From Actinoallomurus soli (GTDB lineage Bacteria > Actinomycetota > Actinomycetes > Streptosporangiales > Streptosporangiaceae): a DNA stretch of 64,000 bases. The stretch spans positions 1-64,000 of the forward strand of contig NZ_JAMXMV010000007.1 in assembly GCF_024055715.1 (NCBI RefSeq), read 5' to 3'. The notes below the pieces were generated by a model, which saw only the letters and a list, made by a program, of their open reading frames with translations, was not told the DNA's origin and made no database searches. Of the stretch, positions 1 to 64,000 are shown one piece after another. Within the stretch, counting starts at the first letter, position 1, and the number at the start of each line of letters is the position of its first letter. A program made the translations under genes and the position numbers.

Positions 1-108
1 CTCCCGATGACCGGCCCGACCCGAGGGCCACCGCCTCTCCCGATGACCGGCCCGACCCGAGGGCCACCGCCTCTCCCGATGACCGGCCCGACCCGAGGGT
101 CGCGGCTT
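1..108. repeat. 36-bp tandem repeat, in frame in the citrate synthase-like gene
   Basis: A 36-base unit is repeated head to tail. Two copies are perfect and the third diverges at its 3' end. Because 36 is a multiple of three, the unit encodes the 12-residue repeat GEAVALGSGRSS on the minus strand. The array starts at the window edge, so the total copy number is unknown. Confidence 0.9.
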
Positions 109-859
109 CTCCCGGTGGCGGCCCTGCCGCGAGGGCCGCCCGCTCGCCCGCGAGGCCGCCGCCGACCGGCGGCAGGGAGTCGACCATGCCGGCGATGAGC
201 TGCCGGCCGACGGCGATGACGGCAGGCGGGTCGAGGACGAGGCGCAGCGGATCGGCCGCCGCGAGGGCGGCCGTGATCACCTGGAGCCGGTCCAGCGGCA
301 GTGTCTCCTCCGAGAGCCCGGACTGCGCCGCCCGCGCGACCGCCACCGCCTCCGGCCGCGACCGCCACCGTGGGCCCCTGGGTCCGGAGCGTGCCCAGGA
401 CGACCCGGAACCTTCGCCGTACCGCCCCGGCTCAGGGCCGGCGGACGACCCGGAGCCTTCGCCGTACCGCTCGGGCCGCGCGCCGGACGGCACGGAGTCC
501 TCGTGCGGCCCCGGGTCCGTGCCGGTCCACAGCCACTCCGCGACGGCCTCGAAGTCGCGGGAGGCGGCCAGGCCGAGGGCGTCGCGCCCCCGGTAGTACG
601 GGCGGTCGTCACTGAGCGCGGTGACGCGCGACTCGATCACCAACTCGCTCGCGCCGGGCGGCCGTCGCGGCCGTCCCCGGCGGGCCAGCTCCTCGACCTC
701 GGCCGGGTCGAACAGGCTGCGCCGGCCGTCCGGCGAACGCCGCCGCCGCAGCACGCCCCGGCTGACGTACGCGTACAGCGTCGCCGGCTTCACGCCCAGG
801 CGCGCGGCCGCCTGGGCCGCGTCCATCCACTCGGCCGCCGTCTCCGTCACGACCGCCAC
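1..859 (-). CDS. Citrate synthase-like protein with N-terminal helix-turn-helix (3' end beyond window)
   Basis: The open frame runs from a GTG at 859 to the window edge without a stop (about 286 codons seen), so the C-terminal part is missing. The first ~60 residues form a MerR/excisionase-like helix-turn-helix (AAQAAARLGVKPATLYAYV, then RRRRSPDGRRSLFDPAEVEELARRG). This is followed by ELVIESRVTALSDDRPYYRGRDAL, the start of a citrate synthase fold. HTH-citrate synthase proteins of this kind are common in actinomycetes, where they are annotated as citrate or 2-methylcitrate synthases. The middle carries Gly/Ser/Glu-rich repeats (RYGEGSGSS twice, then a 12-residue repeat GEAVALGSGRSS at the window edge) that are not part of the canonical fold. 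A second in-frame GTG at 850 is possible. It is divergent from ogt. The family call is good; the exact substrate is not determined. Confidence 0.75.
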   Translation of the reverse strand, partial: MAVVTETAAEWMDAAQAAARLGVKPATLYAYVSRGVLRRRRSPDGRRSLFDPAEVEELARRGRPRRPPGASELVIESRVTALSDDRPYYRGRDALGLAASRDFEAVAEWLWTGTDPGPHEDSVPSGARPERYGEGSGSSAGPEPGRYGEGSGSSWARSGPRGPRWRSRPEAVAVARAAQSGLSEETLPLDRLQVITAALAAADPLRLVLDPPAVIAVGRQLIAGMVDSLPPVGGGLAGERAALAAGPPPGEAATLGSGRSSGEAVALGSGRSSGEAVALGSGRSSG

Positions 860-873
860 CGTACGCGGGGTTC

Positions 874-902
874 CGCGGGAAAGGCGATGTCGGATTCCCG
901 CG
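874..902. promoter_or_regulatory. Inverted repeat between divergent citrate synthase-like gene and ogt
   Basis: CGCGGGAA (874-881) and TTCCCGCG (895-902) form perfect 8-base arms separated by 13 bases. They lie in the 78-base divergent intergenic region, a natural place for an operator. No regulator is assigned, and a chance GC-rich palindrome is possible. Confidence 0.35.
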
Positions 903-937
903 AGCGTCCGGTGCCCGCGAATTGATAGGAAGAGAGG

Positions 938-1474
938 GTGGACGTCGCGATCGGATCACTGGAGACGCCGCTGGGGCGGCTGGCCTTCGCCTGCACTGCG
1001 GAGGGCCTGTGCGGGCTGTCCTTCCGGGACACGCCCCGCGCCCGCGCGCTCCTGCGCGCGGGGCTGCCGCTGGTCGACGCCCCGGCGCGGACGGAGTCCG
1101 TGCGGGAGCAGCTGAGCGGCTATTTCACGGGAGACCTGCGGGCGTTCGACCTGCCGATCGACTGGCGCCACACCTCCGGCGCCCAGCGGGAGGTGCTGGA
1201 GAAGCTGTACGCCGGCGTGTCCTACGGCGAGACGGTCACCTACGGGCGGCTGGCCGACCTCAGCGGCACGGGTGTGCCCGCGCGGGCCATCGGCTCGATC
1301 ATGGGCTCCAACCCGATCCCGATCGTCGTGCCGTGTCACCGGGTCGTGGCCTCCGACGGCCTCGGCGGTTACAGCGGCGGCTCCGGCGTCGAGGTGAAGC
1401 GCTGGCTGCTCACCATGGAAGGCGCGATCCCCGCCACCCTCGACTGGGACCCGTCCGCCGGGCCGCTCTCCTGA
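938..1474 (+). CDS. ogt: Methylated-DNA--[protein]-cysteine S-methyltransferase
   Basis: This suicide DNA-repair enzyme transfers the alkyl group of O6-alkylguanine (and O4-alkylthymine) onto its own cysteine. The 178-residue protein contains the active-site signature IVVPCHRVV with the acceptor Cys at about residue 133. It also has the upstream helix-turn-helix region (SGAQREVLEKLYAGVSYGETVTYGRLA) and the arginine/asparagine region around AIGSIMGSNPIPI. The length matches the Ogt/Ada-C family. The GTG start at 938 is preceded by the purine-rich ribosome site AGGAAGAGAGG, which overlaps closely. It stands alone and ends 12 bases before the convergent SDR gene. Confidence 0.93.
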   Translation: MDVAIGSLETPLGRLAFACTAEGLCGLSFRDTPRARALLRAGLPLVDAPARTESVREQLSGYFTGDLRAFDLPIDWRHTSGAQREVLEKLYAGVSYGETVTYGRLADLSGTGVPARAIGSIMGSNPIPIVVPCHRVVASDGLGGYSGGSGVEVKRWLLTMEGAIPATLDWDPSAGPLS

Positions 1475-1486
1475 GCCCCGTACACG

Positions 1487-2416
1487 TCAGTCCGTCCTCG
1501 CCCCGAGTGCTTCATAGGTGACGCCGGTCCGTTCCGCCGAGACCTCCCACAGCCGCCGGCCGAGCCCGGGATCGTCCGCGGCGCGCAGGGTCGGTACCCG
1601 GTGCGGGGCGCCGCGGCTCTGTCCCGGCCCGCGCGGTCCGTAGCACTGCCCGCCGCGCACGTCGGCGGCGGTCGCCGCGTACAGCGTGGGCTGGGCGCCG
1701 GCGGCGTCGGACTGCGCGAGGATCGCGGTGCCCAGCCCCTGGACGAGCCCGCCGATCCTGCTGCCGGCCATCCGCGGCCCGGCCTGCTGCAGGTTGGTCG
1801 CGGCGTACCCCGGATGGGCCGCGACGCTGACGAGCCGGCCGCCGGCGCGGCGGTCGAGCTCCTTGGCGAAGACGAGGTTGGCCAGCTTGGACCGGCAGTA
1901 CGCGGTCCACTTGCCGTAGCGGCGCTCGCCGTCGAGGTCGTCGAAGTCGAGGCGCCCGAGCCGGTGCATCATGCTCGTGACGGTGACGACGCGCGCACCG
2001 GGCCGGTCGAGCAGGGCGGGCAGCAGCAGGCCGGTCAGCGCGAAGTGGCCCAGGTGGTTCGTGCCGAACTGCAGCTCGAACCCGTCGGCGGTGGTCCGGT
2101 GCGGCAGCGCCATCACGCCCGCGTTGTTGATCAGCAGGTCGAGCCCCTGCTCCCCCTGCTCCTCCGCGAAGGCCCGGACGGAGCCGAGGTCGGCCAGGTC
2201 CAGGGAGCCGAGCGTGATGTCGCAGTCCGGCACGGCCGCGCGGACGCGGTCGAGCGCCGCCCGGCCGCGTTCGGCGCTCCGGCAGGCGAGGACCACGGTC
2301 GCGCCGTGGCGGGCCAGTTCGAGCACGGTCCGCAGGCCGATCCCGCTGTTGGCGCCCGTGACGATGACGCGTGTCCCGGTGAGGTCCGGGATGTCATCGG
2401 TGGTCCACTTGGCCAT
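1487..2416 (-). CDS. Short-chain dehydrogenase/reductase (retinol dehydrogenase-like)
   Basis: A 309-residue NAD(P)-dependent oxidoreductase of the classical/extended SDR type. The cofactor motif TGANSGIG lies at residues 20-27, the structural NNAG motif is in LLINNAGVMALP, and the catalytic Y-x-x-x-K is TAYCRSKLAN. The ATG at 2416 follows a GGAGG ribosome site (AGTGGAGGTGGCGTC), which settles the start even though the frame remains open further upstream. Closest in style to actinobacterial 'SDR family NAD(P)-dependent oxidoreductase' proteins related to retinol/protochlorophyllide reductases. The substrate cannot be deduced. It is convergent with ogt. Confidence 0.88.
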   Translation of the reverse strand: MAKWTTDDIPDLTGTRVIVTGANSGIGLRTVLELARHGATVVLACRSAERGRAALDRVRAAVPDCDITLGSLDLADLGSVRAFAEEQGEQGLDLLINNAGVMALPHRTTADGFELQFGTNHLGHFALTGLLLPALLDRPGARVVTVTSMMHRLGRLDFDDLDGERRYGKWTAYCRSKLANLVFAKELDRRAGGRLVSVAAHPGYAATNLQQAGPRMAGSRIGGLVQGLGTAILAQSDAAGAQPTLYAATAADVRGGQCYGPRGPGQSRGAPHRVPTLRAADDPGLGRRLWEVSAERTGVTYEALGARTD

Positions 2417-2509
2417 GACGCCACCTCCACTGGCCGCCCATACTAGAACGTGCTTCGGTTTCCCGGCCGGAACCCCGGCCGATCCCGGACGCCACGGTCG
2501 TACGTCCGT

Positions 2510-2536
2510 TTGACGGCGGGCGGGCCGGTCGATAAT
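2510..2536 (+). promoter_or_regulatory. Promoter for a leaderless transcript of the 2543 gene
   Basis: TTGACG (2510-2515) and GATAAT (2531-2536) are separated by 15 bases. The -10 box ends 6 bases before the ATG at 2543, so transcription would start at or very near the start codon. No ribosome-binding sequence is present, consistent with leaderless translation. Confidence 0.55.
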
Positions 2537-2542
2537 TGGATC

Positions 2543-3130
2543 ATGTCGTCGCAGGTCATCGTCCCGCACCGGCCCGGTCCGCTCATCGACCCGCCGGTCC
2601 TGGCGGACGGCGGCGGACCGGCCGAAGACCAGGAGAGGGGAATGGGGATCCCCGAGGTGGTGCTCGCGGCCGGCGGCGCCGTCCTGTTCGCCGCGGTCAT
2701 CGCGGCCGGCCTCCCCGCCTGGCTGAGCGTGGTGGCGGTCGCCTGCCTGGCGCTGGGCCTCGCGCTGCCCGCGCAGGCGGCGGCGCTGCGCGCGGTGCGC
2801 CGCCGCCGGCTCCGGCGGCACTCCAGGGCCCTCGACCGCGGCATCCCCCTGGACGTGTCCCATTCCTCGGTGCGCCGTCTCGTCACCGCGTACGAACGGC
2901 TCCGGCGCACCGCCGGGCCCGGAATGGCGGTGGACGCGGGCCATCTCGCACTCGTCGAGGCCGCCGTCCTGCTGGGCGGCCGCGCACCGGGCGAGGAGCA
3001 GGTCGGCTACGTCCTCCGCCGGGCCGAGGCGGTGTCCGCGCTGGCCGACCGGCTCGCCGACGGACCGGTCCCGCCCGTCGAGCTCGCCGGCCCGGACTCG
3101 GTCGCGCGGATCGAGGCGCTGCTGTCCTGA
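2543..3130 (+). CDS. Small membrane protein of unknown function
   Basis: A 195-residue protein not assigned to a named family. After ~35 residues there are two adjacent hydrophobic segments (around VVLAAGGAVLFAAVIAAG and WLSVVAVACLALGLALP). A very basic stretch follows (RAVRRRRLRRHSR), then a mostly helical cytoplasmic domain of about 110 residues. By the positive-inside rule the C-terminal domain is probably cytoplasmic. The ATG at 2543 is preferred over upstream starts because a -10 box lies 6 bases before it. It is convergent with the SLOG gene. The function is unknown. Confidence 0.72.
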   Translation: MSSQVIVPHRPGPLIDPPVLADGGGPAEDQERGMGIPEVVLAAGGAVLFAAVIAAGLPAWLSVVAVACLALGLALPAQAAALRAVRRRRLRRHSRALDRGIPLDVSHSSVRRLVTAYERLRRTAGPGMAVDAGHLALVEAAVLLGGRAPGEEQVGYVLRRAEAVSALADRLADGPVPPVELAGPDSVARIEALLS

Positions 3131-3185
3131 GGCCCCTCGTCCCGGCCCCTGCCGCCGGACCAGGGCTCCCCGGGCCCGCCGCCGC

Positions 3186-3650
3186 TCAGGGGACGGCGAG
3201 GCGTACGGCCTCCTCCGCGTCCGCGGCCCGCGTGACGCCCGGCAGCGGCTCGCCCCGCTCGTCGAGGACCTGCCAGCCGCCCAGCTGCACGACCGGGACG
3301 TCGCCCCGGCGCATGGCCAGGGCCAGCTCGGACAGGGTCCCCCACGAACCGCCCACGACGATGACCGCGTCGGCGGAGGCCACGAGCACGGCGTTGCGCG
3401 CCTCGCCCATCCCGGTGGCGATCGCCGCGCTCAGCCCCGGCGCGGCGCCCTCCCGGTCGGGCCGGGACAGCACGCCGACGACCAGGCCGCCGGCGGAGCG
3501 GACGCCCTCCGTCACCGCCGCCATGACGCCGGTGTACCCGCCGCACAGCACCACGACGCCGCGCTCGGCCAGCAGCCTGCCGACCTCGTGCGCGGCGTCG
3601 CGCTCGGCGTCGGTGCAGTCGCGGGGACCGCACACGGCGACCTGGATCAG
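3186..3650 (-). CDS. SLOG/TIGR00725-family Rossmann nucleotide-binding protein
   Basis: About 154 residues with the compact Rossmann fold of the DprA/LOG superfamily. It opens with QVAVCGPRDC and contains CGGYTGVM and VVGGSWGTLSELALAM, the latter equivalent to the GGxGTxxE phosphate-binding loop of LOG proteins. TIGR00725 proteins are thought to bind nucleotides or nucleotide-derived ligands, and no reaction is established for this subgroup. The likely start is a CTG at 3650 overlapping the stop of the glutathione peroxidase gene (CTGA). A GTG at 3635 is the alternative. The overlap suggests translational coupling with the peroxidase upstream. Confidence 0.75.
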   Translation of the reverse strand: MIQVAVCGPRDCTDAERDAAHEVGRLLAERGVVVLCGGYTGVMAAVTEGVRSAGGLVVGVLSRPDREGAAPGLSAAIATGMGEARNAVLVASADAVIVVGGSWGTLSELALAMRRGDVPVVQLGGWQVLDERGEPLPGVTRAADAEEAVRLAVP

Positions 3651-4132
3651 GACAGGGATCCCTCGATCGCCCCGATCACCTCGTCGGTGTCCGGCTCCAT
3701 GCGCGGGTCGAACCGCGCCACGACCGTGCCGTCCGGGCCGATGAGGAACTTCTCGAAGTTCCACCGGATGTCGCCGGTGTAGCCGGACGCGTCCGGAACG
3801 GTGACGAGCTCGGTGTACAGCGGGTGCCGGTGCTCGCCGTTCACGTCGACCTTCTCGGTGAGCGGGAAGTCGACGCCGTACGTCGTCGAGCAGAACTCGG
3901 CGATCTCCTCCGGGCTTCCGGGCTCCTGACCGGCGAACTGGTTGCAGGGCACGCCCAGCACGGTGAACCCGCGGTCGGCGTAGGTCTCCTGCAGCCGCTG
4001 AAGTCCCTCGTACTGCGGGGTGAGCCCGCACTTGGAGGCGACGTTCACGATGAGCACGCTCTTTCCGCGGTACTGACCGAGGTCCGCGGGGCCGCCCTCG
4101 AGGCGGTCGATGTCCACGTCATAGATCGACAC
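3647..4132 (-). CDS. Glutathione/thioredoxin peroxidase
   Basis: A 161-residue thiol peroxidase of the GPx family. It shows the peroxidatic Cys35 in NVASKCGLTPQY, the Gln in FAGQEPGS, and the Trp-Asn pair in RWNFEKFLIG. Together with CNQF, these make the GPx catalytic tetrad. The residue is Cys rather than selenocysteine, as usual in bacteria, where thioredoxin is the likely reductant. The GTG at 4132 is 8 bases downstream of a TAGGAT -10 box, so the mRNA is probably leaderless. It is translationally coupled to the SLOG gene and divergent from the DUF72 gene with only 24 bases between starts. Confidence 0.92.
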   Translation of the reverse strand: MSIYDVDIDRLEGGPADLGQYRGKSVLIVNVASKCGLTPQYEGLQRLQETYADRGFTVLGVPCNQFAGQEPGSPEEIAEFCSTTYGVDFPLTEKVDVNGEHRHPLYTELVTVPDASGYTGDIRWNFEKFLIGPDGTVVARFDPRMEPDTDEVIGAIEGSLS

Positions 4133-4140
4133 AGTCCGAA

Positions 4141-4150
4141 ATCCTAGTCT
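4141..4150. promoter_or_regulatory. Overlapping divergent -10 boxes for GPx and DUF72 genes
   Basis: TAGGAT on the minus strand (4146-4141) and TAGTCT on the plus strand (4145-4150) overlap by two bases. Each sits 6-8 bases from its start codon (4132 and 4157). Both genes therefore appear to be leaderless and to compete for one small RNA-polymerase site. Confidence 0.5.
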
Positions 4151-4156
4151 TGATTC

Positions 4157-5047
4157 ATGGGCGAGATCCTGGTCGGCACGGCGTCGTGGACGGACAAGAC
4201 CCTCCTGGAGAGCGGCTGGTACCCGCCGGACGTGAAGACGGCCGAGGATCGCCTGAAGTACTACTCCTCGCGGTTCCCGCTGGTCGAGGTCGACTCCACG
4301 TACTACTCGCCTCCGGCCGAGCGGACGGTCGGCTACTGGCGGGACCGCACGCCGGCGGGCTTCACCTTCAACGTCAAGGCCTTCTCGCTGCTGACGCAGC
4401 ACCCGACCCGGCGGGACGCGCTGTACAAGGAGCTGCGGGAGCGGGTGCCCGACAAGAGGACGGTCTACCTGCGCGACGTCCCCGGCGAGGTGGTGGAGGA
4501 GGTGTGGCAGCGGTTCCTCGACGCGCTGTGGCCGCTGCACGAGGCGGGCCGGCTCGGCGCGCTGCTGTTCCAGTTCCCGCAGTGGTTCCCGATCGGCCGG
4601 GCGAACAAGGAGTACATCCTCCAGGTGAGGCGCAGGTGCGAGCCGATGCGCGTCTGCGTGGAGTTCCGCAACCGGACCTGGATGAGCGAGGACAACCGGG
4701 AGGAGACCCTGGACTTCCTGCGCCGGTACGACGTGCCGTACGTCAGCGTGGACATGCCGCAGGGCCATCCGAGCTCGATCCCGCCGGTGCTCGCCGCGAC
4801 ATCCGGCCTGGCCGTCGTGCGCTTCCACGGTCACTCGGAGAAGTGGACCAGCAAGAACATCTACGAGCGCTTCGGCTACCTGTACTCGGAGCGGGAGCTG
4901 AGGGAATGGGCGCCGAAGCTGGAGCGCCTGGCCGAGGACGCCGACACGACGCACGTGCTCCTCAACAACTGCTACCGCGACCACGCCCAGCGCAACGCGG
5001 CCCAGTTGGCCGCGCTGCTCGAATCATCTTCGGAACAGCGGCCCTAG
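4157..5047 (+). CDS. DUF72 domain-containing protein
   Basis: A 296-residue TIM-barrel-like DUF72 protein (YecE family). Recognisable blocks are ILVGTASWTDKTLLESGWYP at the N-terminus, FPLVEVDSTYYSPPAERTV, FTFNVKAFSLLTQHP, and VCVEFRNRTWM. The C-terminal block near TTHVLLNNCYRDHAQRNAAQL is typical of the family (H-x-L-x-N-N). The biochemical activity of DUF72 proteins is unknown. The ATG at 4157 lies 6 bases after TAGTCT without a Shine-Dalgarno sequence, so it is probably leaderless. Its 3' end overlaps the next convergent small gene by 4 bases. Confidence 0.88.
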   Translation: MGEILVGTASWTDKTLLESGWYPPDVKTAEDRLKYYSSRFPLVEVDSTYYSPPAERTVGYWRDRTPAGFTFNVKAFSLLTQHPTRRDALYKELRERVPDKRTVYLRDVPGEVVEEVWQRFLDALWPLHEAGRLGALLFQFPQWFPIGRANKEYILQVRRRCEPMRVCVEFRNRTWMSEDNREETLDFLRRYDVPYVSVDMPQGHPSSIPPVLAATSGLAVVRFHGHSEKWTSKNIYERFGYLYSERELREWAPKLERLAEDADTTHVLLNNCYRDHAQRNAAQLAALLESSSEQRP

Positions 5048-5202
5048 CGGTTCGGCAGGTCGCTGACGAAGGTGGACAGTGAGTTGGCCGCGCCGCTGAT
5101 GCCGCCCAGCGCGCCGTGCACGACGTTCGCCGCGCTGTGCGGCCGGCTGATCAGATAGAACGCCAGGAACGCCAGGCCCCCCCACTTGAAGAACTTCTTC
5201 AT
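5044..5202 (-). CDS. 52-residue conserved-looking membrane peptide
   Basis: A short gene that begins MKKFFKWGGLAFLAFYLIS and ends STFVSDLPNR. It has a Lys-rich N-terminus, a single hydrophobic segment (residues ~8-18) and a Gly/Ala/Ser-rich tail (VVHGALGGISGAANS). An ATG at 5202 is preceded by GAGGAG at good spacing. That ribosome site, the clean membrane topology and a non-random reading frame support a real gene despite its size. Similar tiny membrane proteins occur in other actinomycetes as far as I recall, with no known function. Its stop overlaps the DUF72 stop by 4 bases. Confidence 0.75.
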   Translation of the reverse strand: MKKFFKWGGLAFLAFYLISRPHSAANVVHGALGGISGAANSLSTFVSDLPNR

Positions 5203-5320
5203 CGCGAGTCACTCCTCGTATCGAGCGAGATACAAGGAGTAACTTCCCAGCTATCGCGGCGGGCAGCAGCCGGTGCCCGCAAAGCGGTGTCCTCAAACGG
5301 CAAAAGTTTCCGCCGGAGCG

Positions 5321-5347
5321 CCCGCCCCGACGGGCCACCGGGGCGGG
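5321..5347 (-). terminator. GC-rich hairpin downstream of the kinase pair
   Basis: CCCGCCCCG (5321-5329) and CGGGGCGGG (5339-5347) are perfect 9-base arms with a 9-base loop. It lies about 90 bases beyond the stop of the kinase gene at 5439. There is no clear U-tract, as is usual in actinomycetes. Confidence 0.45.
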
Positions 5348-5438
5348 ACCGTCCGCCCCTCACACCCGACCCGCGACCTGCAAACTTCACGACGGCCAGT
5401 ATTCATTGAAGTACGGGCCGGGCGCGGCGGGTTGAGCC

Positions 5439-7397
5439 TCATCCGGCTGGCAGATCCCACAGTTGGACGCCCCGGCTGCCGCTGGCGAGGGTCTTGCCGT
5501 CGGGATCGAAGGCGATCGAGTTCACGTCTCCCGGTGCTCTGAAAGCGGAAGTACCGCGCCGGGAGGCGATGTTCCAGAACATGATGTTCCCGCCGCTCCC
5601 GCCGTTGCCGCCGGCTCCGGCGACGACGGCTCCCTCGGGGCTGAACGCGACGGTATCCAGGGAGATGAGGTTGGTGGCGACCTGGAACTCGACGGTCCTG
5701 GTCCGCGTCGCGACGTTCCAGAGCCCGAGGCTCGACCTGCCCAGCCCCTGGCTGGTCATCGGCCGGCCGGAGGTGCAGGCGAGAGTCTTGCCGTCGGGGC
5801 TGAATGCGACCTGGACGATGGAGTTCGAGGTGCCGGCGGTGAAGACGGCCTTGAGGGCATGCGATGCGGCGTCCCACAGCGCTACCTGTCCCCAGAAGGA
5901 TCCGCTGGCGATGGTGGTTCCGTCGGGGCTGAAGGCCACCGAGAACTGCAGGAGCCGATGCTTTTGATCGTCCAGCCGGTCCAGGAACTTTCCGGTGGCA
6001 CTGTCCCAGAGGGTGACGACGCCCAGATAACCCGTCGCTGCGAGGATCTTGCCGTCCGGGCTGAAGCAGAGTTGGTCGGTCTTGGCGCCGGGGGCGATGG
6101 TCGCGAAGGCCGTGCGGTCGACCGTGTTCCACAGTCGGATCGTGCTGTCCTCGCTGCCGCTGGCGATGGTCTTTCCGTCGTGGCTTATCGCCACCGGGCC
6201 CACCGACCTGGTGTGGCCCACCAGCGAGGCGAAGTCGGTCTTGGTGGCGACGTTCCACAGCCTGACCTTCCCGTCGTCGCAGCCGCCGACGAGGATCTTG
6301 CCGTCGGCGCTGAACGCCACCGAACCGACCTTGCCGTAGTAGCCGGGGAGGGTGTTGGCGGACGGGGCGGCACTGCCCTGTCCTGTCTTGCCGGCCGGCT
6401 TTACTCGCGCGGGACCATCCTGGCTCTGGGACAGCAGTGCGAAGGTCGAGGCCCCGGCGACCACCGCGGCCCCGAGCCCGCCGAGGACCAGAGCGCGCCG
6501 GGGCACACCGGATCGCGGCGGTTCCGGCTGGGCAGGTGGGGCTTCCTTGAGGGTCGGGGTGAGTACCGTCTGTGCGGATTGGCGTTGGATTTCACGGAGT
6601 CGGCGGGCCACGGTCGGGGCGTCGGGGCGTTGCCGCTGGTCCTTCCTCAGCAGGGAGTTGATCAGGTCGGCCAGTGGCCCAGCGTCGTGCAAGGCAGGTG
6701 TCGGGCGGGTGAGGATCCCGGTGATGATGGCGGCAAGGGTCGGGCCTTCAAAGGGAGGGTGGCCTTCGAGTGCGGCGAACAGCGTGGCGCCCAGGGACCA
6801 CAGGTCGGTTGCGGCGGTGAGCTCCTGTCCTTGCAGTTGTTCGGGCGACATGTACTGCGGAGTGCCCACCACGGTGTGAGTGCCCGTCAGGCGGGTGGTG
6901 TCGTCCAGGATGCGGGCGATGCCGAAGTCGGTGATCACCGGGCCTTCCGCGGCCAGCAAGATGTTGCCGGGTTTCAGGTCGCGGTGGATGACACCGGCGG
7001 CGTGGGTGTGGGCGAGTGCCTCGGCGACGCCGGCGCCGATCGTGGCCGCTCTCGCCCTGGTCAGGGTCCCCTCGCCGGTAAGGACGGCATCGAGTGAGCG
7101 CCCTGGGACGAATTCCATGATGATCCAGGGCGCGCCGTCCTGCTCTACCGCGTCGTAGACGGTGACGATCCCCGGGAAATCAAGCCGGGCGGCGGCCCTG
7201 GCCTCGCCGATGGCCCGCCGGGCCAGCTGCTCGCGGTCCGGCTCGGCGAGATCCGCGGACAGCAGTACTTCCTTGACCGCCACCTCGCGACCAAGGAGCT
7301 CGTCGTATCCCCGCCACACCCGCCCCATGCCGCCCCGGCCGACCAGCTCCGTCAATCGGTACCGGCCACCCACCAGCCCGCCCGATGCATCACCCAC
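5439..7397 (-). CDS. Membrane Ser/Thr protein kinase with C-terminal WD40 propeller (copy 1)
   Basis: About 652 residues. The N-terminal Hanks-type kinase domain has the glycine loop GRGGMGRVW, catalytic lysine in VAVKEVLL, catalytic loop HRDLKPGNILL, DFGIAR, and VGTPQYMSPEQ activation segment. A basic/proline linker leads to one transmembrane helix (RRALVLGGLGAAVVAGASTFALL). Seven or so WD40 repeats follow, marked by repeated VAFSPDGK-LASGS blocks. Topology predicts a cytoplasmic kinase and an extracytoplasmic propeller that may sense a ligand or protein. GTG 7397 has AGGAAGG upstream; GTG 7415 is the alternative. It is a tandem paralogue of the next gene, 45 bases apart, with long identical DNA stretches in the kinase part. 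Confidence 0.92.
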   Translation of the reverse strand: MGDASGGLVGGRYRLTELVGRGGMGRVWRGYDELLGREVAVKEVLLSADLAEPDREQLARRAIGEARAAARLDFPGIVTVYDAVEQDGAPWIIMEFVPGRSLDAVLTGEGTLTRARAATIGAGVAEALAHTHAAGVIHRDLKPGNILLAAEGPVITDFGIARILDDTTRLTGTHTVVGTPQYMSPEQLQGQELTAATDLWSLGATLFAALEGHPPFEGPTLAAIITGILTRPTPALHDAGPLADLINSLLRKDQRQRPDAPTVARRLREIQRQSAQTVLTPTLKEAPPAQPEPPRSGVPRRALVLGGLGAAVVAGASTFALLSQSQDGPARVKPAGKTGQGSAAPSANTLPGYYGKVGSVAFSADGKILVGGCDDGKVRLWNVATKTDFASLVGHTRSVGPVAISHDGKTIASGSEDSTIRLWNTVDRTAFATIAPGAKTDQLCFSPDGKILAATGYLGVVTLWDSATGKFLDRLDDQKHRLLQFSVAFSPDGTTIASGSFWGQVALWDAASHALKAVFTAGTSNSIVQVAFSPDGKTLACTSGRPMTSQGLGRSSLGLWNVATRTRTVEFQVATNLISLDTVAFSPEGAVVAGAGGNGGSGGNIMFWNIASRRGTSAFRAPGDVNSIAFDPDGKTLASGSRGVQLWDLPAG

Positions 7398-7442
7398 GAC
7401 CCTGGCCTTCCTCACGAGACGTCACACGAGGCCTGAGGATCA

Positions 7443-9365
7443 TCACTGAAGTACCCACAGACGCACGGCCGTTCCTCCGCTGGCGATGAGGCGTCCGTCC
7501 GGACTGAACGTTATCTGTCCCTGTGCCCCGGCGGGGCCGGCGAGCGGAGTGGCCGGCGCCCGGCTCGCGACGTCCCAGAGGCGAATCTGCCTGGTTTCGG
7601 GGGTCGTTGCGGCGAGGAGCTTTCCGTCCGGAGAGAACGCCACCGAGTTGATGTCGACGACTTCGCAGGGCAGAGTCGCTACCGCTGCATGGGTGGTGGC
7701 GTCCCAGAGACTGACGGCAGCGCTCTTGTCCGGCGCGGAGCAGCAGCTTGCGACGAGCTTGCCGTCGGGACTGAACACGACCGTGTTCACCAGGTGATTG
7801 CGGCCGGGCGAGAAGCTGGCGGCGACGGTGCGTCTGGAAACATCGCAGATTTCGATGGTCGGTCCAAAACCGCCGACGGCCAGGTCCTTTCCGTCCGGAC
7901 TGAACGCGAGCGACAGCACCCCGAGAGGATCAATTTTCGCCGAGACGACGGTATCGATGGATTGGTCGTTCTGGTTTTCGGGATCTTCGACATCCCAGAG
8001 GGCGACGGAGACCTGGCCGGTGGACGCCAGGCTCTTGCCGTCCGGGCTGAACGCCACGGCGTAGACCTCGGTATTGGGAGTGAAGGACGCGGTAGCCGTT
8101 CGAGTGGCGAGATCCCACACCCGGACGGTGGTGTCGCCGCTGCCGCTGGCGAGGGTCTTCCCGTCCGGGCTGAATGCCACCGAGTTCACGCCCTTGGTAT
8201 GGCCGATCAGGGGCGCCTGGGCCTGACGGGTCGCCAGGTCCCACATTCGGACCGTGGCGTCGTCGCAGCCGGCGGCGAGGGTTCTTCCGTCGTGGCTGAT
8301 CGCCACCGAGTTGACGCCGCCCGTGTAGCCGGGGAGGGTGAAAACCTGACCTTTCCTCAGCCCGGCCGTGTCGAAGCCGGCTCCCCTGCCGGTGCCGGAC
8401 GAGGACGCCAGGAATGCGGCCGTCGTGCCGCCGGCCACCACCGCGGCACCGACTCCGCCGAGGATGAGGGAACGCCGGCTGAGCTGGGGCCGACTTCTGC
8501 CGAAGGTGTTTTCCGTGCCGGCCGGGGCGGACACGGTTTGTTCCGCCTGGCGTTGGATTTCGCGGAGTCGGCGGGCCACGGTCTGGGCGTCGGGACGTCG
8601 CTGCGGGTCCTTGTCCAGGAGGGTGACGATCAGATCGGCCAATGGTCCGGCGCCGCGCGGGGTGGGGGCCGGGCTGGTGAGGACCGCGGTGATGATGGAG
8701 ACCAGGGTCGGACCGTCGAAGGGCGGGCGGCCCTCGATCGCGGCGAACAGGGTGGCGCCCAGGGACCACAGGTCGCTTGCGGCGGTGACCTCTTGTCCCT
8801 GCAGTTGTTCGGGCGACATGTACTGCGGAGTGCCCACCACGGTATGAGTGCTCGTCAACCGGGTGGTCTCGTCCAGGATGCGGGCGATGCCGAAGTCCGT
8901 GATCACCGGGCGGTCTCCGGCCAGCAGTACGTTGTCCGGCTTCAGGTCGCGGTGAACGACACCGGCGGCGTGTGCATGGGCCAGCGCCTCCGCCACGCCC
9001 GCGCCGATTGCGGCTGTCCTCGCCCAGGTCAGAACCCCGTCGCGGGTGAGCAGTGCGCCGAGTGAAGGTCCTGGGACGAACTGCATGATGATCCAGGGAA
9101 CGCTGTCCTGTTCCACCACGTCGTAGACGGTGACGATCCCGAGGAAGTGCAGCCGGGCGGCGGCCCTGGCCTCGCCGATGGCCCGCCGGGCCAGCTGCTC
9201 GCGGTCCGGCTCGGCGAGATCCGCGGACAGCAGTACTTCCTTGACCGCCACCTCGCGACGAAGGAACTCGTCGTATCCCCGCCACACCCGCCCCATGCCG
9301 CCCCGGCCGACCAGCTCCGTCAATCGGTACCGGCCACCCACCAGCCCGCCCGATGCATCACCCAC
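7443..9365 (-). CDS. Membrane Ser/Thr protein kinase with C-terminal WD40 propeller (copy 2)
   Basis: About 640 residues with the same architecture as its neighbour: glycine loop GRGGMGRVW, VAVKEVLL, HRDLKPDNVLL, DFGIAR, VGTPQYMSPEQ, a transmembrane helix around RSLILGGVGAAVVAGGTTAAFL, and a WD40 propeller (VNSVAFSPDGKTLASGS and variants). The propellers of the two copies differ far more than the kinases, pointing to different ligands. GTG 9365 follows TAGGGT by 7 bases, suggesting a leaderless start. GTG 9374 is an alternative. It lies upstream of copy 1, so both may be co-transcribed. Confidence 0.92.
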   Translation of the reverse strand: MGDASGGLVGGRYRLTELVGRGGMGRVWRGYDEFLRREVAVKEVLLSADLAEPDREQLARRAIGEARAAARLHFLGIVTVYDVVEQDSVPWIIMQFVPGPSLGALLTRDGVLTWARTAAIGAGVAEALAHAHAAGVVHRDLKPDNVLLAGDRPVITDFGIARILDETTRLTSTHTVVGTPQYMSPEQLQGQEVTAASDLWSLGATLFAAIEGRPPFDGPTLVSIITAVLTSPAPTPRGAGPLADLIVTLLDKDPQRRPDAQTVARRLREIQRQAEQTVSAPAGTENTFGRSRPQLSRRSLILGGVGAAVVAGGTTAAFLASSSGTGRGAGFDTAGLRKGQVFTLPGYTGGVNSVAISHDGRTLAAGCDDATVRMWDLATRQAQAPLIGHTKGVNSVAFSPDGKTLASGSGDTTVRVWDLATRTATASFTPNTEVYAVAFSPDGKSLASTGQVSVALWDVEDPENQNDQSIDTVVSAKIDPLGVLSLAFSPDGKDLAVGGFGPTIEICDVSRRTVAASFSPGRNHLVNTVVFSPDGKLVASCCSAPDKSAAVSLWDATTHAAVATLPCEVVDINSVAFSPDGKLLAATTPETRQIRLWDVASRAPATPLAGPAGAQGQITFSPDGRLIASGGTAVRLWVLQ

Positions 9366-9528
9366 GATCGCCACCCTAGCCAGGCACCCCCGGCCCGAGA
9401 AGGAGAAGAGCGATCAAGCGTCGCGGAAGGCGTCCGCCTTCTCCACCTAGGCGAGGAGTCGGGGTCGATCCGTCGCTGCCGGTCCGCGCAGCAGACTCGA
9501 ACAACCACCACAGCGGTGCCGCACCGAT

Positions 9529-9563
9529 CCGGCGCCGGGCTTGCGCCGGTCCGCCGGCGCCGG
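9529..9563 (-). terminator. Repeated palindromic decamer downstream of the LCP gene
   Basis: CCGGCGCCGG occurs at 9529-9538 and again at 9554-9563. The two palindromes can pair with each other into a strong stem with a 15-base loop. It lies about 80 bases past the stop of the LCP gene in the 276-base gap between the second kinase and that gene, in which no coding sequence was seen. Confidence 0.35.
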
Positions 9564-9641
9564 GAGCGGCGACTGGCAGGAGATCACGCAGCCGGGAGTG
9601 CACCGTGCCGGTAGCACTCAACTGCACGGCCTTGCGGCCGG

Positions 9642-10682
9642 CTAGCGGGTCCCGAAGCTCCGGGGTATCTGCCTGTCCTCGCGCAGGTCGCGGAACAGGG
9701 TGCCGGCCCGCGCCGTGTCCCAGGTGATGTACTCCCCGACGCCGGCCGCCGAGCCGGTGCCGCCGATGGGGACCGTGGTGGTCAGGCCGTCGCCGCTCGT
9801 GATGCCGCGCATGGCCCAGGCGAAGCTCACCAGGTTGTAGAGATGGTCGTCCTGGTCGACCGCGAAGGTGTCCGTGGAGCGCAGCGCGAACGGGACGATC
9901 CGGAAGGGGTTGAGGAGCACGCCCGGGCTGGTCGCCTTGTGCACGAGCGCGGCGAGGAACTTGCGCTGGTTCTCGACCCGCTGCAGGTCGGCGCGGGCGA
10001 AGGCGCGGCTGCGGACGAAGCCGAGGGCCTCGCCGCCCTTGAGCGTCTGGCAGCCCGGTTTGAGGTCGATGCCGGCCTTGCGGTCCTTCATCTCCTCGGG
10101 GATGCACATCCGCACGCCGCCGACCGCGTCGGTCATGCCGACGAACCCGGCGAAGCCGATCTCGGCGTAGTGGTCGATGTGGATCCTGGTGGCCTGCTCC
10201 ACCGTGCGGACGAGGAGCTTCGGCCCGCCGAAGGCGAAGGCGGCGTTGAGCTTGTTCGAGCCGTGGCCGGGGATCGGCACGTACGAGTCGCGGGGCAGGC
10301 TCACCAGCGTCGTGCCGTGGTCGCCGATGTGCAGCAGCATCATCGTGTCGGTGCGGCGTCCCGCGGCCTGGCCCGTCTTGAACTCACTGCGCTGCGCCTT
10401 CGACAGTCCCTCGCGGCTGTCGGAACCGACGATGAGCCAGTTGGTGCCCGGCGTGTCCCCCGGACGGCCGGCGTAGTCCTCGAACACGTCGATGCGGTGC
10501 AGCCGTGAGTCGAGGTAGAAGTAGCAGCCGACGAGCAGCAACAGGAGAACGAGGAAGGCGATCAGCAGGCGGCGCCCCCAGTGGGCGCGCCGCCGCGGCG
10601 TCACGCCGCCTCGGTCGTGCGTTCCCGGCGTGCCGGCGTACGAGGACGCGCCGACCCCTCCGTACTCGGGCCGATTACTCAT
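9642..10682 (-). CDS. LytR-CpsA-Psr (LCP) family cell-wall glycopolymer ligase
   Basis: About 346 residues. There is a disordered Gly/Ser/Tyr N-terminus, then basic residues RRRAHWGRRLL and one transmembrane helix (IAFLVLLLLLVGCYFYL). The extracellular LCP domain has NWLIVGSDSREG, the conserved Arg/Asp of GRRTDTMMLLHI, TTLVSLPRDSYVPIPG, KLNAAFAFGG, and HYAEIGFAGFVGMTDAVGGV. These are the pyrophosphate-binding Asp/Arg residues of the family. LCP enzymes transfer undecaprenyl-pyrophosphate-linked polymers (teichoic acids, arabinogalactan-like glycans) to peptidoglycan. ATG 10682 is chosen; a GTG at 10691 is in frame. Neither has a good ribosome site. Confidence 0.92.
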   Translation of the reverse strand: MSNRPEYGGVGASSYAGTPGTHDRGGVTPRRRAHWGRRLLIAFLVLLLLLVGCYFYLDSRLHRIDVFEDYAGRPGDTPGTNWLIVGSDSREGLSKAQRSEFKTGQAAGRRTDTMMLLHIGDHGTTLVSLPRDSYVPIPGHGSNKLNAAFAFGGPKLLVRTVEQATRIHIDHYAEIGFAGFVGMTDAVGGVRMCIPEEMKDRKAGIDLKPGCQTLKGGEALGFVRSRAFARADLQRVENQRKFLAALVHKATSPGVLLNPFRIVPFALRSTDTFAVDQDDHLYNLVSFAWAMRGITSGDGLTTTVPIGGTGSAAGVGEYITWDTARAGTLFRDLREDRQIPRSFGTR

Positions 10683-10841
10683 GGTGGCCACGTTAAGGGG
10701 CGCAATCGGGTGCTCGCGTCACCTTCCCGGATGATTCACCCGCCAAGAATCATCATCCTTGCGAGTGCGGTCCGGCCGCCCGTCCTCCTCCGTACGGAGA
10801 CCGGCGGCCGGGGAGACACGGGGGCGTGGTCGAATAAGGAC

Positions 10842-11111
10842 ATGGCGGAAGAGCTGGAGACGCTGTCGTCCAAGGAACTGCACGACCGGGCCATCGAACG
10901 CGCGGTGCGGCATCTCGACGTCGGGTTCCTATGGCGGCTGCTGAAGGCGATCCCCGCGGCCGAGGCGGCCGCGGGTCACCAGGACCAGGCCGAGGCGGAC
11001 GTCTCCCACCTGTCCTCGATCCTCAACGAGTTCGCGCACGCGGGCGACGGCGACGTCGCCGATGCCCTGCGTCCCCTCTACATCGAGTACCTCCGCCGGG
11101 CGAAGTCCTGA
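10842..11111 (+). CDS. Small helical protein of unknown function
   Basis: An 89-residue soluble protein, highly charged and predicted mostly helical (ELETLSSKELHDRAIERAV, then RLLKAIPAAEAAAGHQDQAE). Its ending DALRPLYIEYLRRAKS is typical of small actinomycete proteins without a named domain. The ATG at 10842 is preceded by AAGGA. It is divergent from the LCP gene. The function is not known. Confidence 0.7.
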   Translation: MAEELETLSSKELHDRAIERAVRHLDVGFLWRLLKAIPAAEAAAGHQDQAEADVSHLSSILNEFAHAGDGDVADALRPLYIEYLRRAKS

Positions 11112-11310
11112 CCCGGACCCTGACCCGATCGATGACCCGTCACTGACCGAATGCGGACACACGGGCTGCATGTGGTCCAGAACGCATCTAGCGTCCCTTC
11201 CGGAACCTGAGTGACACGGCGACGGAAGAGCGACCACAGCGGCCGGTGCGCGGAGGTCTCGCGCCCGAGGCCGGCGTTCGGGCAGGAGATCTGCCCGGGA
11301 TGGGAGCCCC

Positions 11311-14300
11311 ATGACGGGCATCGGGCGACGGGATCTCCTGACGGGCGCGGCCGGTGCCGCGGCGATCGCGGGCATGGGAGTCGGAGCGGCTCCCCCCGCG
11401 GAGGGCGCGGCCCCGTCAGGGCCGCCGAAGGAGGAGCCGTCCGGCCGGCCGACGGGCCGCACCGTACGGCTGCGTGAGGGAACGGACCTGGCCGCCCAGG
11501 TCTCGCCCGACGGACGGCTCATCGCGATCGACCTCGTCGGCGTGCTGTGGGTCCTGCCGGCCTCCGGCGGCCCCGCGCGCCGGCTGACCGACGACCTGTT
11601 CGACATCGCGCAGCCCGAGTGGTCGCCCGACGGGCGGCGGCTCACCTTCCAGGCGTACCGCGACGGCGTGTTCGACGTGTGGGTGATGGACGCCGATGGA
11701 TCGAACCCGCGCCGCCTGACCGAGGGACCGTACGACCACCGCGAGCCGCGGTTCTCCCCCGACGGCACCCGGATCGCCTTCTCCTCGGACCTGTCCGGGA
11801 GTTACGGCATCCACACGCTGCGGCTGGACACGGGGGCCATCAGCCCGGTGACCGACTCGGCGGCGGAGGAGTACGAGCCGGCGTGGTCGCCGGACGGCGC
11901 CCGCATCGCCTTCGTGGTCGCGAACACCCGCATCGACGTCGTCGAGGTGGCGACCGGCGCGCGCCGTACGGCCGTGACGGTGCCGTCCGGCCAGGTGATC
12001 CACAGCCCGGCCTGGACGCCCGACGGCCGGGACATCGTCTACACCCTCGTCGTGGACGACCGCAGCGAGCTGTGGCGCTCGGGCCGGGCGCTGGTGACCG
12101 GCGAGGAGGTCTTCCCGTTCCGGGTGTCCTGGCCGTCGGCGAAGGAGTTCGTCTACACGGCGAACGGCCGGATCCGCCGCCGGTCGCTCGCGGGCGGCCG
12201 GCCGCGTGACATCGGCTTCACGGCGCCGGTCACCGTCGTCGCCCCCTCCTACCGCAGGCGGAGGCGCGACTTCGACTCGACGGCGCCGAAGCCCGTCGTG
12301 GGCATCGGCAGCCCGGTCCTGTCCCCCGACGGCGGGCAGGTGGCGTTCCGGGCCCTCAACGACATCTACACCATGAAGATCGGCCAGGCGCCGCGGCCGC
12401 TCACCCGCGACCACTGGTGGAAGTGCGATCCGGCCTGGTCCCCGGACGGCCGTTACCTGTCCTACTCCACGGACCGTGGTGGCAAGCTCGACATCTGGAT
12501 CCGGGACCTGCGCACCGGGCGGGACCGCCGGCTGACGAACCTGCCGGGCGGCGCGGCGCTCTCGGGGACCTGGTCCCATGACGGGTCGCACCTGGCGTTC
12601 CTCGACCAGACCGGGGCGCTGTACACCGTCGCGGTGGCGTCCGGGGACGTCCAGCGCGTCTACCCGGCGACCTTCGAGCCCGGCCGCCCGACCTGGTCCC
12701 CCGACGGGAACGTCATCGCCCTGGCGGCGATCAAGCCGTACTCGGCGCGGTATCGCGAGGGCCTGAGCAAGATCCTCCTCGTCGATCGCCGTACGGGGGC
12801 CGGCACCTACGTCGACCCGCTGCCCGACCGCTCGCTCCAGACGCGCGGGGACGACGGGCCGGTGTGGTCGCCCGACGGCACGAAGATGGCGTTCGTCGTC
12901 GCCAGCGTGCTCTGGGTGGTCGACGTCCACGCCGACGGCACCCCGGCGGGCGGACCCCGGCAGGTGACCGACGAGGTCACCGACGCCGTGAGCTGGAGCG
13001 GCGACTCCTCCGAGCTGCTGTACCTGAACAACGGCCGCCTCCGCGTCGTCTCCGTGGACGGCCGCCGCACCCGTACCGTTCCGGCCCCGCTGACCTGGAC
13101 CAACACGCGGCCACGCGGCCGCACCGTCGTACGTGCGCGGCGAATGTGGGACGGCAGCGCACGGGGGCTGCGGCACGACGTGGACATCGTCGTCGAGGGG
13201 CACCGCATCATCGCCGTCGAGGCGCGGGGGCACGGCCGGGGTGACCGGATCCTCGACGCCGGGGACTCGGTCGTCATCCCCGGCCTGGTCGACATGCACA
13301 ACCACCGGGAGATGCAGGGGTACGCGTACGGCGACCGCCAAGGGCGGCTCTGGCTCTCTCTGGGCGTCACGACGACCCGCTCGCCGGGCAGCCCGGCGTA
13401 CCACATGGTCGAGGCCCGCGAGTCGTTCCAGTCCGGCGCCCGCGTCGCACCGCGCTACTTCGCCACCGGAGAGGCCGTCGACGGGCCGCGCATCTTCTAC
13501 AACTTCATGCGCCCCACCTTCGACGCCCGCCAACTCGCCCTCGAACTCGAACGCGCGGGCGCGCTCGACTACGACCTGATGAAGGCGTACGTGCGGTTGC
13601 CGGCGGGATGGCAGCGGGAGGTGATCGAGTGGGCGCACCGGCACGGTGTTCCCGCCACCTCCCACTACCACTATCCGGCGTTCGCCTTCGGCGGGGACGG
13701 CATGGAGCACATCGGCGCCACGAACCGGCTGGGCTACTCCCGTACGGTCACCGCGCTCGGCACCGGATACGAAGACGTCATCGAGATCTTCAACGCCTCG
13801 GGAGCGGCACGGACGCCGACGCTGTTCGGAGCGGTGACGCTCCTCCGGGAGGACACCTCCCTCGTCACCGACCGACGGGTCAGGACCCTCTACCCGTCAT
13901 GGGAGTACGCCTCGCTGCAGGCGGCGGTGACGACGGCCAAGACCACCGACCAGACCGTCACCCGGCAGAACCTCGCCCGTCAGGTCGCCCAGGTCGCGGC
14001 CATGATCCGGGGCGGCGGACGGGTCATCACCGGCACGGACTCCCCCATCGCCAACACCGCCGTCAGCACCCACCTGAACCTCCGGGCCATGGTGAAGTAC
14101 GGCCTGACCCCGTACGAGGCGCTGACCACCGCGACGCGGACGCCCGGCGAGGTCCTCGGCGAGCCCCTCGGCCAGATCAAGCCCGGCATGTACGCCGACC
14201 TGGTCCTCCTGGGCGGGGACCCCCTCGAGGACATCACGCGGGTCGCCGACGTCCGGCAGGTGATGGTCAACGGGGAGACGCACACGGTCGACGCGTTGCT

Positions 14301-14451
14301 CGCGCCGTTCGCCGCCACGGAGCAGGCGGCGGCCTCCCCGGCGGGGCGGATGCTTCCGCCCGTCCCGGAGCACCCGTCCAACCGGCGCTACTGGTGGCAC
14401 GACCCGCACTATCTGGAGGAGAGCAAGCGGTCCTGCTGCATCGACTCCTGA
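11311..14451 (+). CDS. Tat-exported TolB-type beta-propeller/amidohydrolase fusion
   Basis: A 1046-residue protein. The N-terminus is a twin-arginine signal (GRRDLLTGAAGAAAIAGMG). Residues ~50-590 contain PD40/TolB propeller repeats (QPEWSPDGRRLTF, EPRFSPDGTRIAFSS, EPAWSPDGARIAFV and more). Residues ~610-1000 form a metal-dependent amidohydrolase with the His-Asn-His metal motif in VIPGLVDMHNHREM, SHYHYPAF, MEHIGATNR, and the metal Asp in ITGTDSPI. The ending PGMYADLVLLGGDPLEDI is classical for imidazolonepropionase/dihydroorotase-like enzymes. The propeller probably presents or gates a peptide or cyclic-amide substrate outside the membrane. The substrate is unknown. ATG 11311 is the only start giving the Tat signal. 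It stands alone. Confidence 0.88.
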   Translation: MTGIGRRDLLTGAAGAAAIAGMGVGAAPPAEGAAPSGPPKEEPSGRPTGRTVRLREGTDLAAQVSPDGRLIAIDLVGVLWVLPASGGPARRLTDDLFDIAQPEWSPDGRRLTFQAYRDGVFDVWVMDADGSNPRRLTEGPYDHREPRFSPDGTRIAFSSDLSGSYGIHTLRLDTGAISPVTDSAAEEYEPAWSPDGARIAFVVANTRIDVVEVATGARRTAVTVPSGQVIHSPAWTPDGRDIVYTLVVDDRSELWRSGRALVTGEEVFPFRVSWPSAKEFVYTANGRIRRRSLAGGRPRDIGFTAPVTVVAPSYRRRRRDFDSTAPKPVVGIGSPVLSPDGGQVAFRALNDIYTMKIGQAPRPLTRDHWWKCDPAWSPDGRYLSYSTDRGGKLDIWIRDLRTGRDRRLTNLPGGAALSGTWSHDGSHLAFLDQTGALYTVAVASGDVQRVYPATFEPGRPTWSPDGNVIALAAIKPYSARYREGLSKILLVDRRTGAGTYVDPLPDRSLQTRGDDGPVWSPDGTKMAFVVASVLWVVDVHADGTPAGGPRQVTDEVTDAVSWSGDSSELLYLNNGRLRVVSVDGRRTRTVPAPLTWTNTRPRGRTVVRARRMWDGSARGLRHDVDIVVEGHRIIAVEARGHGRGDRILDAGDSVVIPGLVDMHNHREMQGYAYGDRQGRLWLSLGVTTTRSPGSPAYHMVEARESFQSGARVAPRYFATGEAVDGPRIFYNFMRPTFDARQLALELERAGALDYDLMKAYVRLPAGWQREVIEWAHRHGVPATSHYHYPAFAFGGDGMEHIGATNRLGYSRTVTALGTGYEDVIEIFNASGAARTPTLFGAVTLLREDTSLVTDRRVRTLYPSWEYASLQAAVTTAKTTDQTVTRQNLARQVAQVAAMIRGGGRVITGTDSPIANTAVSTHLNLRAMVKYGLTPYEALTTATRTPGEVLGEPLGQIKPGMYADLVLLGGDPLEDITRVADVRQVMVNGETHTVDALLAPFAATEQAAASPAGRMLPPVPEHPSNRRYWWHDPHYLEESKRSCCIDS

Positions 14452-14603
14452 CTTTTCGGTCGGCTTTTACGGCCGTTCAAGAATGACCGCACAGCGCGGA
14501 CGAACACACCTGGCGAACACCCGGTGCACCACGGCCTAACGGTCCTCTTCGGCTCGGACGGGTTCTTCCCAGATACGACCCATCGGTCTAGGATCACTAC
14601 CGT

Positions 14604-14622
14604 TTGTCAAATGTTCTGACAA
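14604..14622 (+). promoter_or_regulatory. Inverted repeat upstream of the halogenase gene
   Basis: TTGTCA (14604-14609) and TGACAA (14617-14622) form a perfect inverted repeat with a 7-base spacer. It is 73 bases before the halogenase ATG and just after a possible -10 (TAGGAT, 14589-14594). This is a good operator shape for a dimeric HTH regulator, but no regulator gene lies nearby. Confidence 0.45.
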
Positions 14623-14695
14623 GTCTGGAAACTCCGGTCCAATGGAGCACCGGGAGATCCAGGCTTCACCGAGCAGTCTGACAGGGGAGTCCTTC

Positions 14696-16291
14696 ATGAC
14701 CGGTGACGACCAGATCAAGAACATCGTTGTCCTGGGAGGCGGCACGGCGGGCTGGATGTCGGCCGCCTACCTGGGAAGGGCCCTCGGGCGATCGGTCAGG
14801 ATAACGGTGCTCGAAGCACCGGCCATTCCGAGGATCGGGGTGGGCGAGGCCACGATCCCCAATCTGCAGAAGGTGTTCTTCGACTTTCTCGGCCTGTCCG
14901 AGGAAGACTGGATGCCGGAATGCAACGCGAGCTACAAGATGGGCATCAGATTCATCAACTGGCGGACGCCCGGCGAGGGTGAGGCCCGGTCTCGGCCGCA
15001 CGGAAACGGGCGGGACGAGTTCGATCACTCATTCGGACTGCTGCCGGAGCACGACAACCTGCCGCTGTCGCACTACTGGACCTACAAGAAGCTGCGCGGC
15101 GCCACCGACGAGCCGTTCGACCGCGCATGCTATGTCCAGCCGGCGATCTTCGACCGGAAACTGTCCCCCCGCCACAGGGACGGCACGAAATGGGCGAGCT
15201 ACGCGTGGCACTTCGACGCCCAGCTGGTCGCCGACTTCCTGCGCCGGTTCGCCACCAAGGAGCAGGGGGCGGTGCACATCGAGGACAGGTTCACCGACGC
15301 TGAGATCGACCAGAACGGGCACATCACCGCGATCAACACTGAGGCCGGCCGCAGGCTCGAAGGCGACCTGTTCATCGACTGCTCAGGGTTCCGGAGCCTT
15401 CTCATCAACCAGGTCATGAAGGAACCGTTCCTGGACATGAGCGACCACCTGCTGAACGACCGGGCGGTCGCCACCCAGGTGCCGAACGACGACGAGAACG
15501 ACGGCATCGAGCCGTACACCTCGGCGATCGCGATGTCCTCGGGCTGGACCTGGAAGATCCCGCTGCTCGGCCGGTTCGGCACCGGCTACGTGTACTCGAG
15601 CCGCTTCGCCACGCAGGACGAGGCGACCGAGGAGTTCTGCCGGATGTGGAACCTCGATCCGGAGAAGCATTCGCTCAACCACATCAGGTTCCGGGTCGGC
15701 CGGAACCGGCGGGCCTGGGTGAAGAACTGCGTCGGCATCGGCCTGTCCTCCTGCTTCCTTGAGCCGCTGGAGTCCACCGGCATCTACTTCGTGTACGCCG
15801 CGCTGTACCAGCTGGTCAGGAACTTCCCGGACAAGCGCTTCGACCCGGTCGTGACGAACCGGTTCAACCGCGAGATCGAGAAGATGTTCGACGACACGCG
15901 GGACTTCATCCAGGCCCATTTCAGCTTCGCCCCGCGGAACGACACGCCGTTCTGGCGCGCCTGCAAGGAGCTGGAGCTCGCCGACGACTTCAAGGAGAAG
16001 GTCGCGCGGTACAAGGCCGGCCTGGGGGTCGACCTGCCGGTCACCGACGAGAGCAACTACTACGGCAACTTCGAGGCCGAGTTCCGCAACTTCTGGAGCA
16101 ACGCGAACTACTACTGCGTCTTCACCGGCCTCGACGTCCTGCCGGAGCACTCGACACCCCTCCTGAGCCACCGCCCGGACTCGGTTCAGTCCGCCGAAGC
16201 GGTGTTCGCCGAGGTCGCACGCCGGCGGGACGAGCTCCTGGGCACCCTGCCCTCGACCTACGCCTACCTCCGCCACCTCCACGGAAACTGA
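14696..16291 (+). CDS. FAD-dependent tryptophan halogenase
   Basis: A 531-residue flavin-dependent halogenase. It has the FAD motif [20 protein letters not shown], the catalytic Lys81 in CNASYKMG (the haloamine-forming lysine of PrnA/RebH), the diagnostic W284-x-W286-x-I-P motif in [13 protein letters not shown], and the catalytic Glu region [14 protein letters not shown]. From memory, its blocks ([50 protein letters not shown]) look nearer the tryptophan 6-halogenases Thal/SttH than the 7-halogenases PrnA/RebH. The lanthipeptide halogenase MibH is another possible relative. ATG 14696 has AGGGGAG 7 bases upstream and is preferred over ATG 14642. The reduced flavin partner is encoded next. No biosynthetic core enzymes surround it. 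Confidence 0.95.
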
Positions 16292-16360
16292 CGGCACGCC
16301 GCCCCCGGGCGCGCCTGCCCGGGGCCGGGGCGATGAACGAGGCGCGGAGGGTGATGCGCA

Positions 16361-16873
16361 GTGACTGAATCATCCGTCTCGATGCCGGATGTCTGCTCAC
16401 CGCACGAGTTCCGGTCGCTGATGTCGGAATTCCCCAGCGGGGTCGCCATCGTGACCACCCTGGATGACGACGGGCGGCCGTGGGGTATGACGTGCTCGGC
16501 GCTGTGCAGTCTCACGACGGCCCCGCCCACACTGCTGGTGTGTCTCCGCGCCGAGAGCCCCACCCTGGACGCCATCCTGCGGCGGGGAACCTTCGCGGTG
16601 AACCTCCTGCACGGCGGCTCGCAGTCCGTCGCCGAGCTGTTCAGCTCGAGGATGAGCGTCCCTGAGCGGTTCACGTCCGTGGACTGGTCGACCGGGCCGT
16701 CGGGACCGCATCTGACCGGGCACGCGCACGCGATAGCCGACTGCCGGGTCGCTCGCACGGCGGACGGGGGGAGCCATGTGATCCTCTTCGGGAGGGTCGG
16801 CTGCGTCACCCAGCACCGGGGACCCGGCCCGTTGCTCTACGGCCGGCGGCGGTATCGCAACTGGCCGGAGTAG
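16361..16873 (+). CDS. Flavin reductase (NADH-dependent, split-barrel family)
   Basis: A 170-residue protein of the flavin-reductase-like FMN-binding split barrel family. Typical blocks are FRSLMSEFPSGVAIVTT, MTCSALCSLTTAPPTLLVCL, TFAVNLLHGGSQSVAELFS and the ending PLLYGRRRYRNW. It should supply reduced FAD to the halogenase 69 bases upstream, as PrnF/RebF/MibS do. The GTG at 16361 is preceded by GGAGGG. The pairing of halogenase and reductase strongly supports a functional two-component system. Confidence 0.9.
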   Translation: MTESSVSMPDVCSPHEFRSLMSEFPSGVAIVTTLDDDGRPWGMTCSALCSLTTAPPTLLVCLRAESPTLDAILRRGTFAVNLLHGGSQSVAELFSSRMSVPERFTSVDWSTGPSGPHLTGHAHAIADCRVARTADGGSHVILFGRVGCVTQHRGPGPLLYGRRRYRNWPE

Positions 16874-16912
16874 GGGCCGCCGCTAGAGATCGAATACATA
16901 CATGGCTGGAGA

Positions 16913-17560
16913 ATGGCGGACATGTGGCAGACGCTGGGACCGTACCTCGGACTGTGCTTACTGATCACCATCACGCCGGGCCTGGACACCGCCGTGGTCA
17001 TCCGCAACGTTCTCAAGGGCGGTACGTGGACCGGGCTGGCGACGGCTCTGGGGTGCGCCCTCGGGTTGTTCGTCCACGCGGTCGCGGTGGCTCTCGGCCT
17101 GGCGGGGCTGCTGCTGCGCAGCGAGACGACCTTCGAGGCGGTCAAGCTGACCGGAGCCGTGTTCCTCCTGCTTCTCGGCCTTCGCTCCCTGTGGTCGGCG
17201 TGGCGAGGAGCCCCGCCGGAGCCGGAGGACGTCGTCGCGGAACGCGCGCCGCGCCGGCTGTCTCCGCGCTCTCCCCTGGCACAGGGGCTGCTGACGAACC
17301 TGACGAACCCGAAGGCGTCACTGTTCTTCCTGGCCACCCTCCCCCAGTTCATCCCGGCCGACCGCGCCGGGGCCGCCATGCCGCTGGCCCTGGGGCTGGC
17401 GACGATCGCGGTGGCGTTCAGCCTCACCGGGCTGAGCCTGATCGCCCTGGGTCTCGGGAGGGTACGTCGCTGGCTCAACGCGCCGCGGTTCCACCGCGCG
17501 CAGGAGGGGATGCTCGGCATGACGCTGGTGGCCCTGGGACTCCGGGTCGCCCTCGAGTAG
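16913..17560 (+). CDS. LysE/RhtB-family amino-acid exporter
   Basis: A 215-residue inner-membrane exporter with six predicted hydrophobic segments. It carries the family N-terminal signature LLITITPGLDTAVVIRN and the central signature NLTNPKASLFFLATLPQFI. LysE/RhtB proteins export amino acids and derivatives. It starts 39 bases after the flavin reductase on the same strand, so export of a halogenated tryptophan product is an attractive inference, not shown by the sequence. ATG 16913 or ATG 16922 could be the start. An AT-rich stretch (16891-16903) might provide its own promoter. Confidence 0.88.
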   Translation: MADMWQTLGPYLGLCLLITITPGLDTAVVIRNVLKGGTWTGLATALGCALGLFVHAVAVALGLAGLLLRSETTFEAVKLTGAVFLLLLGLRSLWSAWRGAPPEPEDVVAERAPRRLSPRSPLAQGLLTNLTNPKASLFFLATLPQFIPADRAGAAMPLALGLATIAVAFSLTGLSLIALGLGRVRRWLNAPRFHRAQEGMLGMTLVALGLRVALE

Positions 17561-17582
17561 ACGACGAGGACCGAGCGGAGGC

Positions 17583-17633
17583 GCCCCTGTGACCAGGGGC
17601 CCGCCCTGAGGCACGGACCCCTGGTCACAGGTC
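17583..17633. terminator. Bidirectional terminator between exporter and AAA+ gene
   Basis: GCCCCTG-TGAC-CAGGGGC (17583-17600) is itself a hairpin. CCTGTGACCAGGGG (17586-17599) pairs with CCCCTGGTCACAGG (17620-17633) into a longer stem, extended by GAGGACC/GGTCCTC outside. It sits between convergent genes. The same CCCTG-TGAC-CAGGG core recurs in the hairpin at 55259-55288. Confidence 0.7.
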
Positions 17634-17638
17634 CTCGG

Positions 17639-20600
17639 TCAGAGGTACTGGCCGAGGCGCTCGTCCCGGTCGGCGGGGGCGTCGGTCTCCGGGAGGTCCT
17701 CCTGCCGGAGCAGCCGGATCTCCTCGTGGTCCGGCGCCTCCTGCCCGGTGATGCGCTGCGCCTGCAGGGCGACGGCGCGGTCCAGGATGTTCCGCATGAG
17801 CCGGGCGTTCCCGAACGACTCGCCGCGGGCCGCCGCGCGCAGCCGGGAGCGCACGGCGTCGAGCACGCCCTCGGCGACCTGGAAGCCGGCGTCGGCCGCC
17901 ATCACCTCGAAGATCGCGACGAGCTCGTCATCGGTGTAGTCCGGGAACCGCAGGACGGTGGGGAAGCGCGAGGCGAGGCCCGGATTGAACTCCAGGAACC
18001 GCAGCATCGGCCCTTCGTAGCCCGCCACGATGACGACGAGGTCGGCGCGGTGCTCCTCCATGAGCTTGAGCAGCTCGGCGATCGCCTCGTGCCCGTAGTC
18101 GCGTCCGGAGTCGGCGGGCGTCAGGGCGTACGCCTCGTCGATGAACAGCACGCCGCCCAGCGCCCGCTCCACCGCCGCGCGCACCTTCGGCGCGGTCTGC
18201 CCGACGTACTCGCCGACGAGGTCGGCGCGGGAGACCTCGACCAGGTGCCCCGACGACAGCAGCCCCAGCTTGACATAGACCGCGGCCAGCAGCCGGGCCA
18301 TGGTCGTCTTGGCCGTTCCGGGGTTGCCGGTGAACACCATGTGCCGCGTCGGTGAGGCGATCGGGATGCCGGCGTCACGGCGGAGCTGCTCGGCCTTGGC
18401 CTCGGCGACGAGCAGGCGCACCTCCTGCTTGACCGCGTCCAGGCCGATCAGCCGCTCGATCTCGGCGAGCGGGTCGCCGGGCAGGTCGATGTGGCCGCCG
18501 GCGGCCAGCGTGCCGGGGATGTCCTCGGCGAAGATCTCGTCGAGGGACTCGTCGTCGGTGAGCACGCCGTCGTCGAGGACGCGCCGCGACTGCATGGCCA
18601 CGGCGCGGTCGAGCAGGTTGATCATCAGGCGGGCGTTCCCGGCGGCCCGGTCACGCGCCCCCGCGTGCACGAGGTCGCGGACCTTGTCGAGCACGCCCTC
18701 CCGCAGCGCGAAGCCCGCGTCGGCGGCCTTCGCCTGGAAGATCTCGATCAGCTCGTCCTCGGTGAGGTCCGGGAACCGCAGTTGCTTGGGGAAGAACGCC
18801 GCCAGCTCCGAGTCGCTCTTGAGCAGGCCGTTCATCGCGCCCTCGGGCCCGCACAGCACGACGATGAGGTCCTCCGGGTGGGACTGCACGGCGGCCAGCA
18901 GGACGTCGATCGCCTCCCGGTTGCGCGGGGAGTCGCCCGGCATGAGGTTGTGCGCGTCGTTGACGGCCAGCACGCCGCCGTGCGCGCGCTCCACCGCCCG
19001 GCGCACCCGCGGGCCGCTCTCGCTGACGTACTCGCCGACCAGGTCCGAGCGGTCCACCTCGACGAGGTGGCCGGAGGACAGCACGCCGAGGTCGGCGTAG
19101 ATGCGGCCGAGGATCCGCGCGACCTTGGACTTGCCCGTACCGGAGTTGCCGGTGAAGACCAGGTGCCTCGGCCTGGCGGCGACCGGCATGCCCGCCTCGC
19201 GGCGCATCCGGGCGGCCTCGGCCTCGGCGACGAGCAGGCGCACCTCGTTCTTCACCGACTTCAGGCCCACGCACGCGTCGAGCTCGGCCATCGGGTCGGC
19301 GTCGGCGGCGCCGCCGGGGATGACCCGCTGCGGCAGGTCCGCGACCGCGACCTCCGTCTCCCCGCGGGCGGCCGCCGCCGCCACGCACTGCTCGGCGAGG
19401 TACTCCACGAGGCGCGCGCCCCGCAGGTTCAGCAGCGGCGGGGTACGGGACAGCAGCACCCCGGCGGTCACCGCGGCCTCCCGCGCGGCGGTCAGGCCGC
19501 GCCGTGCGACGGCCCGCCGGAACAGCTCCGCGTAGTCGTCCTCGGCGAACTCCCGGGTGCGGGCCACCCGGAAGTGCTGGTGCAGGGCCGGGTTCGCGTC
19601 GAAGATCCGCTCGTCGCCGCCCGTACGGCACGCCGCGACGACGTGCAGTTTCTGGTGGCGTTCGAGGACGCGGCGCAGCTCCTCGGCGAACGCGCCGCCG
19701 CACTGCTCGAGGGCGAGGATGCGGTCGAGACCCTCGATGACGAGGACCCGCCCTTCGAGGCACTCGCGCACCCGCGCCAGGAGGTACAGGATCGTGTCGC
19801 TGACGTGGAGGTTCGCGAACACCTGATCGGAGACCCAGACGGCCTCGCGCACGTCCCCGCGTTCGGTCAGGGTCTGCTCGATCACCCGGATCGCCGTGCC
19901 CTTGCCCGTCGCGTCGGGCCCGCTGAGCAGGAGGCGCACCGGCTGCGCGGACGCGCCGATCCGCAGGACGTCGGCGAGCGTCGTCACGACCTCCGGCTGG
20001 CCCACGAGGTCGGCGCCGGTGTCCTCGGCCGCCGTCGCGTTCCGCGCCTCCTCGGCGGGCGGCACGCCGGCGAACCGCGCGGTGAGCGGGTTGACGACCG
20101 TACGGGTGCGGAACAGGCGGCGCAGGTCCGTCTGGAAGCCGCGGACCGGCAGCCGGCTCTTCGGGCTGACGGCGCTGTCGGGCAGGCCCTGCGCGCACCC
20201 GGTGATCCGCAGGCCCATGTCCAGCCAGGCCCGGCAGGCGTCGGCCTCGCCCGCGACGAGGCCCCGCGCGAGCCAGGACCGCACCTCCGCCTGCCACGGG
20301 TCGGCGCGGAAGCCCTCCCGCAGGTGCTGGAAGCGCTCCTGAACGCTCTCGTACCGCTCGACGCCGACGGCGAACGCGAAATCCGCGGGCACCGCCTGCG
20401 CGTCGGCCTGCAGGAGCAGCCGGGCCAGCGCGGTCACCAGCGGGTCTCCGCCCGGGACGGCCGCGAGCAGACGCTCGTGCGCGGCGATCCAGCCGGCGCA
20501 CGCCCAGGTGAGATAGCCGGTCGGCCCGGCCAGCTCCGGCAGCGCGGAGACGGTCTCGTCCGGCAGGTCCGACGCCCATGCCCGCTCCAGCTCGCCGTGC

Positions 20601-21166
20601 GGCGTGGTCAGGTCGCGGGCCCGTAGCTCCGGGTCCTCCGCGTGCCGGTCGAACAGCGCGATGAGTGCCCGGCGGCGCTCCTCGAGCGGCGTGACGCCCG
20701 CGAACACGTCGAGGGACTCGCGGCCGAGGGCGAACATCGTCTCCCGGAGCTCGACGTCGTCACCGGCGTTCTCCACCAGCCACAGGCCGGGCGGCCGCAG
20801 CCGGCCGCCCTGGCTGAACCAGGCGACCGGGTCGCGGACCGGCGGCTCGGGCTTGGCCAGGAACTGCGTGAGCAGCTCGTAGTCGATGTCACCGCGCGAG
20901 CCGGCCCGGATCGCCGCGGCGCCGAGCAGGAACGTGAGCAGGGACCACAGCTCCGCGCCCGCCGCGGAGGTGCCCGTGGCGTAGAAGTCGCTGAGCCCGC
21001 CGGTCAGCGCGCGGGCGCGCTCGTCGGCGTCGAACGCGCGGGCGCGCTCGCGGATCTCGTCGTACAACCCGTCGGGGACACGCCAGGGTCCGTACGAGTA
21101 CACGTCCAGAACGGGTTCTTCGGTCAGCAGCAGTTCGAGGTGTTCCGGTAGGCGTGGGGGGCTCAC
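17639..21166 (-). CDS. Large three-AAA+ domain ATPase (two CbbX/EccA-type modules)
   Basis: A 1175-residue protein. The N-terminal ~400 residues are helical and unassigned. A diverged P-loop ATPase follows (GPDATGKG near 416-423, with VLVIEGLDRIL as Walker B). Two CbbX/SpoVK-like AAA+ modules then follow. Module 2 has Walker A GNSGTGKS (673-680) but its Walker B reads VLAVNDAHN, lacking the Asp-Glu pair. Module 3 has GNPGTAKT (947-954) and an intact FIDEAYA. An active/inactive pairing like this is known in other AAA+ rings. CbbX-type modules remodel protein complexes (Rubisco activase, EccA of type VII secretion). No secretion genes are adjacent, so the client is unknown. The GTG at 21166 precedes SPPRLPEHLELLL. 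Confidence 0.85.
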   Translation of the reverse strand: MSPPRLPEHLELLLTEEPVLDVYSYGPWRVPDGLYDEIRERARAFDADERARALTGGLSDFYATGTSAAGAELWSLLTFLLGAAAIRAGSRGDIDYELLTQFLAKPEPPVRDPVAWFSQGGRLRPPGLWLVENAGDDVELRETMFALGRESLDVFAGVTPLEERRRALIALFDRHAEDPELRARDLTTPHGELERAWASDLPDETVSALPELAGPTGYLTWACAGWIAAHERLLAAVPGGDPLVTALARLLLQADAQAVPADFAFAVGVERYESVQERFQHLREGFRADPWQAEVRSWLARGLVAGEADACRAWLDMGLRITGCAQGLPDSAVSPKSRLPVRGFQTDLRRLFRTRTVVNPLTARFAGVPPAEEARNATAAEDTGADLVGQPEVVTTLADVLRIGASAQPVRLLLSGPDATGKGTAIRVIEQTLTERGDVREAVWVSDQVFANLHVSDTILYLLARVRECLEGRVLVIEGLDRILALEQCGGAFAEELRRVLERHQKLHVVAACRTGGDERIFDANPALHQHFRVARTREFAEDDYAELFRRAVARRGLTAAREAAVTAGVLLSRTPPLLNLRGARLVEYLAEQCVAAAAARGETEVAVADLPQRVIPGGAADADPMAELDACVGLKSVKNEVRLLVAEAEAARMRREAGMPVAARPRHLVFTGNSGTGKSKVARILGRIYADLGVLSSGHLVEVDRSDLVGEYVSESGPRVRRAVERAHGGVLAVNDAHNLMPGDSPRNREAIDVLLAAVQSHPEDLIVVLCGPEGAMNGLLKSDSELAAFFPKQLRFPDLTEDELIEIFQAKAADAGFALREGVLDKVRDLVHAGARDRAAGNARLMINLLDRAVAMQSRRVLDDGVLTDDESLDEIFAEDIPGTLAAGGHIDLPGDPLAEIERLIGLDAVKQEVRLLVAEAKAEQLRRDAGIPIASPTRHMVFTGNPGTAKTTMARLLAAVYVKLGLLSSGHLVEVSRADLVGEYVGQTAPKVRAAVERALGGVLFIDEAYALTPADSGRDYGHEAIAELLKLMEEHRADLVVIVAGYEGPMLRFLEFNPGLASRFPTVLRFPDYTDDELVAIFEVMAADAGFQVAEGVLDAVRSRLRAAARGESFGNARLMRNILDRAVALQAQRITGQEAPDHEEIRLLRQEDLPETDAPADRDERLGQYL

Positions 21167-21352
21167 GAGGTAGACCTTACGACCGACCGGAGGAAGGCCG
21201 CAGCCCTCCGGAGATCCGCCCGGCCGGGACCGCCCGAACGACCCGCCAGCGCCCGCGGCGAAACGCGGCCCGCGTCGAGCCATGAGCCGCGGCGAGCCGT
21301 ACTCCGTAGCGCACCCTGCTCCGCGGCGCGCCGTCAACCGTTGTGGCTCGTG

Positions 21353-21652
21353 TCAGCGCTTCCAGCGGGGACGGCCGGACGGGCCGGCCTCCCGGTGCTC
21401 CGCCGCGATGCGCAGCGGGCCGGACGGGCGCGGCGGCTGTTCGGGCTCGGGCTCCGCCTCGGCGGGCAGCGACAGGGTGAAGCCGATCTCCGCGGGCCGC
21501 CGTTCGAGTGCCTCGAGGTCCTCCACCGGCACCAGGGCCGCGAGCGGCTTGCCGTGCCGGGTCAGGAGGACCCTCTCGCCGGTGTAGCCGACACGGTTGA
21601 CGAGCTCCGCCAGGTCGGCGCGGGCCTGCGTCACTGGGACCTCTCGTGTCAT
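21353..21652 (-). CDS. Phd/YefM-family antitoxin-like DNA-binding protein (orphan)
   Basis: A 99-residue protein. The first ~50 residues are a Phd/YefM fold ([45 protein letters not shown]). An acidic/proline-rich tail ([16 protein letters not shown]) replaces the usual toxin-neutralising segment. No RelE/YoeB/Doc toxin follows, since the next gene is the AAA+ ATPase ending in the opposite sense of use. A TAGAAT -10 box lies 6 bases before the ATG, so it is probably leaderless. YefM-type operator motifs occupy the divergent region shared with clpP. It may act purely as a transcription factor. Confidence 0.85.
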
Positions 21653-21667
21653 GCAGCGATTCTATCA

Positions 21668-21697
21668 TTCTGTACGTTCTTGCTATTCTGTACAGAA
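21668..21697. promoter_or_regulatory. Paired TGTAC operator between antitoxin-like gene and clpP pair
   Basis: TTCTGTACAGAA (21686-21697) is a perfect 12-base palindrome with core TGTACA. TTCTGTACGTTCT (21668-21680) is a degenerate second copy, 18 bases away centre to centre. E. coli YefM-YoeB is known to bind long and short palindromes with a TGTACA core, so this is a fitting autoregulatory operator. It overlaps the promoter region of both the antitoxin-like gene and the clpP operon. Confidence 0.7.
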
Positions 21698-21774
21698 CTC
21701 GCCGGCGCAGGAGCGCGCCGGCTCGCGGACACCCGCCACGCGCGCAGGGGGCGTGTGGCAGCGAAGGAGCGCCG

Positions 21775-22392
21775 ATGGACTTCCCGACTCTCGAACCACG
21801 CGCACGGGTCACCGAGATTCCGCAGGACATCCACTCCCAGCAGCTCTTCCAGCGGCTGCTCGACCAGCGGATCGTCTTCATCGGCTCGGAGATCGACGAC
21901 GACCTGGCCAACCGGGTGTGCTCCCAGTTGCTGCTCCTCGCCGCCCAGGACGGGGAGCGCGACATCAAGATCTTCATCAACTCGCCGGGCGGGTCGATGG
22001 ACGCGATGTTCGCCATGTTCGACGTGATGAGGTACCTGCCGAACGACGTCTCGACGGTCGCGCTGGGCATGGCCGCCTCGGCCGGGCAGTTCCTGCTGAC
22101 GGCGGGCACGCGCGGCAAGCGCTACGCGCTGCGCAACACGCGGATCATGATGCACCAGCCGTCCGGCGGCATCCGGGGCACCGCCTCCGACATCCGCATC
22201 CAGGCCGAGCAGAGCGTGCACATGAAGCACCGCTTCCTGCAGCTCATCGCCGAGCACACCGGCCGGCCGTACGAGCAGATCGAGCACGACGCCGACCGCG
22301 ACCGCTACTTCACCGCCGAGGAGGCCCGCGAGTACGGCCTCATCGACCACGTCGTCACCAGCGCCGTCGAGGCCGGAGGTGTGGCCCCGTGA
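21775..22392 (+). CDS. clpP: ATP-dependent Clp protease proteolytic subunit (first of a pair)
   Basis: A 205-residue ClpP. The nucleophile Ser lies in [14 protein letters not shown], the His in [10 protein letters not shown], and the Asp in the [13 protein letters not shown] region; INSPGGSM is the substrate-strand motif. ClpP rings degrade proteins delivered by ClpX/ClpC. Actinomycetes often have several clpP operons, and heteromeric rings are formed by adjacent paralogues. The ATG at 21775 has GAAGGAG upstream. It is translationally coupled to the next clpP and sits behind an antitoxin-type operator, unlike a plain housekeeping promoter. Which numbered paralogue it is cannot be told here, as no clpX is adjacent. 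Confidence 0.95.
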
Positions 22393-23000
22393 GGAACGCA
22401 ACGGCCCGGTACATCCTGCCGTCCTACGTCGAGCGCACGTCGTACGGGATGAAGGAGAGCAACCCGTACAACAAGCTGTTCGAGGAGCGCATCGTCTTCG
22501 TCGGCGCGCCCATCGACGACACCCTCGCCAACGACGTCATCGCGCAGCTCATCGCGCTGGAGGGGATGGACCCGGACCGGGTCATCAGCCTCTACATCAA
22601 CTCCCCCGGCGGCTCGCTCACCGCGATGACGGCGATCTACGACACGATGCAGTTCGTCAAGCCGCAGATCGAGACGACGTGCATCGGCCAGGCCGCCTCG
22701 GCCGCCGCCGTGCTGCTCGCCGCGGGCGCCACCGGCAAGCGCGCCGCGCTCCCGCACTCGCGGATCGTGATCCACCAGCCGAGCACCGAGGGCGGCTACG
22801 GCCAGACCAGCGACATGGAGATCCAGGCCAACGAGATCATCCGGCTGCGCGAGCAGCTGGAGACCATCCTGGCCCGGCACACCGGCCGCCCGGCCGAGCA
22901 GGTCCGCGCCGACATCGAGCGGGACCGGTACCTCACGGCCGAGGAGGCACGGGAGTACGGCCTGATCGACGAGATCATCACGAGCCGCAAGCCGGGTTAG
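22389..23000 (+). CDS. clpP: ATP-dependent Clp protease proteolytic subunit (second of a pair)
   Basis: A 203-residue ClpP paralogue. Its N-terminus [20 protein letters not shown] is typical of the second gene in actinobacterial clpP pairs. The catalytic Ser is in [16 protein letters not shown], the His in [12 protein letters not shown], and the Asp in [12 protein letters not shown]. The GTG at 22389 overlaps the previous stop (GTGA), so the subunits are made in balance for a mixed double ring. Two hairpins follow the stop. Confidence 0.95.
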
Positions 23001-23013
23001 GTACGTCCGCGTC

Positions 23014-23046
23014 GAGGATCTCCGTCGTCGGGGCACGGAGATCCTC
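23014..23046. terminator. Hairpin after the clpP pair
   Basis: GAGGATCTCCG (23014-23024) and CGGAGATCCTC (23036-23046) are perfect 11-base arms with an 11-base loop. They begin 13 bases after the clpP stop. Confidence 0.7.
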
Positions 23047-23077
23047 TACGCGGGCGCGCCGCGCAGGAGGATCGGGG

Positions 23078-23115
23078 CCGAGGATCCTCGTCGTCGGAGC
23101 GGCGAGGATCCTCGG
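23078..23115. terminator. Second hairpin between clpP pair and convergent methyltransferase gene
   Basis: CCGAGGATCCTCG (23078-23090) and CGAGGATCCTCGG (23103-23115) are perfect 13-base arms with a 12-base loop. It lies next to the methyltransferase stop at 23125 and probably ends that transcript. It resembles the hairpin at 23014 in sequence (GAGGATC core), suggesting duplication. Confidence 0.65.
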
Positions 23116-23124
23116 CGCAGAGTC

Positions 23125-23754
23125 TCAACGGCGCCGGACGGCGCGCAGAACCGTGTCGTGGACGGTGACCTCGTTGCCGTCGGGGTCCGTGGCCGGGCGG
23201 GGGCGGGCCTCGGCGGCGACGACGTCCCACCGGCCGGAGTCGAGGCAGGCCACGACGTCCTCGGCGGTGAAGAACAGCTCCGGGAGCGGCGGGCGCCCGA
23301 CCGTGGTCTCCAGGTCCGACGGGTGATGGCCGACGACGAGCAGCGAGCCGCCCGGCGCGACGGCCGCCGCCATCCGGCGGAAGAACGCCGCGCGCTCCTC
23401 CGCCAGGTGGACGTAGTGGGTGGAGACCAGGTCGAATCTCCGCTCGGGCGGTGCCCAGGCGGTCAGGTCGGCCTGCAGCCAGTCGATCCGGCCCGCGGCG
23501 CCGGCGTCGAAGGCCTCGGCGTGCTCCCGCGCGCGGCGCAGCGCGGTGGCGGCGAAGTCCACCGCCGTGACCCGCCAGCCGCGGGAGGCGAGCCAGACGG
23601 CGTCGGCGCCCTCACCGCACCCCGCGTCCAGGGCCGTGCCGGGCGTGAGGTCCCCGGCCTCCGCGACGAGCTGCGGGTTGGGCCGCCCGCTCCAGACGTG
23701 GGTATGGCCGGCGTAACGCTCTTCCCAGAAGTCCTGGCCGAACTGCTCGGACAT
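23125..23754 (-). CDS. Class I SAM-dependent methyltransferase
   Basis: A 209-residue methyltransferase with the SAM-binding motif I ALDAGCGEGADAVWLA, motif II acidic end VTAVDFA, and motif IV-like RFDLVSTHYVHL, then LLVVGHHPSD. The N-terminus FWEERYAGHTHVWSGRPNPQLV resembles thiopurine/tellurite-type small methyltransferases. The substrate is not known. The ATG at 23754 follows AAGGGGAA. It is the second gene of a two-gene transcript behind the thioredoxin reductase-like gene (20-base gap), and the two share a divergent XRE-cupin regulator. Confidence 0.88.
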   Translation of the reverse strand: MSEQFGQDFWEERYAGHTHVWSGRPNPQLVAEAGDLTPGTALDAGCGEGADAVWLASRGWRVTAVDFAATALRRAREHAEAFDAGAAGRIDWLQADLTAWAPPERRFDLVSTHYVHLAEERAAFFRRMAAAVAPGGSLLVVGHHPSDLETTVGRPPLPELFFTAEDVVACLDSGRWDVVAAEARPRPATDPDGNEVTVHDTVLRAVRRR

Positions 23755-23774
23755 GGTGGATTCCCCTTCGTTCT

Positions 23775-24791
23775 TCACAGGCCGTGACGACGGTCGCCCA
23801 TCGCCTGTTCGCAGAGGCGTGCCTCGGACTCGGCCGAGAAGGGGTCCCGGCGGGCGGCGACCGCCCGACGGGTCTCCTCGGCGATGAGGTCCGCGTTGAT
23901 CTGGGCTCCGGCCATGGTGCCCGCCGCGGCGGCGGCGCCGACCTGGGCGGCCGGGTCGGCGACGTTCCCGGCGGCCCACACTCCGGGCACGTCGGTACGG
24001 CCGGTGGCGTCGGCGGGGAGGTACTGGCCGATCCCCGCCGGATGGTCCGATGGCCGCAGCCCGAGCCCGGCGAGGAAGTCCGCGCGCACCGCGATCCGGG
24101 ACGCGACCGCGAGCGCCTCGCGCCCGACGACCGTGCCGTCGCTCAGCCGTACTCCCACCAGGCGATCGTCGGCGATCTCCAGCGCGGCGACCTCGCCGGG
24201 GACGATCTCGATGCCCCGGGCGGTCAGCTCCTCCGTCTGCTCGCCGGTCGGCGCCACGGTGTGGGAGAAGAACACGACGTCGGCGCTCAGCTGCCGGAAC
24301 AGCATCGCCTGGTGGACCGACATCGGACCGGTGGCCAGCACGCCGATGGCCTGGTCACGGACCTCCCAGCCGTGGCAGTACGGGCAGTGGACCACGTCCC
24401 GGCCCCAACGTTCGCGCAGTCCCGGGACGTCCGGCAGCTCGTCGACCGCGCCCGTGGCGACCAGCAGCCGGCGCGCCCGGACCGCCCGGCCGTCCGTCAG
24501 GGTCACCGCGAACCCGTCCTCCTCGCGGGCGACCGCGCCGACCTCGCCGGGCACCACCTGGCCGCCGTACCCGCGGACCTCCGCCCGGCCGCGCTCCAGC
24601 AGCTCGGCCGGCGGGATCCCCTCACGGGCCAGCAGCGCGTGCACGCCCGAGGCCGGGGCGTTGCGCGGCGAACCCGCGTCGATCACCAGCACCGACCGCC
24701 GCGACCGGGCCAGCGTCACCGCCCCGCTCAGCCCCGCCGCGCCACCGCCGATCACCACCGCGTCATAGTCGTCTCTCAACAGATCGGTCAC
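23775..24791 (-). CDS. Thioredoxin reductase-like FAD/NAD(P) oxidoreductase
   Basis: A 338-residue flavoprotein of the class II pyridine nucleotide-disulfide type. The FAD loop is DAVVIGGGAAGLSGA, the redox-active CxxC is in HCPYCHGWEVRD, the second nucleotide region is GVLATGPMSVHQ, and the C-terminal FAD block is VPGVWAAGNVADPAAQVG. It may reduce a dithiol partner or a small disulfide. It is unlikely to be the housekeeping TrxB because no thioredoxin gene is near. The GTG at 24791 has an excellent GGAGGT 7 bases upstream. It is divergent from the XRE-cupin gene. Confidence 0.88.
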   Translation of the reverse strand: MTDLLRDDYDAVVIGGGAAGLSGAVTLARSRRSVLVIDAGSPRNAPASGVHALLAREGIPPAELLERGRAEVRGYGGQVVPGEVGAVAREEDGFAVTLTDGRAVRARRLLVATGAVDELPDVPGLRERWGRDVVHCPYCHGWEVRDQAIGVLATGPMSVHQAMLFRQLSADVVFFSHTVAPTGEQTEELTARGIEIVPGEVAALEIADDRLVGVRLSDGTVVGREALAVASRIAVRADFLAGLGLRPSDHPAGIGQYLPADATGRTDVPGVWAAGNVADPAAQVGAAAAAGTMAGAQINADLIAEETRRAVAARRDPFSAESEARLCEQAMGDRRHGL

Positions 24792-24870
24792 GTCGACCAC
24801 CTCCACCGCGAGGATGCGAGATCCTTGGCCGGAATCGCAAACGTTGTTGCGGTTCTGGCAAACTGGTGGC

Positions 24871-25464
24871 ATGGACGACGACCTCGATCAGGCACTCGGG
24901 GCGGTCGGGCCCCGGCTACGCGCCCTGCGGCGCCAGCGGGAGACCACGCTCGCGGAGCTGTCGGCGGCGACCGGCATCTCGGTGAGCACCCTGTCCCGGC
25001 TGGAGTCCGGGGCCCGCCGGCCGACCCTGGAGCTGCTGCTCCCGCTCGCCAGGGCCCACGGCGTCACGCTCGACGAGCTCGTCGACGCCCCGCCCACCGG
25101 CGACCCGCGCATCCACCTGCGGCCGATCGAGCGCAACGGCATGACGCTGCTGCCGCTGACCCGCCGGGCCGGCGGCATCCAGGCGTACAAGACCATCATC
25201 CCGGCGGGCAGCCCCCGCCGGGAGCCCGAGCTGCGGACCCACGAGGGCTACGACTGGGTGTACGTCCTCAACGGACGGCTGCGGATCGTCCTCGGCGACC
25301 AGGACCTGGTGCTCTCCCCCGGGGAGGCGGCCGAGTTCGACACGCGGGTGCCGCACTGGTTCGGCGCCGCCGACGCCGAGGCGGTCGAGTTCCTCAGCCT
25401 CTTCGGCCGGCAGGGCGAACGCGCCCACCTCCGCGCCCGTTCGAAGGGAGGCGGCTCCGCCTAG
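24871..25464 (+). CDS. XRE-family transcriptional regulator with cupin sensor domain
   Basis: A 197-residue protein. Residues ~10-65 are an XRE helix-turn-helix (LRALRRQRETTLAELSAATG, ISVSTLSRLESGARRPTLE). Residues ~110-180 are a cupin barrel (HEGYDWVYVLNGRLRIVLGD, FDTRVPHWFG). Regulators of this type sense small ligands through the cupin and usually repress neighbouring genes, here most likely the divergent oxidoreductase/methyltransferase pair. The ATG at 24871 is preceded by CAAACT 6 bases upstream, a possible leaderless -10. The C-terminus overlaps the NmrA-like gene by 4 bases. Confidence 0.9.
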   Translation: MDDDLDQALGAVGPRLRALRRQRETTLAELSAATGISVSTLSRLESGARRPTLELLLPLARAHGVTLDELVDAPPTGDPRIHLRPIERNGMTLLPLTRRAGGIQAYKTIIPAGSPRREPELRTHEGYDWVYVLNGRLRIVLGDQDLVLSPGEAAEFDTRVPHWFGAADAEAVEFLSLFGRQGERAHLRARSKGGGSA

Positions 25465-26339
25465 CCGGCGACGGCGGGCCTGAGCACCTCCTCGCACCAC
25501 TGGCGGAAGCCGGTCGGAGTCGTGGATCGCGGCGTACGCGGCTGCGCGCGGTACAGACCCCGGTCGACCGCGGCGGCCATGTCGACGAGGCCCTGCGCCC
25601 AGGCCTCGCTCACCCCGTTCCGTACGAGAGTGGCCTTGTACGCCTCACCGGAGATCCGCTGGAAGCGGATCGGCCGCCCCAGCACCTCCGACATGATCCG
25701 CGCCATGTCGTTCGGCGACAGGTCCTCGGGCCCGAGGACCGGGACGCCGTCCTGCCCGCTCCAGGAGTGGTCGAGCAGGAGCTCGGCCGCGACGGCGGCG
25801 ATGTCGCGGGTGGCGCACGTCGGGTTCTTCCGGTCCGGGGACAGCGTGAGGAAGAGGGCGCCCTGGTTCTTGAGCGCGCCGACCTGCTGCAGCGTGTTCT
25901 CCATGAAGCCGGGCATCTGCAGGGCCCGGTAGTTCGCGCCGGTGCTCTCGATCAGCTCGTCCATGGTGAGTGACGCGGAGATCTGCCCGGCGTTCTGGGC
26001 GACGCCGCGGCCCAGGGTCGAGACGCCGACGACCCGCTGCACCCCCCGGCTCTCAATGGCCTCGCAGAACGGCCGGGTGAAGCCGAGGATGTGCCCTTCG
26101 ACGCTGTCGGCCCGGGGGTCGGGGGGCACGAGCCAGAAGACGGAGTCGGCGCCGTCCAGGGCCGCGGCGAGGACGTCGAGGCGGTTGTGCGAACCCGCCA
26201 CGACCTCGACCTGCTCGCGCACTCGGGGAGAGAGGCGGGAGGGGTCGCGCGCGATGACACGGACCGGCTCTCCGCCCTCCAGGACGTTGTCGAGGACCTG
26301 CCGGCCGATCTGTCCGGTGGGCGTGGTGATGACGATCAT
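25461..26339 (-). CDS. NmrA-like NAD(P)-binding oxidoreductase
   Basis: A 292-residue atypical SDR of the NmrA/HSCARG type. The N-terminal nucleotide site reads MIVITTPTGQIGRQVL (a TGxxGxxG-like pattern), followed by VRVIARDPSRL, ALDGADSVFWLVPP, GVQRVVGVSTLGRG and YRALQMPGFMENTLQ. Such proteins may be quinone/NADPH oxidoreductases or redox sensors. It is divergent from a LysR gene across a hexanucleotide repeat tract, so the LysR protein is the probable regulator. Confidence 0.87.
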   Translation of the reverse strand: MIVITTPTGQIGRQVLDNVLEGGEPVRVIARDPSRLSPRVREQVEVVAGSHNRLDVLAAALDGADSVFWLVPPDPRADSVEGHILGFTRPFCEAIESRGVQRVVGVSTLGRGVAQNAGQISASLTMDELIESTGANYRALQMPGFMENTLQQVGALKNQGALFLTLSPDRKNPTCATRDIAAVAAELLLDHSWSGQDGVPVLGPEDLSPNDMARIMSEVLGRPIRFQRISGEAYKATLVRNGVSEAWAQGLVDMAAAVDRGLYRAQPRTPRSTTPTGFRQWCEEVLRPAVAG

Positions 26340-26370
26340 TGGCTCTCCAGGAAAGGGGGATCACACGGAC

Positions 26371-26442
<72 letters not shown>

Positions 26443-26521
26443 TGGAGCGGATCGCGGGACGGCACTGAGCAGTCAATCCGGCCGCGGCGGGAACCTGAAG
26501 GATCGATCCGGTCCCCATTGA

Positions 26522-26527
26522 TACTCT
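26522..26527 (+). promoter_or_regulatory. -10 box of the LysR gene (leaderless)
   Basis: TACTCT at 26522-26527 is separated from the ATG at 26534 by 6 bases. No Shine-Dalgarno sequence precedes the ATG. Confidence 0.5.
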
Positions 26528-26533
26528 GGCGAT

Positions 26534-27457
26534 ATGAATGACCTGGAGTCGCGCGAGCTCCGGTACTTCGTCGCGGTCGCCGAAGAGCTGCACTTCGGGC
26601 GCGCCGCCCAGCGGCTGGGCATGGCGCAGCCCCCTCTCTCCCGGGCGATCCGCGAGCTGGAGCGCAGGCTGGGCGTACGGCTGCTCGAGCGCACCACCCG
26701 TCAGGTGCGCCTCACGGCGGCCGGCGAGGTCCTCCTGCGGGACGCCCGGACCGCCCTCGACGCGATCAGCGCCGCCGGCCGGCGGGCCCGGAACGCCGGG
26801 CGGCCCGCACCGCTGCTGCGGCTCGCGCTCAAGGCCGACAACGACGCCGACCTGCTGCCACGGATCCTCTCCGCGTACGAGCGCGAGAGCGCGGCGATCG
26901 ACGTCGAGCTGGTGCTCGGCGGCCGGGGCGAGCAGGCGCCGGCGCTACGCGACGGGCGGGCCGACGTCGCGCTGCTCGTCAGCCCCTTCGACGACCGCGG
27001 CCTGGACGTCGAGCCGCTACTGACCGAACCCCGCCTGGCCGCCCTGGCGGCGAGCGACCCCCTCGCCGTCCGCCCGTCCCTGCGGCTGGCGGACCTCGCC
27101 GGGCGGAGCCTCCCGGACGGGACCCTCGTCGGGGAGGGCGGGTCGCCGCGCTCGCGGGTTCACACCGATGAGAGCGCTTCTGCGCGGCCACGGACGGCAC
27201 CGCGCGAGCTCACGGCCGGAACCCGGCAGCCGCTCTCGGACATCACCCAGATCTTCCGGCTGGTAGAGCTGGGGCGCATGGTCTGCTTCCTTCCGGCCTG
27301 GGTGACGCGGCGTTACCCGCTGCCCGGAATCGCCTACCGGCCGGTCGCGGACCTGGAACCGGCCACACTCGCCGTCGCCTGGCCCCGGGACGCACACTCG
27401 CCGGCGGTCGCCGCCTTCATCCGCGCCGCCACCTCGGTGATACATCCCGTGGGGTGA
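26534..27457 (+). CDS. LysR-family transcriptional regulator
   Basis: A 307-residue LysR regulator. The N-terminal winged HTH is RELRYFVAVAEELHFGRAAQRLG followed by MAQPPLSRAIRELERRLG and LLERTTRQVRLTAAGEVLL. A linker helix and a periplasmic-binding-protein-like effector domain (LRLALKADNDADLLPRIL through VCFLPAWVTRRYPLPGIAYRPV) complete it. By the usual LysR layout it should control the divergent NmrA-like gene in response to an unknown co-inducer. A hexanucleotide repeat lies in the shared promoter region. Confidence 0.93.
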   Translation: MNDLESRELRYFVAVAEELHFGRAAQRLGMAQPPLSRAIRELERRLGVRLLERTTRQVRLTAAGEVLLRDARTALDAISAAGRRARNAGRPAPLLRLALKADNDADLLPRILSAYERESAAIDVELVLGGRGEQAPALRDGRADVALLVSPFDDRGLDVEPLLTEPRLAALAASDPLAVRPSLRLADLAGRSLPDGTLVGEGGSPRSRVHTDESASARPRTAPRELTAGTRQPLSDITQIFRLVELGRMVCFLPAWVTRRYPLPGIAYRPVADLEPATLAVAWPRDAHSPAVAAFIRAATSVIHPVG

Positions 27458-27510
27458 TCCCCGGCCTGCGCTGCGCCCTGGAGGCGGCATACGCCAGGGA
27501 TCACCCCACG
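27448..27510 (+). terminator. Inverted repeat at the end of the LysR gene
   Basis: CGTGGGGTGATCCC (27448-27461) and GGGATCACCCCACG (27497-27510) are perfect 14-base arms around a 35-base loop. The left arm includes the LysR stop codon. It could be a terminator or the scar of an inverted insertion. Confidence 0.55.
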
Positions 27511-27511
27511 G

Positions 27512-27634
27512 ACGGCATTGGCCGCCTACGTGGCATCCGTACGCACACCTAAGGTTGATCTCGACAACCTGCAAGCAGCGGCGTTGACTCCGGGCGAATC
27601 CACGAAGCTCATCGCCGCCGTCGCCGAGGAGTAG
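27512..27634 (+). pseudogene. Possible C-terminal remnant of a DUF5753 HTH regulator
   Basis: An open frame with no start ends at TAG 27632-27634 and reads ...VDLDNLQAAALTPGESTKLI then AAVAEE. This resembles the extreme C-terminus of XRE/DUF5753 regulators, which in actinomycetes normally sit directly upstream of a DUF397 gene, as here. The rest of the regulator is absent. The match is short and judged from memory only. Confidence 0.35.
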
Positions 27635-27641
27635 CCCGCCC

Positions 27642-27752
27642 ATGGCCGTCCACGAGGATGAATCGAAGCCGCTCTCATGGCGTAAGAGCCTCCGCAGCGG
27701 CGACGCGAGCGATTGTGTCGAGGTCACCGTCGTCGAGTCGGCCGGCCGGTGA
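27642..27752 (+). CDS. Short DUF397 protein
   Basis: A 36-residue frame reading MAVHEDESKPLSWRKSLRSG, then DASDCVEVTVVESAGR. The W-R-K-S and C-V-E-V blocks are the hallmark of DUF397, a small family paired with DUF5753 HTH regulators (ScbR-independent 'Scr1/BldB-like' pairs). Normal DUF397 proteins have 55-70 residues, and this one lacks the C-terminal strands (usually D-S-K-x-P). Its stop overlaps the GNAT start codon (TGATG), so it might have been trimmed by fusion of the loci or still serve as a coupling cistron. Confidence 0.6.
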   Translation: MAVHEDESKPLSWRKSLRSGDASDCVEVTVVESAGR

Positions 27753-28306
27753 TGCGCACGCTGACGACCGAGCGGCTCGTTCTGCCGCCCTGGGATGACC
27801 GGTTCGAGGAGGACCTGTGCCGGTTGAGCGCTGATCCGCGGATCGCCCGGTACCTCGGGGACGGGCGGCCGTGGGATCGTGCACGCGCCCTGACGCGGCA
27901 CCGGGAGGTTCTGGCGCACTGGGTCGAGCACGGCTTCGGCTGGCGCGGCATCCTTCTCCGTGACGGGGGTGACGAGCGGACCCTCGGGGTGGCGGCGCTG
28001 AACCGTCTCCGCCGGAGCGTGCCGGGAATCGAGGAGCCCGTCATCGAGATCGGATGGTGGGTCGATCCGCGCTACTGGGGAATGGGGCTCGCCACCGAGG
28101 CCGCGGCCGCGCTCCGCGACGAGGCGTTCACCGACCACGGCGCCGAGCGGCTCGTCGCGCTGTACCAGCCCGCGAACCACGCCTCCGGCAACGTCATGCG
28201 CAAGATCGGCATGTCACGCCACGGTGACACCACCGGCCCGTACGGCGAGGCCGTTCGCGTCTACGTCCTCGACCGCTCCGACTGGGCCGCCGCGCGCTGT
28301 TCCTGA
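27752..28306 (+). CDS. GNAT-family N-acetyltransferase (RimJ-like)
   Basis: A 184-residue acetyltransferase with the RimJ/RimL-type start LTTERLVLPPW and the beta-4 strand region PVIEIGWWVDPRYWGMGLAT, where the acetyl-CoA loop W-G-x-G-x-A-T is visible. The late motif NHASGNVMRKIGM, typical of ribosomal-protein-type GNATs, follows. It probably acetylates an amine of a protein or small molecule. The substrate is unknown. The ATG at 27752 overlaps the DUF397 stop. Confidence 0.9.
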   Translation: MRTLTTERLVLPPWDDRFEEDLCRLSADPRIARYLGDGRPWDRARALTRHREVLAHWVEHGFGWRGILLRDGGDERTLGVAALNRLRRSVPGIEEPVIEIGWWVDPRYWGMGLATEAAAALRDEAFTDHGAERLVALYQPANHASGNVMRKIGMSRHGDTTGPYGEAVRVYVLDRSDWAAARCS

Positions 28307-28338
28307 CCGCGCCGCTGACGGCACGACTGACGAAGCAT

Positions 28339-28387
28339 GACCGTTTTATACCGTCTCTTGACCTTTATGATCGTTCGGCACCATAGT
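28339..28387 (+). promoter_or_regulatory. Promoter/operator of the first GH31 gene
   Basis: TTGACC (28358-28363) and CATAGT (28382-28387) have an 18-base spacer, with the -10 box 7 bases before the GTG at 28395. Upstream, GACCGTTTTATACCGTC (28339-28355) carries two ACCGT half-sites 11 bases apart. The same three-part layout is conserved before the second GH31 gene. Confidence 0.6.
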
Positions 28388-28394
28388 CCCTGAG

Positions 28395-31300
28395 GTGAGC
28401 CTCCTCCCACATCGACTTAACGTCGAGTTTCGCGTGCCTCGTACGCATTGGCGTGCGGGGCCGCGATCGAAGCTGATCAGAGCCGGCCTCGCGCTGGCCG
28501 GCGTCGCCGGCCTCGTGGTCGCCGCTTCCTCCCCCGCGACCGCATCCGCGCCCGGGCAGCAGGCCGGCCAACACGCGGTCGAGTCGGGCGACGCCCGGTT
28601 CGAGGTCCTCTCCCCCACGCTGATCCGGATGGAGTACGCCGGCGACGGCGCCTTCACCGACGCGGCCACCTTCAACGCCGTGGGACGGGACGCCTTCGGA
28701 CGGACCCCGTTCACCAAGAAGGTCGAAGACGGCTGGCTGACCATCGACACCGGGCCGGTGAAGCTGCGGTACAAGGTCGGCTCCGGCCCGTTCACCGCGG
28801 ACAACGTCTCCGTGCGGCTGCGGTCCGGCGACCAGAAGGTGATCGCGCACCCGACCTTCCCCGGAGCGGCCACCTGCGTCGCCGGAACCCTGTGTGAGGG
28901 CGAGGGGGCCCTGCTTCAGGGCGGCGTGTCCGTCGCCCGGGACCACACTGGATTCACCGGCACCGGGTTCGCCGCCGGGTTCGAGAGCGTGGGCGGGTCG
29001 CTCGCCTACACGCTCGACGTGCCGAAGGACGGCGACTATGACCTGCGCGTGCGCTACGCCAACAACCAGGGCGGCGACGGGAAGATAACGACCCGTACGC
29101 TGAGCGCCGCCATCGACGGCGGAACGCCGGCGACGCTGACGATGCCGTCCACCGCGAACTGGGACACCTGGGCGTTCACCTCCGTCCCGGGGCTGCACCT
29201 GACCGCCGGCCGGCACACGCTCGTGATCTCCCGGACCGCGAACGACTCGGGCCAGGTGAACATCGACAGCCTGGCGCTGACGGCCCCCGGCGCGCCGTAC
29301 CCGACGGCGGCGCCACCGGTCGCCTGCGACTACGGCACCGTGTGCGAGGCCGAGGCCGGCACGCTCGCCGGCGGCGCGACACAGGCCGCCGACCACAACG
29401 GCCACTCCGGTGACGGGTTCGTCGCGGGGCTGGAGCGGGCGGGTCCGTCCGACACCGTCACCGTGCGGAACGTTCCCGCCGACGGCACCTACTCCCTGCA
29501 GGTCCGGTACGCGAACGGCGGCGGAACGCAGCGGACGATCTCGACGGCCGTCAACGGCGGGACCGCCACGACGGCGAATCTCGCCCCGACGGCCGACTGG
29601 GACAGCTGGTCGACGGCCGTCATCCCGGTGACCCTGACCAAGGGCACCGACACGATCGCGCTCGGCTGCCCGACGGCGGACAGCTGCCACGTCAACCTCG
29701 ACACCGTCGCCGTCGCCCCGGCCTCCTCGGCGATCCTGCCGGCGCACAGCCCCCTCGGCGGATACCGGCGCGGCCTCGACGGCGTCAACGGCAGCGCGCT
29801 GACCACGCCCGGCCTGCTCTACCGCGACGGGTGGTACCTGCTCGATGACACGCCCTCGGCCATCTTCGACCCGGACACCCGGACCGTGCACGCGCGGCCG
29901 GGCCATGACGGCAAGTCCTACCAGGACGGCTACCTGTTCGGGTACGGCCAGGACTACAAGCAGGGCCTGTCGGATTTGAAGACGCTGACCGGACCGTCGA
30001 TGCTCCTGCCCCGGTGGGCGTACGGCATCTGGTTCTCCGAGTACTACGACTTCACCGCCGCCGAGTACGAGAACGACCTCCTGCCGAAGTTCCGGTCGGA
30101 GGGCGTCCCGCTGGACGTCCTGGTCACCGACACGGACTTCAAGGCGCCGACCGCCTGGAACGGCTGGGAGATCAACGACCAGAAGTTCCCCGACCCGGCG
30201 GCGTTCTTCGCCTGGGAGCACGCGCAGGGCCTGCACAGCGCGCTGAACATCCACCCGAGCATCCAGAGCGGCGACCCGGCCTACGCGCAGGCGCAGGCCA
30301 CGGCCAAGAACAAGCTGACGCCCTCGAACTGCCAGGCGCCCTCCGGGCAGACCTGCTACACGTTCGACTGGGGCGACCCGGACCAGCTCGCCGCCTACTT
30401 CGGCCTGCACAAGAGCGCCGAGAAGCAGGGCAACGACCTGTGGTGGCTGGACTGGTGCTGTGAGAACTCCCAGTCCTCGCTGGCCGGCGTGACGCCCGAC
30501 GCGTGGATCAACCAGCAGTACGCCGACGACACCGCCAAGCGCGTCGGGCGGGGCTTCGCCTTCTCCCGGGCGTACGGCTCCCTGCAGGCGGCGGGCTACA
30601 GCGGTCAGGCGCCGGTGCCGACGGGCCCGTGGGCGGACAAGCGCACCACGCTCCACTTCACGGGGGACACCACCTCGAGCTGGGACACCCTGAAATTTGA
30701 GGTCGGCTACACGCCGGGCGAGTCCGCCGCCACGGGACTGTCGCCGGTCAGCCACGACATCGGCGGGCACAACGGTGGAGCCAAGCTCGCCGACGACCTG
30801 TACGTCCGGTGGATGCAGATGGCGGCGTTCCAGCCGATCCTGCGACTGCACAGCAACCACGGCGCCCGGCTGCCGTGGCAGTACGGCGACCAGGCCCGCG
30901 TCGCGGCCGACAAGTTCCTCAACCTCCGCGAGAACCTCGTCCCCTACACCTACACGCTGGCCAAGGAGGCCACCGACACCGGCGTCCCCGTCGTCCGGGC
31001 CACCTACCTGGAGTACCCGGACCAGCAGGGCGCCTACGACGCAGCGGGACGGGAGTACTTCTACGGCTCGAACGTGCTCGTGGCCCCGGCCACCTCGTCC
31101 GGCACGACGGCCACCACGTCGGTGTGGTTCCCGCCGGGACAGTGGACCGACTACTTCACCGGCAAGACCTACACCGGCCCCTCGACCCAGAACGTCACGA
31201 CGGACTGGAACGCGATGCCGGTGTTCATCAAGGCCGGCGGAATCCTGCCCACACGGACGGACAACGTCACCAACGACGAACAGAACCCGCTGACCAAGGT

Positions 31301-31643
31301 CACGGTGAACGTCGCCGGCGGCACCGACAGCGTCTTCCGCCTCTACGAGGACGACGGCCACTCCACCGACCCGAACGCCTCGGCCACCACCACGATCCGG
31401 TACACCGAACACGGCGGTGACCACAGCCTCCGGATGGCACCGCCCCAGGGCAAGTTCACGGGCCAGGTGACCAAGCGGCAGTGGACGGTCGTCTTCTACG
31501 CCGCGACCAAGCCGACGACCGTCCAGGTCGACGGTAAGGCGGCACCCCAGGGCAGCTGGACGTACGACGACGGCAAGGGAACCCTGACGGTCACCCTCCC
31601 CGCCCGGACGACCCGCGCCGGAACGACGGTCGACTACCGCTGA
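28395..31643 (+). CDS. Secreted GH31 alpha-glycosidase with two CBM35-like modules (copy 1)
   Basis: A 1082-residue exported enzyme. A basic N-terminus and hydrophobic segment (GLALAGVAGLVVAASS) form a Sec-type signal. Two carbohydrate-binding modules (each starting C-E-x-E, then HSGDGFVAGLE or FTGTGFAAGFE, and a YANGG strand) are inserted between the N-terminal sandwich and the barrel. The GH31 barrel contains LPRWAYGIWFSEYY, the nucleophile Asp686 in LWWLDWCC, the acid/base Asp758 in FTGDTTSSWD, and SHDIGGHNG and PILRLHSNHG. A DUF5110-like C-terminal sandwich follows. GH31 includes alpha-glucosidases, alpha-xylosidases, transglucosylases and alpha-GalNAcases, and the WLDWCC variant does not settle which. 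It is probably leaderless. Confidence 0.93.
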   Translation: MSLLPHRLNVEFRVPRTHWRAGPRSKLIRAGLALAGVAGLVVAASSPATASAPGQQAGQHAVESGDARFEVLSPTLIRMEYAGDGAFTDAATFNAVGRDAFGRTPFTKKVEDGWLTIDTGPVKLRYKVGSGPFTADNVSVRLRSGDQKVIAHPTFPGAATCVAGTLCEGEGALLQGGVSVARDHTGFTGTGFAAGFESVGGSLAYTLDVPKDGDYDLRVRYANNQGGDGKITTRTLSAAIDGGTPATLTMPSTANWDTWAFTSVPGLHLTAGRHTLVISRTANDSGQVNIDSLALTAPGAPYPTAAPPVACDYGTVCEAEAGTLAGGATQAADHNGHSGDGFVAGLERAGPSDTVTVRNVPADGTYSLQVRYANGGGTQRTISTAVNGGTATTANLAPTADWDSWSTAVIPVTLTKGTDTIALGCPTADSCHVNLDTVAVAPASSAILPAHSPLGGYRRGLDGVNGSALTTPGLLYRDGWYLLDDTPSAIFDPDTRTVHARPGHDGKSYQDGYLFGYGQDYKQGLSDLKTLTGPSMLLPRWAYGIWFSEYYDFTAAEYENDLLPKFRSEGVPLDVLVTDTDFKAPTAWNGWEINDQKFPDPAAFFAWEHAQGLHSALNIHPSIQSGDPAYAQAQATAKNKLTPSNCQAPSGQTCYTFDWGDPDQLAAYFGLHKSAEKQGNDLWWLDWCCENSQSSLAGVTPDAWINQQYADDTAKRVGRGFAFSRAYGSLQAAGYSGQAPVPTGPWADKRTTLHFTGDTTSSWDTLKFEVGYTPGESAATGLSPVSHDIGGHNGGAKLADDLYVRWMQMAAFQPILRLHSNHGARLPWQYGDQARVAADKFLNLRENLVPYTYTLAKEATDTGVPVVRATYLEYPDQQGAYDAAGREYFYGSNVLVAPATSSGTTATTSVWFPPGQWTDYFTGKTYTGPSTQNVTTDWNAMPVFIKAGGILPTRTDNVTNDEQNPLTKVTVNVAGGTDSVFRLYEDDGHSTDPNASATTTIRYTEHGGDHSLRMAPPQGKFTGQVTKRQWTVVFYAATKPTTVQVDGKAAPQGSWTYDDGKGTLTVTLPARTTRAGTTVDYR

Positions 31644-31662
31644 CCCGGCTGAGTCGATCATT

Positions 31663-31695
31663 GGCGCCCGCCGCCTTCCCAGGGCGGCGGGCGCC
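31663..31695 (+). terminator. Terminator of the first GH31 gene
   Basis: GGCGCCCGCCGCC (31663-31675) and GGCGGCGGGCGCC (31683-31695) are perfect 13-base arms with a 7-base loop. They lie 20 bases after the stop. The same stem sequence follows the second copy. Confidence 0.75.
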
Positions 31696-31782
31696 GGTGT
31701 TCCGCGCCGTGATCGATCCCCGGGGGAGGGACCCCGTTCTCTTAGGGAAATGGGCGCCATCGGAAGAGGGGAATGGACGGGT

Positions 31783-31831
31783 GACCGATTTAGACCAGCT
31801 ATTGACGAATCTGATCATTTGACCCCATAGT
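31783..31831 (+). promoter_or_regulatory. Promoter/operator of the second GH31 gene
   Basis: TTGACG (31802-31807) and CATAGT (31826-31831) have an 18-base spacer, and the -10 box lies 6 bases before the GTG at 31838. GACCGATTTAGACCAGC (31783-31799) matches the upstream element of the first copy. Shared architecture implies one common regulator and a leaderless mRNA. Confidence 0.6.
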
Positions 31832-31837
31832 CCACAG

Positions 31838-34800
31838 GTGAGCCTCCTCCCCCATCTGCCTCGTGGCAGAGTGCGCCATCGGCGCATGCATCGGCGCGCC
31901 GGAGCCGGGTCCATGGCGATCCGAGCCGGTCTCGCGCTGGCCGGCGTGGCCGGCCTGGTAGTCGCCGCCTCCTCACCCGCGACCGCATCCCCACCAGGAC
32001 AGCGAGCCGACAAGCACGCGGTCCAGTCGGGCGACGCCCGGTTCGAGGTCCTGTCCCCCACGCTGATCCGGATGGAGTACGCCGGCGACGGCGCCTTCAC
32101 CGACGCCGCGACGTTCAACGCCGTCGGGCGGGACGGCTTCGGGCACACCCGGTTCACCAAGAAGGTCGAAGACGGCTGGCTGACCATCGACACCGGGCCG
32201 GTGAAGCTGCGGTACAAGGTCGGCTCCGGCCCGTTCACCGCGGACAACGTCTCCGTGCAGGTGCGCGCCGCCGACCAGAAGGTGACCGCGCATCCGACCT
32301 TCCCCGGAGCGGCCACCTGTGCCACCGACACCCTCTGTGAGGCGGAGCGGGGCCTGCTCCAAGGGGTGAGCGTCGCCTCGGACCACGCGGGGTTCACCGG
32401 CACCGGGTTCGCCGCCGGATTCGAGAGCACCGGCGGATCGCTCGCCTACACCCTCGACGTGCCCAAGGACGGCACGTATGACCTGCGCCTGCGCTACGCC
32501 AACAGTCAAGGCGGCGACGGGAAGACCACGACCCGTACGCTGAGCGCCGCCATCGACGGCGGAACGCCGGCGACGCTGACGATGCCGACGACCGCGAACT
32601 GGGACACCTGGGCGTTCACCTCCGCGCCGGGGCTGCACCTGACCGCCGGCCGGCACACGCTCGTGATCTCCCGGACCGCGAACGACTCGGGCGACGTGAA
32701 CATCGACAGCCTGGCGGTGACGGCGCCCGGCGCGCCGTACCCGACGGCGGCGCCATCGACCGTCTGCGACTACGGCACCGTGTGCGAGGCCGAGGCCGGC
32801 GCGCTCGCCGGCGGCGCGAGGCTCGCCGCGGACCACAACGGCCACTCCGGTGACGGGTTCGTCGCCGGGCTGGAGCGGGCGGGCGCGTCCGACACCGTCA
32901 CGCTGCAGAACGTCCCCGCCAACGGCTCGTACGGGCTGCAGGTCCGCTACTCGAACGGCGGCGGAACCTCCCGGACCATCTCCACGGCGGTGAACGGCGG
33001 AACGGCGACGACGGCGAATCTCGCGCCGACCGCCGACTGGGACAGCTGGTCGACGGCCGTCATTCCGGTGACCCTGACCAAGGGCACCGACACGATCGCG
33101 CTCGGCTGCCCGACGGCGGACAGCTGCCACGTCAACCTCGACACCGTCGCCGTCGCCCCGGCCGGAGCGCCGGTGCTGCCGGCGCACAGCCCCCTCGGCG
33201 GGTACCGGCGCGGCCTCGACGGCGTCAACGGCAGCGCCGTCACCACGCCCGGCCTGCTCTACCGCGACGGGTGGTACCTGCTCGATGACACGCCCTCGGC
33301 CATCTTCGACCCGGAGACCCGCACGGTCCACGCGCGGCCCGGGCACGACGGCAAGCCCTACCAGGACGGCTACCTGTTCGGGTACGGCCAGGACTACAAG
33401 CAGGGCCTGTCGGACCTGAAAACGCTGACCGGACCGTCGGAGCTGCTGCCCCGGTGGGCGTACGGCATCTGGTTCTCCGAGTACTACGACTTCACCGCCG
33501 CCGAGTACGAGAACGACCTCCTGCCGAAGTTCCGCTCGGAGCGCGTCCCGCTGGACGTCCTGGTCACCGACACGGATTACAAGGCGCCCGCCACCTGGGA
33601 CGGCTGGCAGATCGACACCAACAAGTTCCCGGACCCGGCGGCGTTCTTCGCCTGGGAGCACGCGCAGGGCCTGCACAGCGCGCTGAACATCCACCCGAGC
33701 ATCGCAAGCGGCGACCCGCAATACGCGCAGGCGCAGGCCACGGCCAAGGGCAAGCTGGACGTCTCCGGCTGCGGAGCGCCTTCCGGGCAGACCTGCCACG
33801 TGTTCGACTGGGGAGACCCGGACCAGCTCTCGGCCTACTTCGACCTGCACAAGAAGATGGAGCAGCAGGGCAACGACCTGTGGTGGCTGGACTGGTGCTG
33901 TGACAGCTCCCAGTCGTCGCTGGCGGGCGTCACGCCCGACGCGTGGATCAACCAGCAGTACGCCGACGACACCGCCAAGCGCGTCGGGCGCGGGTTCGCC
34001 TTCTCCCGGGCGTACAGCTCCCTGCAGGCCTCGGGTTACAGCGGTCAGGCGCCGGTGCCGACCGGTCCGTGGGCGGACAAGCGCACGACGGTGCACTTCA
34101 CCGGGGACACCGCCTCCAGCTGGGACACCCTGAAGTTCGAGGTCGGCTACACGCCGGGCGAGTCCGCCGCCACCGGCCTGTCGGCGGTCAGCCACGACAT
34201 CGGCGGGTTCAACGGCCCGTCCCATCTCGCCGACGACCTGTACGTGCGCTGGGTGCAGATGGCGGCGTTCCAGCCGATCCTGCGGCTGCACAGCAACCAC
34301 AGTGACCGGCTGCCGTGGCAGTACGGCGACCAGGCCCGCACGGCGGCGGAGAAGTTCCTGAACCTCCGTGAAGACCTCGTCCCGTACACCTACACGCTGG
34401 CCAAGGAGGCCACCGACACCGGCGTGCCGGTCGTCCGGGCCACGTACCTGGAGTACCCGGACGAGCAGGGCGCCTACGACGCTTCTGCCCGGGAGTACTT
34501 CTACGGCTCGAACGTGCTCGTGGCCCCGGCCACCTCGTCCGGCACGACGGCCACCACGTCGGTGTGGTTCCCGCCGGGACAGTGGACCGACTACTTCACC
34601 GGCAAGACCTACACCGGCCCCTCGACCCAGAACGTCACGACGGACTGGAACGCGATGCCGGTGTTCATCAAGGCCGGCGGAATCCTGCCGACGCGGACCG
34701 ACAACGTCACCAACGACGAACAGAACCCGCTGACCAAGGTCACGGTGAACGTCGCCGGCGGCACCGACAGCGTCTTCCGCCTCTACGAGGACGACGGCCA

Positions 34801-35083
34801 CTCCACCGACCCGAACGCCTCGGCCACCACCACCATCCGCTACACCGAACACGGTGGCGACCACAGCCTCCGGATGGCACCGCCCCAGGGCAGGTTCTCC
34901 GGCCAGGTGACCAAGCGGCAGTGGACGGTCGTCTTCTACGCCGCGACCAAGCCGACGGCCGTCCAGGTCGACGGTAAGGCGGCGCCCCAGGGCAGCTGGA
35001 CGTACGACGACGGCAAGGGGACCCTGACGGTCGCCCTCCCCGCCCGGACGACCCGCGCCGGAACGACGGTCGACTACCGCTGA
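31838..35083 (+). CDS. Secreted GH31 alpha-glycosidase with two CBM35-like modules (copy 2)
   Basis: A 1081-residue tandem paralogue of the preceding gene with the same signal peptide, two binding modules, barrel and C-terminal domain. The catalytic motifs are intact (LWWLDWCC; FTGDTASSWD; SHDIGGFNG; PILRLHSNHS). Differences cluster in the binding modules and in loops near the active site (for example EINDQKFPDP versus QIDTNKFPDP). About 190 bases of the 3' part are identical between copies (around 31060-31249 and 34500-34689), a sign of recent duplication or gene conversion. It has its own promoter and terminator. Convergent with the LacI/ABC sugar importer, so the released sugar is probably imported by it. 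Confidence 0.93.
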   Translation: MSLLPHLPRGRVRHRRMHRRAGAGSMAIRAGLALAGVAGLVVAASSPATASPPGQRADKHAVQSGDARFEVLSPTLIRMEYAGDGAFTDAATFNAVGRDGFGHTRFTKKVEDGWLTIDTGPVKLRYKVGSGPFTADNVSVQVRAADQKVTAHPTFPGAATCATDTLCEAERGLLQGVSVASDHAGFTGTGFAAGFESTGGSLAYTLDVPKDGTYDLRLRYANSQGGDGKTTTRTLSAAIDGGTPATLTMPTTANWDTWAFTSAPGLHLTAGRHTLVISRTANDSGDVNIDSLAVTAPGAPYPTAAPSTVCDYGTVCEAEAGALAGGARLAADHNGHSGDGFVAGLERAGASDTVTLQNVPANGSYGLQVRYSNGGGTSRTISTAVNGGTATTANLAPTADWDSWSTAVIPVTLTKGTDTIALGCPTADSCHVNLDTVAVAPAGAPVLPAHSPLGGYRRGLDGVNGSAVTTPGLLYRDGWYLLDDTPSAIFDPETRTVHARPGHDGKPYQDGYLFGYGQDYKQGLSDLKTLTGPSELLPRWAYGIWFSEYYDFTAAEYENDLLPKFRSERVPLDVLVTDTDYKAPATWDGWQIDTNKFPDPAAFFAWEHAQGLHSALNIHPSIASGDPQYAQAQATAKGKLDVSGCGAPSGQTCHVFDWGDPDQLSAYFDLHKKMEQQGNDLWWLDWCCDSSQSSLAGVTPDAWINQQYADDTAKRVGRGFAFSRAYSSLQASGYSGQAPVPTGPWADKRTTVHFTGDTASSWDTLKFEVGYTPGESAATGLSAVSHDIGGFNGPSHLADDLYVRWVQMAAFQPILRLHSNHSDRLPWQYGDQARTAAEKFLNLREDLVPYTYTLAKEATDTGVPVVRATYLEYPDEQGAYDASAREYFYGSNVLVAPATSSGTTATTSVWFPPGQWTDYFTGKTYTGPSTQNVTTDWNAMPVFIKAGGILPTRTDNVTNDEQNPLTKVTVNVAGGTDSVFRLYEDDGHSTDPNASATTTIRYTEHGGDHSLRMAPPQGRFSGQVTKRQWTVVFYAATKPTAVQVDGKAAPQGSWTYDDGKGTLTVALPARTTRAGTTVDYR

Positions 35084-35110
35084 TCCGAGGCGAGCACCGC
35101 TCAGATCGAT

Positions 35111-35152
35111 CACTGGCGCCCGCTGCCTGTCGAAAGGCGGCGGGCGCCAGTG
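35111..35152. terminator. Bidirectional terminator between GH31 copy 2 and sugar ABC operon
   Basis: Eighteen-base arms (35111-35128 and 35135-35152) pair with one mismatch around a 6-base loop, with core GGCGCCCGC/GCGGGCGCC. It serves the GH31 gene on one side and the ABC operon ending at 35177 on the other. Confidence 0.75.
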
Positions 35153-35176
35153 CCATCTGCGGTGAGACCTGCCCGG

Positions 35177-36139
35177 TCAGCAGTTCTGCTTGTAGAGGTA
35201 CTTGGCGATGTCGGGCTGGTCCACGTTGTCCTTGGTGACCGCCACGAGCTGCGTCTTGATCTGCTTGGTCACCGGCTTCCCGTTCAGGGCGGCGACGGCC
35301 TGGTCGATGCCCTGACGGCCGATGTCCAGCGGCTCCTGGCTGATCAGCGCCTGGATCGTGCCGGCGCGCAGGTCCTCGACCTGCTTCGGGCTGGCGTCGA
35401 ACTCGATCAGCTTCACCGTGCCGGTCTTCTTGGCCTGCTTGAGCGCGGCCCCGGCACCCTCACCGGTGACGAGGTTGGAGGCGAAGATCCCGGCCAGATC
35501 CGGGTCCTTCGACAGCTCGCCGTTCATGATCTCGGTGGCCTTGCCCGCGTCGTCGCCGGGGTACTGCTCCGAGACGAGCTTGATGTTCGGATGCTTGGCG
35601 ATCTCCTCCTTGAAGCCGGTGACCCGGTCGTCGGTCGTCGCGATGCCCTTCTTGGGGGCCAGCACGACGACCTTGCCCTTGTCTCCGATCTGCCCGGCCA
35701 GCGTCCGGGCGGCGAGTTGCCCGCCGAGCCGGTTGTCCGAGGAGATCCGCGACAGGCCGAGCGACGGGTCGGACAGGTCGGTGTCCACGAAGATCACCTT
35801 GCTGCCGTTGCCGGCGAGCTGGCGGACCGGACCGGCCATCGCGTCCTTGTCGACGGGCGCGATCAGCACGGCCTTGGGCCGGGAGGCGGCGACGGAGGTG
35901 ACGACCTGCGTCTGCTGGGCGACATCCCACTGCGCGGGCGCCTGAACGCTGAGCTGGACACCCTGCTTGGCCGCCTCGGCCTTCGCTCCGCAGTACATGG
36001 AGATGTAGAACGGCTCGTTCGCGATGCCCTGGATCAGGGTGATCTTCTTGGGTCCGCTCGAGCCGCCGGACGAGGAGTCCGAGCAGGCCCCGGTCACGGC
36101 GAGCGCGAGCACCGATGCCACGACGATGTACCTGTTCAC
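35177..36139 (-). CDS. Sugar ABC transporter substrate-binding lipoprotein
   Basis: A 320-residue periplasmic-binding-protein-like lipoprotein of the ribose/xylose (PBP1, LacI-fold) type. The signal ends with the lipobox LAVTGAC (cysteine at about 20). Fold blocks are ITLIQGIANEPFYISMYCGA, PKAVLIAPVDKDAMAGPV, VIFVDTDLSDPSLGLSRISS and ALISQEPLDIGRQGIDQAV. It delivers a monosaccharide or small glycoside to the permease. GTG 36139 has GGAGG 6 bases upstream; GTG 36142 is adjacent. Last gene of the lacI-ATPase-permease-binding protein operon. Confidence 0.92.
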   Translation of the reverse strand: MNRYIVVASVLALAVTGACSDSSSGGSSGPKKITLIQGIANEPFYISMYCGAKAEAAKQGVQLSVQAPAQWDVAQQTQVVTSVAASRPKAVLIAPVDKDAMAGPVRQLAGNGSKVIFVDTDLSDPSLGLSRISSDNRLGGQLAARTLAGQIGDKGKVVVLAPKKGIATTDDRVTGFKEEIAKHPNIKLVSEQYPGDDAGKATEIMNGELSKDPDLAGIFASNLVTGEGAGAALKQAKKTGTVKLIEFDASPKQVEDLRAGTIQALISQEPLDIGRQGIDQAVAALNGKPVTKQIKTQLVAVTKDNVDQPDIAKYLYKQNC

Positions 36140-36152
36140 CACGTGCCTCCCT

Positions 36153-37175
36153 CTATTCGCGTTCTCGCGCCCGACGGCGCAACTGGTCGAAGTAGACGGC
36201 GACGACCAGGACGGCTCCGACCGCCACGTCGAGCCAGAACCGCTGTGCCCCGAGGATGATGAGACCGTTGCGCAGGACGCCGGGGATCAGCACGCCGATC
36301 ACCGTCCCGCCGATGCCGCCGACGCCGCCGAACAGGCTGGCCCCGCCGATGACGACCGCGGCGATCGCGCCGAGGTTGTCGGAGGTGTGGCTCGCGATCG
36401 TCGTGGTGCTGTAGTGCGCCAGGGACAGCACCCCGGCGACCCCGGACAGCAGGCCCGACAGCGCGTACACCTTGATCAGGTGCCGGTCGACCTTGATGCC
36501 GACCCGCCGCGACGCCTCGGCGTTGGAGCCGATGGCGTAGGTGTGCCGGCCGAACCGCGACAGCGCGAGCAGCAGCCCGAACAGCACCGCGATCAGGCCC
36601 GCGATGACGACCAGCCACGGCACTCCCGCGACGAGCCCGAACCCGATGACGTTGGACAGCTTCGCCGGGATCCGGTTGACGTCGCTTCCGTTCGTGATGA
36701 CCTGCGCGAGGCCGAGCGACACGCCCAGCGTGCCGAGCGTCGCGATCAGCGGGGGGACCTTCGCCTTGGCGACCAGGAGGCCGTTGACGATCCCCCACCC
36801 GAGGCCGCAGCCGACGCCCGCGAGCGCGCCGAGGAGGATCCCGCCCCAGCCCGCCGTCGTGCCGCCCAGGGCCACCATCGTCTTGGCCGCCACGACGCCC
36901 GAGAACACCAGGATCGAGCCGACCGACAGGTCGATCCCGGCGGTCACGATGACGTACGTCATGCCGACCGCGAGCACGAGCAGGATCGCCGACTCGGTCA
37001 GGACGCCCCGGATGTTGAACGTCGTGGCGAACTCCGCCGGCTTGAGCACCGCGAAGAACAGGAACAGCACCACCAGGACGGCCAGCGTCCACAGCGTGTT
37101 GTTGCGCAGCAGCGCCGCGCCCCGTCCCCTGCCCCCGTCCGCCGTGTCGTCGTACGACTCCGTCATGGAGTTCAT
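36153..37175 (-). CDS. Sugar ABC transporter permease (RbsC/XylH type)
   Basis: A 340-residue membrane permease of the BPD_transp_2 family with about ten hydrophobic segments. Family blocks include VTAGIDLSVGSILVFSGVVAA, KVPPLIATLGTLGVSLGLA and YAIGSNAEASRRVGIKV. ATG 37175 has AGGAGG upstream and overlaps the ATPase stop by 4 bases (ATGA), showing translational coupling. It forms the channel with the 251-residue ATPase and the lipoprotein of this operon. Confidence 0.93.
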   Translation of the reverse strand: MNSMTESYDDTADGGRGRGAALLRNNTLWTLAVLVVLFLFFAVLKPAEFATTFNIRGVLTESAILLVLAVGMTYVIVTAGIDLSVGSILVFSGVVAAKTMVALGGTTAGWGGILLGALAGVGCGLGWGIVNGLLVAKAKVPPLIATLGTLGVSLGLAQVITNGSDVNRIPAKLSNVIGFGLVAGVPWLVVIAGLIAVLFGLLLALSRFGRHTYAIGSNAEASRRVGIKVDRHLIKVYALSGLLSGVAGVLSLAHYSTTTIASHTSDNLGAIAAVVIGGASLFGGVGGIGGTVIGVLIPGVLRNGLIILGAQRFWLDVAVGAVLVVAVYFDQLRRRARERE

Positions 37176-37927
37176 GCGGCGTCCTCCTGGTCCAGGCCGC
37201 CGGTCATGGCGGAGACGAGTTCCTCGACGGTGGTGTCGGCGGCGGTGAGACGGGCGACGCGGCGGCCGAGTCGCAGGACCTCGATCCGGTCGGCGACGGC
37301 CAGGACCTCCGGCATGTTGTGGCTGATCAGGATGACGGTGACGCCCCGGTCGCGGACCCGGCGGATCAGGTCGAGGACCTGTTCGCGCTGGACGACGCCG
37401 AGGGCCGCCGTCGGCTCGTCCATGAACACCACCTTCGACGCCCAGGCGACGGCCCGCGCGACCGCGACGCACTGACGCTGGCCGCCGGACAACTGCCGGA
37501 CGGGCGCGGACATGTCCGGCAGCCGGATGCCGAGCTCGTCGAACGCCTCGGCGGCCCTCCGGCGCATCGCACCGCGGTCGAGCAGGCGCAGCGGCGGAAA
37601 GCGGGTGATCTCGCGGCCGAGGAAGAGGTTCGCGGCCGCGTCAAGGTCGTGGGCGAGCGCGAGATCCTGGTACACCGTCTCGATGCCGCGCCGCTGCGCG
37701 TCCACGGGACCGGCGAACTCCACGGGCCGGCCGTCGAGGAGGATCTCGCCGGCGTCCGGTCGCAGCGCGCCGGACAGCGTCTTGACCAGGGTGCTCTTTC
37801 CGGCACCGTTGTCGCCGATCAGGGCGACGACCTCGCCGGGGTGGGCGGTGAAGGCGGCCCCGCGCAGGGCCTGGACGTGGCCGAAGCGCTTGGTGACGCC
37901 CCGTGCCTCCAGTAGCGGATCTGTCAA
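37172..37927 (-). CDS. Sugar ABC transporter ATP-binding protein (single domain)
   Basis: A 251-residue ATPase with Walker A GDNGAGKST, signature LSGGQRQCVAVARAV, Walker B VVFMDEPTAALG and switch His ILISHNMPE. Most RbsA/XylG-type sugar ATPases are double-domain. This one is a single domain and would act as a homodimer. The TTG at 37927 with GGAAGG 7 bases upstream is the best start, 19 bases after the lacI stop. Confidence 0.92.
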   Translation of the reverse strand: MTDPLLEARGVTKRFGHVQALRGAAFTAHPGEVVALIGDNGAGKSTLVKTLSGALRPDAGEILLDGRPVEFAGPVDAQRRGIETVYQDLALAHDLDAAANLFLGREITRFPPLRLLDRGAMRRRAAEAFDELGIRLPDMSAPVRQLSGGQRQCVAVARAVAWASKVVFMDEPTAALGVVQREQVLDLIRRVRDRGVTVILISHNMPEVLAVADRIEVLRLGRRVARLTAADTTVEELVSAMTGGLDQEDAA

Positions 37928-37946
37928 CGGTGCACCTTCCCTTGGG

Positions 37947-38948
37947 TCAGATCGGCGGCGACTCCCCCGAGCCACGGACGATGAGGCGGGTCGGCAGCAG
38001 CACGCGCTGCGGCGGCAGGTCCTCGCCGTCCATTCGACGGCACAGCAGTTCGGCGGCGCGGCGGCCCATCTCGGCCGGGTAGTGCGCCACGACGGTGACG
38101 GGCGTGGCCAGCATGTCGGCCAGTTCGAAGTCGTCGAAGCCGACGAGGGCGGTGGTCCTGCCGGCCGCCTGGATGGCGCGCAGCGCGCCGATGGTCAGGC
38201 GGTTGTTGCCGGCGAACACGGCCGTGGGCGGGTCGCCGAGGGCCAGCAGCTCGGCCGTCGCGGCCTCCGCCCCCGCGACGTCGTGCGGGCCGAGGCGGAC
38301 GAGTGACTCGTCGACCGGGATGCCGTGGGCCTGGAGCGCCTCGTCGTAGCCGCGGCGGCGCTCGCGTGCGGTGAAGATGCCGGGCAGGTCGGCGAGGCAG
38401 GCGATGCGGCGGTGCCCGTGCGCGATGAGGTGCTCGACGGCGGACCGGGCTCCGCCGACGTTGTCGATCAGGACGACGTCGGCCCGGATGGCCTCCTCGG
38501 GCGGGCGGTCCATGAAGACCGCCGCGGTGCCCATGTTCAGCTCGGGGATCAGGTAGCGGTGGTCGGCGGCGGAGGGCACGACGAGGAGCCCGTCGACGCG
38601 GCGCTCGCACAGGGACCGGATGAGGTGCCGCTCGCGGGCCGGGTCCTCATCGGAACAACCGGAGATGACGAACAGGTCGTGGAGGCGCGCGACCTCCTCC
38701 ACGCCGCGCGCGATCTGCGAGTAGAAGGGGTTGGCGACGTCCTTGATCACCAGGCCGAGACTGCGGGTGCGCTTCCCGCCGCGCAGGGCGCGCGCGATGT
38801 CGTTGCGCCGGAACCCCAGCGCCGAGATGGCCTCGTTGACCTTCTCCGCCGTGTCCGGGCGGACGCCCACCTCGCCGTTGACGACGCGGGAGACGGTCTT
38901 GAGACTCACCCCGGCGTGCCGCGCGACGTCCCGCATGGTCGGACGCAT
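37947..38948 (-). CDS. LacI-family transcriptional regulator
   Basis: A 333-residue repressor. The N-terminal LacI HTH is MRDVARHAGVSLKTVSRVVN with hinge helix NDIARALRGGKRTRSLG. A sugar-binding core follows (NPFYSQIARGVEE, TALVGFDDFELADMLATPVT). It is the first gene of the ABC importer operon and a perfect LacI/GalR operator lies 36 bases before its start, so it should repress its own operon until the imported sugar binds. Confidence 0.94.
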   Translation of the reverse strand: MRPTMRDVARHAGVSLKTVSRVVNGEVGVRPDTAEKVNEAISALGFRRNDIARALRGGKRTRSLGLVIKDVANPFYSQIARGVEEVARLHDLFVISGCSDEDPARERHLIRSLCERRVDGLLVVPSAADHRYLIPELNMGTAAVFMDRPPEEAIRADVVLIDNVGGARSAVEHLIAHGHRRIACLADLPGIFTARERRRGYDEALQAHGIPVDESLVRLGPHDVAGAEAATAELLALGDPPTAVFAGNNRLTIGALRAIQAAGRTTALVGFDDFELADMLATPVTVVAHYPAEMGRRAAELLCRRMDGEDLPPQRVLLPTRLIVRGSGESPPI

Positions 38949-38983
38949 GCGCCCCCTTCGATCCAGGCTCGGTCCACTGAGAC

Positions 38984-38995
38984 GACAACGTTGTC
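38984..38995 (-). promoter_or_regulatory. LacI/GalR operator upstream of the lacI-ABC operon
   Basis: GACAACGTTGTC is a perfect 12-base palindrome with the central CpG typical of LacI-family operators. It sits 36 bases before the lacI start. No equivalent palindrome is present in either GH31 promoter. Confidence 0.8.
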
Positions 38996-39007
38996 ATCTC
39001 ATCCCCC

Positions 39008-39037
39008 GTAACGCGCGTCAAGAGTAACGCCCGTCAA
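39008..39037 (-). promoter_or_regulatory. Direct repeats upstream of the lacI operator
   Basis: On the minus strand TTGACGGGCGTTAC and TTGACGCGCGTTAC repeat 16 bases apart. The promoter-proximal one supplies a good -35 hexamer (TTGACG). The second may be an activator site. Confidence 0.45.
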
Positions 39038-39120
39038 AGGCCACGGCTGGCCGGGACGAGGCCTGCGGCCGAAGGCACGGACGACCCGACGAGATCATCC
39101 GCCGACGGTCGCCGGACGGC

Positions 39121-39897
39121 TCAGAAGGGCAGCAGGTCCGGCCGCTTGGCGGCGATCCGGTCGCCCGACGACTCGCCCCGCAGCCGCCGCTGGATCCAGG
39201 GCAGGAAGTACGTGCGCGCCCACCGCAGGTCGGCCTTCCGTGAGGTCAGCCAGTCGACGGACGGCACGGGCGGCCACGGATCGCGCCAGTCGCCCGTCAC
39301 GGGCACGCCCAGCGCCTCGCAGGCGGCGAGCCCGACCCGGCGGTGCCCCTCCGGGGACAGGTGCAGCCGGTCCTCGGCCCACGCCCGGGGGTCGAGGAGC
39401 TGCCGCATCGACCACAGGTCGACGAGATGGCAGTCGTGCCGGTCCGCGATGGCCCGCAGGTGCAGGTTGAACATCGCGGCCCTGCCGCGGATCCGGCGCA
39501 GGACCGGTACGTCACGCGTGTCGAACCCGGTGAAGATCAGCACGTCGGCGCCGGTGGCGCGCAGGCTCCGTACGGCGTCGTTGAACACCACGGCGAGCGC
39601 GTCAGGGTCGGCCCCGGGGCGGAGCAGGTCGTTGCCTCCGCCCGCGAACGTGATCAGGTCGGGACGCAGTTCGACCGCGCGGGGCACCTGCTCGTCGACG
39701 ATCTGCCGGAGCAGCCTGCCGCGCACGGCGAGGTTGGCATAGCGAAGGCCCGGCCCGGCGGCGGCGAGGTGCTCGGCGAGCCGGTCGGCCCAGCCGCGGT
39801 ATCCCGCGGCCGGGGCCGGGTCTTCCAGACCCTCCGTGAAACTGTCGCCGATGGCGACATAGGAGGTGTACGTCGAGGATTCAGTCACTCCGACCAT
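39121..39897 (-). CDS. SGNH/GDSL-family hydrolase
   Basis: A 258-residue hydrolase with block I YVAIGDSFTEG (nucleophile Ser), block II Gly in ANLAVRGRLL, block III TFAGGGNDLL (oxyanion Asn), and block V DRLHLSPEGHRRVG (Asp and His). No signal peptide is visible, so it is probably cytoplasmic, acting as an esterase on a lipid or acylated sugar. ATG 39897 is used; GTG 39888 is an alternative. It follows the conservon GTPase by 35 bases on the same strand and may be co-transcribed. Confidence 0.9.
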   Translation of the reverse strand: MVGVTESSTYTSYVAIGDSFTEGLEDPAPAAGYRGWADRLAEHLAAAGPGLRYANLAVRGRLLRQIVDEQVPRAVELRPDLITFAGGGNDLLRPGADPDALAVVFNDAVRSLRATGADVLIFTGFDTRDVPVLRRIRGRAAMFNLHLRAIADRHDCHLVDLWSMRQLLDPRAWAEDRLHLSPEGHRRVGLAACEALGVPVTGDWRDPWPPVPSVDWLTSRKADLRWARTYFLPWIQRRLRGESSGDRIAAKRPDLLPF

Positions 39898-39931
39898 GAT
39901 GCAACACGCGGTCATCGGGCCGTCAACCGGC

Positions 39932-40531
39932 CTAGTGGTTGATGGGCACGCCTCTCGCGCGCATGCTCAGCGCGTGCTCGACGAGCGTGATCAGCGTCAT
40001 CTTGGTCGACTCGCGGTTCCGGGCGTCGCAGGTGACGATCGGGACGTGCTGCCCGATCGTCAGCGCCTCGCGCACGTCCTCGATCCCGTGGCTGTACACC
40101 CCGTCGAAGCCGTTGATGCCGACGACGAACGGCAGCCCGGACTCCTCGAAGTAGTCCACCGCCGGGAAGGCGTCGGCCAGCCGGCGGGTGTCGACCAGCA
40201 CGACCGCGCCGATCGCGCCCTTCACCAGGTCGTCCCACATGAACCAGAACCGGTGCTGACCGGGCGTGCCGAACAGGTACAGGATGAGTTCCTGGTCGAG
40301 GCTGACCCGGCCGAAGTCCATGGCCACGGTCGTGGTCGTCTTGTCCGGCGTGGCGGAAAGGTCGTCGACCCCGGTGCTGGCCGATGTCATCACGGCCTCG
40401 GTCGTCAGCGGCATGATCTCTGAGACCGAGCCGACGAAGGTCGTCTTCCCGACGCCGAAGCCACCTCCGACGATGATCTTTACGGAGGTCATGCCGGGCG
40501 AAGCGCCCGGACTAGAGCTTGCGAAGTCCAA
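39932..40531 (-). CDS. Conservon GTP/ATP-binding protein (CvnD-like)
   Basis: A 199-residue small GTPase-like protein with P-loop GGFGVGKTTFVG (residues ~22-33), a switch region with T-T-T-T-V-A-M-D-F-G, and LFGTPGQHRFWFMW equivalent to the DxxG segment. It is the effector of actinomycete conservons (cvn), membrane-associated signalling sets that work with a sensor histidine kinase-like protein and a roadblock protein. The TTG at 40531 overlaps the DUF742 gene by 20 bases, the usual arrangement in this operon. ATG 40492 is the alternative. Confidence 0.9.
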   Translation of the reverse strand: MDFASSSPGASPGMTSVKIIVGGGFGVGKTTFVGSVSEIMPLTTEAVMTSASTGVDDLSATPDKTTTTVAMDFGRVSLDQELILYLFGTPGQHRFWFMWDDLVKGAIGAVVLVDTRRLADAFPAVDYFEESGLPFVVGINGFDGVYSHGIEDVREALTIGQHVPIVTCDARNRESTKMTLITLVEHALSMRARGVPINH

Positions 40532-40964
40532 CGAGAACCCTTTCCAGCAGCTGGAGGTCGGGCTGCCCCTCGGTGAAGGGGGACTGGTGCACGCGTACCA
40601 GGCCTTCGTGTGTCATGTCAGCGATGAGCACACGTGCGACGCCGAGCGGCAGCCTCAGCAGCGCCGACACCTCCGCCACCGAACGCCAGTTCCGGCACAG
40701 ATCGAGGATGGCTTTGAATTCAGGAGTGAGGGTGGTGATGTCCCGGCGGGGATAAGGGGCCGCCGAGATCAACGCCTCGATGGGCAGGTCGTACCTGGGT
40801 TTCGTACGCCCGCCGGTGACGGCGTACGGCCGCACCAGCGAGCTGCTCTGTCCCGTGTCCGAGGGCTGCTGCGGGGGCGGCCCCGGCGGCGGGTTGTGGT
40901 TGGGTCCGGACCCCGGCCCGTGGTACCCGCCGAAGTCCCGGTCTCCGTACCGACCCCCGTCCAC
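40512..40964 (-). CDS. DUF742 protein of the conservon (CvnC-like)
   Basis: A 150-residue protein. A Gly/Pro-rich N-terminus (YGDRDFGGYHGPGSG) leads into the DUF742 winged-helix-like domain: SLVRPYAVTGGRTKP, RDITTLTPEFKAILDLCRN, RSVAEVSALLRLPLGVARVL and the ending LLERVLVGLRKL. It is the third component of the conservon and bridges the roadblock protein and the GTPase. The GTG at 40964 lies 3 bases after the preceding stop. Confidence 0.92.
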   Translation of the reverse strand: MDGGRYGDRDFGGYHGPGSGPNHNPPPGPPPQQPSDTGQSSSLVRPYAVTGGRTKPRYDLPIEALISAAPYPRRDITTLTPEFKAILDLCRNWRSVAEVSALLRLPLGVARVLIADMTHEGLVRVHQSPFTEGQPDLQLLERVLVGLRKL

Positions 40965-40967
40965 CGC

Positions 40968-41369
40968 TTAACCGATCCCTGGTTCCGCGCGCAACGCCGG
41001 AGTGAGCACCCGGCCGACGCGCTCGACGAGCAGTGCCATCTCGTAGGCCACCAATCCCATGTCGCAGTCGGGCGCGGCCAGGACGCCGAGCACCGAGCCG
41101 TCACTGATAGCCATCACGAACAGCAGGCCGCGCTCCATCTCCACCAGGGTCTGGGTGACCGCCCCGCCCTCGAAGATTCGCGCCGCCCCCTGCGTGAGGC
41201 TGGTCAACCCGGAGGCGATCGCGGCGAGCTGGTCGACGCGGTCGGCCGGGAAGCCTTCGGAATACGCCATCGGCAGGCCGTCGGAGGACACCACGACCGC
41301 GTGCGCGACGCGAGGGACGCGCTCGACGAATGTGGTCACCAGCCAACTGAGATCCTGGCGGCTGTTCAC
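40968..41369 (-). CDS. Roadblock/LC7-domain protein of the conservon (CvnB-like)
   Basis: A 133-residue roadblock/LC7 protein (DLSWLVTTFVERVPRVAHAV, SSDGLPMAYSEGFP, LAAIASGLTSLTQGAARIF, ISDGSVLGVLAAPDCDMGLV). In conservons it binds the GTPase and modulates its nucleotide state. The GTG at 41369 overlaps the kinase stop by 4 bases (GTGA). Confidence 0.93.
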   Translation of the reverse strand: MNSRQDLSWLVTTFVERVPRVAHAVVVSSDGLPMAYSEGFPADRVDQLAAIASGLTSLTQGAARIFEGGAVTQTLVEMERGLLFVMAISDGSVLGVLAAPDCDMGLVAYEMALLVERVGRVLTPALRAEPGIG

Positions 41370-44300
41370 TGGTTCTCCCGTTCATCATCTTCGGGCCGGA
41401 TCGCGGCGCGACCCCTGCGTACGCCCTGCTGGAAGCTGGAGAAACGGTTCCGTACCGTTTCGGCCTCCGGCGGCTGGAAGGCCGGCCGGACCGGTGGCTG
41501 CACCGGTTGCTGCATCGACTGCTGAGGCGGTGGCGCCGGCCTCGCCGAGGCGATCGATCCGGGGATCCGGTTGTTGCCCGGCACCCGTTTCGGCAGCCCG
41601 GCCGCGGTCTTCCCACCCACCGACGGGGCGCGCACCGTCTCCGCCGCCCGGAAGCCCTCGTCCGCGGGCGAGCTCCACTCCGACGGAGAAGTCGTCGACT
41701 CAGATCTGGCCATTGATCCTGTCTTGCGGCGTTGGAACCATTCCGACTGCATTGCCTCGAAGATAGGGGAACGTCCTCCGTTCTGGTCTCCCAAACGACC
41801 TTCCTCGCGCATCGAACCGGTCGCCGACGGCCGAGTCGGCTGCCTCGCCGGCGGGAACGGGGGGTTCTGCGGCCTCGACGGACGCGCCGGAGGCGGTCCA
41901 CCGCCCGGAGTTCCCGACCGGCCGGGAGCCGACGGCGCGGCCCCTCGGCCCGGAGGCGAGGTGTTCGCCGGCTTCCGCTTGGGAAGGGGCGAACCCTGCG
42001 GGCCCCGAGGCTGCTCGGACTGACCGTACACCGGCTCGGCGGGCTCGGCGGGCTCGGCCGGACGCCGTTCGGGCTCCCGCCGGCCCCAGGCCGGTTCCGC
42101 CGGTTCCGGCTCGTCCCAGACAGGCTGCGCCGACCTGCGCAGCGGCTCGGCCGGGCTCTGCGGCGGGTCGAGGGGGCCGCGCGGCGGCTCGGTGTCCAGC
42201 GGCGCGGGTTCGAAGGCGGTACGCCCCGTCTCGGTGCGAGCGCGGGCGGGTTCCCACGGCGTGTCGGGAACCGGGGCCGGGGCGATCGGCTCGGCGCTGC
42301 GCGGCAGTTGCCCGCGTACGGCGGGCGCCTCCACCGCGGACGACCTGCGGGGAGCCGTCTCCACCGGCGAGTCGAGACGGCGGGGCGCCGGCGGGTTGCC
42401 GTCCTGGATGGCGTTGGCGGGCAGGATGACGAAGGCGGTCAGGCCGCCCGACAGGGCGGCGCGCAGCTCGACCCGGATGCCGTGGCGCTGGGCCAGCCGG
42501 CCGACGACGAACAGGCCCATGCGGCGGGAGATCGACACGTCGATCGTCGGCGGGTTGGCCAGCTTCCAGTTGGCCTCTTCCAGCTCCTCCGGCGACATGC
42601 CGACGCCGTTGTCGGAGATCTGGAGCATGGCGCCGCCGCCGCTGAGCAGGTGACCCGACACCGCGACCTTGGTGTGCTCGGGCGAGAACGTGGTGGAGTT
42701 CTCCACGAGCTCGGCGACGAGGTGCACGAGGTCGTTGACGACCCGGCCGATCACCGAGACGTCGTCCTGGATCCGCAGGGTGACCCGCTCGTACTGCTCG
42801 ACCTCCGACAGCGACGCGCGGACGATGTCGACCAGCGGCACGGGCTTGTTCCACCGGCGGGTCTGTTCCTGGCCGCCGAGGACGAGGAGGTTCTCTCCGT
42901 TGCGCCGCATACGGGTCGCCAGGTGGTCGAGCTTGAACAGCGACTCCAGCCGCGCGGCGTCCTGCTCGCTCTGTTCGAGATCCTCGATCAGCCGCAGCTG
43001 GCGCTCGATCAGCGACTGGCTGCGGCGGGACAGGTTGACGAACATCGCGTTGACGTTGCCGCGCAGCAGCGCCTCGTTGGACGCCAGGCGCACGGCCTCG
43101 CGGTGGACCTCGTCGAAGGACCGCGCCACCTCACCGATCTCATCGGTGGTGAAGACGTCGATCGGCTCCACGGCGATCGGCTCGTTGCCGGCCTCCGCGT
43201 CGCGCAGGCGGCGGACCAGGTCCGGCAGGCGGTGGCCGGCGACCTCGAGGGCGCCCTCGCGGAGCTTGCGGAGCGGCCGGACGAGGGACTGGGCCATGAC
43301 CAGCGTGACGATGAGGACCAGGATCAGGACGATGGCGATCGCGGCCGAGTTCAGGATCGCCGACCGGAGCGCGTCGGACTGACGATGCTTGCTGCCCGCG
43401 ATGACCTCGTCGGCCAGCTTCCGCTCCACCTGGCGCATCAGGTCGATCTTGGCCGTCGACGTCTTCAGCCAGTCTCCGGCGTCGTCGGTGGTGTCGGGGT
43501 CGAGGTCGAGGTGCTTGGTGCCCTTGCCGCCGAGCCCGAGCGCGATCGCGCGCTGGAGGAGCACCGCCGACTCGTCGACGTCCGGGCCGATGACCGTGTC
43601 GTCGTACATCTGGCTCTGCTGGAACGTCGCGGCCTCGCGGAAGGAGGCCAGCTCGCTCTGTTCCCGGGCCTCGGCGGCGGCGAGGGACGAGACGTCGTTG
43701 ACGGTCAGGGCGCCGTTCAGCGCGGCCGAGTACAACAGCGCCCGCTGCTCGGAGGCCTGCTCCTTCGCGCGGGACACGGCGACGAGCGCACGGACGTCCG
43801 CCGTGAGCGTCTCGTCGGCGGCGCCCTGCGCGATGACGTCGTTGAAGGCCAGCAGGTCGTTGATCGACTCGGAGTACACGATGATCACCGAGGCCGCCGG
43901 CATCTTGGTCCTGGCCGCGTTGTCGCGCAGGTTGGGGATGGCGTCCAGCCGGTTGCGCATCCGCGTCGCGTTGGCGAGGACCTGAGAGCCGTAGGACCCG
44001 TTGAGCTTCGCCGCCAGCCTGCGCACCTGGACGACCGCGGCGTCCGCCTTCGGGTACTGCTCCTGGACCTGAGCGAGCAATGTCGGATTGCGATTGTCCG
44101 CGATGTACGCGGCCGTCAGGTCGCGCTCGCTGCTGAGCGCGTGCACGAGGGCGGTGATCTGACTGCCGAGCTCGGCCAGGTTCTCCACCCGGTTGTACGT
44201 CTGGGCACGGGAGACGGAGGTGGCGATCCGGAGTCCACCGAAGGCCACGGCGACCACCGTGGGGATCAGGATCAGGGCGATCAGCCGTCGCCGCACACGC

Positions 44301-44416
44301 CAGTTGCGCAGCCGGAACCTACTGCCGGGCCCACGCGCACCAGCAGACGGGGCGCCGTCCTCCTCCGCCGCCGGAGGCGGCGGAGTGCGGTCACCAGGCT
44401 CGTCGTTCGGTTGCAT
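41366..44416 (-). CDS. Conservon sensor histidine kinase with nitrate/nitrite-sensing domain (CvnA-like)
   Basis: A 1016-residue membrane protein. One transmembrane helix at residues ~45-61 and a second around IAIVLILVLIVTLVMAQSL enclose an extracellular NIT sensor domain (RVENLAELGSQITALVHALS, AAYIADNRNP). A HAMP linker (RPLRKLREGALEVAGHRLPD) and a histidine-kinase ATPase domain (LVAELVENSTTFSP as N box, QISDNGVGMSPEEL, SRRMGLFVVGRLAQRHGI) follow. A long Pro/Arg/Glu-rich tail with MQSEWFQRR near the end is characteristic. The phosphoacceptor region lacks an obvious classical H box, as in other conservons. First gene of the four-gene set. Confidence 0.93.
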   Translation of the reverse strand: MQPNDEPGDRTPPPPAAEEDGAPSAGARGPGSRFRLRNWRVRRRLIALILIPTVVAVAFGGLRIATSVSRAQTYNRVENLAELGSQITALVHALSSERDLTAAYIADNRNPTLLAQVQEQYPKADAAVVQVRRLAAKLNGSYGSQVLANATRMRNRLDAIPNLRDNAARTKMPAASVIIVYSESINDLLAFNDVIAQGAADETLTADVRALVAVSRAKEQASEQRALLYSAALNGALTVNDVSSLAAAEAREQSELASFREAATFQQSQMYDDTVIGPDVDESAVLLQRAIALGLGGKGTKHLDLDPDTTDDAGDWLKTSTAKIDLMRQVERKLADEVIAGSKHRQSDALRSAILNSAAIAIVLILVLIVTLVMAQSLVRPLRKLREGALEVAGHRLPDLVRRLRDAEAGNEPIAVEPIDVFTTDEIGEVARSFDEVHREAVRLASNEALLRGNVNAMFVNLSRRSQSLIERQLRLIEDLEQSEQDAARLESLFKLDHLATRMRRNGENLLVLGGQEQTRRWNKPVPLVDIVRASLSEVEQYERVTLRIQDDVSVIGRVVNDLVHLVAELVENSTTFSPEHTKVAVSGHLLSGGGAMLQISDNGVGMSPEELEEANWKLANPPTIDVSISRRMGLFVVGRLAQRHGIRVELRAALSGGLTAFVILPANAIQDGNPPAPRRLDSPVETAPRRSSAVEAPAVRGQLPRSAEPIAPAPVPDTPWEPARARTETGRTAFEPAPLDTEPPRGPLDPPQSPAEPLRRSAQPVWDEPEPAEPAWGRREPERRPAEPAEPAEPVYGQSEQPRGPQGSPLPKRKPANTSPPGRGAAPSAPGRSGTPGGGPPPARPSRPQNPPFPPARQPTRPSATGSMREEGRLGDQNGGRSPIFEAMQSEWFQRRKTGSMARSESTTSPSEWSSPADEGFRAAETVRAPSVGGKTAAGLPKRVPGNNRIPGSIASARPAPPPQQSMQQPVQPPVRPAFQPPEAETVRNRFSSFQQGVRRGRAAIRPEDDERENQ

Positions 44417-44581
44417 CCGCACTTGGCGTTTACACCCTCTCACGGTAAGGATCCGCGCTGGTAAGAAGCTGGGGGAAAAGGGAGGCGCCGACAAGGGGTA
44501 CATCGCGTCTGCCATCCAGCGTCCGACATTGCAGCACACTGCGGGGACCGCTCGCAAAGAGATCGAAATACTGCGCCTAGT

Positions 44582-44598
44582 GTTACTACCGGAGTAAC
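44582..44598 (-). promoter_or_regulatory. Palindrome upstream of the conservon
   Basis: GTTACT (44582-44587) and AGTAAC (44593-44598) form a perfect inverted repeat with a 5-base spacer, 166 bases before the kinase ATG in an otherwise AT-richer stretch. Confidence 0.4.
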
Positions 44599-44735
44599 CT
44601 CACCGCAGCTCACAGTGACGAACAACTCAGCGATGTGCCATAACGCTTAGTGAGTTGCTATTCATCCTCTGTGATATGCGACTCTCCCCCACCCACTGCG
44701 ATCGCACTCGACAATGGCGGACGGAAATTCGCCCC

Positions 44736-44785
44736 GGCCGCGAGACGGCGAAGTCGGCCAGGCCGCGAGACGGCGAAGTCGGCCG
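44736..44785. repeat. 25-base tandem duplication
   Basis: A 25-base unit beginning GGCCGCGAGACGG is repeated head to tail with one mismatch, followed by a 9-base partial third copy. It lies within the conservon/ABC intergenic region. Confidence 0.8.
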
Positions 44786-44918
44786 GGCCGCGACCTCGTC
44801 CGGAGGGCACGGCCGGACCCCACGACCCCCCCGGCCCGCCGCCCCGAGTCGCGCACGGAGCGCCTACGGTGCGTCAACCTCACAAACAGCCCAGAACATG
44901 ACAATCATGCGTCAATCT

Positions 44919-44940
44919 CCCTTGACGGATGGTCAAAGGG
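44919..44940 (+). promoter_or_regulatory. Inverted repeat upstream of the ABC/ThDP operon
   Basis: CCCTTGAC (44919-44926) and GTCAAAGGG (44932-44940) pair with a single bulge around 5 bases. It lies about 155 bases before the binding-protein gene and is a candidate operator. No regulator gene lies in the operon. Confidence 0.4.
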
Positions 44941-45094
44941 ACCTCTTCTGCCGCCTGCGCACCACTGGGCGTGTGCTGTAACCTCCCCCGTGATCGGGAC
45001 CAATCGGGCGTCGTCGCCTGACATCGGCTCGTCCTCGGTCCCCGCCCCCCATGCCCCCGCAATCTTCCGCTTCTTCCCCTCCTAAAGGAGCACC

Positions 45095-46087
45095 ATGAGA
45101 CGGTTCGGGTCTCGCCCCGCCTTCCTCACGAGTCTTCTTCTCACCGCATCCCTCGCCGTGGGCTGCGGTGGCTCAAAGTCGAGCAACGACGACGCCGGCA
45201 GCGGCCTTGAGAAGAAGACCATCACCGTCGCCTCGCTTCCCCTCGTCGACGCGGCCGGTCTGCATATCGCCGTCGAGCACAAGTTTTTCGAGGCCGAGGG
45301 CCTCAAGGTCAACATCAAGCCTGTCGCGCAAAGCATCCTCGCCCTGCCCGCGCTCAAGACCGGACAGGTCGACGTCATCGCCGGCGGCAACTACGTGACG
45401 TTCCTCCAGGCGAATGACACGGGCCAGTTGAAGCTGCGCATCCTCGCCGACGGCGCCGCCCAGGCGCCTCGCTTCATGCAGTTGCTCGTCGCGAAGGACT
45501 CGCCCATCAAGCAGCCGAAGGACCTTGAGGGCAAGACCGTCGCGGTCAATATTCCGAACAACATTCAGTCCCTGACCTTCAACGAGGTCCTCAAGGCGAA
45601 CAACGTCGATCCGACCAAGATCAAGTATGTCAAGGTCGCCTTCCCGGAGATGGGAGCCGCGCTCCAGAAGCACCAGGTCGACGCGGTCCACACCGGCGAG
45701 CCCTTCGGCACCGACATCCAGCGCAAGCAGGGCGCGCGGATGGTCCTCGACGGCGGCGGCGCCCCGGTCACCGACCTCCCCGTGAGCGGCTACCTCAGCA
45801 CGCAGGACTTCGTCAGCAAGTACCCGAAGACCGCCGCCGCCTTCCAGCGGGCCATCGAGAAGGCGCAGCAGCTGGCGTCCAGCGACCGCAAGCAGGTCGA
45901 GCAGGTCCTGCCCGGCTACACCAAGGGCATCGACGCCCAGGCCGCCTCGGTCCTCAGCCTGCCCGGGTACCCGACCTCGATGAACCCGACCCGGCTGCAG
46001 CGGCTGATCGACCTGATGATCGCGAACAACATGCTCAAGGCCAAGCCGGACCCGAAGACGCTGATCTACAGCCCCTCGAGCAAGTGA
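45095..46087 (+). CDS. NitT/TauT-type ABC substrate-binding lipoprotein (NMT1/THI5-like)
   Basis: A 330-residue lipoprotein. The signal ends in the lipobox LAVGCGG (Cys ~24). The mature part is a type II binding protein of the SsuA/TauA/THI5 group: TITVASLPLVDAAGLHIAVE, KFFEAEGLKVNIKPVA, GQVDVIAGGNYVTFLQA, KDLEGKTVAVNIPNN, VDAVHTGEPFGTDI. Such proteins bind sulfonates, pyrimidine precursors, phthalates or other aromatic acids. The downstream enzymes suggest an aromatic or branched 2-oxo acid precursor here. The ATG follows AAAGGAG. First gene of a seven-gene operon. Confidence 0.92.
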   Translation: MRRFGSRPAFLTSLLLTASLAVGCGGSKSSNDDAGSGLEKKTITVASLPLVDAAGLHIAVEHKFFEAEGLKVNIKPVAQSILALPALKTGQVDVIAGGNYVTFLQANDTGQLKLRILADGAAQAPRFMQLLVAKDSPIKQPKDLEGKTVAVNIPNNIQSLTFNEVLKANNVDPTKIKYVKVAFPEMGAALQKHQVDAVHTGEPFGTDIQRKQGARMVLDGGGAPVTDLPVSGYLSTQDFVSKYPKTAAAFQRAIEKAQQLASSDRKQVEQVLPGYTKGIDAQAASVLSLPGYPTSMNPTRLQRLIDLMIANNMLKAKPDPKTLIYSPSSK

Positions 46088-46097
46088 CCAAGGCAGT

Positions 46098-46907
46098 ATG
46101 ACAACGCACAACCCGCGATCCCGGCATCTCTCGCGCACCGGCAGGTGGCTGCGGGGGATCGCCGGGCTCGCGATTCTCGTCGCGGCGAGCGAGGTGCTCG
46201 GGCGGGCGGGCATCGTCGACAAGACCTACCTCCCCCCGGCCTCGACCATCCTCTCCCGGGCGATCGGCCTCGCGGCCGACCCCGACTTCATGGCGAACGT
46301 TCTCGCCACGATCAAGGCATGGGCCCTCGGGCTCGCGATCGCGGTCGGCGCGGGCGTTCTCCTCGGCCTGCTCCTCGGCGGTCTCCCCGTGGTCGGCACC
46401 GCCGTCCGCGGGGTCCTGGAGTTCCTCCGGCCGATCCCGTCCGTGGCCCTGATCCCCCTCGTCAGCCTCCTGCTGGGGACGGGCCTCGCCACGGAGACCA
46501 CCCTCATCGTCTACGCCGCCATCTGGCCGGTGCTCTTCAACACCATCTACGGCCTCCAGGACGTCGACCCGGTCGCCAAGGAGACTCTGCGCACGTTCGG
46601 CTTCGGCAAGGTCGCCATCATGTGGCGGGTCTCCCTGCCGGCGGCGGCGCCGTTCATCGCCACCGGAGTGCGGCTGGCGGCCGCGGTCGCGCTGATCCTC
46701 GCGGTGGGCACCGAGATCCTGTCGGGCTTCGGGTCGGGCCTCGGCATCTTCATCGGCCAGGCCGAACAGGGCCTCGACGGTGCCAGGGACGTCCTGGCGG
46801 GCACCGTCTGGGCCGGAGCGCTCGGCCTCGTCATCAACACCGTGCTGGTGCAGTGCGAACGCCGCCTGTTCCGCTGGCACGCCGCGCAGTCGGGAGGACG
46901 CTCATGA
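46098..46907 (+). CDS. NitT/TauT-type ABC permease 1
   Basis: A 269-residue permease with about six hydrophobic segments and the coupling-helix region LFNTIYGLQDVDPVAKETLRTFG, followed by VSLPAAAPFIATGVRLA, the EAA-loop equivalent. YLPPASTILSRAIGLAAD is the typical N-terminal region of SsuC/TauC proteins. The start codon is 10 bases after the binding-protein stop, and its stop overlaps the next permease start (ATGA). Confidence 0.93.
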   Translation: MTTHNPRSRHLSRTGRWLRGIAGLAILVAASEVLGRAGIVDKTYLPPASTILSRAIGLAADPDFMANVLATIKAWALGLAIAVGAGVLLGLLLGGLPVVGTAVRGVLEFLRPIPSVALIPLVSLLLGTGLATETTLIVYAAIWPVLFNTIYGLQDVDPVAKETLRTFGFGKVAIMWRVSLPAAAPFIATGVRLAAAVALILAVGTEILSGFGSGLGIFIGQAEQGLDGARDVLAGTVWAGALGLVINTVLVQCERRLFRWHAAQSGGRS

Positions 46908-47746
46908 GCGCCGCCGTGGCCGGCCGCCGCCCGGGCCGTTACGGCGTGGGCCTGCTGACCGGCATCCTGCACCGCTGGATCGTCCTCGCCGTCGCGGTCG
47001 CCTGCTGGGAGGTCGGCACCCGGATCGCGCGAAGCCCGTCCTTCCCTCCGCCGTCGACGATCGTGTCGAAGATGTACCACCTGTGGTTCGCGGGTCCGGC
47101 GTCCCACCTGTTCCTGACCTCGGAGGCCACCGGCAACCTCCTGCCCAGCCTGGGCCGGATGGCCGTGGGGCTGGCCGCCTCGATCGTCGCGGGCGTGGGT
47201 CTCGGCCTGCTGCTCGGCCGCTCGGAGCGGATGTTCGCCTATCTCGACCCGCTGTTCCAGTTCGCCCGGGTGATCCCGCCACCGACCCTGGCACCGGTCT
47301 TCATCGTGCTGTTCAAGCTGGGTTCCCAGATGCAGATCGCGTCGATCATCTTCAGCGCGATCTGGCCGATCCTCCTCAACACGGCGGACGGCGCGCGGTC
47401 GGTGGACCAGCTGCAGATGGCCACCGCGCGGGTGTTCCGGCTGTCGTCCACCGATCGCCTGTTCAAGATCATCCTTCCGTCCACGATGCCCAAGATCTTC
47501 GCCGGTCTGCGGCTGAGCCTGTCCCTGGCCCTCATCCTGATGGTCTTCTCGGAACTGCTTCCCGGTGCCACGGACGGGATCGGGTTCCTGATGAGCGACG
47601 CTCAGAGCCGGTCCGACCTGCCGACCCTGTGGGCGGGCATCGTGCTGCTGGGAATCCTCGGATACCTCCTCAACACCCTGCTGCTGATGGCGGAGCGCCG
47701 CGCCCTGGCCGGGCACCGCGCCGCCCGCCGGGTCGACACGACATGA
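46904..47746 (+). CDS. NitT/TauT-type ABC permease 2
   Basis: A 280-residue permease similar in family to permease 1 (FPPPSTIVSKMYHLW; PILLNTADGARSVDQLQMATARVF; ILPSTMPKIFAGLRLSLSLAL). Most NitT/TauT systems use one permease as a homodimer. Two different genes suggest a heterodimeric pore. It overlaps permease 1 by 4 bases and the following decarboxylase by 4 bases. Confidence 0.93.
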   Translation: MSAAVAGRRPGRYGVGLLTGILHRWIVLAVAVACWEVGTRIARSPSFPPPSTIVSKMYHLWFAGPASHLFLTSEATGNLLPSLGRMAVGLAASIVAGVGLGLLLGRSERMFAYLDPLFQFARVIPPPTLAPVFIVLFKLGSQMQIASIIFSAIWPILLNTADGARSVDQLQMATARVFRLSSTDRLFKIILPSTMPKIFAGLRLSLSLALILMVFSELLPGATDGIGFLMSDAQSRSDLPTLWAGIVLLGILGYLLNTLLLMAERRALAGHRAARRVDTT

Positions 47747-49371
47747 GAGGCATGATGACCGACGGGCTCACCGTACGGGACGCCGTCTTCGGCTTCCTCC
47801 GCGACGTCGGGCTGACCACCTTCTTCGGCAACCCCGGCTCGACCGAGCTGCGGATGTTCTCGGGATGGCCGGCCGACTTCCGCTACGTGCTCGGCCTGCA
47901 GGAGTCGGTGGCGGTCGCGGTCGCGGCCGGCCACACGCTCGGCACCGGGCGCGCCTCTCTGGTCAGCCTGCACTCCGCCGGCGGAGTGGGGCACTCCCTC
48001 GGCGCGGTGTTCAACGCCTACCGTGACCGCGTGCCGGTCCTCATCGTCGCGGGCCAGCAGTCACGCGCCATGCTGCCGACGCGACCCTTCCTGTCGGCGG
48101 ACGAACCGGCGCTCTTCCCCCGGCCGTACGTGAAGTGGAGCCGGCAGCCCGAGCGCGCCGAGGACGTCCCCGCGGCGTTCGCCGAGGCGTACCACGTCGC
48201 GATGACCCCGCCGCGCGGGCCGGTGTTCCTGTCGGTGCCCGAGGACGACTGGGACCGCCCGGCCCGGCCGGTCGAGCCGCGCGAGGTCCGCGCCGGGTTC
48301 GTCGGCGAGCCGGCGGCGCTGCGTGAGGTGGCCGAAGCCCTGAACGCCGCCCGCGAGCCGACGATCATCGTCGGCGCCGGCGTCGACGACGACGGCGCGT
48401 CGCCGCTCGTCACCGAACTGGCCGAGCGCACCGGCGCGGCCGTCTGGATGGCCCCCTTGTCCGGCCGGTCCGGTTTCCCGGAGGACCACCGGCTCTTCCG
48501 CGGCTTCCTGCCGCCGGTCCGCGACCAGCTCGCCCGGGCCCTCGAACCGTACGACGTGATCGTGTCGGTCGGCGCGCCGATCTTCACGTACCACGTGCAC
48601 ACCGAAGGCCCGTACCTCCCGGCCGGCGCGCGGCTGTTCCACCTCGACTGCGACCCCGCGCAGACGGCCTGGGCCCCGGTGGGCACCAGTGTGCTCACCA
48701 CGATCCGGGCCGGGGTCGCCGCACTGCTGGAACTCGTCGAGAAGGCCGACCGGCCGGCGCCCCCGCCCCTCGTCCGGCCGCCCGTGCCGCCGGTCACGGA
48801 CCCGATCCAGCCCGCGCTGGCGATCGAGACGCTGCGCGCGCTGCTCCCCGACGACGCGGTCGTCGTCGAGGAGGTCCCCAGCCACCGGGACGACCTGCAC
48901 GCCCGCCTGCCGATCACCCGGCCGGGCGGGTTCCTCACCACGGGCAGCGGCGCGCTCGGCTGGGGGCTTCCCCTCGCCGTCGGCCGTGCGCTGGCGGGTA
49001 CGGGACAGCGCGTCGTCTGCGTCGTGGGCGACGGGTCCAGCATGTACTCGATCCAGGCGCTGTGGACGGCCGCGCGTCACCGGGCGCCGGTCACGTTCGT
49101 GGTGCTGAACAACCAGGCGTACGAGGCCGTCAAGGCGCTCGGCCGCCGGATCGACATACCGGACGTGCCCGGCACCGACCTGGGCGGCATCGACTTCGTC
49201 TCGGTCGCCGCCGGGCTCGGGTGCCCCGGCCGTCGCGTCGAGCGTGCCGACGAGCTGACCGACGCGCTGACGCAGGCCCTCGGCCACGACGGCCCGTTCC
49301 TCGTGGACGTGCGGGTGGCCGCCGGCACCTCCTCCGCCTACTCCTCCCCCAACGACTTTCGGACCAGGTGA
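47743..49371 (+). CDS. Benzoylformate decarboxylase-like ThDP enzyme
   Basis: A 542-residue thiamine-diphosphate enzyme. Active-site residues known from Pseudomonas putida benzoylformate decarboxylase are all present: Ser33 (FFGNPGSTEL), cofactor Glu54 (GLQES), His77 (SLHSAGG) and His284 (FTYHVH). They correspond to Ser26, Glu47, His70 and His281, the first three with a constant offset of seven. The ThDP/Mg motif is VVGDGSSMYSIQALWTAARH, ending with NN (VVLNNQAYEAV). It should decarboxylate an aryl 2-oxo acid to an aldehyde, although specificity may differ. ATG 47743 overlaps the permease stop; ATGs 47752 and 47755 are alternatives. Confidence 0.9.
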   Translation: MRGMMTDGLTVRDAVFGFLRDVGLTTFFGNPGSTELRMFSGWPADFRYVLGLQESVAVAVAAGHTLGTGRASLVSLHSAGGVGHSLGAVFNAYRDRVPVLIVAGQQSRAMLPTRPFLSADEPALFPRPYVKWSRQPERAEDVPAAFAEAYHVAMTPPRGPVFLSVPEDDWDRPARPVEPREVRAGFVGEPAALREVAEALNAAREPTIIVGAGVDDDGASPLVTELAERTGAAVWMAPLSGRSGFPEDHRLFRGFLPPVRDQLARALEPYDVIVSVGAPIFTYHVHTEGPYLPAGARLFHLDCDPAQTAWAPVGTSVLTTIRAGVAALLELVEKADRPAPPPLVRPPVPPVTDPIQPALAIETLRALLPDDAVVVEEVPSHRDDLHARLPITRPGGFLTTGSGALGWGLPLAVGRALAGTGQRVVCVVGDGSSMYSIQALWTAARHRAPVTFVVLNNQAYEAVKALGRRIDIPDVPGTDLGGIDFVSVAAGLGCPGRRVERADELTDALTQALGHDGPFLVDVRVAAGTSSAYSSPNDFRTR

Positions 49372-49377
49372 AAGCCC

Positions 49378-50142
49378 GTGCTCCAGATCGAGAAGCTCGG
49401 TCACTACTACGCCGATCACACGGCCCTGGAAGATGTGAACCTCGAGGTCGCCGAGGGCGAGCTGGTGAGCATCGTCGGGCCGTCCGGCTGCGGAAAGTCG
49501 ACGCTGCTGCGCTGCATCGCCGGGCTGATCCGGCCCTCGCAGGGCCGGATCACGCTGAACGGCAGAGAGATCACCGACGTGCCCGACAACCTGGCCGTCG
49601 TGTTCCAGGACTACAGCCGTTCGCTGCTGCCGTGGCTGACCGTGCGCGACAACGTCGCGCTCCCCCTGCGCCGGCGCGGCAGGTCCAAGTCCGAGCGCCA
49701 GGCGGCCGCGCTGGGCGCCCTCCAGGCCGTCGGCCTGGCGGACGCCGCGCACAAGTACCCCTGGCAGCTGTCGGGCGGCATGCAGCAGCGCGTGTCGATC
49801 GCCCGCGCCCTCGCCTACCAGCCGGCCCTCCTCCTGATGGACGAGCCGTTCGGCTCGGTCGACGCGCAGACCCGCGAGGACCTGGAGGACCTCGTCCTGC
49901 GCGTGCGCAAGGACGGCATGACGATCCTGCTCGTCACGCACGACATCGACGAGAGCGTCTACGTCGGCGACCGGGTCATCGTCCTGGACCGCGCGCCGGG
50001 ACGGGTCGCCGCCGATCTCGCCGTCGGACTGCCGTCGGCGCGCGACCAGATCAGCACGCGGGAACTCCCGGAGTTCGTGCACATGCGGGCCGAGGTCGGC
50101 CGTCTCGTCCGCGGTCAGGCGCCGCCCGGAGCCGTCCTTTGA
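49378..50142 (+). CDS. NitT/TauT-type ABC ATP-binding protein
   Basis: A 254-residue ATPase with Walker A GPSGCGKST, Q-loop AVVFQDYSRSLLPWLTV, signature QLSGGMQQRVSIARAL, Walker B LLLMDEPFGSVD and the switch His LLVTHDIDE. It powers the transporter encoded earlier, although the decarboxylase gene is interposed between permeases and ATPase. That interposition is a strong sign that transport and decarboxylation are one functional unit. The GTG at 49378 is 6 bases after the decarboxylase stop. Confidence 0.94.
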   Translation: MLQIEKLGHYYADHTALEDVNLEVAEGELVSIVGPSGCGKSTLLRCIAGLIRPSQGRITLNGREITDVPDNLAVVFQDYSRSLLPWLTVRDNVALPLRRRGRSKSERQAAALGALQAVGLADAAHKYPWQLSGGMQQRVSIARALAYQPALLLMDEPFGSVDAQTREDLEDLVLRVRKDGMTILLVTHDIDESVYVGDRVIVLDRAPGRVAADLAVGLPSARDQISTRELPEFVHMRAEVGRLVRGQAPPGAVL

Positions 50143-50202
50143 CGCGGACCCCCGCAGGACTCCGATCCGGCCCTCGCCCGCCATCCCGATGGAGAGACAC
50201 AC

Positions 50203-51891
50203 GTGACCGAAGACTTCCGACCTCGTACGACGGCCGAGCACCTGCTGTGGCTGCTCCACCGGCACGGCGTCGACCACCTCTTCCTCAACCCCGGCACCGA
50301 CTCGGCCCCGCTGCAGGAGGCGGCGGTCACGCTCGCCGAGGCGGGCGTCGGCATGCCGCAGATCATCCCCTGCACGTTCGAGTCGGTCGCCCTCGCCGCG
50401 GCGCACGGATACTGGCAGGTGACCGGGCGCCCGCAGGCGGTGTTCGTCCACGTGGACGTCGGCACGCAGAACCTCGGCGCGATGGTGCACAACGCGATGC
50501 GGGACCGGGCCGGGGTCGTCGTCATCGCCGGGAAGACCCCGTACGGGGAGGACCCGGGCTCTCCCGGAGGCCGTTCGCACACGATCCACTGGCAGCAGGA
50601 CGTGCCCGACCAGGCGGGCGTCGTCCGGGCGTACGCGAAGTGGTCGCTGGAGGTGACCCGCCCGGACGTCCTGCCCCGCGCCATCGGCCGCGCCGTGCAG
50701 GTCGCCCGCAGCGGGCGGCCCGGTCCCGCGTACCTCATGGTGTCCCGCGACGTGCTGATGGACCCGCCCGCCACCGAACCCGGACGGACCGGCCGCTACG
50801 CCGTGCCGGGCCCGCCCGCCGCGGACGCCGGGACCGTACGGCGGATCGCGGACCTGCTCACCACGGCCGAGCGGCCCCTGCTGATCACCTCGCGGACCGG
50901 CCGCCGCCCCGGCGGCTTCGAGGCGGTGACCCGGCTGGCCGAACGCGCCGGAGTCCGCGTCATCGACACGCCGGAGAGCGGATGCCTCAACATCGCCACC
51001 TCCCACCCGATGCACGTCCGCTCCGCCGGGGCCGCCCGCCGCGCCGTCGGCGAGGCGGACCTGATCATCGTCGCCGACTGTGACGTCCCGTGGATTCCCA
51101 AGTTCGTCCGGCCCGCCGCGGACGCCACGGTCGTCCTGATCGACATGGACCCGGTGAAGGACGACATGCCGCTGTGGACCTTCCCGGTCGACCTGGCCGT
51201 CGCCGCGCCCGGGGCGGTGGTCCTCGACCAGGTGACGGCCGCGCTGGGCGACCTCGACCCGGCGGCGAAGTGGCGCGGCGCCGGCCCGGCCGAGGAGCCC
51301 GCCGCCTCCGCCGGCGGGGATGACGCGATCGCCGCCCGGGAGGTCTTCGAGGCCCTGAACGCCGTGCTCCGCGCGGACGACATCGTCGTCGAGGAGGCGG
51401 TCACCAACGCGGGAACGCTCCACGAGACCCTGGAGCGCAGCCTGCCCGGCACCATGGCCGGAACGGGCAGCCCCGGGCTGGGCTGGGGTCTCGGCGGAGC
51501 CGTCGGCGTCAAACTGGCCGCTCCCGGACAGCGCGTGATCACGGTCGTCGGGGACGGCAGCTTCATGTTCGGCGTGCCCACCGCGGCCCTGTGCCTCGCC
51601 GCGGAGGCCGGCGCCCCGATCCTCGCCGTCGTGCTCAACAACGACGGCTACAAGGCCAGCAGGATGCCGGTCTTCGAGCTCTTCCCCGAGGGACGCTCCG
51701 CCGCGCGGGGCGACGCGGTCGGCACGCGGTTCCAGAGCCCGCCCGACTTCGCCGCGGTGGCCCGCGCGTGCCACGCCCACGGGGAGAGCGTCACGGACCG
51801 CGCGGATCTGGTGCCGGCCCTGCAGCGCGCCCTCAAGGCGCTGGAGGCCGGGCGCTCGGCGGTCGTGGACGTGCGCCTGGCGCCGAACTGA
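50203..51891 (+). CDS. Second thiamine-diphosphate enzyme (acetolactate synthase-like fold)
   Basis: A 562-residue ThDP enzyme clearly different from the decarboxylase two genes upstream. The cofactor Glu is in PCTFESVALAAAHGYW, the N-terminal loop is FLNPGTDSAPL, and the Mg/ThDP motif is VVGDGSFMFGVPTAAL ending VVLNNDGYKAS. The PYR and PP domains and the middle domain are all full length. It belongs to the broad acetolactate synthase-like group whose members catalyse carboligation, decarboxylation or oxalyl/hydroxyacyl-CoA-type cleavage. The reaction is unknown. The GTG at 50203 has GGAGAG upstream. Confidence 0.87.
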   Translation: MTEDFRPRTTAEHLLWLLHRHGVDHLFLNPGTDSAPLQEAAVTLAEAGVGMPQIIPCTFESVALAAAHGYWQVTGRPQAVFVHVDVGTQNLGAMVHNAMRDRAGVVVIAGKTPYGEDPGSPGGRSHTIHWQQDVPDQAGVVRAYAKWSLEVTRPDVLPRAIGRAVQVARSGRPGPAYLMVSRDVLMDPPATEPGRTGRYAVPGPPAADAGTVRRIADLLTTAERPLLITSRTGRRPGGFEAVTRLAERAGVRVIDTPESGCLNIATSHPMHVRSAGAARRAVGEADLIIVADCDVPWIPKFVRPAADATVVLIDMDPVKDDMPLWTFPVDLAVAAPGAVVLDQVTAALGDLDPAAKWRGAGPAEEPAASAGGDDAIAAREVFEALNAVLRADDIVVEEAVTNAGTLHETLERSLPGTMAGTGSPGLGWGLGGAVGVKLAAPGQRVITVVGDGSFMFGVPTAALCLAAEAGAPILAVVLNNDGYKASRMPVFELFPEGRSAARGDAVGTRFQSPPDFAAVARACHAHGESVTDRADLVPALQRALKALEAGRSAVVDVRLAPN

Positions 51892-51975
51892 CCCGGTGTG
51901 GTGAGCCGGGGCCGGCCCGGCCGGTCCCGGCCCGCGCTTTCCGGTGACACCTCGCGGCGTAGAAGGAGGATCCTC

Positions 51976-53250
51976 GTGGACGTGCTCGTCGTAGGCGCGG
52001 GCATCGCCGGCCTGACCACGGCGCTGGCGCTGGAGAAGGCCGGCGTGAACGCCCGCGTCGTCGAGGCGGCACCGGCGCTGCGGCCGCTCGGTGTGGGCAT
52101 CAACCTGCAGCCGCACGCGGTACGGGAGCTGATCGAACTCGGGCTGGGCGGGGAACTGGCGGCCACCGGGATCGAGACCCGCGAGGTGATCACGATGGAC
52201 CGGTTCGGCAACCGGATCGTCGTCCATCCGCGCGGCCGGCGCGCCGGGTACGACTGGCCGCAGTACTCCATTCACCGCGGGGACCTGCAGATGCTGCTGG
52301 CCGACGCGGTGCGGGAGCGCCTCGGCGACGACGCCGTACGGACCGGGCTGGCGTTCGAGGAGTTCGAGGAGGACGCCGACGGCGTCGTGGCGCGGCTGCG
52401 CGACCGGGCGAGCGGGGAGGTCGTGACGCTGCGCGCCGACCTGCTCGTGGGCGCGGACGGCATCCACTCCGAGGTCCGGCGGCTGCTGCACCCGGGCGAG
52501 GGCGCGCCGCTGTGGAACGGCGTCCGCATGTGGCGCGGTGTCACCGAGGTCGACGAGTTCCTGACCGGCGACACCATGCTGGTGATGGGCTCGCACAACG
52601 TCGGCCGCATGGTCCTCTATCCGATCTCTCGGAAGGCGGCCGAGCGCGGTCGCTGCCTGGTGAACTGGGTCGCGGAGGTCCGCGTCTCCGCCGACCCGCA
52701 CGGCGAGGGCGTCTCGGCGAACTGGACCCGCGAGGGCCGGCTGGAGGACGTGCTCCCCCACTACGCCGACTGGCGCCACGACGGCTTCGACGTTCCCACG
52801 CTGCTGGCGGAATCGCGGTTCATCCTCGACTACCCGATGGTCGACCGTGACCCGCTGTCCTCCTGGGGCCGGGGACGGGTGACACTGGCCGGGGACGCCG
52901 CCCACCCGATGTACCCGGTGGGCGCCAACGGCGGCTCACAGGCGATCCTGGACGCGCGGGTCCTCGCCCGGGAGCTCGCCTCCTCGGCGACGGACCCGAT
53001 CGCCGCTCTGCGGTCGTACGAGGAGGCCCGCCTCCCAGAGGCGAACGCGGTCGCGATGGCCTGCCGGAACATGCCGCTGGACAAGATGCTCGACCTGGTC
53101 GCCGAGCGTGCGCCCGAGGGGTTCGCCCGGATCGAGGACATCCTCGACGCCGACGAGGTCGCCAGTGTGCGGGGGATCTGGAGGCAGACGACCGACCTGG
53201 ACGCCGAGGCCCTGAACAAGCGGGAGTCCTGGGACCCGGTCGCCGACTGA
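51976..53250 (+). CDS. FAD-dependent aromatic monooxygenase (salicylate hydroxylase-like)
   Basis: A 424-residue group A flavin monooxygenase: GxGxxG in VVGAGIAGLTTALAL, the DG motif in LVGADGIHSEVRRLL, and the GD motif in VTLAGDAAHPMYPVGANGG. SIHRGDLQMLLADAV is typical of the salicylate/3- or 6-hydroxybenzoate/6-hydroxynicotinate hydroxylases. It would hydroxylate an aromatic ring, using NAD(P)H. The GTG at 51976 has AAGGAGGA at ideal spacing. Last gene of the ABC/ThDP operon. Confidence 0.9.
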   Translation: MDVLVVGAGIAGLTTALALEKAGVNARVVEAAPALRPLGVGINLQPHAVRELIELGLGGELAATGIETREVITMDRFGNRIVVHPRGRRAGYDWPQYSIHRGDLQMLLADAVRERLGDDAVRTGLAFEEFEEDADGVVARLRDRASGEVVTLRADLLVGADGIHSEVRRLLHPGEGAPLWNGVRMWRGVTEVDEFLTGDTMLVMGSHNVGRMVLYPISRKAAERGRCLVNWVAEVRVSADPHGEGVSANWTREGRLEDVLPHYADWRHDGFDVPTLLAESRFILDYPMVDRDPLSSWGRGRVTLAGDAAHPMYPVGANGGSQAILDARVLARELASSATDPIAALRSYEEARLPEANAVAMACRNMPLDKMLDLVAERAPEGFARIEDILDADEVASVRGIWRQTTDLDAEALNKRESWDPVAD

Positions 53251-53433
53251 GCGACCCGGCCGCCGGAGGATCCGGCCCGGCCGCCGGCAGAAGCGACCCG
53301 GCAGAAGCGACCCGGCCGACGCGGCCCGGCCGCCGGAGGATCCGACCGGCCGCCGACCGGCGCGATCCGGACGCCAGAGCAACCGGCCCCGTCCGCCGAC
53401 CGACACGATCCGGCCGCCGGCCGGGGCGGGGCG
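53251..53433. repeat. Low-complexity repeats between monooxygenase and polymerase genes
   Basis: A 183-base interval made of reiterated CGGCC/CCGGAGGATCCG/AGAAGCGACCCGGC units, with two copies of CCCGGCCGCCGGAGGATCCG about 70 bases apart. No coding signal was seen. It may act as a terminator between convergent genes. Confidence 0.6.
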
Positions 53434-55188
53434 TTATTTGGCGTCCGCGTAGCACTCGACCGCGACCGCCTCCATCGGGAAGCGCACCGGGGTGTCGCCG
53501 AACACCAGCCGGCGCGCCTCCGCCGCGGAGTCCCGGATCGCGGTGATCACCGCCTCGGCGAGCTCCCGCGGCGCGTGCACGATCACCTCGTCGTGCTGGA
53601 AGAAGACCAGCCGGGGAGCGGTGCCGCCGGAGCCCAGCGCGGTCAGCCTGCGGCGCAGCGCCGCCAAGAGGACGAGCGCCCAGTCGGCGGCGCTGGCCTG
53701 GACGACGAAGTTGCGCGTGAACCGGCCGCGGCTGCGCACCGCCGACCCGCCACCGTCCTGGACGGCGAGATCGCGCCACTCCGGCGACGGCGGCGGGCAG
53801 GTACGGCCCAGCCGCGACCGCACCACGCGCCCCGCCTCCCCGGCGCGGGCAGCCGCCTCCACGTAGTCGTACGCGGCGGGGAACCGGCGGCGCATCACCG
53901 CCAGCAGTTGCGGCGCCTCGCCGCTCGTCCCGCCGTACATGGCGGACAGCAGGGCGATCTTGGCCTTGTCGCGGGCGCCGCCGAAGACGCCCGCGAGCGC
54001 GGAGTAGAGGTCGTTCTCACCCGCCGCGGCGGCGAACGCCTGGTCCCCGGCGAGCGCGGCCAGCACCCGTGGCTCCAGCTGGGCGGCGTCGGCGACCACG
54101 AGGCGCCATCCGGGATCGGCGACGACCGCGCGCCGCAGCACCTTCGGGATCTGCAGTGCTCCCCCGCCGTTCGTCGCCCAGCGCCCGGAGACCACGCCGC
54201 CGACGACGTACTCCGGGCGGAACCGGCCGTCGCGCACCCAGGTGTCGGCCCACGACCAGCCGTGCGCGACGTACAGCCGGGCGAGCTCCTTGTACTCCAG
54301 CAGCAGCCGGGCGGCCGGATGCTCGACCTGCCGCAGCACGTGCGACCGGGTCGACGAGATCTGCACGCCCGCCTGCGCGAACGCCTTGACGATCTGCGAC
54401 GGCGAGTCCGGGTTGATCCGGCGGCCCAGCGCCTCGCCGATCAGGTCGGCCAGCCGCTGCAACTCGCGCGGCCGCAGGCCCGGCGCCGGGCGCGGGCCCA
54501 TGAGGCCGGTGAGCAGCGCGTCGTGGACGTCGGCGCGCCAGGGGAGGCCGTCGTGGCCCATCTCCGCGGCGGCCAGCGCGCCCGCCGACTCGGCGGCGGC
54601 GAGCATCCGCAACCCGGTCTCGGCGACCCGTCGCTGCTGCTCGGCGTGGACGGCGACGACGGCGTCGATGTCGTCCGACGGGCCCTCGTCGAACAGCGTC
54701 GGCAGGTCACCGGCCGCGACGGGGTCCTCCGGGACGGGGTCTCCCCGCAGGCGGGCCAGGGCCGCCGCGACGGACCGCGGCTCGCCGAAGCGGCCCGCGT
54801 GCCCGAGCAGGAGCGTCTCGGTCAGCTCGAGGTCGTGGCAGCGCGCGACGCGGACCCCCGCCCTGAGCAGGCGGGGATAGAGACCGGCGGTCGAGGGCCA
54901 CACCCAGCGGATGCCGGCGGGCGGGGACGCGGCGTCGCCTCGCGTCGGACCGGGTCGCTCCGGGGCGTCGCCGCCGGGCCGCGCCGGGACGTCGCCTCCG
55001 CGCCGGGACGCGACGTCGTCCCCGGCGGCGTCGCCTCGCGCTCCACCGGGGCGGGACGCCATGGCCTCGCGCCGGGCGATGGCGGCGACGAGGTCGGCGA
55101 CCGGCTCGGCGGGTCCGGCAGGAGTGCCGTCGTCCGCGACCGGCCGCAGCACCCCGCCCTCCCCCACCGCGCCGACTGCGATCCGCAT
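53434..55188 (-). CDS. PolA-like bifunctional 3'-5' exonuclease/DNA polymerase
   Basis: A 584-residue family A polymerase, shorter than PolI and without a 5' nuclease. The polymerase palm motif A is VVADAAQLEPRVLAAL, the finger helix is RDKAKIALLSAMYGG, and motif C is FFQHDEVIVHAPREL. The N-terminal part corresponds to the exonuclease fold but carries an Arg/Gly/Pro-rich insertion (GGDVPARPGGDAPERPGP). The exonuclease acidic residues are not convincing, so editing activity is doubtful. Actinomycetes have this extra PolA homologue, with a possible repair role. ATG 55188 gives MRIAVGAVGEG. Confidence 0.9.
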   Translation of the reverse strand: MRIAVGAVGEGGVLRPVADDGTPAGPAEPVADLVAAIARREAMASRPGGARGDAAGDDVASRRGGDVPARPGGDAPERPGPTRGDAASPPAGIRWVWPSTAGLYPRLLRAGVRVARCHDLELTETLLLGHAGRFGEPRSVAAALARLRGDPVPEDPVAAGDLPTLFDEGPSDDIDAVVAVHAEQQRRVAETGLRMLAAAESAGALAAAEMGHDGLPWRADVHDALLTGLMGPRPAPGLRPRELQRLADLIGEALGRRINPDSPSQIVKAFAQAGVQISSTRSHVLRQVEHPAARLLLEYKELARLYVAHGWSWADTWVRDGRFRPEYVVGGVVSGRWATNGGGALQIPKVLRRAVVADPGWRLVVADAAQLEPRVLAALAGDQAFAAAAGENDLYSALAGVFGGARDKAKIALLSAMYGGTSGEAPQLLAVMRRRFPAAYDYVEAAARAGEAGRVVRSRLGRTCPPPSPEWRDLAVQDGGGSAVRSRGRFTRNFVVQASAADWALVLLAALRRRLTALGSGGTAPRLVFFQHDEVIVHAPRELAEAVITAIRDSAAEARRLVFGDTPVRFPMEAVAVECYADAK

Positions 55189-55258
55189 GGGTCGATTCTG
55201 CCCGGGCCCACCGACGTTCCGGGCAGGCGGGACCGGGCGGACGGCCGCCGACGAAAAC

Positions 55259-55288
55259 GAGGAAGGCCCTGTGACCAGGGCCTTCCTC
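55259..55288 (-). terminator. Perfect hairpin after the DUF4234 gene
   Basis: GAGGAAGGCCCTG and CAGGGCCTTCCTC are perfect 13-base arms around TGAC, 41 bases past the stop at 55329. The core CCCTG-TGAC-CAGGG equals the hairpin at 17583-17600. Confidence 0.85.
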
Positions 55289-55328
55289 TCCGGGACTTCT
55301 CTACCTACGGGACTCGTGCGGTGACCCG

Positions 55329-55862
55329 TCAGGCCGCGAGCGGGACCTGGGCGCCGGCGGGCGCGCCCTCGTAGCGGTCGGCGACCTTGTTCAGCTCGAT
55401 CTGGTAGTACAGCGTGCCGAAGCCGAAGATGCCGAGCAGGAAGCCCAGACCGCCGCTGCAGGAGGGCTGGAGACCGGCCGCCTGCTGGGCGTTGCGGATG
55501 TGCCCGGCCAGCTGGATGTAGGTGATGAGCGGCCAGATGCCGAGCGTGATCCACCCGAACAGCAGCGAGCACAGCGCCGCGCCGGCGCTGACCGAACGGC
55601 GACGGTCGAAGTTCGACAGCTCGTTGTGCACCTTGTAGTACCAGACCAGGTTGTAGATGCCGAGGGTGATCAGCGGGAGGCCCAGCCACACGCCGACCGG
55701 GTTCCGGCGCTTCATCTGGATGCCCATGAGGGCCGGCTGCCCGTGCTGGGCGGGCACCATCTGCCCGGGTCCCTGCGCCATGCCCTGGTAGCCGGGCTGC
55801 CCCTGGTACTGCGGCGTCGCCCCCGCGTACTGCTGGTGCTGCTGAGGGTAGGGGTTGCTCAT
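55329..55862 (-). CDS. DUF4234 membrane protein
   Basis: A 177-residue protein. The Gln/Tyr/Pro-rich N-terminus (NPYPQQHQQYAGATPQYQGQ) is followed by a DUF4234 domain with three or four hydrophobic segments (VGVWLGLPLITLGIYNLVWY; CSLLFGWITLGIWPLITYIQ; GLGFLLGIFGFGTLYYQIEL). ATG 55862 has AGGAGAGG upstream. The function is unknown. The tail of prolines and glutamines suggests protein contacts at the membrane. Confidence 0.88.
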   Translation of the reverse strand: MSNPYPQQHQQYAGATPQYQGQPGYQGMAQGPGQMVPAQHGQPALMGIQMKRRNPVGVWLGLPLITLGIYNLVWYYKVHNELSNFDRRRSVSAGAALCSLLFGWITLGIWPLITYIQLAGHIRNAQQAAGLQPSCSGGLGFLLGIFGFGTLYYQIELNKVADRYEGAPAGAQVPLAA

Positions 55863-55963
55863 TGAGGCCTCTCCTGAGGTCGGGGGGTCGCGGCAGAGCG
55901 GGAGCCGCCGTTCGTGCATGAGTCAGACGCCGGACACGGCCCACCGGTTCACACGAATAATCG

Positions 55964-57466
55964 TTATCGCCCGAGATCGATGATCAGTTCGTCCTCGAGC
56001 GGCGGATCCAGCTCGTGTTCCCGGCATCCGGTCGCGGCGAAGCAGCGGATCCGCAGGCGTTCCGGCGTGACGTCGAGGCGCAGGAAGCTCTTGAACAGGG
56101 GCGGCCGGTTCCAGTCGGACACCGGGGACAGGAACCGCTGGTAGATGCGCCGGACCGGGAGCCGCAGGCGGGACCGCCGATGCGGCCGCGACGGCACCCC
56201 GAGCAGCGACGCGACGACCCTGGAACGCCACGTCACCGCCGCCCTGGAGATGTCGCGGTGCGGCGGTATCCCGAGCCGCCGTTCGATCACCGCGGCCGCC
56301 TCGTCCTCGGTGAGCTCGAACAACCGCCGCAGCCGGAACCTCCCGCCGTACAGCATGCTGTAGAACGAGAGGCAGTCACCGCGCAGGGGGTAACAGCGGA
56401 ACTCGTCCTCGGTGACGCCGCCCACGCTCACGCGCGGGATCGTGTGGGTCGCGTGCATGAAGGCGCCGCCGCCACCCGACACGATGTACTGAATCACGCG
56501 ATCGCCCACCCGCACCGGATACCGCTGGTAGTTGTGGATGTCCCCGCCGATCGCCGCGACGTAGTTGCAGGCCGGGTCGCGGACGATCTCGTCCACGGTC
56601 CCGCCGCCCGCGATCGGGCCGGGATGGTGCGCGTCGTCCACGTACAGCGGCTTGCCCGTGATGAGGATCTTCGGCTTCGGCCCCTGGGACACCCGGCGCA
56701 GCCAGGCGCCCTGGTCTGCGTCGATGCCGCCGAGGATGCCCGTGTCGATGCCGATGAGACGCAGCGGACCGGCGTCCATCACCCAGTACGGTCCCGGCTG
56801 CACCGCGCGCTGCTCCGGCGCGGCCCGCAGGGCCTCCGCCGCGGCGAGACGCTCCTCGTCGGCGACCTCGGGTTCCTTCCAGAACAGCCGCCGCCACCAC
56901 GCGGCCGAGAACGTCTTGGGCCGGCCGTCCGGGGACAGCGGGGGCGCGCCGCAGAAGACGCGCATGAACCCACCAAGACCGTCGTACCAGTCGTGGTTGC
57001 CGGGCACGGCGTAGATCGGGGCGTCGTAGCCCTGGTAAGGGCGGAAGAAGTTGTCCGGGTAGTCGTTGATGCTCCCGGTCGGGTAGATCACGTCGCTCGC
57101 GATGATCGCGAACCGGGTGCCCTCGGCGATCCGCTCGAAGCCCGGCACCACGGCGTACTGCGAGGCGTCGCCCTCCCCCGTGTCCCCCAGGACCATGAAG
57201 GAGAAGGAGCCCGGATCGTCACGCTCGATCGCGAAGTCCGGCGGTGCTCCCCGCGCCGACTGCTCGCGGACCCAGCGCGCCCGTTCGTCGTCGGTCGGGT
57301 CGCCGAACCACCGCGCGAGGACGTCGTTGCGGGCCCGCCAGAGCGTCGCGGGATTGATCCACGACAGGCTCCGCGCCTGGCTGGGCATCAGCGAGGTGTA
57401 CGTTCCCGGCTCCCGGCACGTCCAGCCGGCACCGGCCGCGGAATCGCGGGAAGAGGGGGGCACCAT
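55964..57466 (-). CDS. Metallophosphoesterase
   Basis: About 500 residues. Calcineurin-like phosphoesterase motifs are visible: FMVLGDTGEGD (D-x-G), a divergent second metal site in IIASDVIYPTGSI, AVPGNHDWYDG (G-N-H-D), ILITGKPLYVDD and IGGDIHNYQRYPV (G-D-x-H). The remainder has no named domain. It hydrolyses a phosphomono- or diester and the natural substrate is unknown. No signal peptide is visible. ATG 57466 is used; an ATG at 57388 is a shorter alternative. Confidence 0.85.
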   Translation of the reverse strand: MVPPSSRDSAAGAGWTCREPGTYTSLMPSQARSLSWINPATLWRARNDVLARWFGDPTDDERARWVREQSARGAPPDFAIERDDPGSFSFMVLGDTGEGDASQYAVVPGFERIAEGTRFAIIASDVIYPTGSINDYPDNFFRPYQGYDAPIYAVPGNHDWYDGLGGFMRVFCGAPPLSPDGRPKTFSAAWWRRLFWKEPEVADEERLAAAEALRAAPEQRAVQPGPYWVMDAGPLRLIGIDTGILGGIDADQGAWLRRVSQGPKPKILITGKPLYVDDAHHPGPIAGGGTVDEIVRDPACNYVAAIGGDIHNYQRYPVRVGDRVIQYIVSGGGGAFMHATHTIPRVSVGGVTEDEFRCYPLRGDCLSFYSMLYGGRFRLRRLFELTEDEAAAVIERRLGIPPHRDISRAAVTWRSRVVASLLGVPSRPHRRSRLRLPVRRIYQRFLSPVSDWNRPPLFKSFLRLDVTPERLRIRCFAATGCREHELDPPLEDELIIDLGR

Positions 57467-57608
57467 GGGCACGTTAGCAGCGAAGATCACTCATCGCCGC
57501 CGGTTCGGCACATTCCGGCCAGGTCACCGGCGCGAGCCGTCCGTGGCGACACGGCGAGGCGCCACTTGGGCACCGCGCAGGAGGACGGCGGGGTTTTGGG
57601 ACGGGCCC

Positions 57609-58145
57609 TCAAGCCCCGGTGCGGCCCGGCGGCTGCGGCTCGACCCGCTCGCGCGGCGGTGGCTCGTCGCCCGCCGGACACGGCTCGGGCCGTCCGTACG
57701 GCGCGGCGGGCCGGGCCTCGCAGTGCCCCGGAGTCCCTGGTTCGTACGGCGCGGGAGGCCGTGGCTCGCCTTCCGCCGGAGCGGAGTCGTACCGGCCGGC
57801 GGGCCGCGGTTCGTACCGCTCGGCGGGCGGAGGCTCGTACTGCCCGGCGGGCGAGGATTCGTACCGCTCGGCCGGGGGCTCGTCCCGCTCGGCGGGCGGG
57901 GGCTCGTACTGGCCGGTCTGCGGCAGCGGCGGCCGGGTCTCCGGGGCCGCGCTCAGCAGTGCCTCGGCCAGCACGGCGATCTGGTCCGACGGGAGCCGGA
58001 ACGTCCCCTGGCACACGCCGCCGTTCCAGATGCTCAGCACGACGACGCCGGCGTCGGGGTGGCGGCTGAGCCGCAGCGCACGGTCCGCTCCCCGGGAGTC
58101 GAAGAACACGTCGCCCTGCCTGGGCAACGGCGTGGCCGCTGACAT
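57609..58145 (-). CDS. Small protein with proline/tyrosine/glutamate-rich repeat tail
   Basis: A 178-residue protein. The N-terminal ~60 residues form a compact unassigned domain (GDVFFDSRGADRALRLSR; VVVLSIWNGGVCQGTFRLP). The rest is a disordered repeat tail built of QYEPPPAER / RYEPRPAGR / RYESSPAGQ units. ATG 58145 is the clear start. The tail is likely to be an interaction scaffold. The function is unknown. Confidence 0.7.
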   Translation of the reverse strand: MSAATPLPRQGDVFFDSRGADRALRLSRHPDAGVVVLSIWNGGVCQGTFRLPSDQIAVLAEALLSAAPETRPPLPQTGQYEPPPAERDEPPAERYESSPAGQYEPPPAERYEPRPAGRYDSAPAEGEPRPPAPYEPGTPGHCEARPAAPYGRPEPCPAGDEPPPRERVEPQPPGRTGA

Positions 58146-58273
58146 GGGGCAAGTGTGTCCCGGCGGCCGTCGGCTGTCCAGCCCGCGAACAAAGAGGATG
58201 ATCTTTCTCACCCGAGACTTGGCCCGCCGAACCCGGCGGCGGGGCCGTGATCGACCCCGCCGCCACGGCCAGC

Positions 58274-58666
58274 TCAGGCGAACGCGCGCGCGTCGCCGGT
58301 GGAGACGATCTCGCGTCCCAGCGGCAGCAGCGACACCGGAATGAGCTTGAAGTTCGCGATGCCGAGAGGAATCCCGATGATGGTGACGCACAGCGCGATC
58401 CCGGTGAACAGATGGCCGATGGCCAGCCACAGCCCCGCGACGAAGAACCAGATGACGTTGCCGATCGCCGACATCACCCCCGCGTCGCCCCGCCGGACCA
58501 CCGTCTTGCCGAACGGCCACAGCGCGTACGCCGCGATCCGGAACGAGGCGATGCCGAAGGGGATCGTGATGATGAGGACGCAGCAGATGATCCCGGCGAT
58601 GCAGTAGCCGATCGCGAGCCACAGCCCGGCGAGGATCAACCAGATGATGTTGAGGATGGTCCGCAT
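58274..58666 (-). CDS. YccF-domain inner-membrane protein
   Basis: A 130-residue protein with two copies of the YccF domain (NIIWLILAGLWLAIGYCIAG and NVIWFFVAGLWLAIGHLFTG, then ITIPFGIASFRIAAYALWPFG and IGIPLGIANFKLIPVSLLPLG). Each contributes two transmembrane segments. The family is widespread but has no established activity. ATG 58666 is unambiguous. Confidence 0.93.
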   Translation of the reverse strand: MRTILNIIWLILAGLWLAIGYCIAGIICCVLIITIPFGIASFRIAAYALWPFGKTVVRRGDAGVMSAIGNVIWFFVAGLWLAIGHLFTGIALCVTIIGIPLGIANFKLIPVSLLPLGREIVSTGDARAFA

Positions 58667-58757
58667 GTCCCCTGTTTCTTCCCGACGGTGACGTCCTGTC
58701 CTGACAGTCAGACGTGCTGTCAGACGCGACGGTTCCAGGGCGCTCGGGAGTCGCGGG

Positions 58758-59660
58758 TCACCGGGGGCGGATCAGGGTGGAGACCTGGGCCGTGTCGTCG
58801 TCGGGGACCGGGTCGGGCACGCCGCCGACCGCCGCGATCCGGCTCCGGGCGACGAGCTCACCACGGGCGTCCGGCGGCACCCGGACATCGAACCGCGCGG
58901 CCAGCGACCGGCCGGGTTCGAGCCGGCGCACCACCAGCGCGGTCTCACGGGCGCCGGTGTACCCGTCGACGCCCGTGGGCAGCCACGCCCCGGTCCGTAC
59001 GGTGCCGGGCGGCAGCACGCTGCGCACCGTGATCGGGCCGGGAGTGCCGGGCCCGTGGTTGGTCAGCCGCACCGAGTACGAGAGACGGCCGCCGGGCCGG
59101 ACGGTGGGCGGCGCGACGATGGACAACTCCAGGTCGGCCGGGCGCGCCGGCCCCTCACCGGAGGGCCGGTCGGCCGGGCGCGGCGAGGACCGGTCGGACG
59201 GATGCGGTGAGGACCGGTCGGCCGGGTGGTCCGGCGGAGTCTCCGCCGGACCACCCGTTGGGAGCTCGGCCGGGGACGGAGACGGCTCGCCGGCCGGATC
59301 CGGCGCCGGCGCGGGCGGGTGCTCGGCGGGGCGGTCCTCGCCGAGCGGCGCGCGCCGGCCTGGACCCTCGCGCACCGGCCGGCGGTACGGGGCCGTGAGC
59401 GGGCCGTGGATCATCGTCTGGGCCTGCGGGGCCGGTCGCGGTGTCCGGCCGGGAGAGGACGCGGCGGTCCTGCGGACGGCCCGGTGGTCCGGCTCGGGCC
59501 CGTCCGTGAACGTCCCCGGAAAGCGGTGCCCGACGCGTGCCCAGGGCACGTACCGGGCCGGCAGTCCCCCGGCGGGCCGCCCGTCGTGCCGGGACGCCAG
59601 GGCGGCCAGCACCGGCAGGCCCACCGCGATGCCCGCCATCGCGGTCAGCGCGTGTTTCAC
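58758..59660 (-). CDS. Exported DUF11-like protein with proline-rich linker
   Basis: About 300 residues. An N-terminal hydrophobic segment (LTAMAGIAVGLPVLAALAS) acts as signal or anchor. A long Pro/Ala/Arg-rich disordered region with repeated PADRSSPRPSD-like units follows. The last ~120 residues are a DUF11 beta-sandwich (ELSIVAPPTVRPGGRLSYSV, TNHGPGTPGPITVRSVLPPG). DUF11 domains occur in cell-surface and adhesive proteins. GTG 59660 has GGGGGCG 8 bases upstream; GTG 59681 is possible. Confidence 0.75.
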   Translation of the reverse strand: MKHALTAMAGIAVGLPVLAALASRHDGRPAGGLPARYVPWARVGHRFPGTFTDGPEPDHRAVRRTAASSPGRTPRPAPQAQTMIHGPLTAPYRRPVREGPGRRAPLGEDRPAEHPPAPAPDPAGEPSPSPAELPTGGPAETPPDHPADRSSPHPSDRSSPRPADRPSGEGPARPADLELSIVAPPTVRPGGRLSYSVRLTNHGPGTPGPITVRSVLPPGTVRTGAWLPTGVDGYTGARETALVVRRLEPGRSLAARFDVRVPPDARGELVARSRIAAVGGVPDPVPDDDTAQVSTLIRPR

Positions 59661-59740
59661 AGTGATCGCCCCCGAAATCACGGCACACCCGGGACCGTAT
59701 CGCCGTCGCCTTCTGAGGCCGGTAAACCTCGCGCCAAGTG

Positions 59741-60628
59741 TCAGGCCGGATCGGCGATCACGTTGAGCGCGCCGGGCAGCACGCGCGCCGTCGCCGGCAG
59801 GTCGCCCAGCAGTTCGCCGTCGGCGCCGTACGGGATGTCCCGGTCGGCCTCGACGCGCACCTCCCGGCCCCGCAGCACCTCGACCACCGGCCGGTGGACG
59901 TGCGTGCCCTTGGGGAGCTCCCGCATGACGGCGAAGAACAGCCGCTTCGGCGCGTGCCGGATGATGACGACGTCGAGGAGCCCGTCGTCGACCGCCGCGT
60001 CGGGCGCGATGTGCAGGCCGTAGCCGTAGAACCCGGAGTTCGCGACGACGACGGTGTAGCCGCGCTCCTCGTGGAGCTCGCCGTCGACGGTGACGCGGTA
60101 GGAGACCGGCCGCCAGGTCGCGATGGCGCGCAGCGGGCCGAGGTAGTACGCGAGCGATCCGGGCAGGCGGGTGAGGCGGTTGATGTGGACGTTCGCCACG
60201 GAGTCGACCCCGGCGTACACGCTGCCCGCGACGACGCGCGACCCGCCGTCCGGGGTGGTCACCTCGATGGCGTCGATCCGTCTCGGCTCGGCCTCCAGGA
60301 GCAGGGCGGCGAGCCGGTCCGGCTCCTCCGGCAGGCCGAGCTGGCGGGCGAAGTCGTTGCCCCGGCCCGCCGGCAGGATGCCGAGCACGCCGTCCGTGCC
60401 GGCGAGGGCCCCGGCCAGCCCGCCGACCATGCCGTCACCGCCCGCGGCGACGACCGTGTGGCCCTTGTCCGCCGCGGTCCGCGCGAGCTCGGCCGCGTGC
60501 TCGAGGCTGCGGCTGTACTCCACGGTCATCTCCGCGCCGGCCTCGCGCAGCAGCCGCGCGAGCGGGATGAGCCGGGCGGCCGCGTCGCCGCCCGCGGCGG
60601 GGTTCACCACGGCGGTGAACGAACGCAT
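59741..60628 (-). CDS. Diacylglycerol kinase-like lipid kinase
   Basis: A 295-residue member of the DAGK_cat/NAD-kinase-like superfamily. The nucleotide motif is VVAAGGDGMVGGLAGAL, the conserved GNDFAR follows in LPAGRGNDFARQLGL, and the C-terminal barrel is VVVANSGFYGYGLHIAP, then ADRDIPYGADGELLGDLP. It phosphorylates diacylglycerol or a related lipid (sphingoid base, undecaprenol) at the inner membrane. ATG 60628 has AAGAAGG 9 bases upstream; GTG 60637 is an alternative. It is downstream of the FAD-linked oxidase, 96 bases away. Confidence 0.9.
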   Translation of the reverse strand: MRSFTAVVNPAAGGDAAARLIPLARLLREAGAEMTVEYSRSLEHAAELARTAADKGHTVVAAGGDGMVGGLAGALAGTDGVLGILPAGRGNDFARQLGLPEEPDRLAALLLEAEPRRIDAIEVTTPDGGSRVVAGSVYAGVDSVANVHINRLTRLPGSLAYYLGPLRAIATWRPVSYRVTVDGELHEERGYTVVVANSGFYGYGLHIAPDAAVDDGLLDVVIIRHAPKRLFFAVMRELPKGTHVHRPVVEVLRGREVRVEADRDIPYGADGELLGDLPATARVLPGALNVIADPA

Positions 60629-60724
60629 CCTGAGCACCCTTCTTCCAGTACCGCGAGTCCGGCCCCGCTTGTGCCGGCCGCGCCCTCGGCCGGATCGTAC
60701 GGGTCCTCCGCCGGATCGTACGGG

Positions 60725-62302
60725 TCATCGGCCCGCGGGCGGGACGAGCACGCCGGGGTTGAGGATGCCGGCGGGGTCGAGCCGGTCCTTGACCGCGCGC
60801 AGGACGTCGACGCCGAGCGGGCCGATCTCACGGGCGAGCCAGGCGCGGTGGTCGGTGCCGACGCCGTGGTGATGGGTGATGGTTCCGCCGGCCTCGACGA
60901 TCGCGTCGTTCACGGCGGCCTTCGCGCGCCGCCACCGCCCGACGGGATCGTCGCCCTGGGCGGTGACCACGGTGAAGTACAGCGAGGCCCCGTCCCGGTA
61001 GACGTGCGAGATGTGGCACATGACCAGGGACGACGGCAGCTCGCGCGACAGCGTCTGCCGGACGGCGTCGGCGAGACGCGGCAGCGCCGACCAGAAGCCG
61101 GCGGTCTCCAGCGTCTCGGCGAAGGCGCCGACGTCGAGGAGGGCGTCGCGGAGGTACGGCGCGGAGAACCGCCCCGCGGCCCAGCTCTCCCCGGGCGCGT
61201 CGCCGAGCGGATCCCCGCCGTGCGCGGTCAGGACGGCGTGCGCGCCCGCACGGCGCGCCGCCACGTCGTCCGGGCCGCCCTCGTACCCGCAGACCGCCAG
61301 GCAGCCGCCACCGTGCGTTCCGCCGAGCTCGCCGGGCCGGGCCAGGCCGATCACCGTCTCGGTCTCGTCGGACAGCCGGAGCACGGTCGGCATCGGCCCG
61401 TCCTGGGCCAGGGCCCGCACCGCGGCGGCGCCCTCCGCGAACGTCGGGAACCGCCAGCCCTCGTACCGGCGCGCCTCCGGCAGGGGACGGATCCGTACGG
61501 TCACGTCCGTGATCACGCCGAAGGCGCCCTCGGAGCCGAGCACCAGCTCCCGCAGGTCGGGGCCTGCCGCGGACTTCGGGGCCCGGCCGAGCGTCAGGGT
61601 GCCGCGAGGCGTGGCGACGGTCAGCCCGGCCACCATCTCGTCGAACCGGCCGTAGCCCGCCGACGCCTGGCCGGAGGACCGCGTGGCGGCGAACCCGCCG
61701 ATCGTCGCCCATTCGTACGACTGGGGGTAGTGGCCGAGCGTGAAGCCGCGCTCGGCCAGCAGGCCCTCGGCGCGCGGGGCGCGCAGGCCGGCCTGGAGGG
61801 TCGCGGTCCGCGCGACGGTGTCGAGCGCGGTGACCCGGTCCAGGCGCCGCAGGTCGAGGGCCACCACGCCGGCGAACCCCTCCCCCGCCGCGGCGAGACC
61901 GCCGACGACCGACGTCCCGCCGCCGAAGGGGACGACCGCGACGCGCTCGCGCGAACACCGGTCCAGGACGGCCAGGACCTGCTCGTGGCCGGCGGGGAGC
62001 ACGACGGCGTCCGGGGCCGCGCCCGCGTCGCCCGCGCGGATGCGCAGCAGGTCCGGCGTGGACTTGCCGCGGGTGTGCCGGATCCGCGTCTCGTCGTCGG
62101 TCAGCACCGCGTCGGGGCCCACGATCTCCGCCAGCGCCCGCACGGCGGGGGCCGGCGCGGGCGGCGCCACCTCCGCGAGCGGCACCGGCGGGACGGGGTC
62201 CGGCCGGACGCCGAGCAGCTCCCGCAGCAGCCCCACGACGGAGTCGGGCAGCGGGGCGGCCCGGTCCGGATCGCCCCAGCCGTTCCAGCGCATCGTCGGC
62301 AC
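60725..62302 (-). CDS. FAD-linked oxidase, alkyldihydroxyacetonephosphate synthase-like
   Basis: A 525-residue flavoenzyme of the VAO/PCMH (FAD_binding_4) family. The FAD loop is AVVPFGGGTSVVGGL, followed by ATIGGFAATRSSGQASAGYG, the typical AGPS/glycolate-oxidase block, and FGVITDVTVRIRPLPEARRY. The C-terminal HHHGVGTDHRAWLAREIG contains the Tyr/His active-site region of AGPS-like proteins. It could act in ether-lipid precursor synthesis or oxidise a 2-hydroxyacid. The GTG at 62302 has GGGAGGGG upstream. It is divergent from the TetR gene. Confidence 0.88.
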   Translation of the reverse strand: MPTMRWNGWGDPDRAAPLPDSVVGLLRELLGVRPDPVPPVPLAEVAPPAPAPAVRALAEIVGPDAVLTDDETRIRHTRGKSTPDLLRIRAGDAGAAPDAVVLPAGHEQVLAVLDRCSRERVAVVPFGGGTSVVGGLAAAGEGFAGVVALDLRRLDRVTALDTVARTATLQAGLRAPRAEGLLAERGFTLGHYPQSYEWATIGGFAATRSSGQASAGYGRFDEMVAGLTVATPRGTLTLGRAPKSAAGPDLRELVLGSEGAFGVITDVTVRIRPLPEARRYEGWRFPTFAEGAAAVRALAQDGPMPTVLRLSDETETVIGLARPGELGGTHGGGCLAVCGYEGGPDDVAARRAGAHAVLTAHGGDPLGDAPGESWAAGRFSAPYLRDALLDVGAFAETLETAGFWSALPRLADAVRQTLSRELPSSLVMCHISHVYRDGASLYFTVVTAQGDDPVGRWRRAKAAVNDAIVEAGGTITHHHGVGTDHRAWLAREIGPLGVDVLRAVKDRLDPAGILNPGVLVPPAGR

Positions 62303-62334
62303 GGCCCCTCCCTTCCTGCGAACTCTGAGGGGAT

Positions 62335-62348
62335 TTACACTGTTACAC
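62335..62348. promoter_or_regulatory. TTACAC direct repeat and -10 box before the TetR gene
   Basis: TTACAC occurs at 62335-62340 and 62343-62348, separated by two bases. TACACT (62336-62341) acts as a -10 box 7 bases before the TetR ATG, so a regulator bound to the repeats would block it. It may also control the divergent oxidase gene. Confidence 0.45.
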
Positions 62349-62933
62349 ATGACGTCCATTCGTCACAAGAAGGACGCGATGCTCGACGCCGCCCGTGACT
62401 GCGTCCTCGCCGTCGGAGTACGGCGCACGACGCTCACCGACGTCGCGCGGCGCGCCGGCGTTTCCCGCATGACGATCTACCGGCGCTGGCCGGACGTGCG
62501 CACCCTCGTCGCCGACCTGATGACCCGTGAGTGGGCGAGCGTCGTCGCCCGCGTCACCCCGCCCGCCGACGGCGCGCCGGTCCGGCCGCAGGCGGTCGAG
62601 GCGCTCGTCGCGGGCGTGGCCGCGCTCCGCGGGCACCCGCTGTTCCACAAGATCCTGGAGGTCGACCCCGAGGTCCTCCTGCCGTACCTCCTGCAGCGGC
62701 GCGGCACCACCCAGGACGCCATGCTGCGCGCCTTCGAGAAGACCCTGCGCGCCGGGCACCGCGATGGCACCATCCGCGCCGGCGACCCCGCACGGCAGGC
62801 CCGCGCCGTCCTGCTCATCGTGCAGTCCTTCGCCATGTCCGGGCACATCGTCGCCGACGGCGCCCCGGCCCTGTCGCCGCAGGCCTTCGACGACGAGCTG
62901 CGGCAGATCCTCGACCGGTACCTCGCGCCATGA
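62349..62933 (+). CDS. TetR-family transcriptional regulator
   Basis: A 194-residue regulator with the HTH RTTLTDVARRAGVSRMTIYRRW near residues 25-46 and a ligand-binding C-terminal domain (VEALVAGVAALRGHPLFHKIL). The start is leaderless. It is coupled (ATGA overlap) to the glycerol-3-phosphate dehydrogenase gene and faces the oxidase gene, so it probably controls the glycerolipid set by sensing a lipid or acyl-type ligand. Confidence 0.92.
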   Translation: MTSIRHKKDAMLDAARDCVLAVGVRRTTLTDVARRAGVSRMTIYRRWPDVRTLVADLMTREWASVVARVTPPADGAPVRPQAVEALVAGVAALRGHPLFHKILEVDPEVLLPYLLQRRGTTQDAMLRAFEKTLRAGHRDGTIRAGDPARQARAVLLIVQSFAMSGHIVADGAPALSPQAFDDELRQILDRYLAP

Positions 62934-64000
62934 CGGCCTCGACCTCCTCGCTGAACGCCGCCCGGCGGACCCGCGACCTGGCCGCGCTCAGCGCCGGCGA
63001 GGTCGTCGACGTCCTGGTCGTCGGGCTCGGGGCGACCGGAGCCGGCGTCGCCCTCGACGCGGCCTCCCGCGGCCTGTCGGTCGCCGCCGTCGACGCGCAC
63101 GACCTCGCCTTCGGCACCTCCCGGTGGAGCTCGAAGCTCGTGCACGGCGGCCTTCGGTACCTGGCCTCCGGGCAGCTCGGCATCGCCCACGAGAGCGCGG
63201 TCGAGCGCGGCGTGCTCATGGCGCGCACCGCCCCGCACCTCGTGCACGCCCTGCCGTTCGTGCTGCCGCTCACGCCGCTGGTCTCCGGTTCGGCGGCGAC
63301 CCTGTCCATGGCCGGGGTGCGGGCCGGCGACCTGCTCCGGCTCAGCGCGCGCACGCGCCGCGCGGTCCTCCCCCGCCCGCGCCGGCTGTCCGCCGTGGAG
63401 ACGCTGCGGCTGGTGCCCGCGCTGCGCTCGTACGGGCTGCGCGGCGGCATCCTGTCCTGGGACGGCCAGCTCGCCGACGACGCCCGCCTGGTGACGGCGA
63501 TCGCGCGGACGGCGGCCGCGCACGGCGCCCGGATCATCACCCGCTGCCGGGCCCTCGCCCTGCGCGGCGACGGCGCGGACGTACGGGACGAGGCGACCGG
63601 GGCGGAGCACGTCATCCGGGCCCGCGCCGTGATCAACGCGACCGGGGTGTGGGCCGGGGAGCTCGCCGACGGCGTACGGCTGCGCCCCTCCCGCGGCACC
63701 CACCTCGTGCTGCGGGCCGAGACGCTCGGCGCGCCGCTCGCCGGGCTGCACCTGCCCGTTCCGGGGACGACCGGGCGGTTCGCCCTCGTCCTGCCCCAGG
63801 ACGACGGCCGGGTCTACGTCGGGCTGACGGACGAGCCCGCGGACGCCCCGATCCCGGACGTGCCGCGGCCGACGGAGGCCGAGATCGGATTCCTGCTCGA
63901 CATCGTCGACTCGGCGCTCGAGGTCCCCGTGCGCCGCGCCGACGTCGTGGGCGCGTTCGCCGGGCTGCGCCCGCTGCTCGCCGGTCCCGGCGGCCGCACC
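62930..64000 (+). CDS. glpD: FAD-dependent glycerol-3-phosphate dehydrogenase (3' end beyond window)
   Basis: The frame is open from ATG 62930 to the window edge (357 codons seen). FAD motif VVGLGATGAGVALDAASRG, then AFGTSRWSSKLVHGGLRYL (the GlpD substrate-binding block) and RARAVINATGVWA. It oxidises glycerol 3-phosphate to dihydroxyacetone phosphate, passing electrons to quinone. It overlaps the TetR stop by 4 bases. With the AGPS-like oxidase and the lipid kinase nearby, it fits a glycerol/ether-lipid module. Confidence 0.9.
   Translation, partial: MTASTSSLNAARRTRDLAALSAGEVVDVLVVGLGATGAGVALDAASRGLSVAAVDAHDLAFGTSRWSSKLVHGGLRYLASGQLGIAHESAVERGVLMARTAPHLVHALPFVLPLTPLVSGSAATLSMAGVRAGDLLRLSARTRRAVLPRPRRLSAVETLRLVPALRSYGLRGGILSWDGQLADDARLVTAIARTAAAHGARIITRCRALALRGDGADVRDEATGAEHVIRARAVINATGVWAGELADGVRLRPSRGTHLVLRAETLGAPLAGLHLPVPGTTGRFALVLPQDDGRVYVGLTDEPADAPIPDVPRPTEAEIGFLLDIVDSALEVPVRRADVVGAFAGLRPLLAGPGGRT

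Follow-up and report, generated by a model that had tools for sequence, protein, structure and literature searches.

The window, a stretch of 64,000 nt of Actinoallomurus soli DNA, was analyzed by ORF calling and family searches. Seven genes on the plus strand (45095–53250) encode, in order, an NMT1-type lipoprotein, permease 1, permease 2, a benzoylformate decarboxylase (BFD)-family enzyme, an ATPase, a PRK08327-family ThDP enzyme, and a PhzS-type FAD monooxygenase (Table 1). Two gene pairs overlap by 4 nt and the remaining gaps are 6–84 nt, as expected from the original prediction of seven same-strand genes with overlaps or very short gaps. For the FAD gene, the most probable start is GTG 51976, preceded by AAGGAGG, rather than 51898. 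The family search covered every called gene between 35.2 and 64 kb except an ATPase-like one at 37172–37927. No mandelate dehydrogenase or racemase and no aldehyde dehydrogenase, including benzaldehyde dehydrogenase, was found among these genes, in the operon or beside it, which agrees with the earlier view that the locus is not a classical mandelate pathway.

Table 1. Coordinates of the operon, the divergent conservon, and associated features in the window
Feature	Position	Strand	Basis or remark
CvnD-type GTPase	39932..40492	-	PF03029 116.5 bits
CvnC (DUF742)	40512..40964	-	PF05331 117.8 bits
CvnB roadblock protein	40968..41369	-	PF03259 84.2 bits
CvnA sensor kinase	41366..44296	-	NIT, HATPase_c, HAMP; start uncertain, open frame to 44557
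Exchanged block vs sister genome G091	43330..51974	.	Sensor domain, intergenic region, importer, and both ThDP genes
NIT sensor domain of CvnA	43403..44152	-	PF08376; within exchanged block
NMT1-type substrate-binding lipoprotein	45095..46087	+	PF09084 89.5 bits; SsuA_fam 109.6 bits, below cut-off 163.5
Permease 1	46098..46907	+	PF00528
Permease 2	46904..47746	+	PF00528
BFD-family ThDP 2-oxo-acid decarboxylase (predicted)	47743..49371	+	NF005485 above cut-off; best PDB relative 4q9d, E 1.1e-132
NitT/TauT-type ATPase	49378..50142	+	PF00005; taurine/nitrate ATPase models match below cut-off
Second ThDP enzyme, PRK08327 family	50203..51891	+	NF006203 above cut-off; Foldseek of AlphaFold model
PhzS-type FAD monooxygenase	51976..53250	+	NF005720 above cut-off; best PDB relatives 2rgj, 3c96, E 1.1e-112
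DNA polymerase A-like gene bounding the slot	53434..55188	-	PF00476; in 8/8 genus genomes

The operon lies head-to-head with a conservon whose kinase carries a NIT domain. PF08376/PF02518, PF03259, PF05331, and PF03029 follow one another in the cvnA-B-C-D order, and the CvnA-D proteins would form a signaling complex. The conservon lies beyond the reach of the original prediction and was missed there; it is the most informative neighbor of the operon. The starts of the sensor and binding protein are 862 nt apart by the gene caller and 798 nt apart when measured from the ATG at 45095.

The importer is of the NitT/TauT type, with an NMT1-like binding protein, BPD_transp_1 permeases, and an ABC_tran ATPase; the NMT1 (PF09084) and BPD_transp_1 matches were above the Pfam cut-offs. 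All four importer proteins were below the cut-offs of the taurine, nitrate, and sulfonate importer models listed, which for the ATPase were the best 25 matches. A thiamine-precursor or sulfonate importer was rejected as the first choice because no such model reached its cut-off. The predicted structure of the binding protein had a pLDDT of 36, and no pocket reading was drawn from it.

The BFD-family enzyme scored 687.8 bits against NF005485 (cut-off 493). In alignments, S33, E54, H77, and H284 are the equivalents of Ser26, Glu47, His70, and His281, which we take to be the catalytic residues in Pseudomonas BFD numbering; the four residues claimed earlier are therefore all present. Benzoylformate decarboxylation is the predicted activity. 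Among nine loci with a BFD identity of at least 63%, spread over several genera and including one on a Streptomyces plasmid, permease 2 was directly upstream of BFD in 9/9 and the ATPase directly downstream in 8/9, the exception being G131 (L157), which has a second importer module there instead. Therefore, the position of BFD between the permease and ATPase genes, pointed out in the original prediction, is not due to chance. When 30 BFD loci with 1.5-kb flanks (of 52 places) were read, three at 72% identity or above had the importer and 27 at 54% or below did not. A sharp identity threshold is ruled out by G443 (37%, L244; one of the 22 places outside this 30-locus reading) and G008 (39%, L256), both of which are importer-linked. 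Two BFD loci of genus g85 (L098 and L100) pair BFD with GlcD as in Rhodococcus jostii RHA1; the GlcD model was below its cut-off.

The seven genes occurred in the same order in 2/8 genus genomes, with G514/L058 and G513/L055 each counted once. One further genome has all seven, with the second ThDP gene displaced past the DNA polymerase gene, and the other five are without one or more of them in readable sequence. Actinoallomurus purpureus KCTC 19541 also has the cassette (L054). Because the contig of G514 stops within the operon, the genes missing from it may still be present in that genome; G114 and G026 are fragmented assemblies. A conserved seven-gene set was thus rejected, and the neighborhood check attached to the original prediction went against it. 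Smaller modules recur, namely, importer with BFD and importer with the FAD gene, and either the BFD or the PRK08327 enzyme can accompany the importer clade of the operon on its own. In a tree of 19 importers, which were chosen in part for their enzymes, a clade of nine operons (100/100 support) was always accompanied by a BFD or PRK08327 enzyme, and a third ThDP type (L035b) occurred in the other importer clade. We rejected the generalization that every importer of the clade has a ThDP enzyme because its loci were found partly via the enzymes; retrieval by the binding protein alone gave a ThDP enzyme in 9/12 places at 53% or higher binding-protein identity. The other three were G001 (a 53-residue BFD match only), G098 (a truncated importer), and G026 (none).

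G008 and G443 combine the importer with the BFD and aldehyde dehydrogenase families, their BFDs being below the BFD cut-off. The G008 locus is beside pcaG, pcaH, and a PcaR/PcaU-type regulator, and that of G443 is beside pcaI and a thiolase. Since these two sets adjoin β-ketoadipate-pathway genes, the operon likely serves to take up and decarboxylate an aryl 2-oxo acid. The A. soli genome has its own pcaHG (protocatechuate 3,4-dioxygenase), above the cut-off.

We examined relatives retrieved by the binding protein alone, counting class-search matches per place (several in some genomes). Head-to-head pairing with a NIT-domain kinase was found in 18/24 family-level and 23/37 class-level places. 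In all 33 head-to-head places, the called starts of the sensor and binding protein were less than 900 nt apart; these distances are approximate because genes in relatives were called by a codon-score caller with approximate start codons. G135, in which the conservon lies beyond a second importer (L164), was scored as having no kinase. By the importers of genus g85, taken to be Streptomyces, there was no conservon within the stretch read in 4/4 genomes. At L217 and L226, a conservon may lie past the sequence that was read.

The comparison with the sister genome G091 delimited an exchanged block. By blastn, identity was 92.7% up to 43330 and 86.2% from 51974, and between these positions only permease 2 (66%) and the ATPase (77%) aligned. 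The kinase half, CvnB-D, and the FAD and polymerase genes are alike in the two genomes, whereas their NIT domains and importer blocks are dissimilar; within CvnA, the kinase region is 97% identical and the NIT domain 33%. G091 (L145) has a LigW2-like decarboxylase, and a carboxylated benzoate is accordingly predicted as its ligand. The kinase region was 88–97% identical among the six genus genomes compared. Swaps were seen for G000/G091 and for G085 relative to G037 and G131. The NIT heads are 27–40% identical and change with the importer type, whereas the kinase region is 74–97% identical. In 26 pairs, which share ancestry and were picked partly by enzyme, NIT and binding-protein distances correlated with an r of 0.77 (partial 0.72 given the kinase), whereas the kinase C-tail, which diverges about as fast, gave 0.07; in three pairs, permease 1 adjoins the kinase gene, and the distance was taken from the binding protein belonging to that importer. 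NIT identity drops to 36–55% between genera sharing importer type I and is 40–41% when G091 is compared with the two remaining genus genomes of type II. To judge from these sequence comparisons, the sensor domain, promoter region, importer, and predicted decarboxylases behave as one exchangeable block.

We infer that the NIT domain and binding protein recognize the same ligand. More broadly, we tentatively propose, at somewhat less than even odds, that the NIT-type conservons in this group serve as nutrient receptors whose heads are interchangeable. The extracellular NIT domain would share an aromatic-acid ligand with the adjacent binding protein, and the whole sense-import-decarboxylate block would be swapped onto a fixed kinase-GTPase chassis. 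However, the NIT domain and importer are physical neighbors, and their joint replacement is explicable by linkage alone. Recombination in the conserved kinase half would exchange the entire segment as far as the following conserved block with no shared ligand, as the short start distances and the contiguous G000/G091 swap would allow, and the ion sensed by the NIT domain may be nitrate or nitrite, as described for NIT domains in the available text of PMC13343842. This linkage reading is a substantial, although minority, possibility. On the other hand, the head-to-head pair has been retained in 33/53 places in two families, and the sensor of a single ion would not need such divergent heads that vary with the importer type. 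Two importer types coexist in G131 and in G135, and the NIT type there matches the importer lying closer to it; however, linkage predicts the same.

The FAD monooxygenase scored 551.4 bits against NF005720/PRK07538 (cut-off 400); the original prediction that an FAD hydroxylase completes the set was accurate. Its gene sits beyond the block exchanged with G091 and has its own importer modules in other genera, and the enzyme may represent a pathway of its own that became joined to the operon and uses an aryl carboxylate with no relation to the ThDP products. We consider this rather unlikely because the FAD gene is beside BFD, PRK08327, third-ThDP, or LigW2-like enzymes in 7/8 genus genomes, which suits a shared later step. 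Phenazine degradation, suggested by PhzS/methyltransferase pairing in relatives, was set aside since the window operon is without a methyltransferase.

The predicted second, distantly related ThDP enzyme is indeed present (563.9 bits against NF006203/PRK08327, cut-off 456). Its best phmmer match was the 2-hydroxyacyl-CoA lyase 9qz5 (6.9e-26), level with BFD 4q9d (7.8e-26), and in sequence it is equally close to both. A C-C lyase or carboligase acting on an aldehyde or acyl-CoA, rather than a second decarboxylase, would fit this result, but appears rather doubtful. The AlphaFold model (pLDDT 78.7) gave the 4-hydroxybenzoylformate decarboxylases 6qsi and 7orx as top Foldseek matches, PRK08327 homologues adjoin aldehyde dehydrogenase genes in Comamonas pBHB and are near one in Sagittula, and L056 and L035 have this enzyme with the same importer clade without a close BFD. 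Lastly, a non-aromatic or N/S importer ligand (aliphatic sulfonate, taurine, or pyrimidine precursor), with the enzymes adjoining for other reasons, is improbable: although sulfonate, taurine, nitrate, and pyrimidine binders are among the closest named models and structures for the binding protein, none of these models exceeded its cut-off, BFD is embedded within the importer operon in several genera, and relatives combine the importer with the BFD family, aldehyde dehydrogenase, and pca genes.

We favor, with a probability of approximately 0.58, an exchangeable catabolic cassette joined to a conservon for the uptake and breakdown of an aryl-C2 2-oxo acid, the ligand and enzyme activities being predicted. 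The binding protein would capture the acid from plant or lignin matter, a candidate being a hydroxylated benzoylformate, such as 4-hydroxy- or 4-hydroxy-3-methoxybenzoylformate, and the importer would bring it in. The BFD and/or PRK08327 enzyme would decarboxylate it to an aryl aldehyde, the two enzymes either handling related acids or being alternatives to each other. The aryl acid would then be formed by an aldehyde dehydrogenase encoded at an unlinked site, the FAD enzyme may hydroxylate the ring, perhaps with CO2 loss, and ring cleavage would be next, possibly by the protocatechuate 3,4-dioxygenase encoded in the genome. The NIT domain of CvnA may sense the same acid or a relative and control the divergent operon via the CvnB-D GTPase complex. 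Against this explanation, no aldehyde dehydrogenase is linked in the window operon. Isatinate was also considered as a substrate and set aside. The compact route for an aromatic 2-oxo acid originally envisaged thus survives as a probable uptake-and-decarboxylation operon, but not as seven genes conserved together.

No described match to the ABC-importer version of a BFD operon was found in the searchable literature, and the matches listed for BbmA and Actinoallomurus contained nothing relevant. The original statement that no such system has been described stands for the ABC-importer version; however, published systems include a BFD that has its own non-ABC importer (bzf) and a BFD acting on aryl-C2 fragments of lignin. 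PhzS (2rgj and 3c96) shares a monooxygenase family with the operon FAD enzyme by phmmer, but belongs to phenazine modification, whereas the operon FAD gene is linked to an importer and putative decarboxylases. Wei et al. 2019 is cited in connection with the 4-hydroxybenzoylformate pathway of RHA1.

According to the available parts of PMC9811514, RHA1 BFD converts 4-hydroxy- and 4-hydroxy-3-methoxybenzoylformate to aldehydes. The ro02984 cluster resembles the present locus in having an actinobacterial BFD-family enzyme for aryl-C2 lignin fragments, but has flavin oxidase and vanillin dehydrogenase genes, with no transporter mentioned in the available text (PMC9811514, PMC10167727). As far as the accessible text of PMC7760541 extends, the bzf cluster of Pseudomonas sp. 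LLC-1 similarly combines BFD with a dedicated importer, has no mandelate dehydrogenase, and uses the 2-oxo acid itself. However, it has an MFS transporter, porin, LysR regulator, and linked aldehyde dehydrogenase, and is without the ABC importer, second ThDP enzyme, FAD hydroxylase, and conservon of the A. soli locus. Lignin and aromatic catabolism would gain an ABC-importer route, putatively for aryl 2-oxo acids, with exchangeable decarboxylase types.

Streptomyces coelicolor cvn1-6 likewise have a CvnA with NIT, HAMP, and HATPase together with roadblock, DUF742, and GTPase proteins (PMC8510531, PMC13343842, both in part). The available text of these accounts mentions no linked importer ("transporter" occurs 0 times in that of PMC13343842), whereas the sensor head of the A. 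soli conservon is exchanged along with an importer operon. The 2026 paper, in its available portion, states that NIT-bearing CvnA likely sense ligands beyond nitrate and nitrite, which "remains to be tested" (PMC13343842). The exchange of a sensing head with the importer and enzymes as one block suggests what this receptor family may sense. A sensor head that travels with one importer provides a short list of candidate ligands, with natural matched and swapped heads to compare.

The segment from the NIT domain of a sensor kinase through the decarboxylases of the adjoining operon behaves as a single cassette on a fixed chassis. The original prediction of a seven-gene operon held: all seven genes were present as positioned there, on the plus strand and overlapping or closely spaced (see the table). 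Family searches identified an NMT1-type binding lipoprotein (SBP), two permeases (P1 and P2), a NitT/TauT-type ATPase (ATP), a benzoylformate decarboxylase (BFD)-family ThDP enzyme, a PRK08327-family ThDP enzyme (TPP2), and a PRK07538 (PhzS-type) FAD monooxygenase (FAD). Both ThDP enzymes and the FAD enzyme exceeded their NCBIfam cut-offs, and no importer protein scored above cut-off against the listed NCBIfam models. The BFD motif is PSHR in six of seven aligned module BFDs and PSNR in one; four proteobacterial BFDs have PSSR, PSAR, or PGSR at this position. The genome (G000) is 9.42 Mb and groups with Actinoallomurus, and its nearest named relative among the genomes fetched is A. purpureus KCTC 19541 (L054).

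The operon occupies a slot beside a DNA-polymerase-like gene. The same gene, with the slot adjoining, was found in all eight genus genomes, and slot contents varied. By these gene orders, every one of the eight genomes has an importer ATPase plus one or more enzymes of decarboxylase type; the FAD gene was present in seven. The G091 amidohydrolase is labelled LigW2-like because it matched 5-carboxyvanillate decarboxylase 4inf (E 3e-133); within its cluster, the PDB comparison covers this L145 member only. In actinobacterial MAGs (L071, L073, and L075), a PRK08327-family gene likewise adjoins, or lies close to, one of this cluster's amidohydrolase genes. The L035 member of the third ThDP type scored 334 bits against the BFD model (cut-off 493). 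The slot's conserved flank contains an FAD-linked oxidase, and its cluster also occurs in slots without BFD; we take this enzyme to belong to the oxidase superfamily of the R. jostii enzyme.

Gene orders and coordinates of slots and related features (type I and type II, two importer types)
Genome or locus	Feature	Position
G000 (window)	SBP-P1-P2-BFD-ATP-TPP2-FAD	45095-53250
G000 (window)	24-nt direct repeat, divergent promoter region	44736-44784 (copies at 44736 and 44761)
G000 (window)	FAD-linked oxidase (PF02913, PF01565)	60725-62293
G513 (L055)	G000 order; second TPP2 past polymerase gene	PRK08327-family copies 8239-9921 and 13108-14793
G115	G000 order; sole TPP2 past polymerase gene	
G052	SBP-P1-P2-BFD-ATP	
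G135	two importers, TPP2, FAD, third ThDP type	
G512	importer type II, third ThDP type, FAD	
G514	P2-TPP2-ATP-FAD, as far as contig end	
G091 (L145)	importer type II, amidohydrolase, ATP, FAD	
L035	third ThDP type, on the other strand, flanked by permease and SBP genes	17015-18667
L189	third ThDP type, as in L035	6741-8393
G001 (L216)	53-residue BFD match	8365-8523
G098 (L219)	truncated importer	5587-8251
G008 (L256)	SBP-SBP-P1-P2-ATP-BFD-ALDH, divergent from PcaR/PcaU-type regulator, then pcaG and pcaH	500-14500
G443 (L244)	ALDH-SBP-P1-P2-ATP-BFD, adjoining pcaI-type and thiolase genes	5420-14499
L232 (G000:C55:96000-114000)	second NIT conservon and polyamine-type importer	6478-17320

On the opposite strand, approximately 800 nt from the operon start, lies cvnA of a four-gene conservon encoding a NIT-HAMP-HATPase kinase (CvnA), a roadblock protein, a DUF742 protein, and a GTPase. 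The genome contains four NIT kinases and seven NMT1 matches in total. Family-level retrieval covered 150 genomes, 23 of which contributed a total of 24 binding-protein places; 18 of these places were head-to-head with a NIT kinase with no intervening gene, at approximate gene-caller distances of 356-886 nt. By reading, the conservon was located elsewhere in the slot in G135, G136, and G012, and none was found within the stretch read in G114, G026, and G041. At the class level, 23 of 37 places (27 of 394 genomes) were head-to-head, including two in another family (G488 and G379); none of the four places in genus g85, taken to be Streptomyces, was. The two sets overlap, and their union contained 33 head-to-head places among 53. 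Two chromosomal neighbourhoods recur, one at the polymerase gene and one at the gene for a presumed Ffh protein, which carries LRSKGRLS[DE]ADIDAT. In a phylogeny covering 38 CvnA proteins, those linked to an importer required three label changes, against a mean of 10.5 after shuffling, and the remaining three NIT kinases encoded by G000 were placed far away; therefore, much of the kinase-importer association is inherited and was not acquired repeatedly. A second NIT conservon of G000 (L232) is divergent, one gene away, from a YdcS/Pot-like polyamine-type ABC importer, for which the listed models were below cut-off except the polyamine ATPase subfamily; an aminobutyraldehyde dehydrogenase (above cut-off) follows. 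Based on this pair, conservon-importer pairing may be wider than this operon type.

Among the seven other genus genomes, G091 had the slot closest to that of the window (polymerase 94%). Identity between the two CvnA proteins was 97% in the kinase region, 89% in the C-tail, and 33% in the NIT domain. The DNA is 92.7% identical over 39900-43330, ending inside cvnA just beyond the NIT domain, and the alignment restarts at 51974, where the FAD gene begins; the DNA from 43330 to 51974 aligns only at permease 2 and the ATPase. G115 is more distant than G091 but shares the importer type of the window, and its NIT identity was 78%. In a second genus, the same joint exchange of sensor head and importer was evident: comparisons of G085 with G037 and G131 (importer type II versus type I) gave 93 and 94% for the kinase, and 35 and 32% for the NIT domain. 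In G131 and G135, which have both importer types, the NIT domain is similar to those of genomes carrying whichever importer lies nearer. The pattern was less tidy between genera within importer type I (NIT identity 36-55%) and for G091, the NIT domain of which was just 40-41% identical to those of its type II congeners, which have a different decarboxylase.

In 23 full-length head-to-head pairs, SBP and NIT distances were correlated (r 0.77; partial given the kinase 0.72; permutation p 0.0005, the minimum reachable with 2000 shuffles). The C-tail, with a mean distance about equal to that of NIT, gave a partial correlation with binding-protein distance of 0.07 (p 0.18), and the HAMP region, which adjoins NIT, gave 0.34 (p 0.0005). 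The 26-pair set gave r 0.75 and partial 0.68. Shared ancestry weakens these p values; the swaps are independent of them. Linkage alone can move the NIT domain and importer together.

Beyond the genus, SBP-P1-P2-BFD-ATP without TPP2 or FAD was found in G067, G037, and G120, as well as on a Streptomyces sp. NBC_01483 plasmid; G131 has SBP-P1-P2-BFD and, after it, a complete FAD module. FAD modules with a dedicated importer, some of them including a methyltransferase, were found in G085, G048, G058, G044, G095, G123, and others. Our BFD survey gave 52 places among 394 class genomes. In the 30 loci read, importer genes flanked BFD in 3/3 at ≥72% identity and 0/27 at ≤54%. At the nine BFD loci with at least 63% identity, P2 immediately preceded BFD in all and the ATPase immediately followed in eight. 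Despite low identity, BFD-family genes sit inside importer operons, after the ATPase, in G443 (37%, outside the 30) and G008 (39%). In a tree of 19 importers, chosen partly via their enzymes, nine operons with BFD or TPP2 formed one clade (support 100/100), and the third ThDP type fell in the other. Retrieval by binding protein alone is a less enzyme-biased test. Among 12 places at ≥53% identity, seven had BFD, two had TPP2 without a close BFD, and three had neither (G001; G098, truncated importer; G026, nothing). Apparent decay was noted in G001 and G098, in which conservon genes were still called. The 12 places at ≤46% identity comprised two with TPP2-family genes, two with FAD, five with a methyltransferase, and three with none of these adjoining. 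At L158, L161, L163, L247, and L251, the importer is accompanied by one gene of the O-methyltransferase family and another of PhzS type, a pairing reminiscent of PhzM/PhzS.

The operon probably acts on aryl 2-oxo acids, as suggested by three lines: characterised relatives, the G008 and G443 operons, and published BFD work. By sequence, the characterised relatives of the operon BFD are BFDs. The best fold matches of the predicted TPP2 model were the 4-hydroxybenzoylformate decarboxylases 6qsi and 7orx, although by sequence TPP2 is as close to 2-hydroxyacyl-CoA lyase as to BFD. The G008 regulator, pcaG, and pcaH were all above cut-off, and ALDH in both operons is a family-level assignment. However, BFD-model scores (326.5 for the G008 piece and 474.8 for G443) were below the cut-off of 493, which counts against this line. 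No conservon was found beside either importer within the stretch read. The G000 genome encodes protocatechuate 3,4-dioxygenase subunits above cut-off. The third line comes from published studies of BFD in R. jostii RHA1 and Pseudomonas LLC-1 (PMC9811514, PMC10167727, PMC7760541).

Under the simplest functional reading of the sequence comparisons, one ligand would be recognised by both the sensor and the binding protein, and the operon would be under conservon control. The window operon lacks a dedicated regulator gene, whereas a PcaR-type one accompanies the G008 relative. Neither an importer-BFD operon of this type nor a conservon-importer pairing appeared in the accessible portions of the literature searched, a body that leaves most subscription papers outside. 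The parts are of known kinds, and their exchangeable arrangement is probably new.
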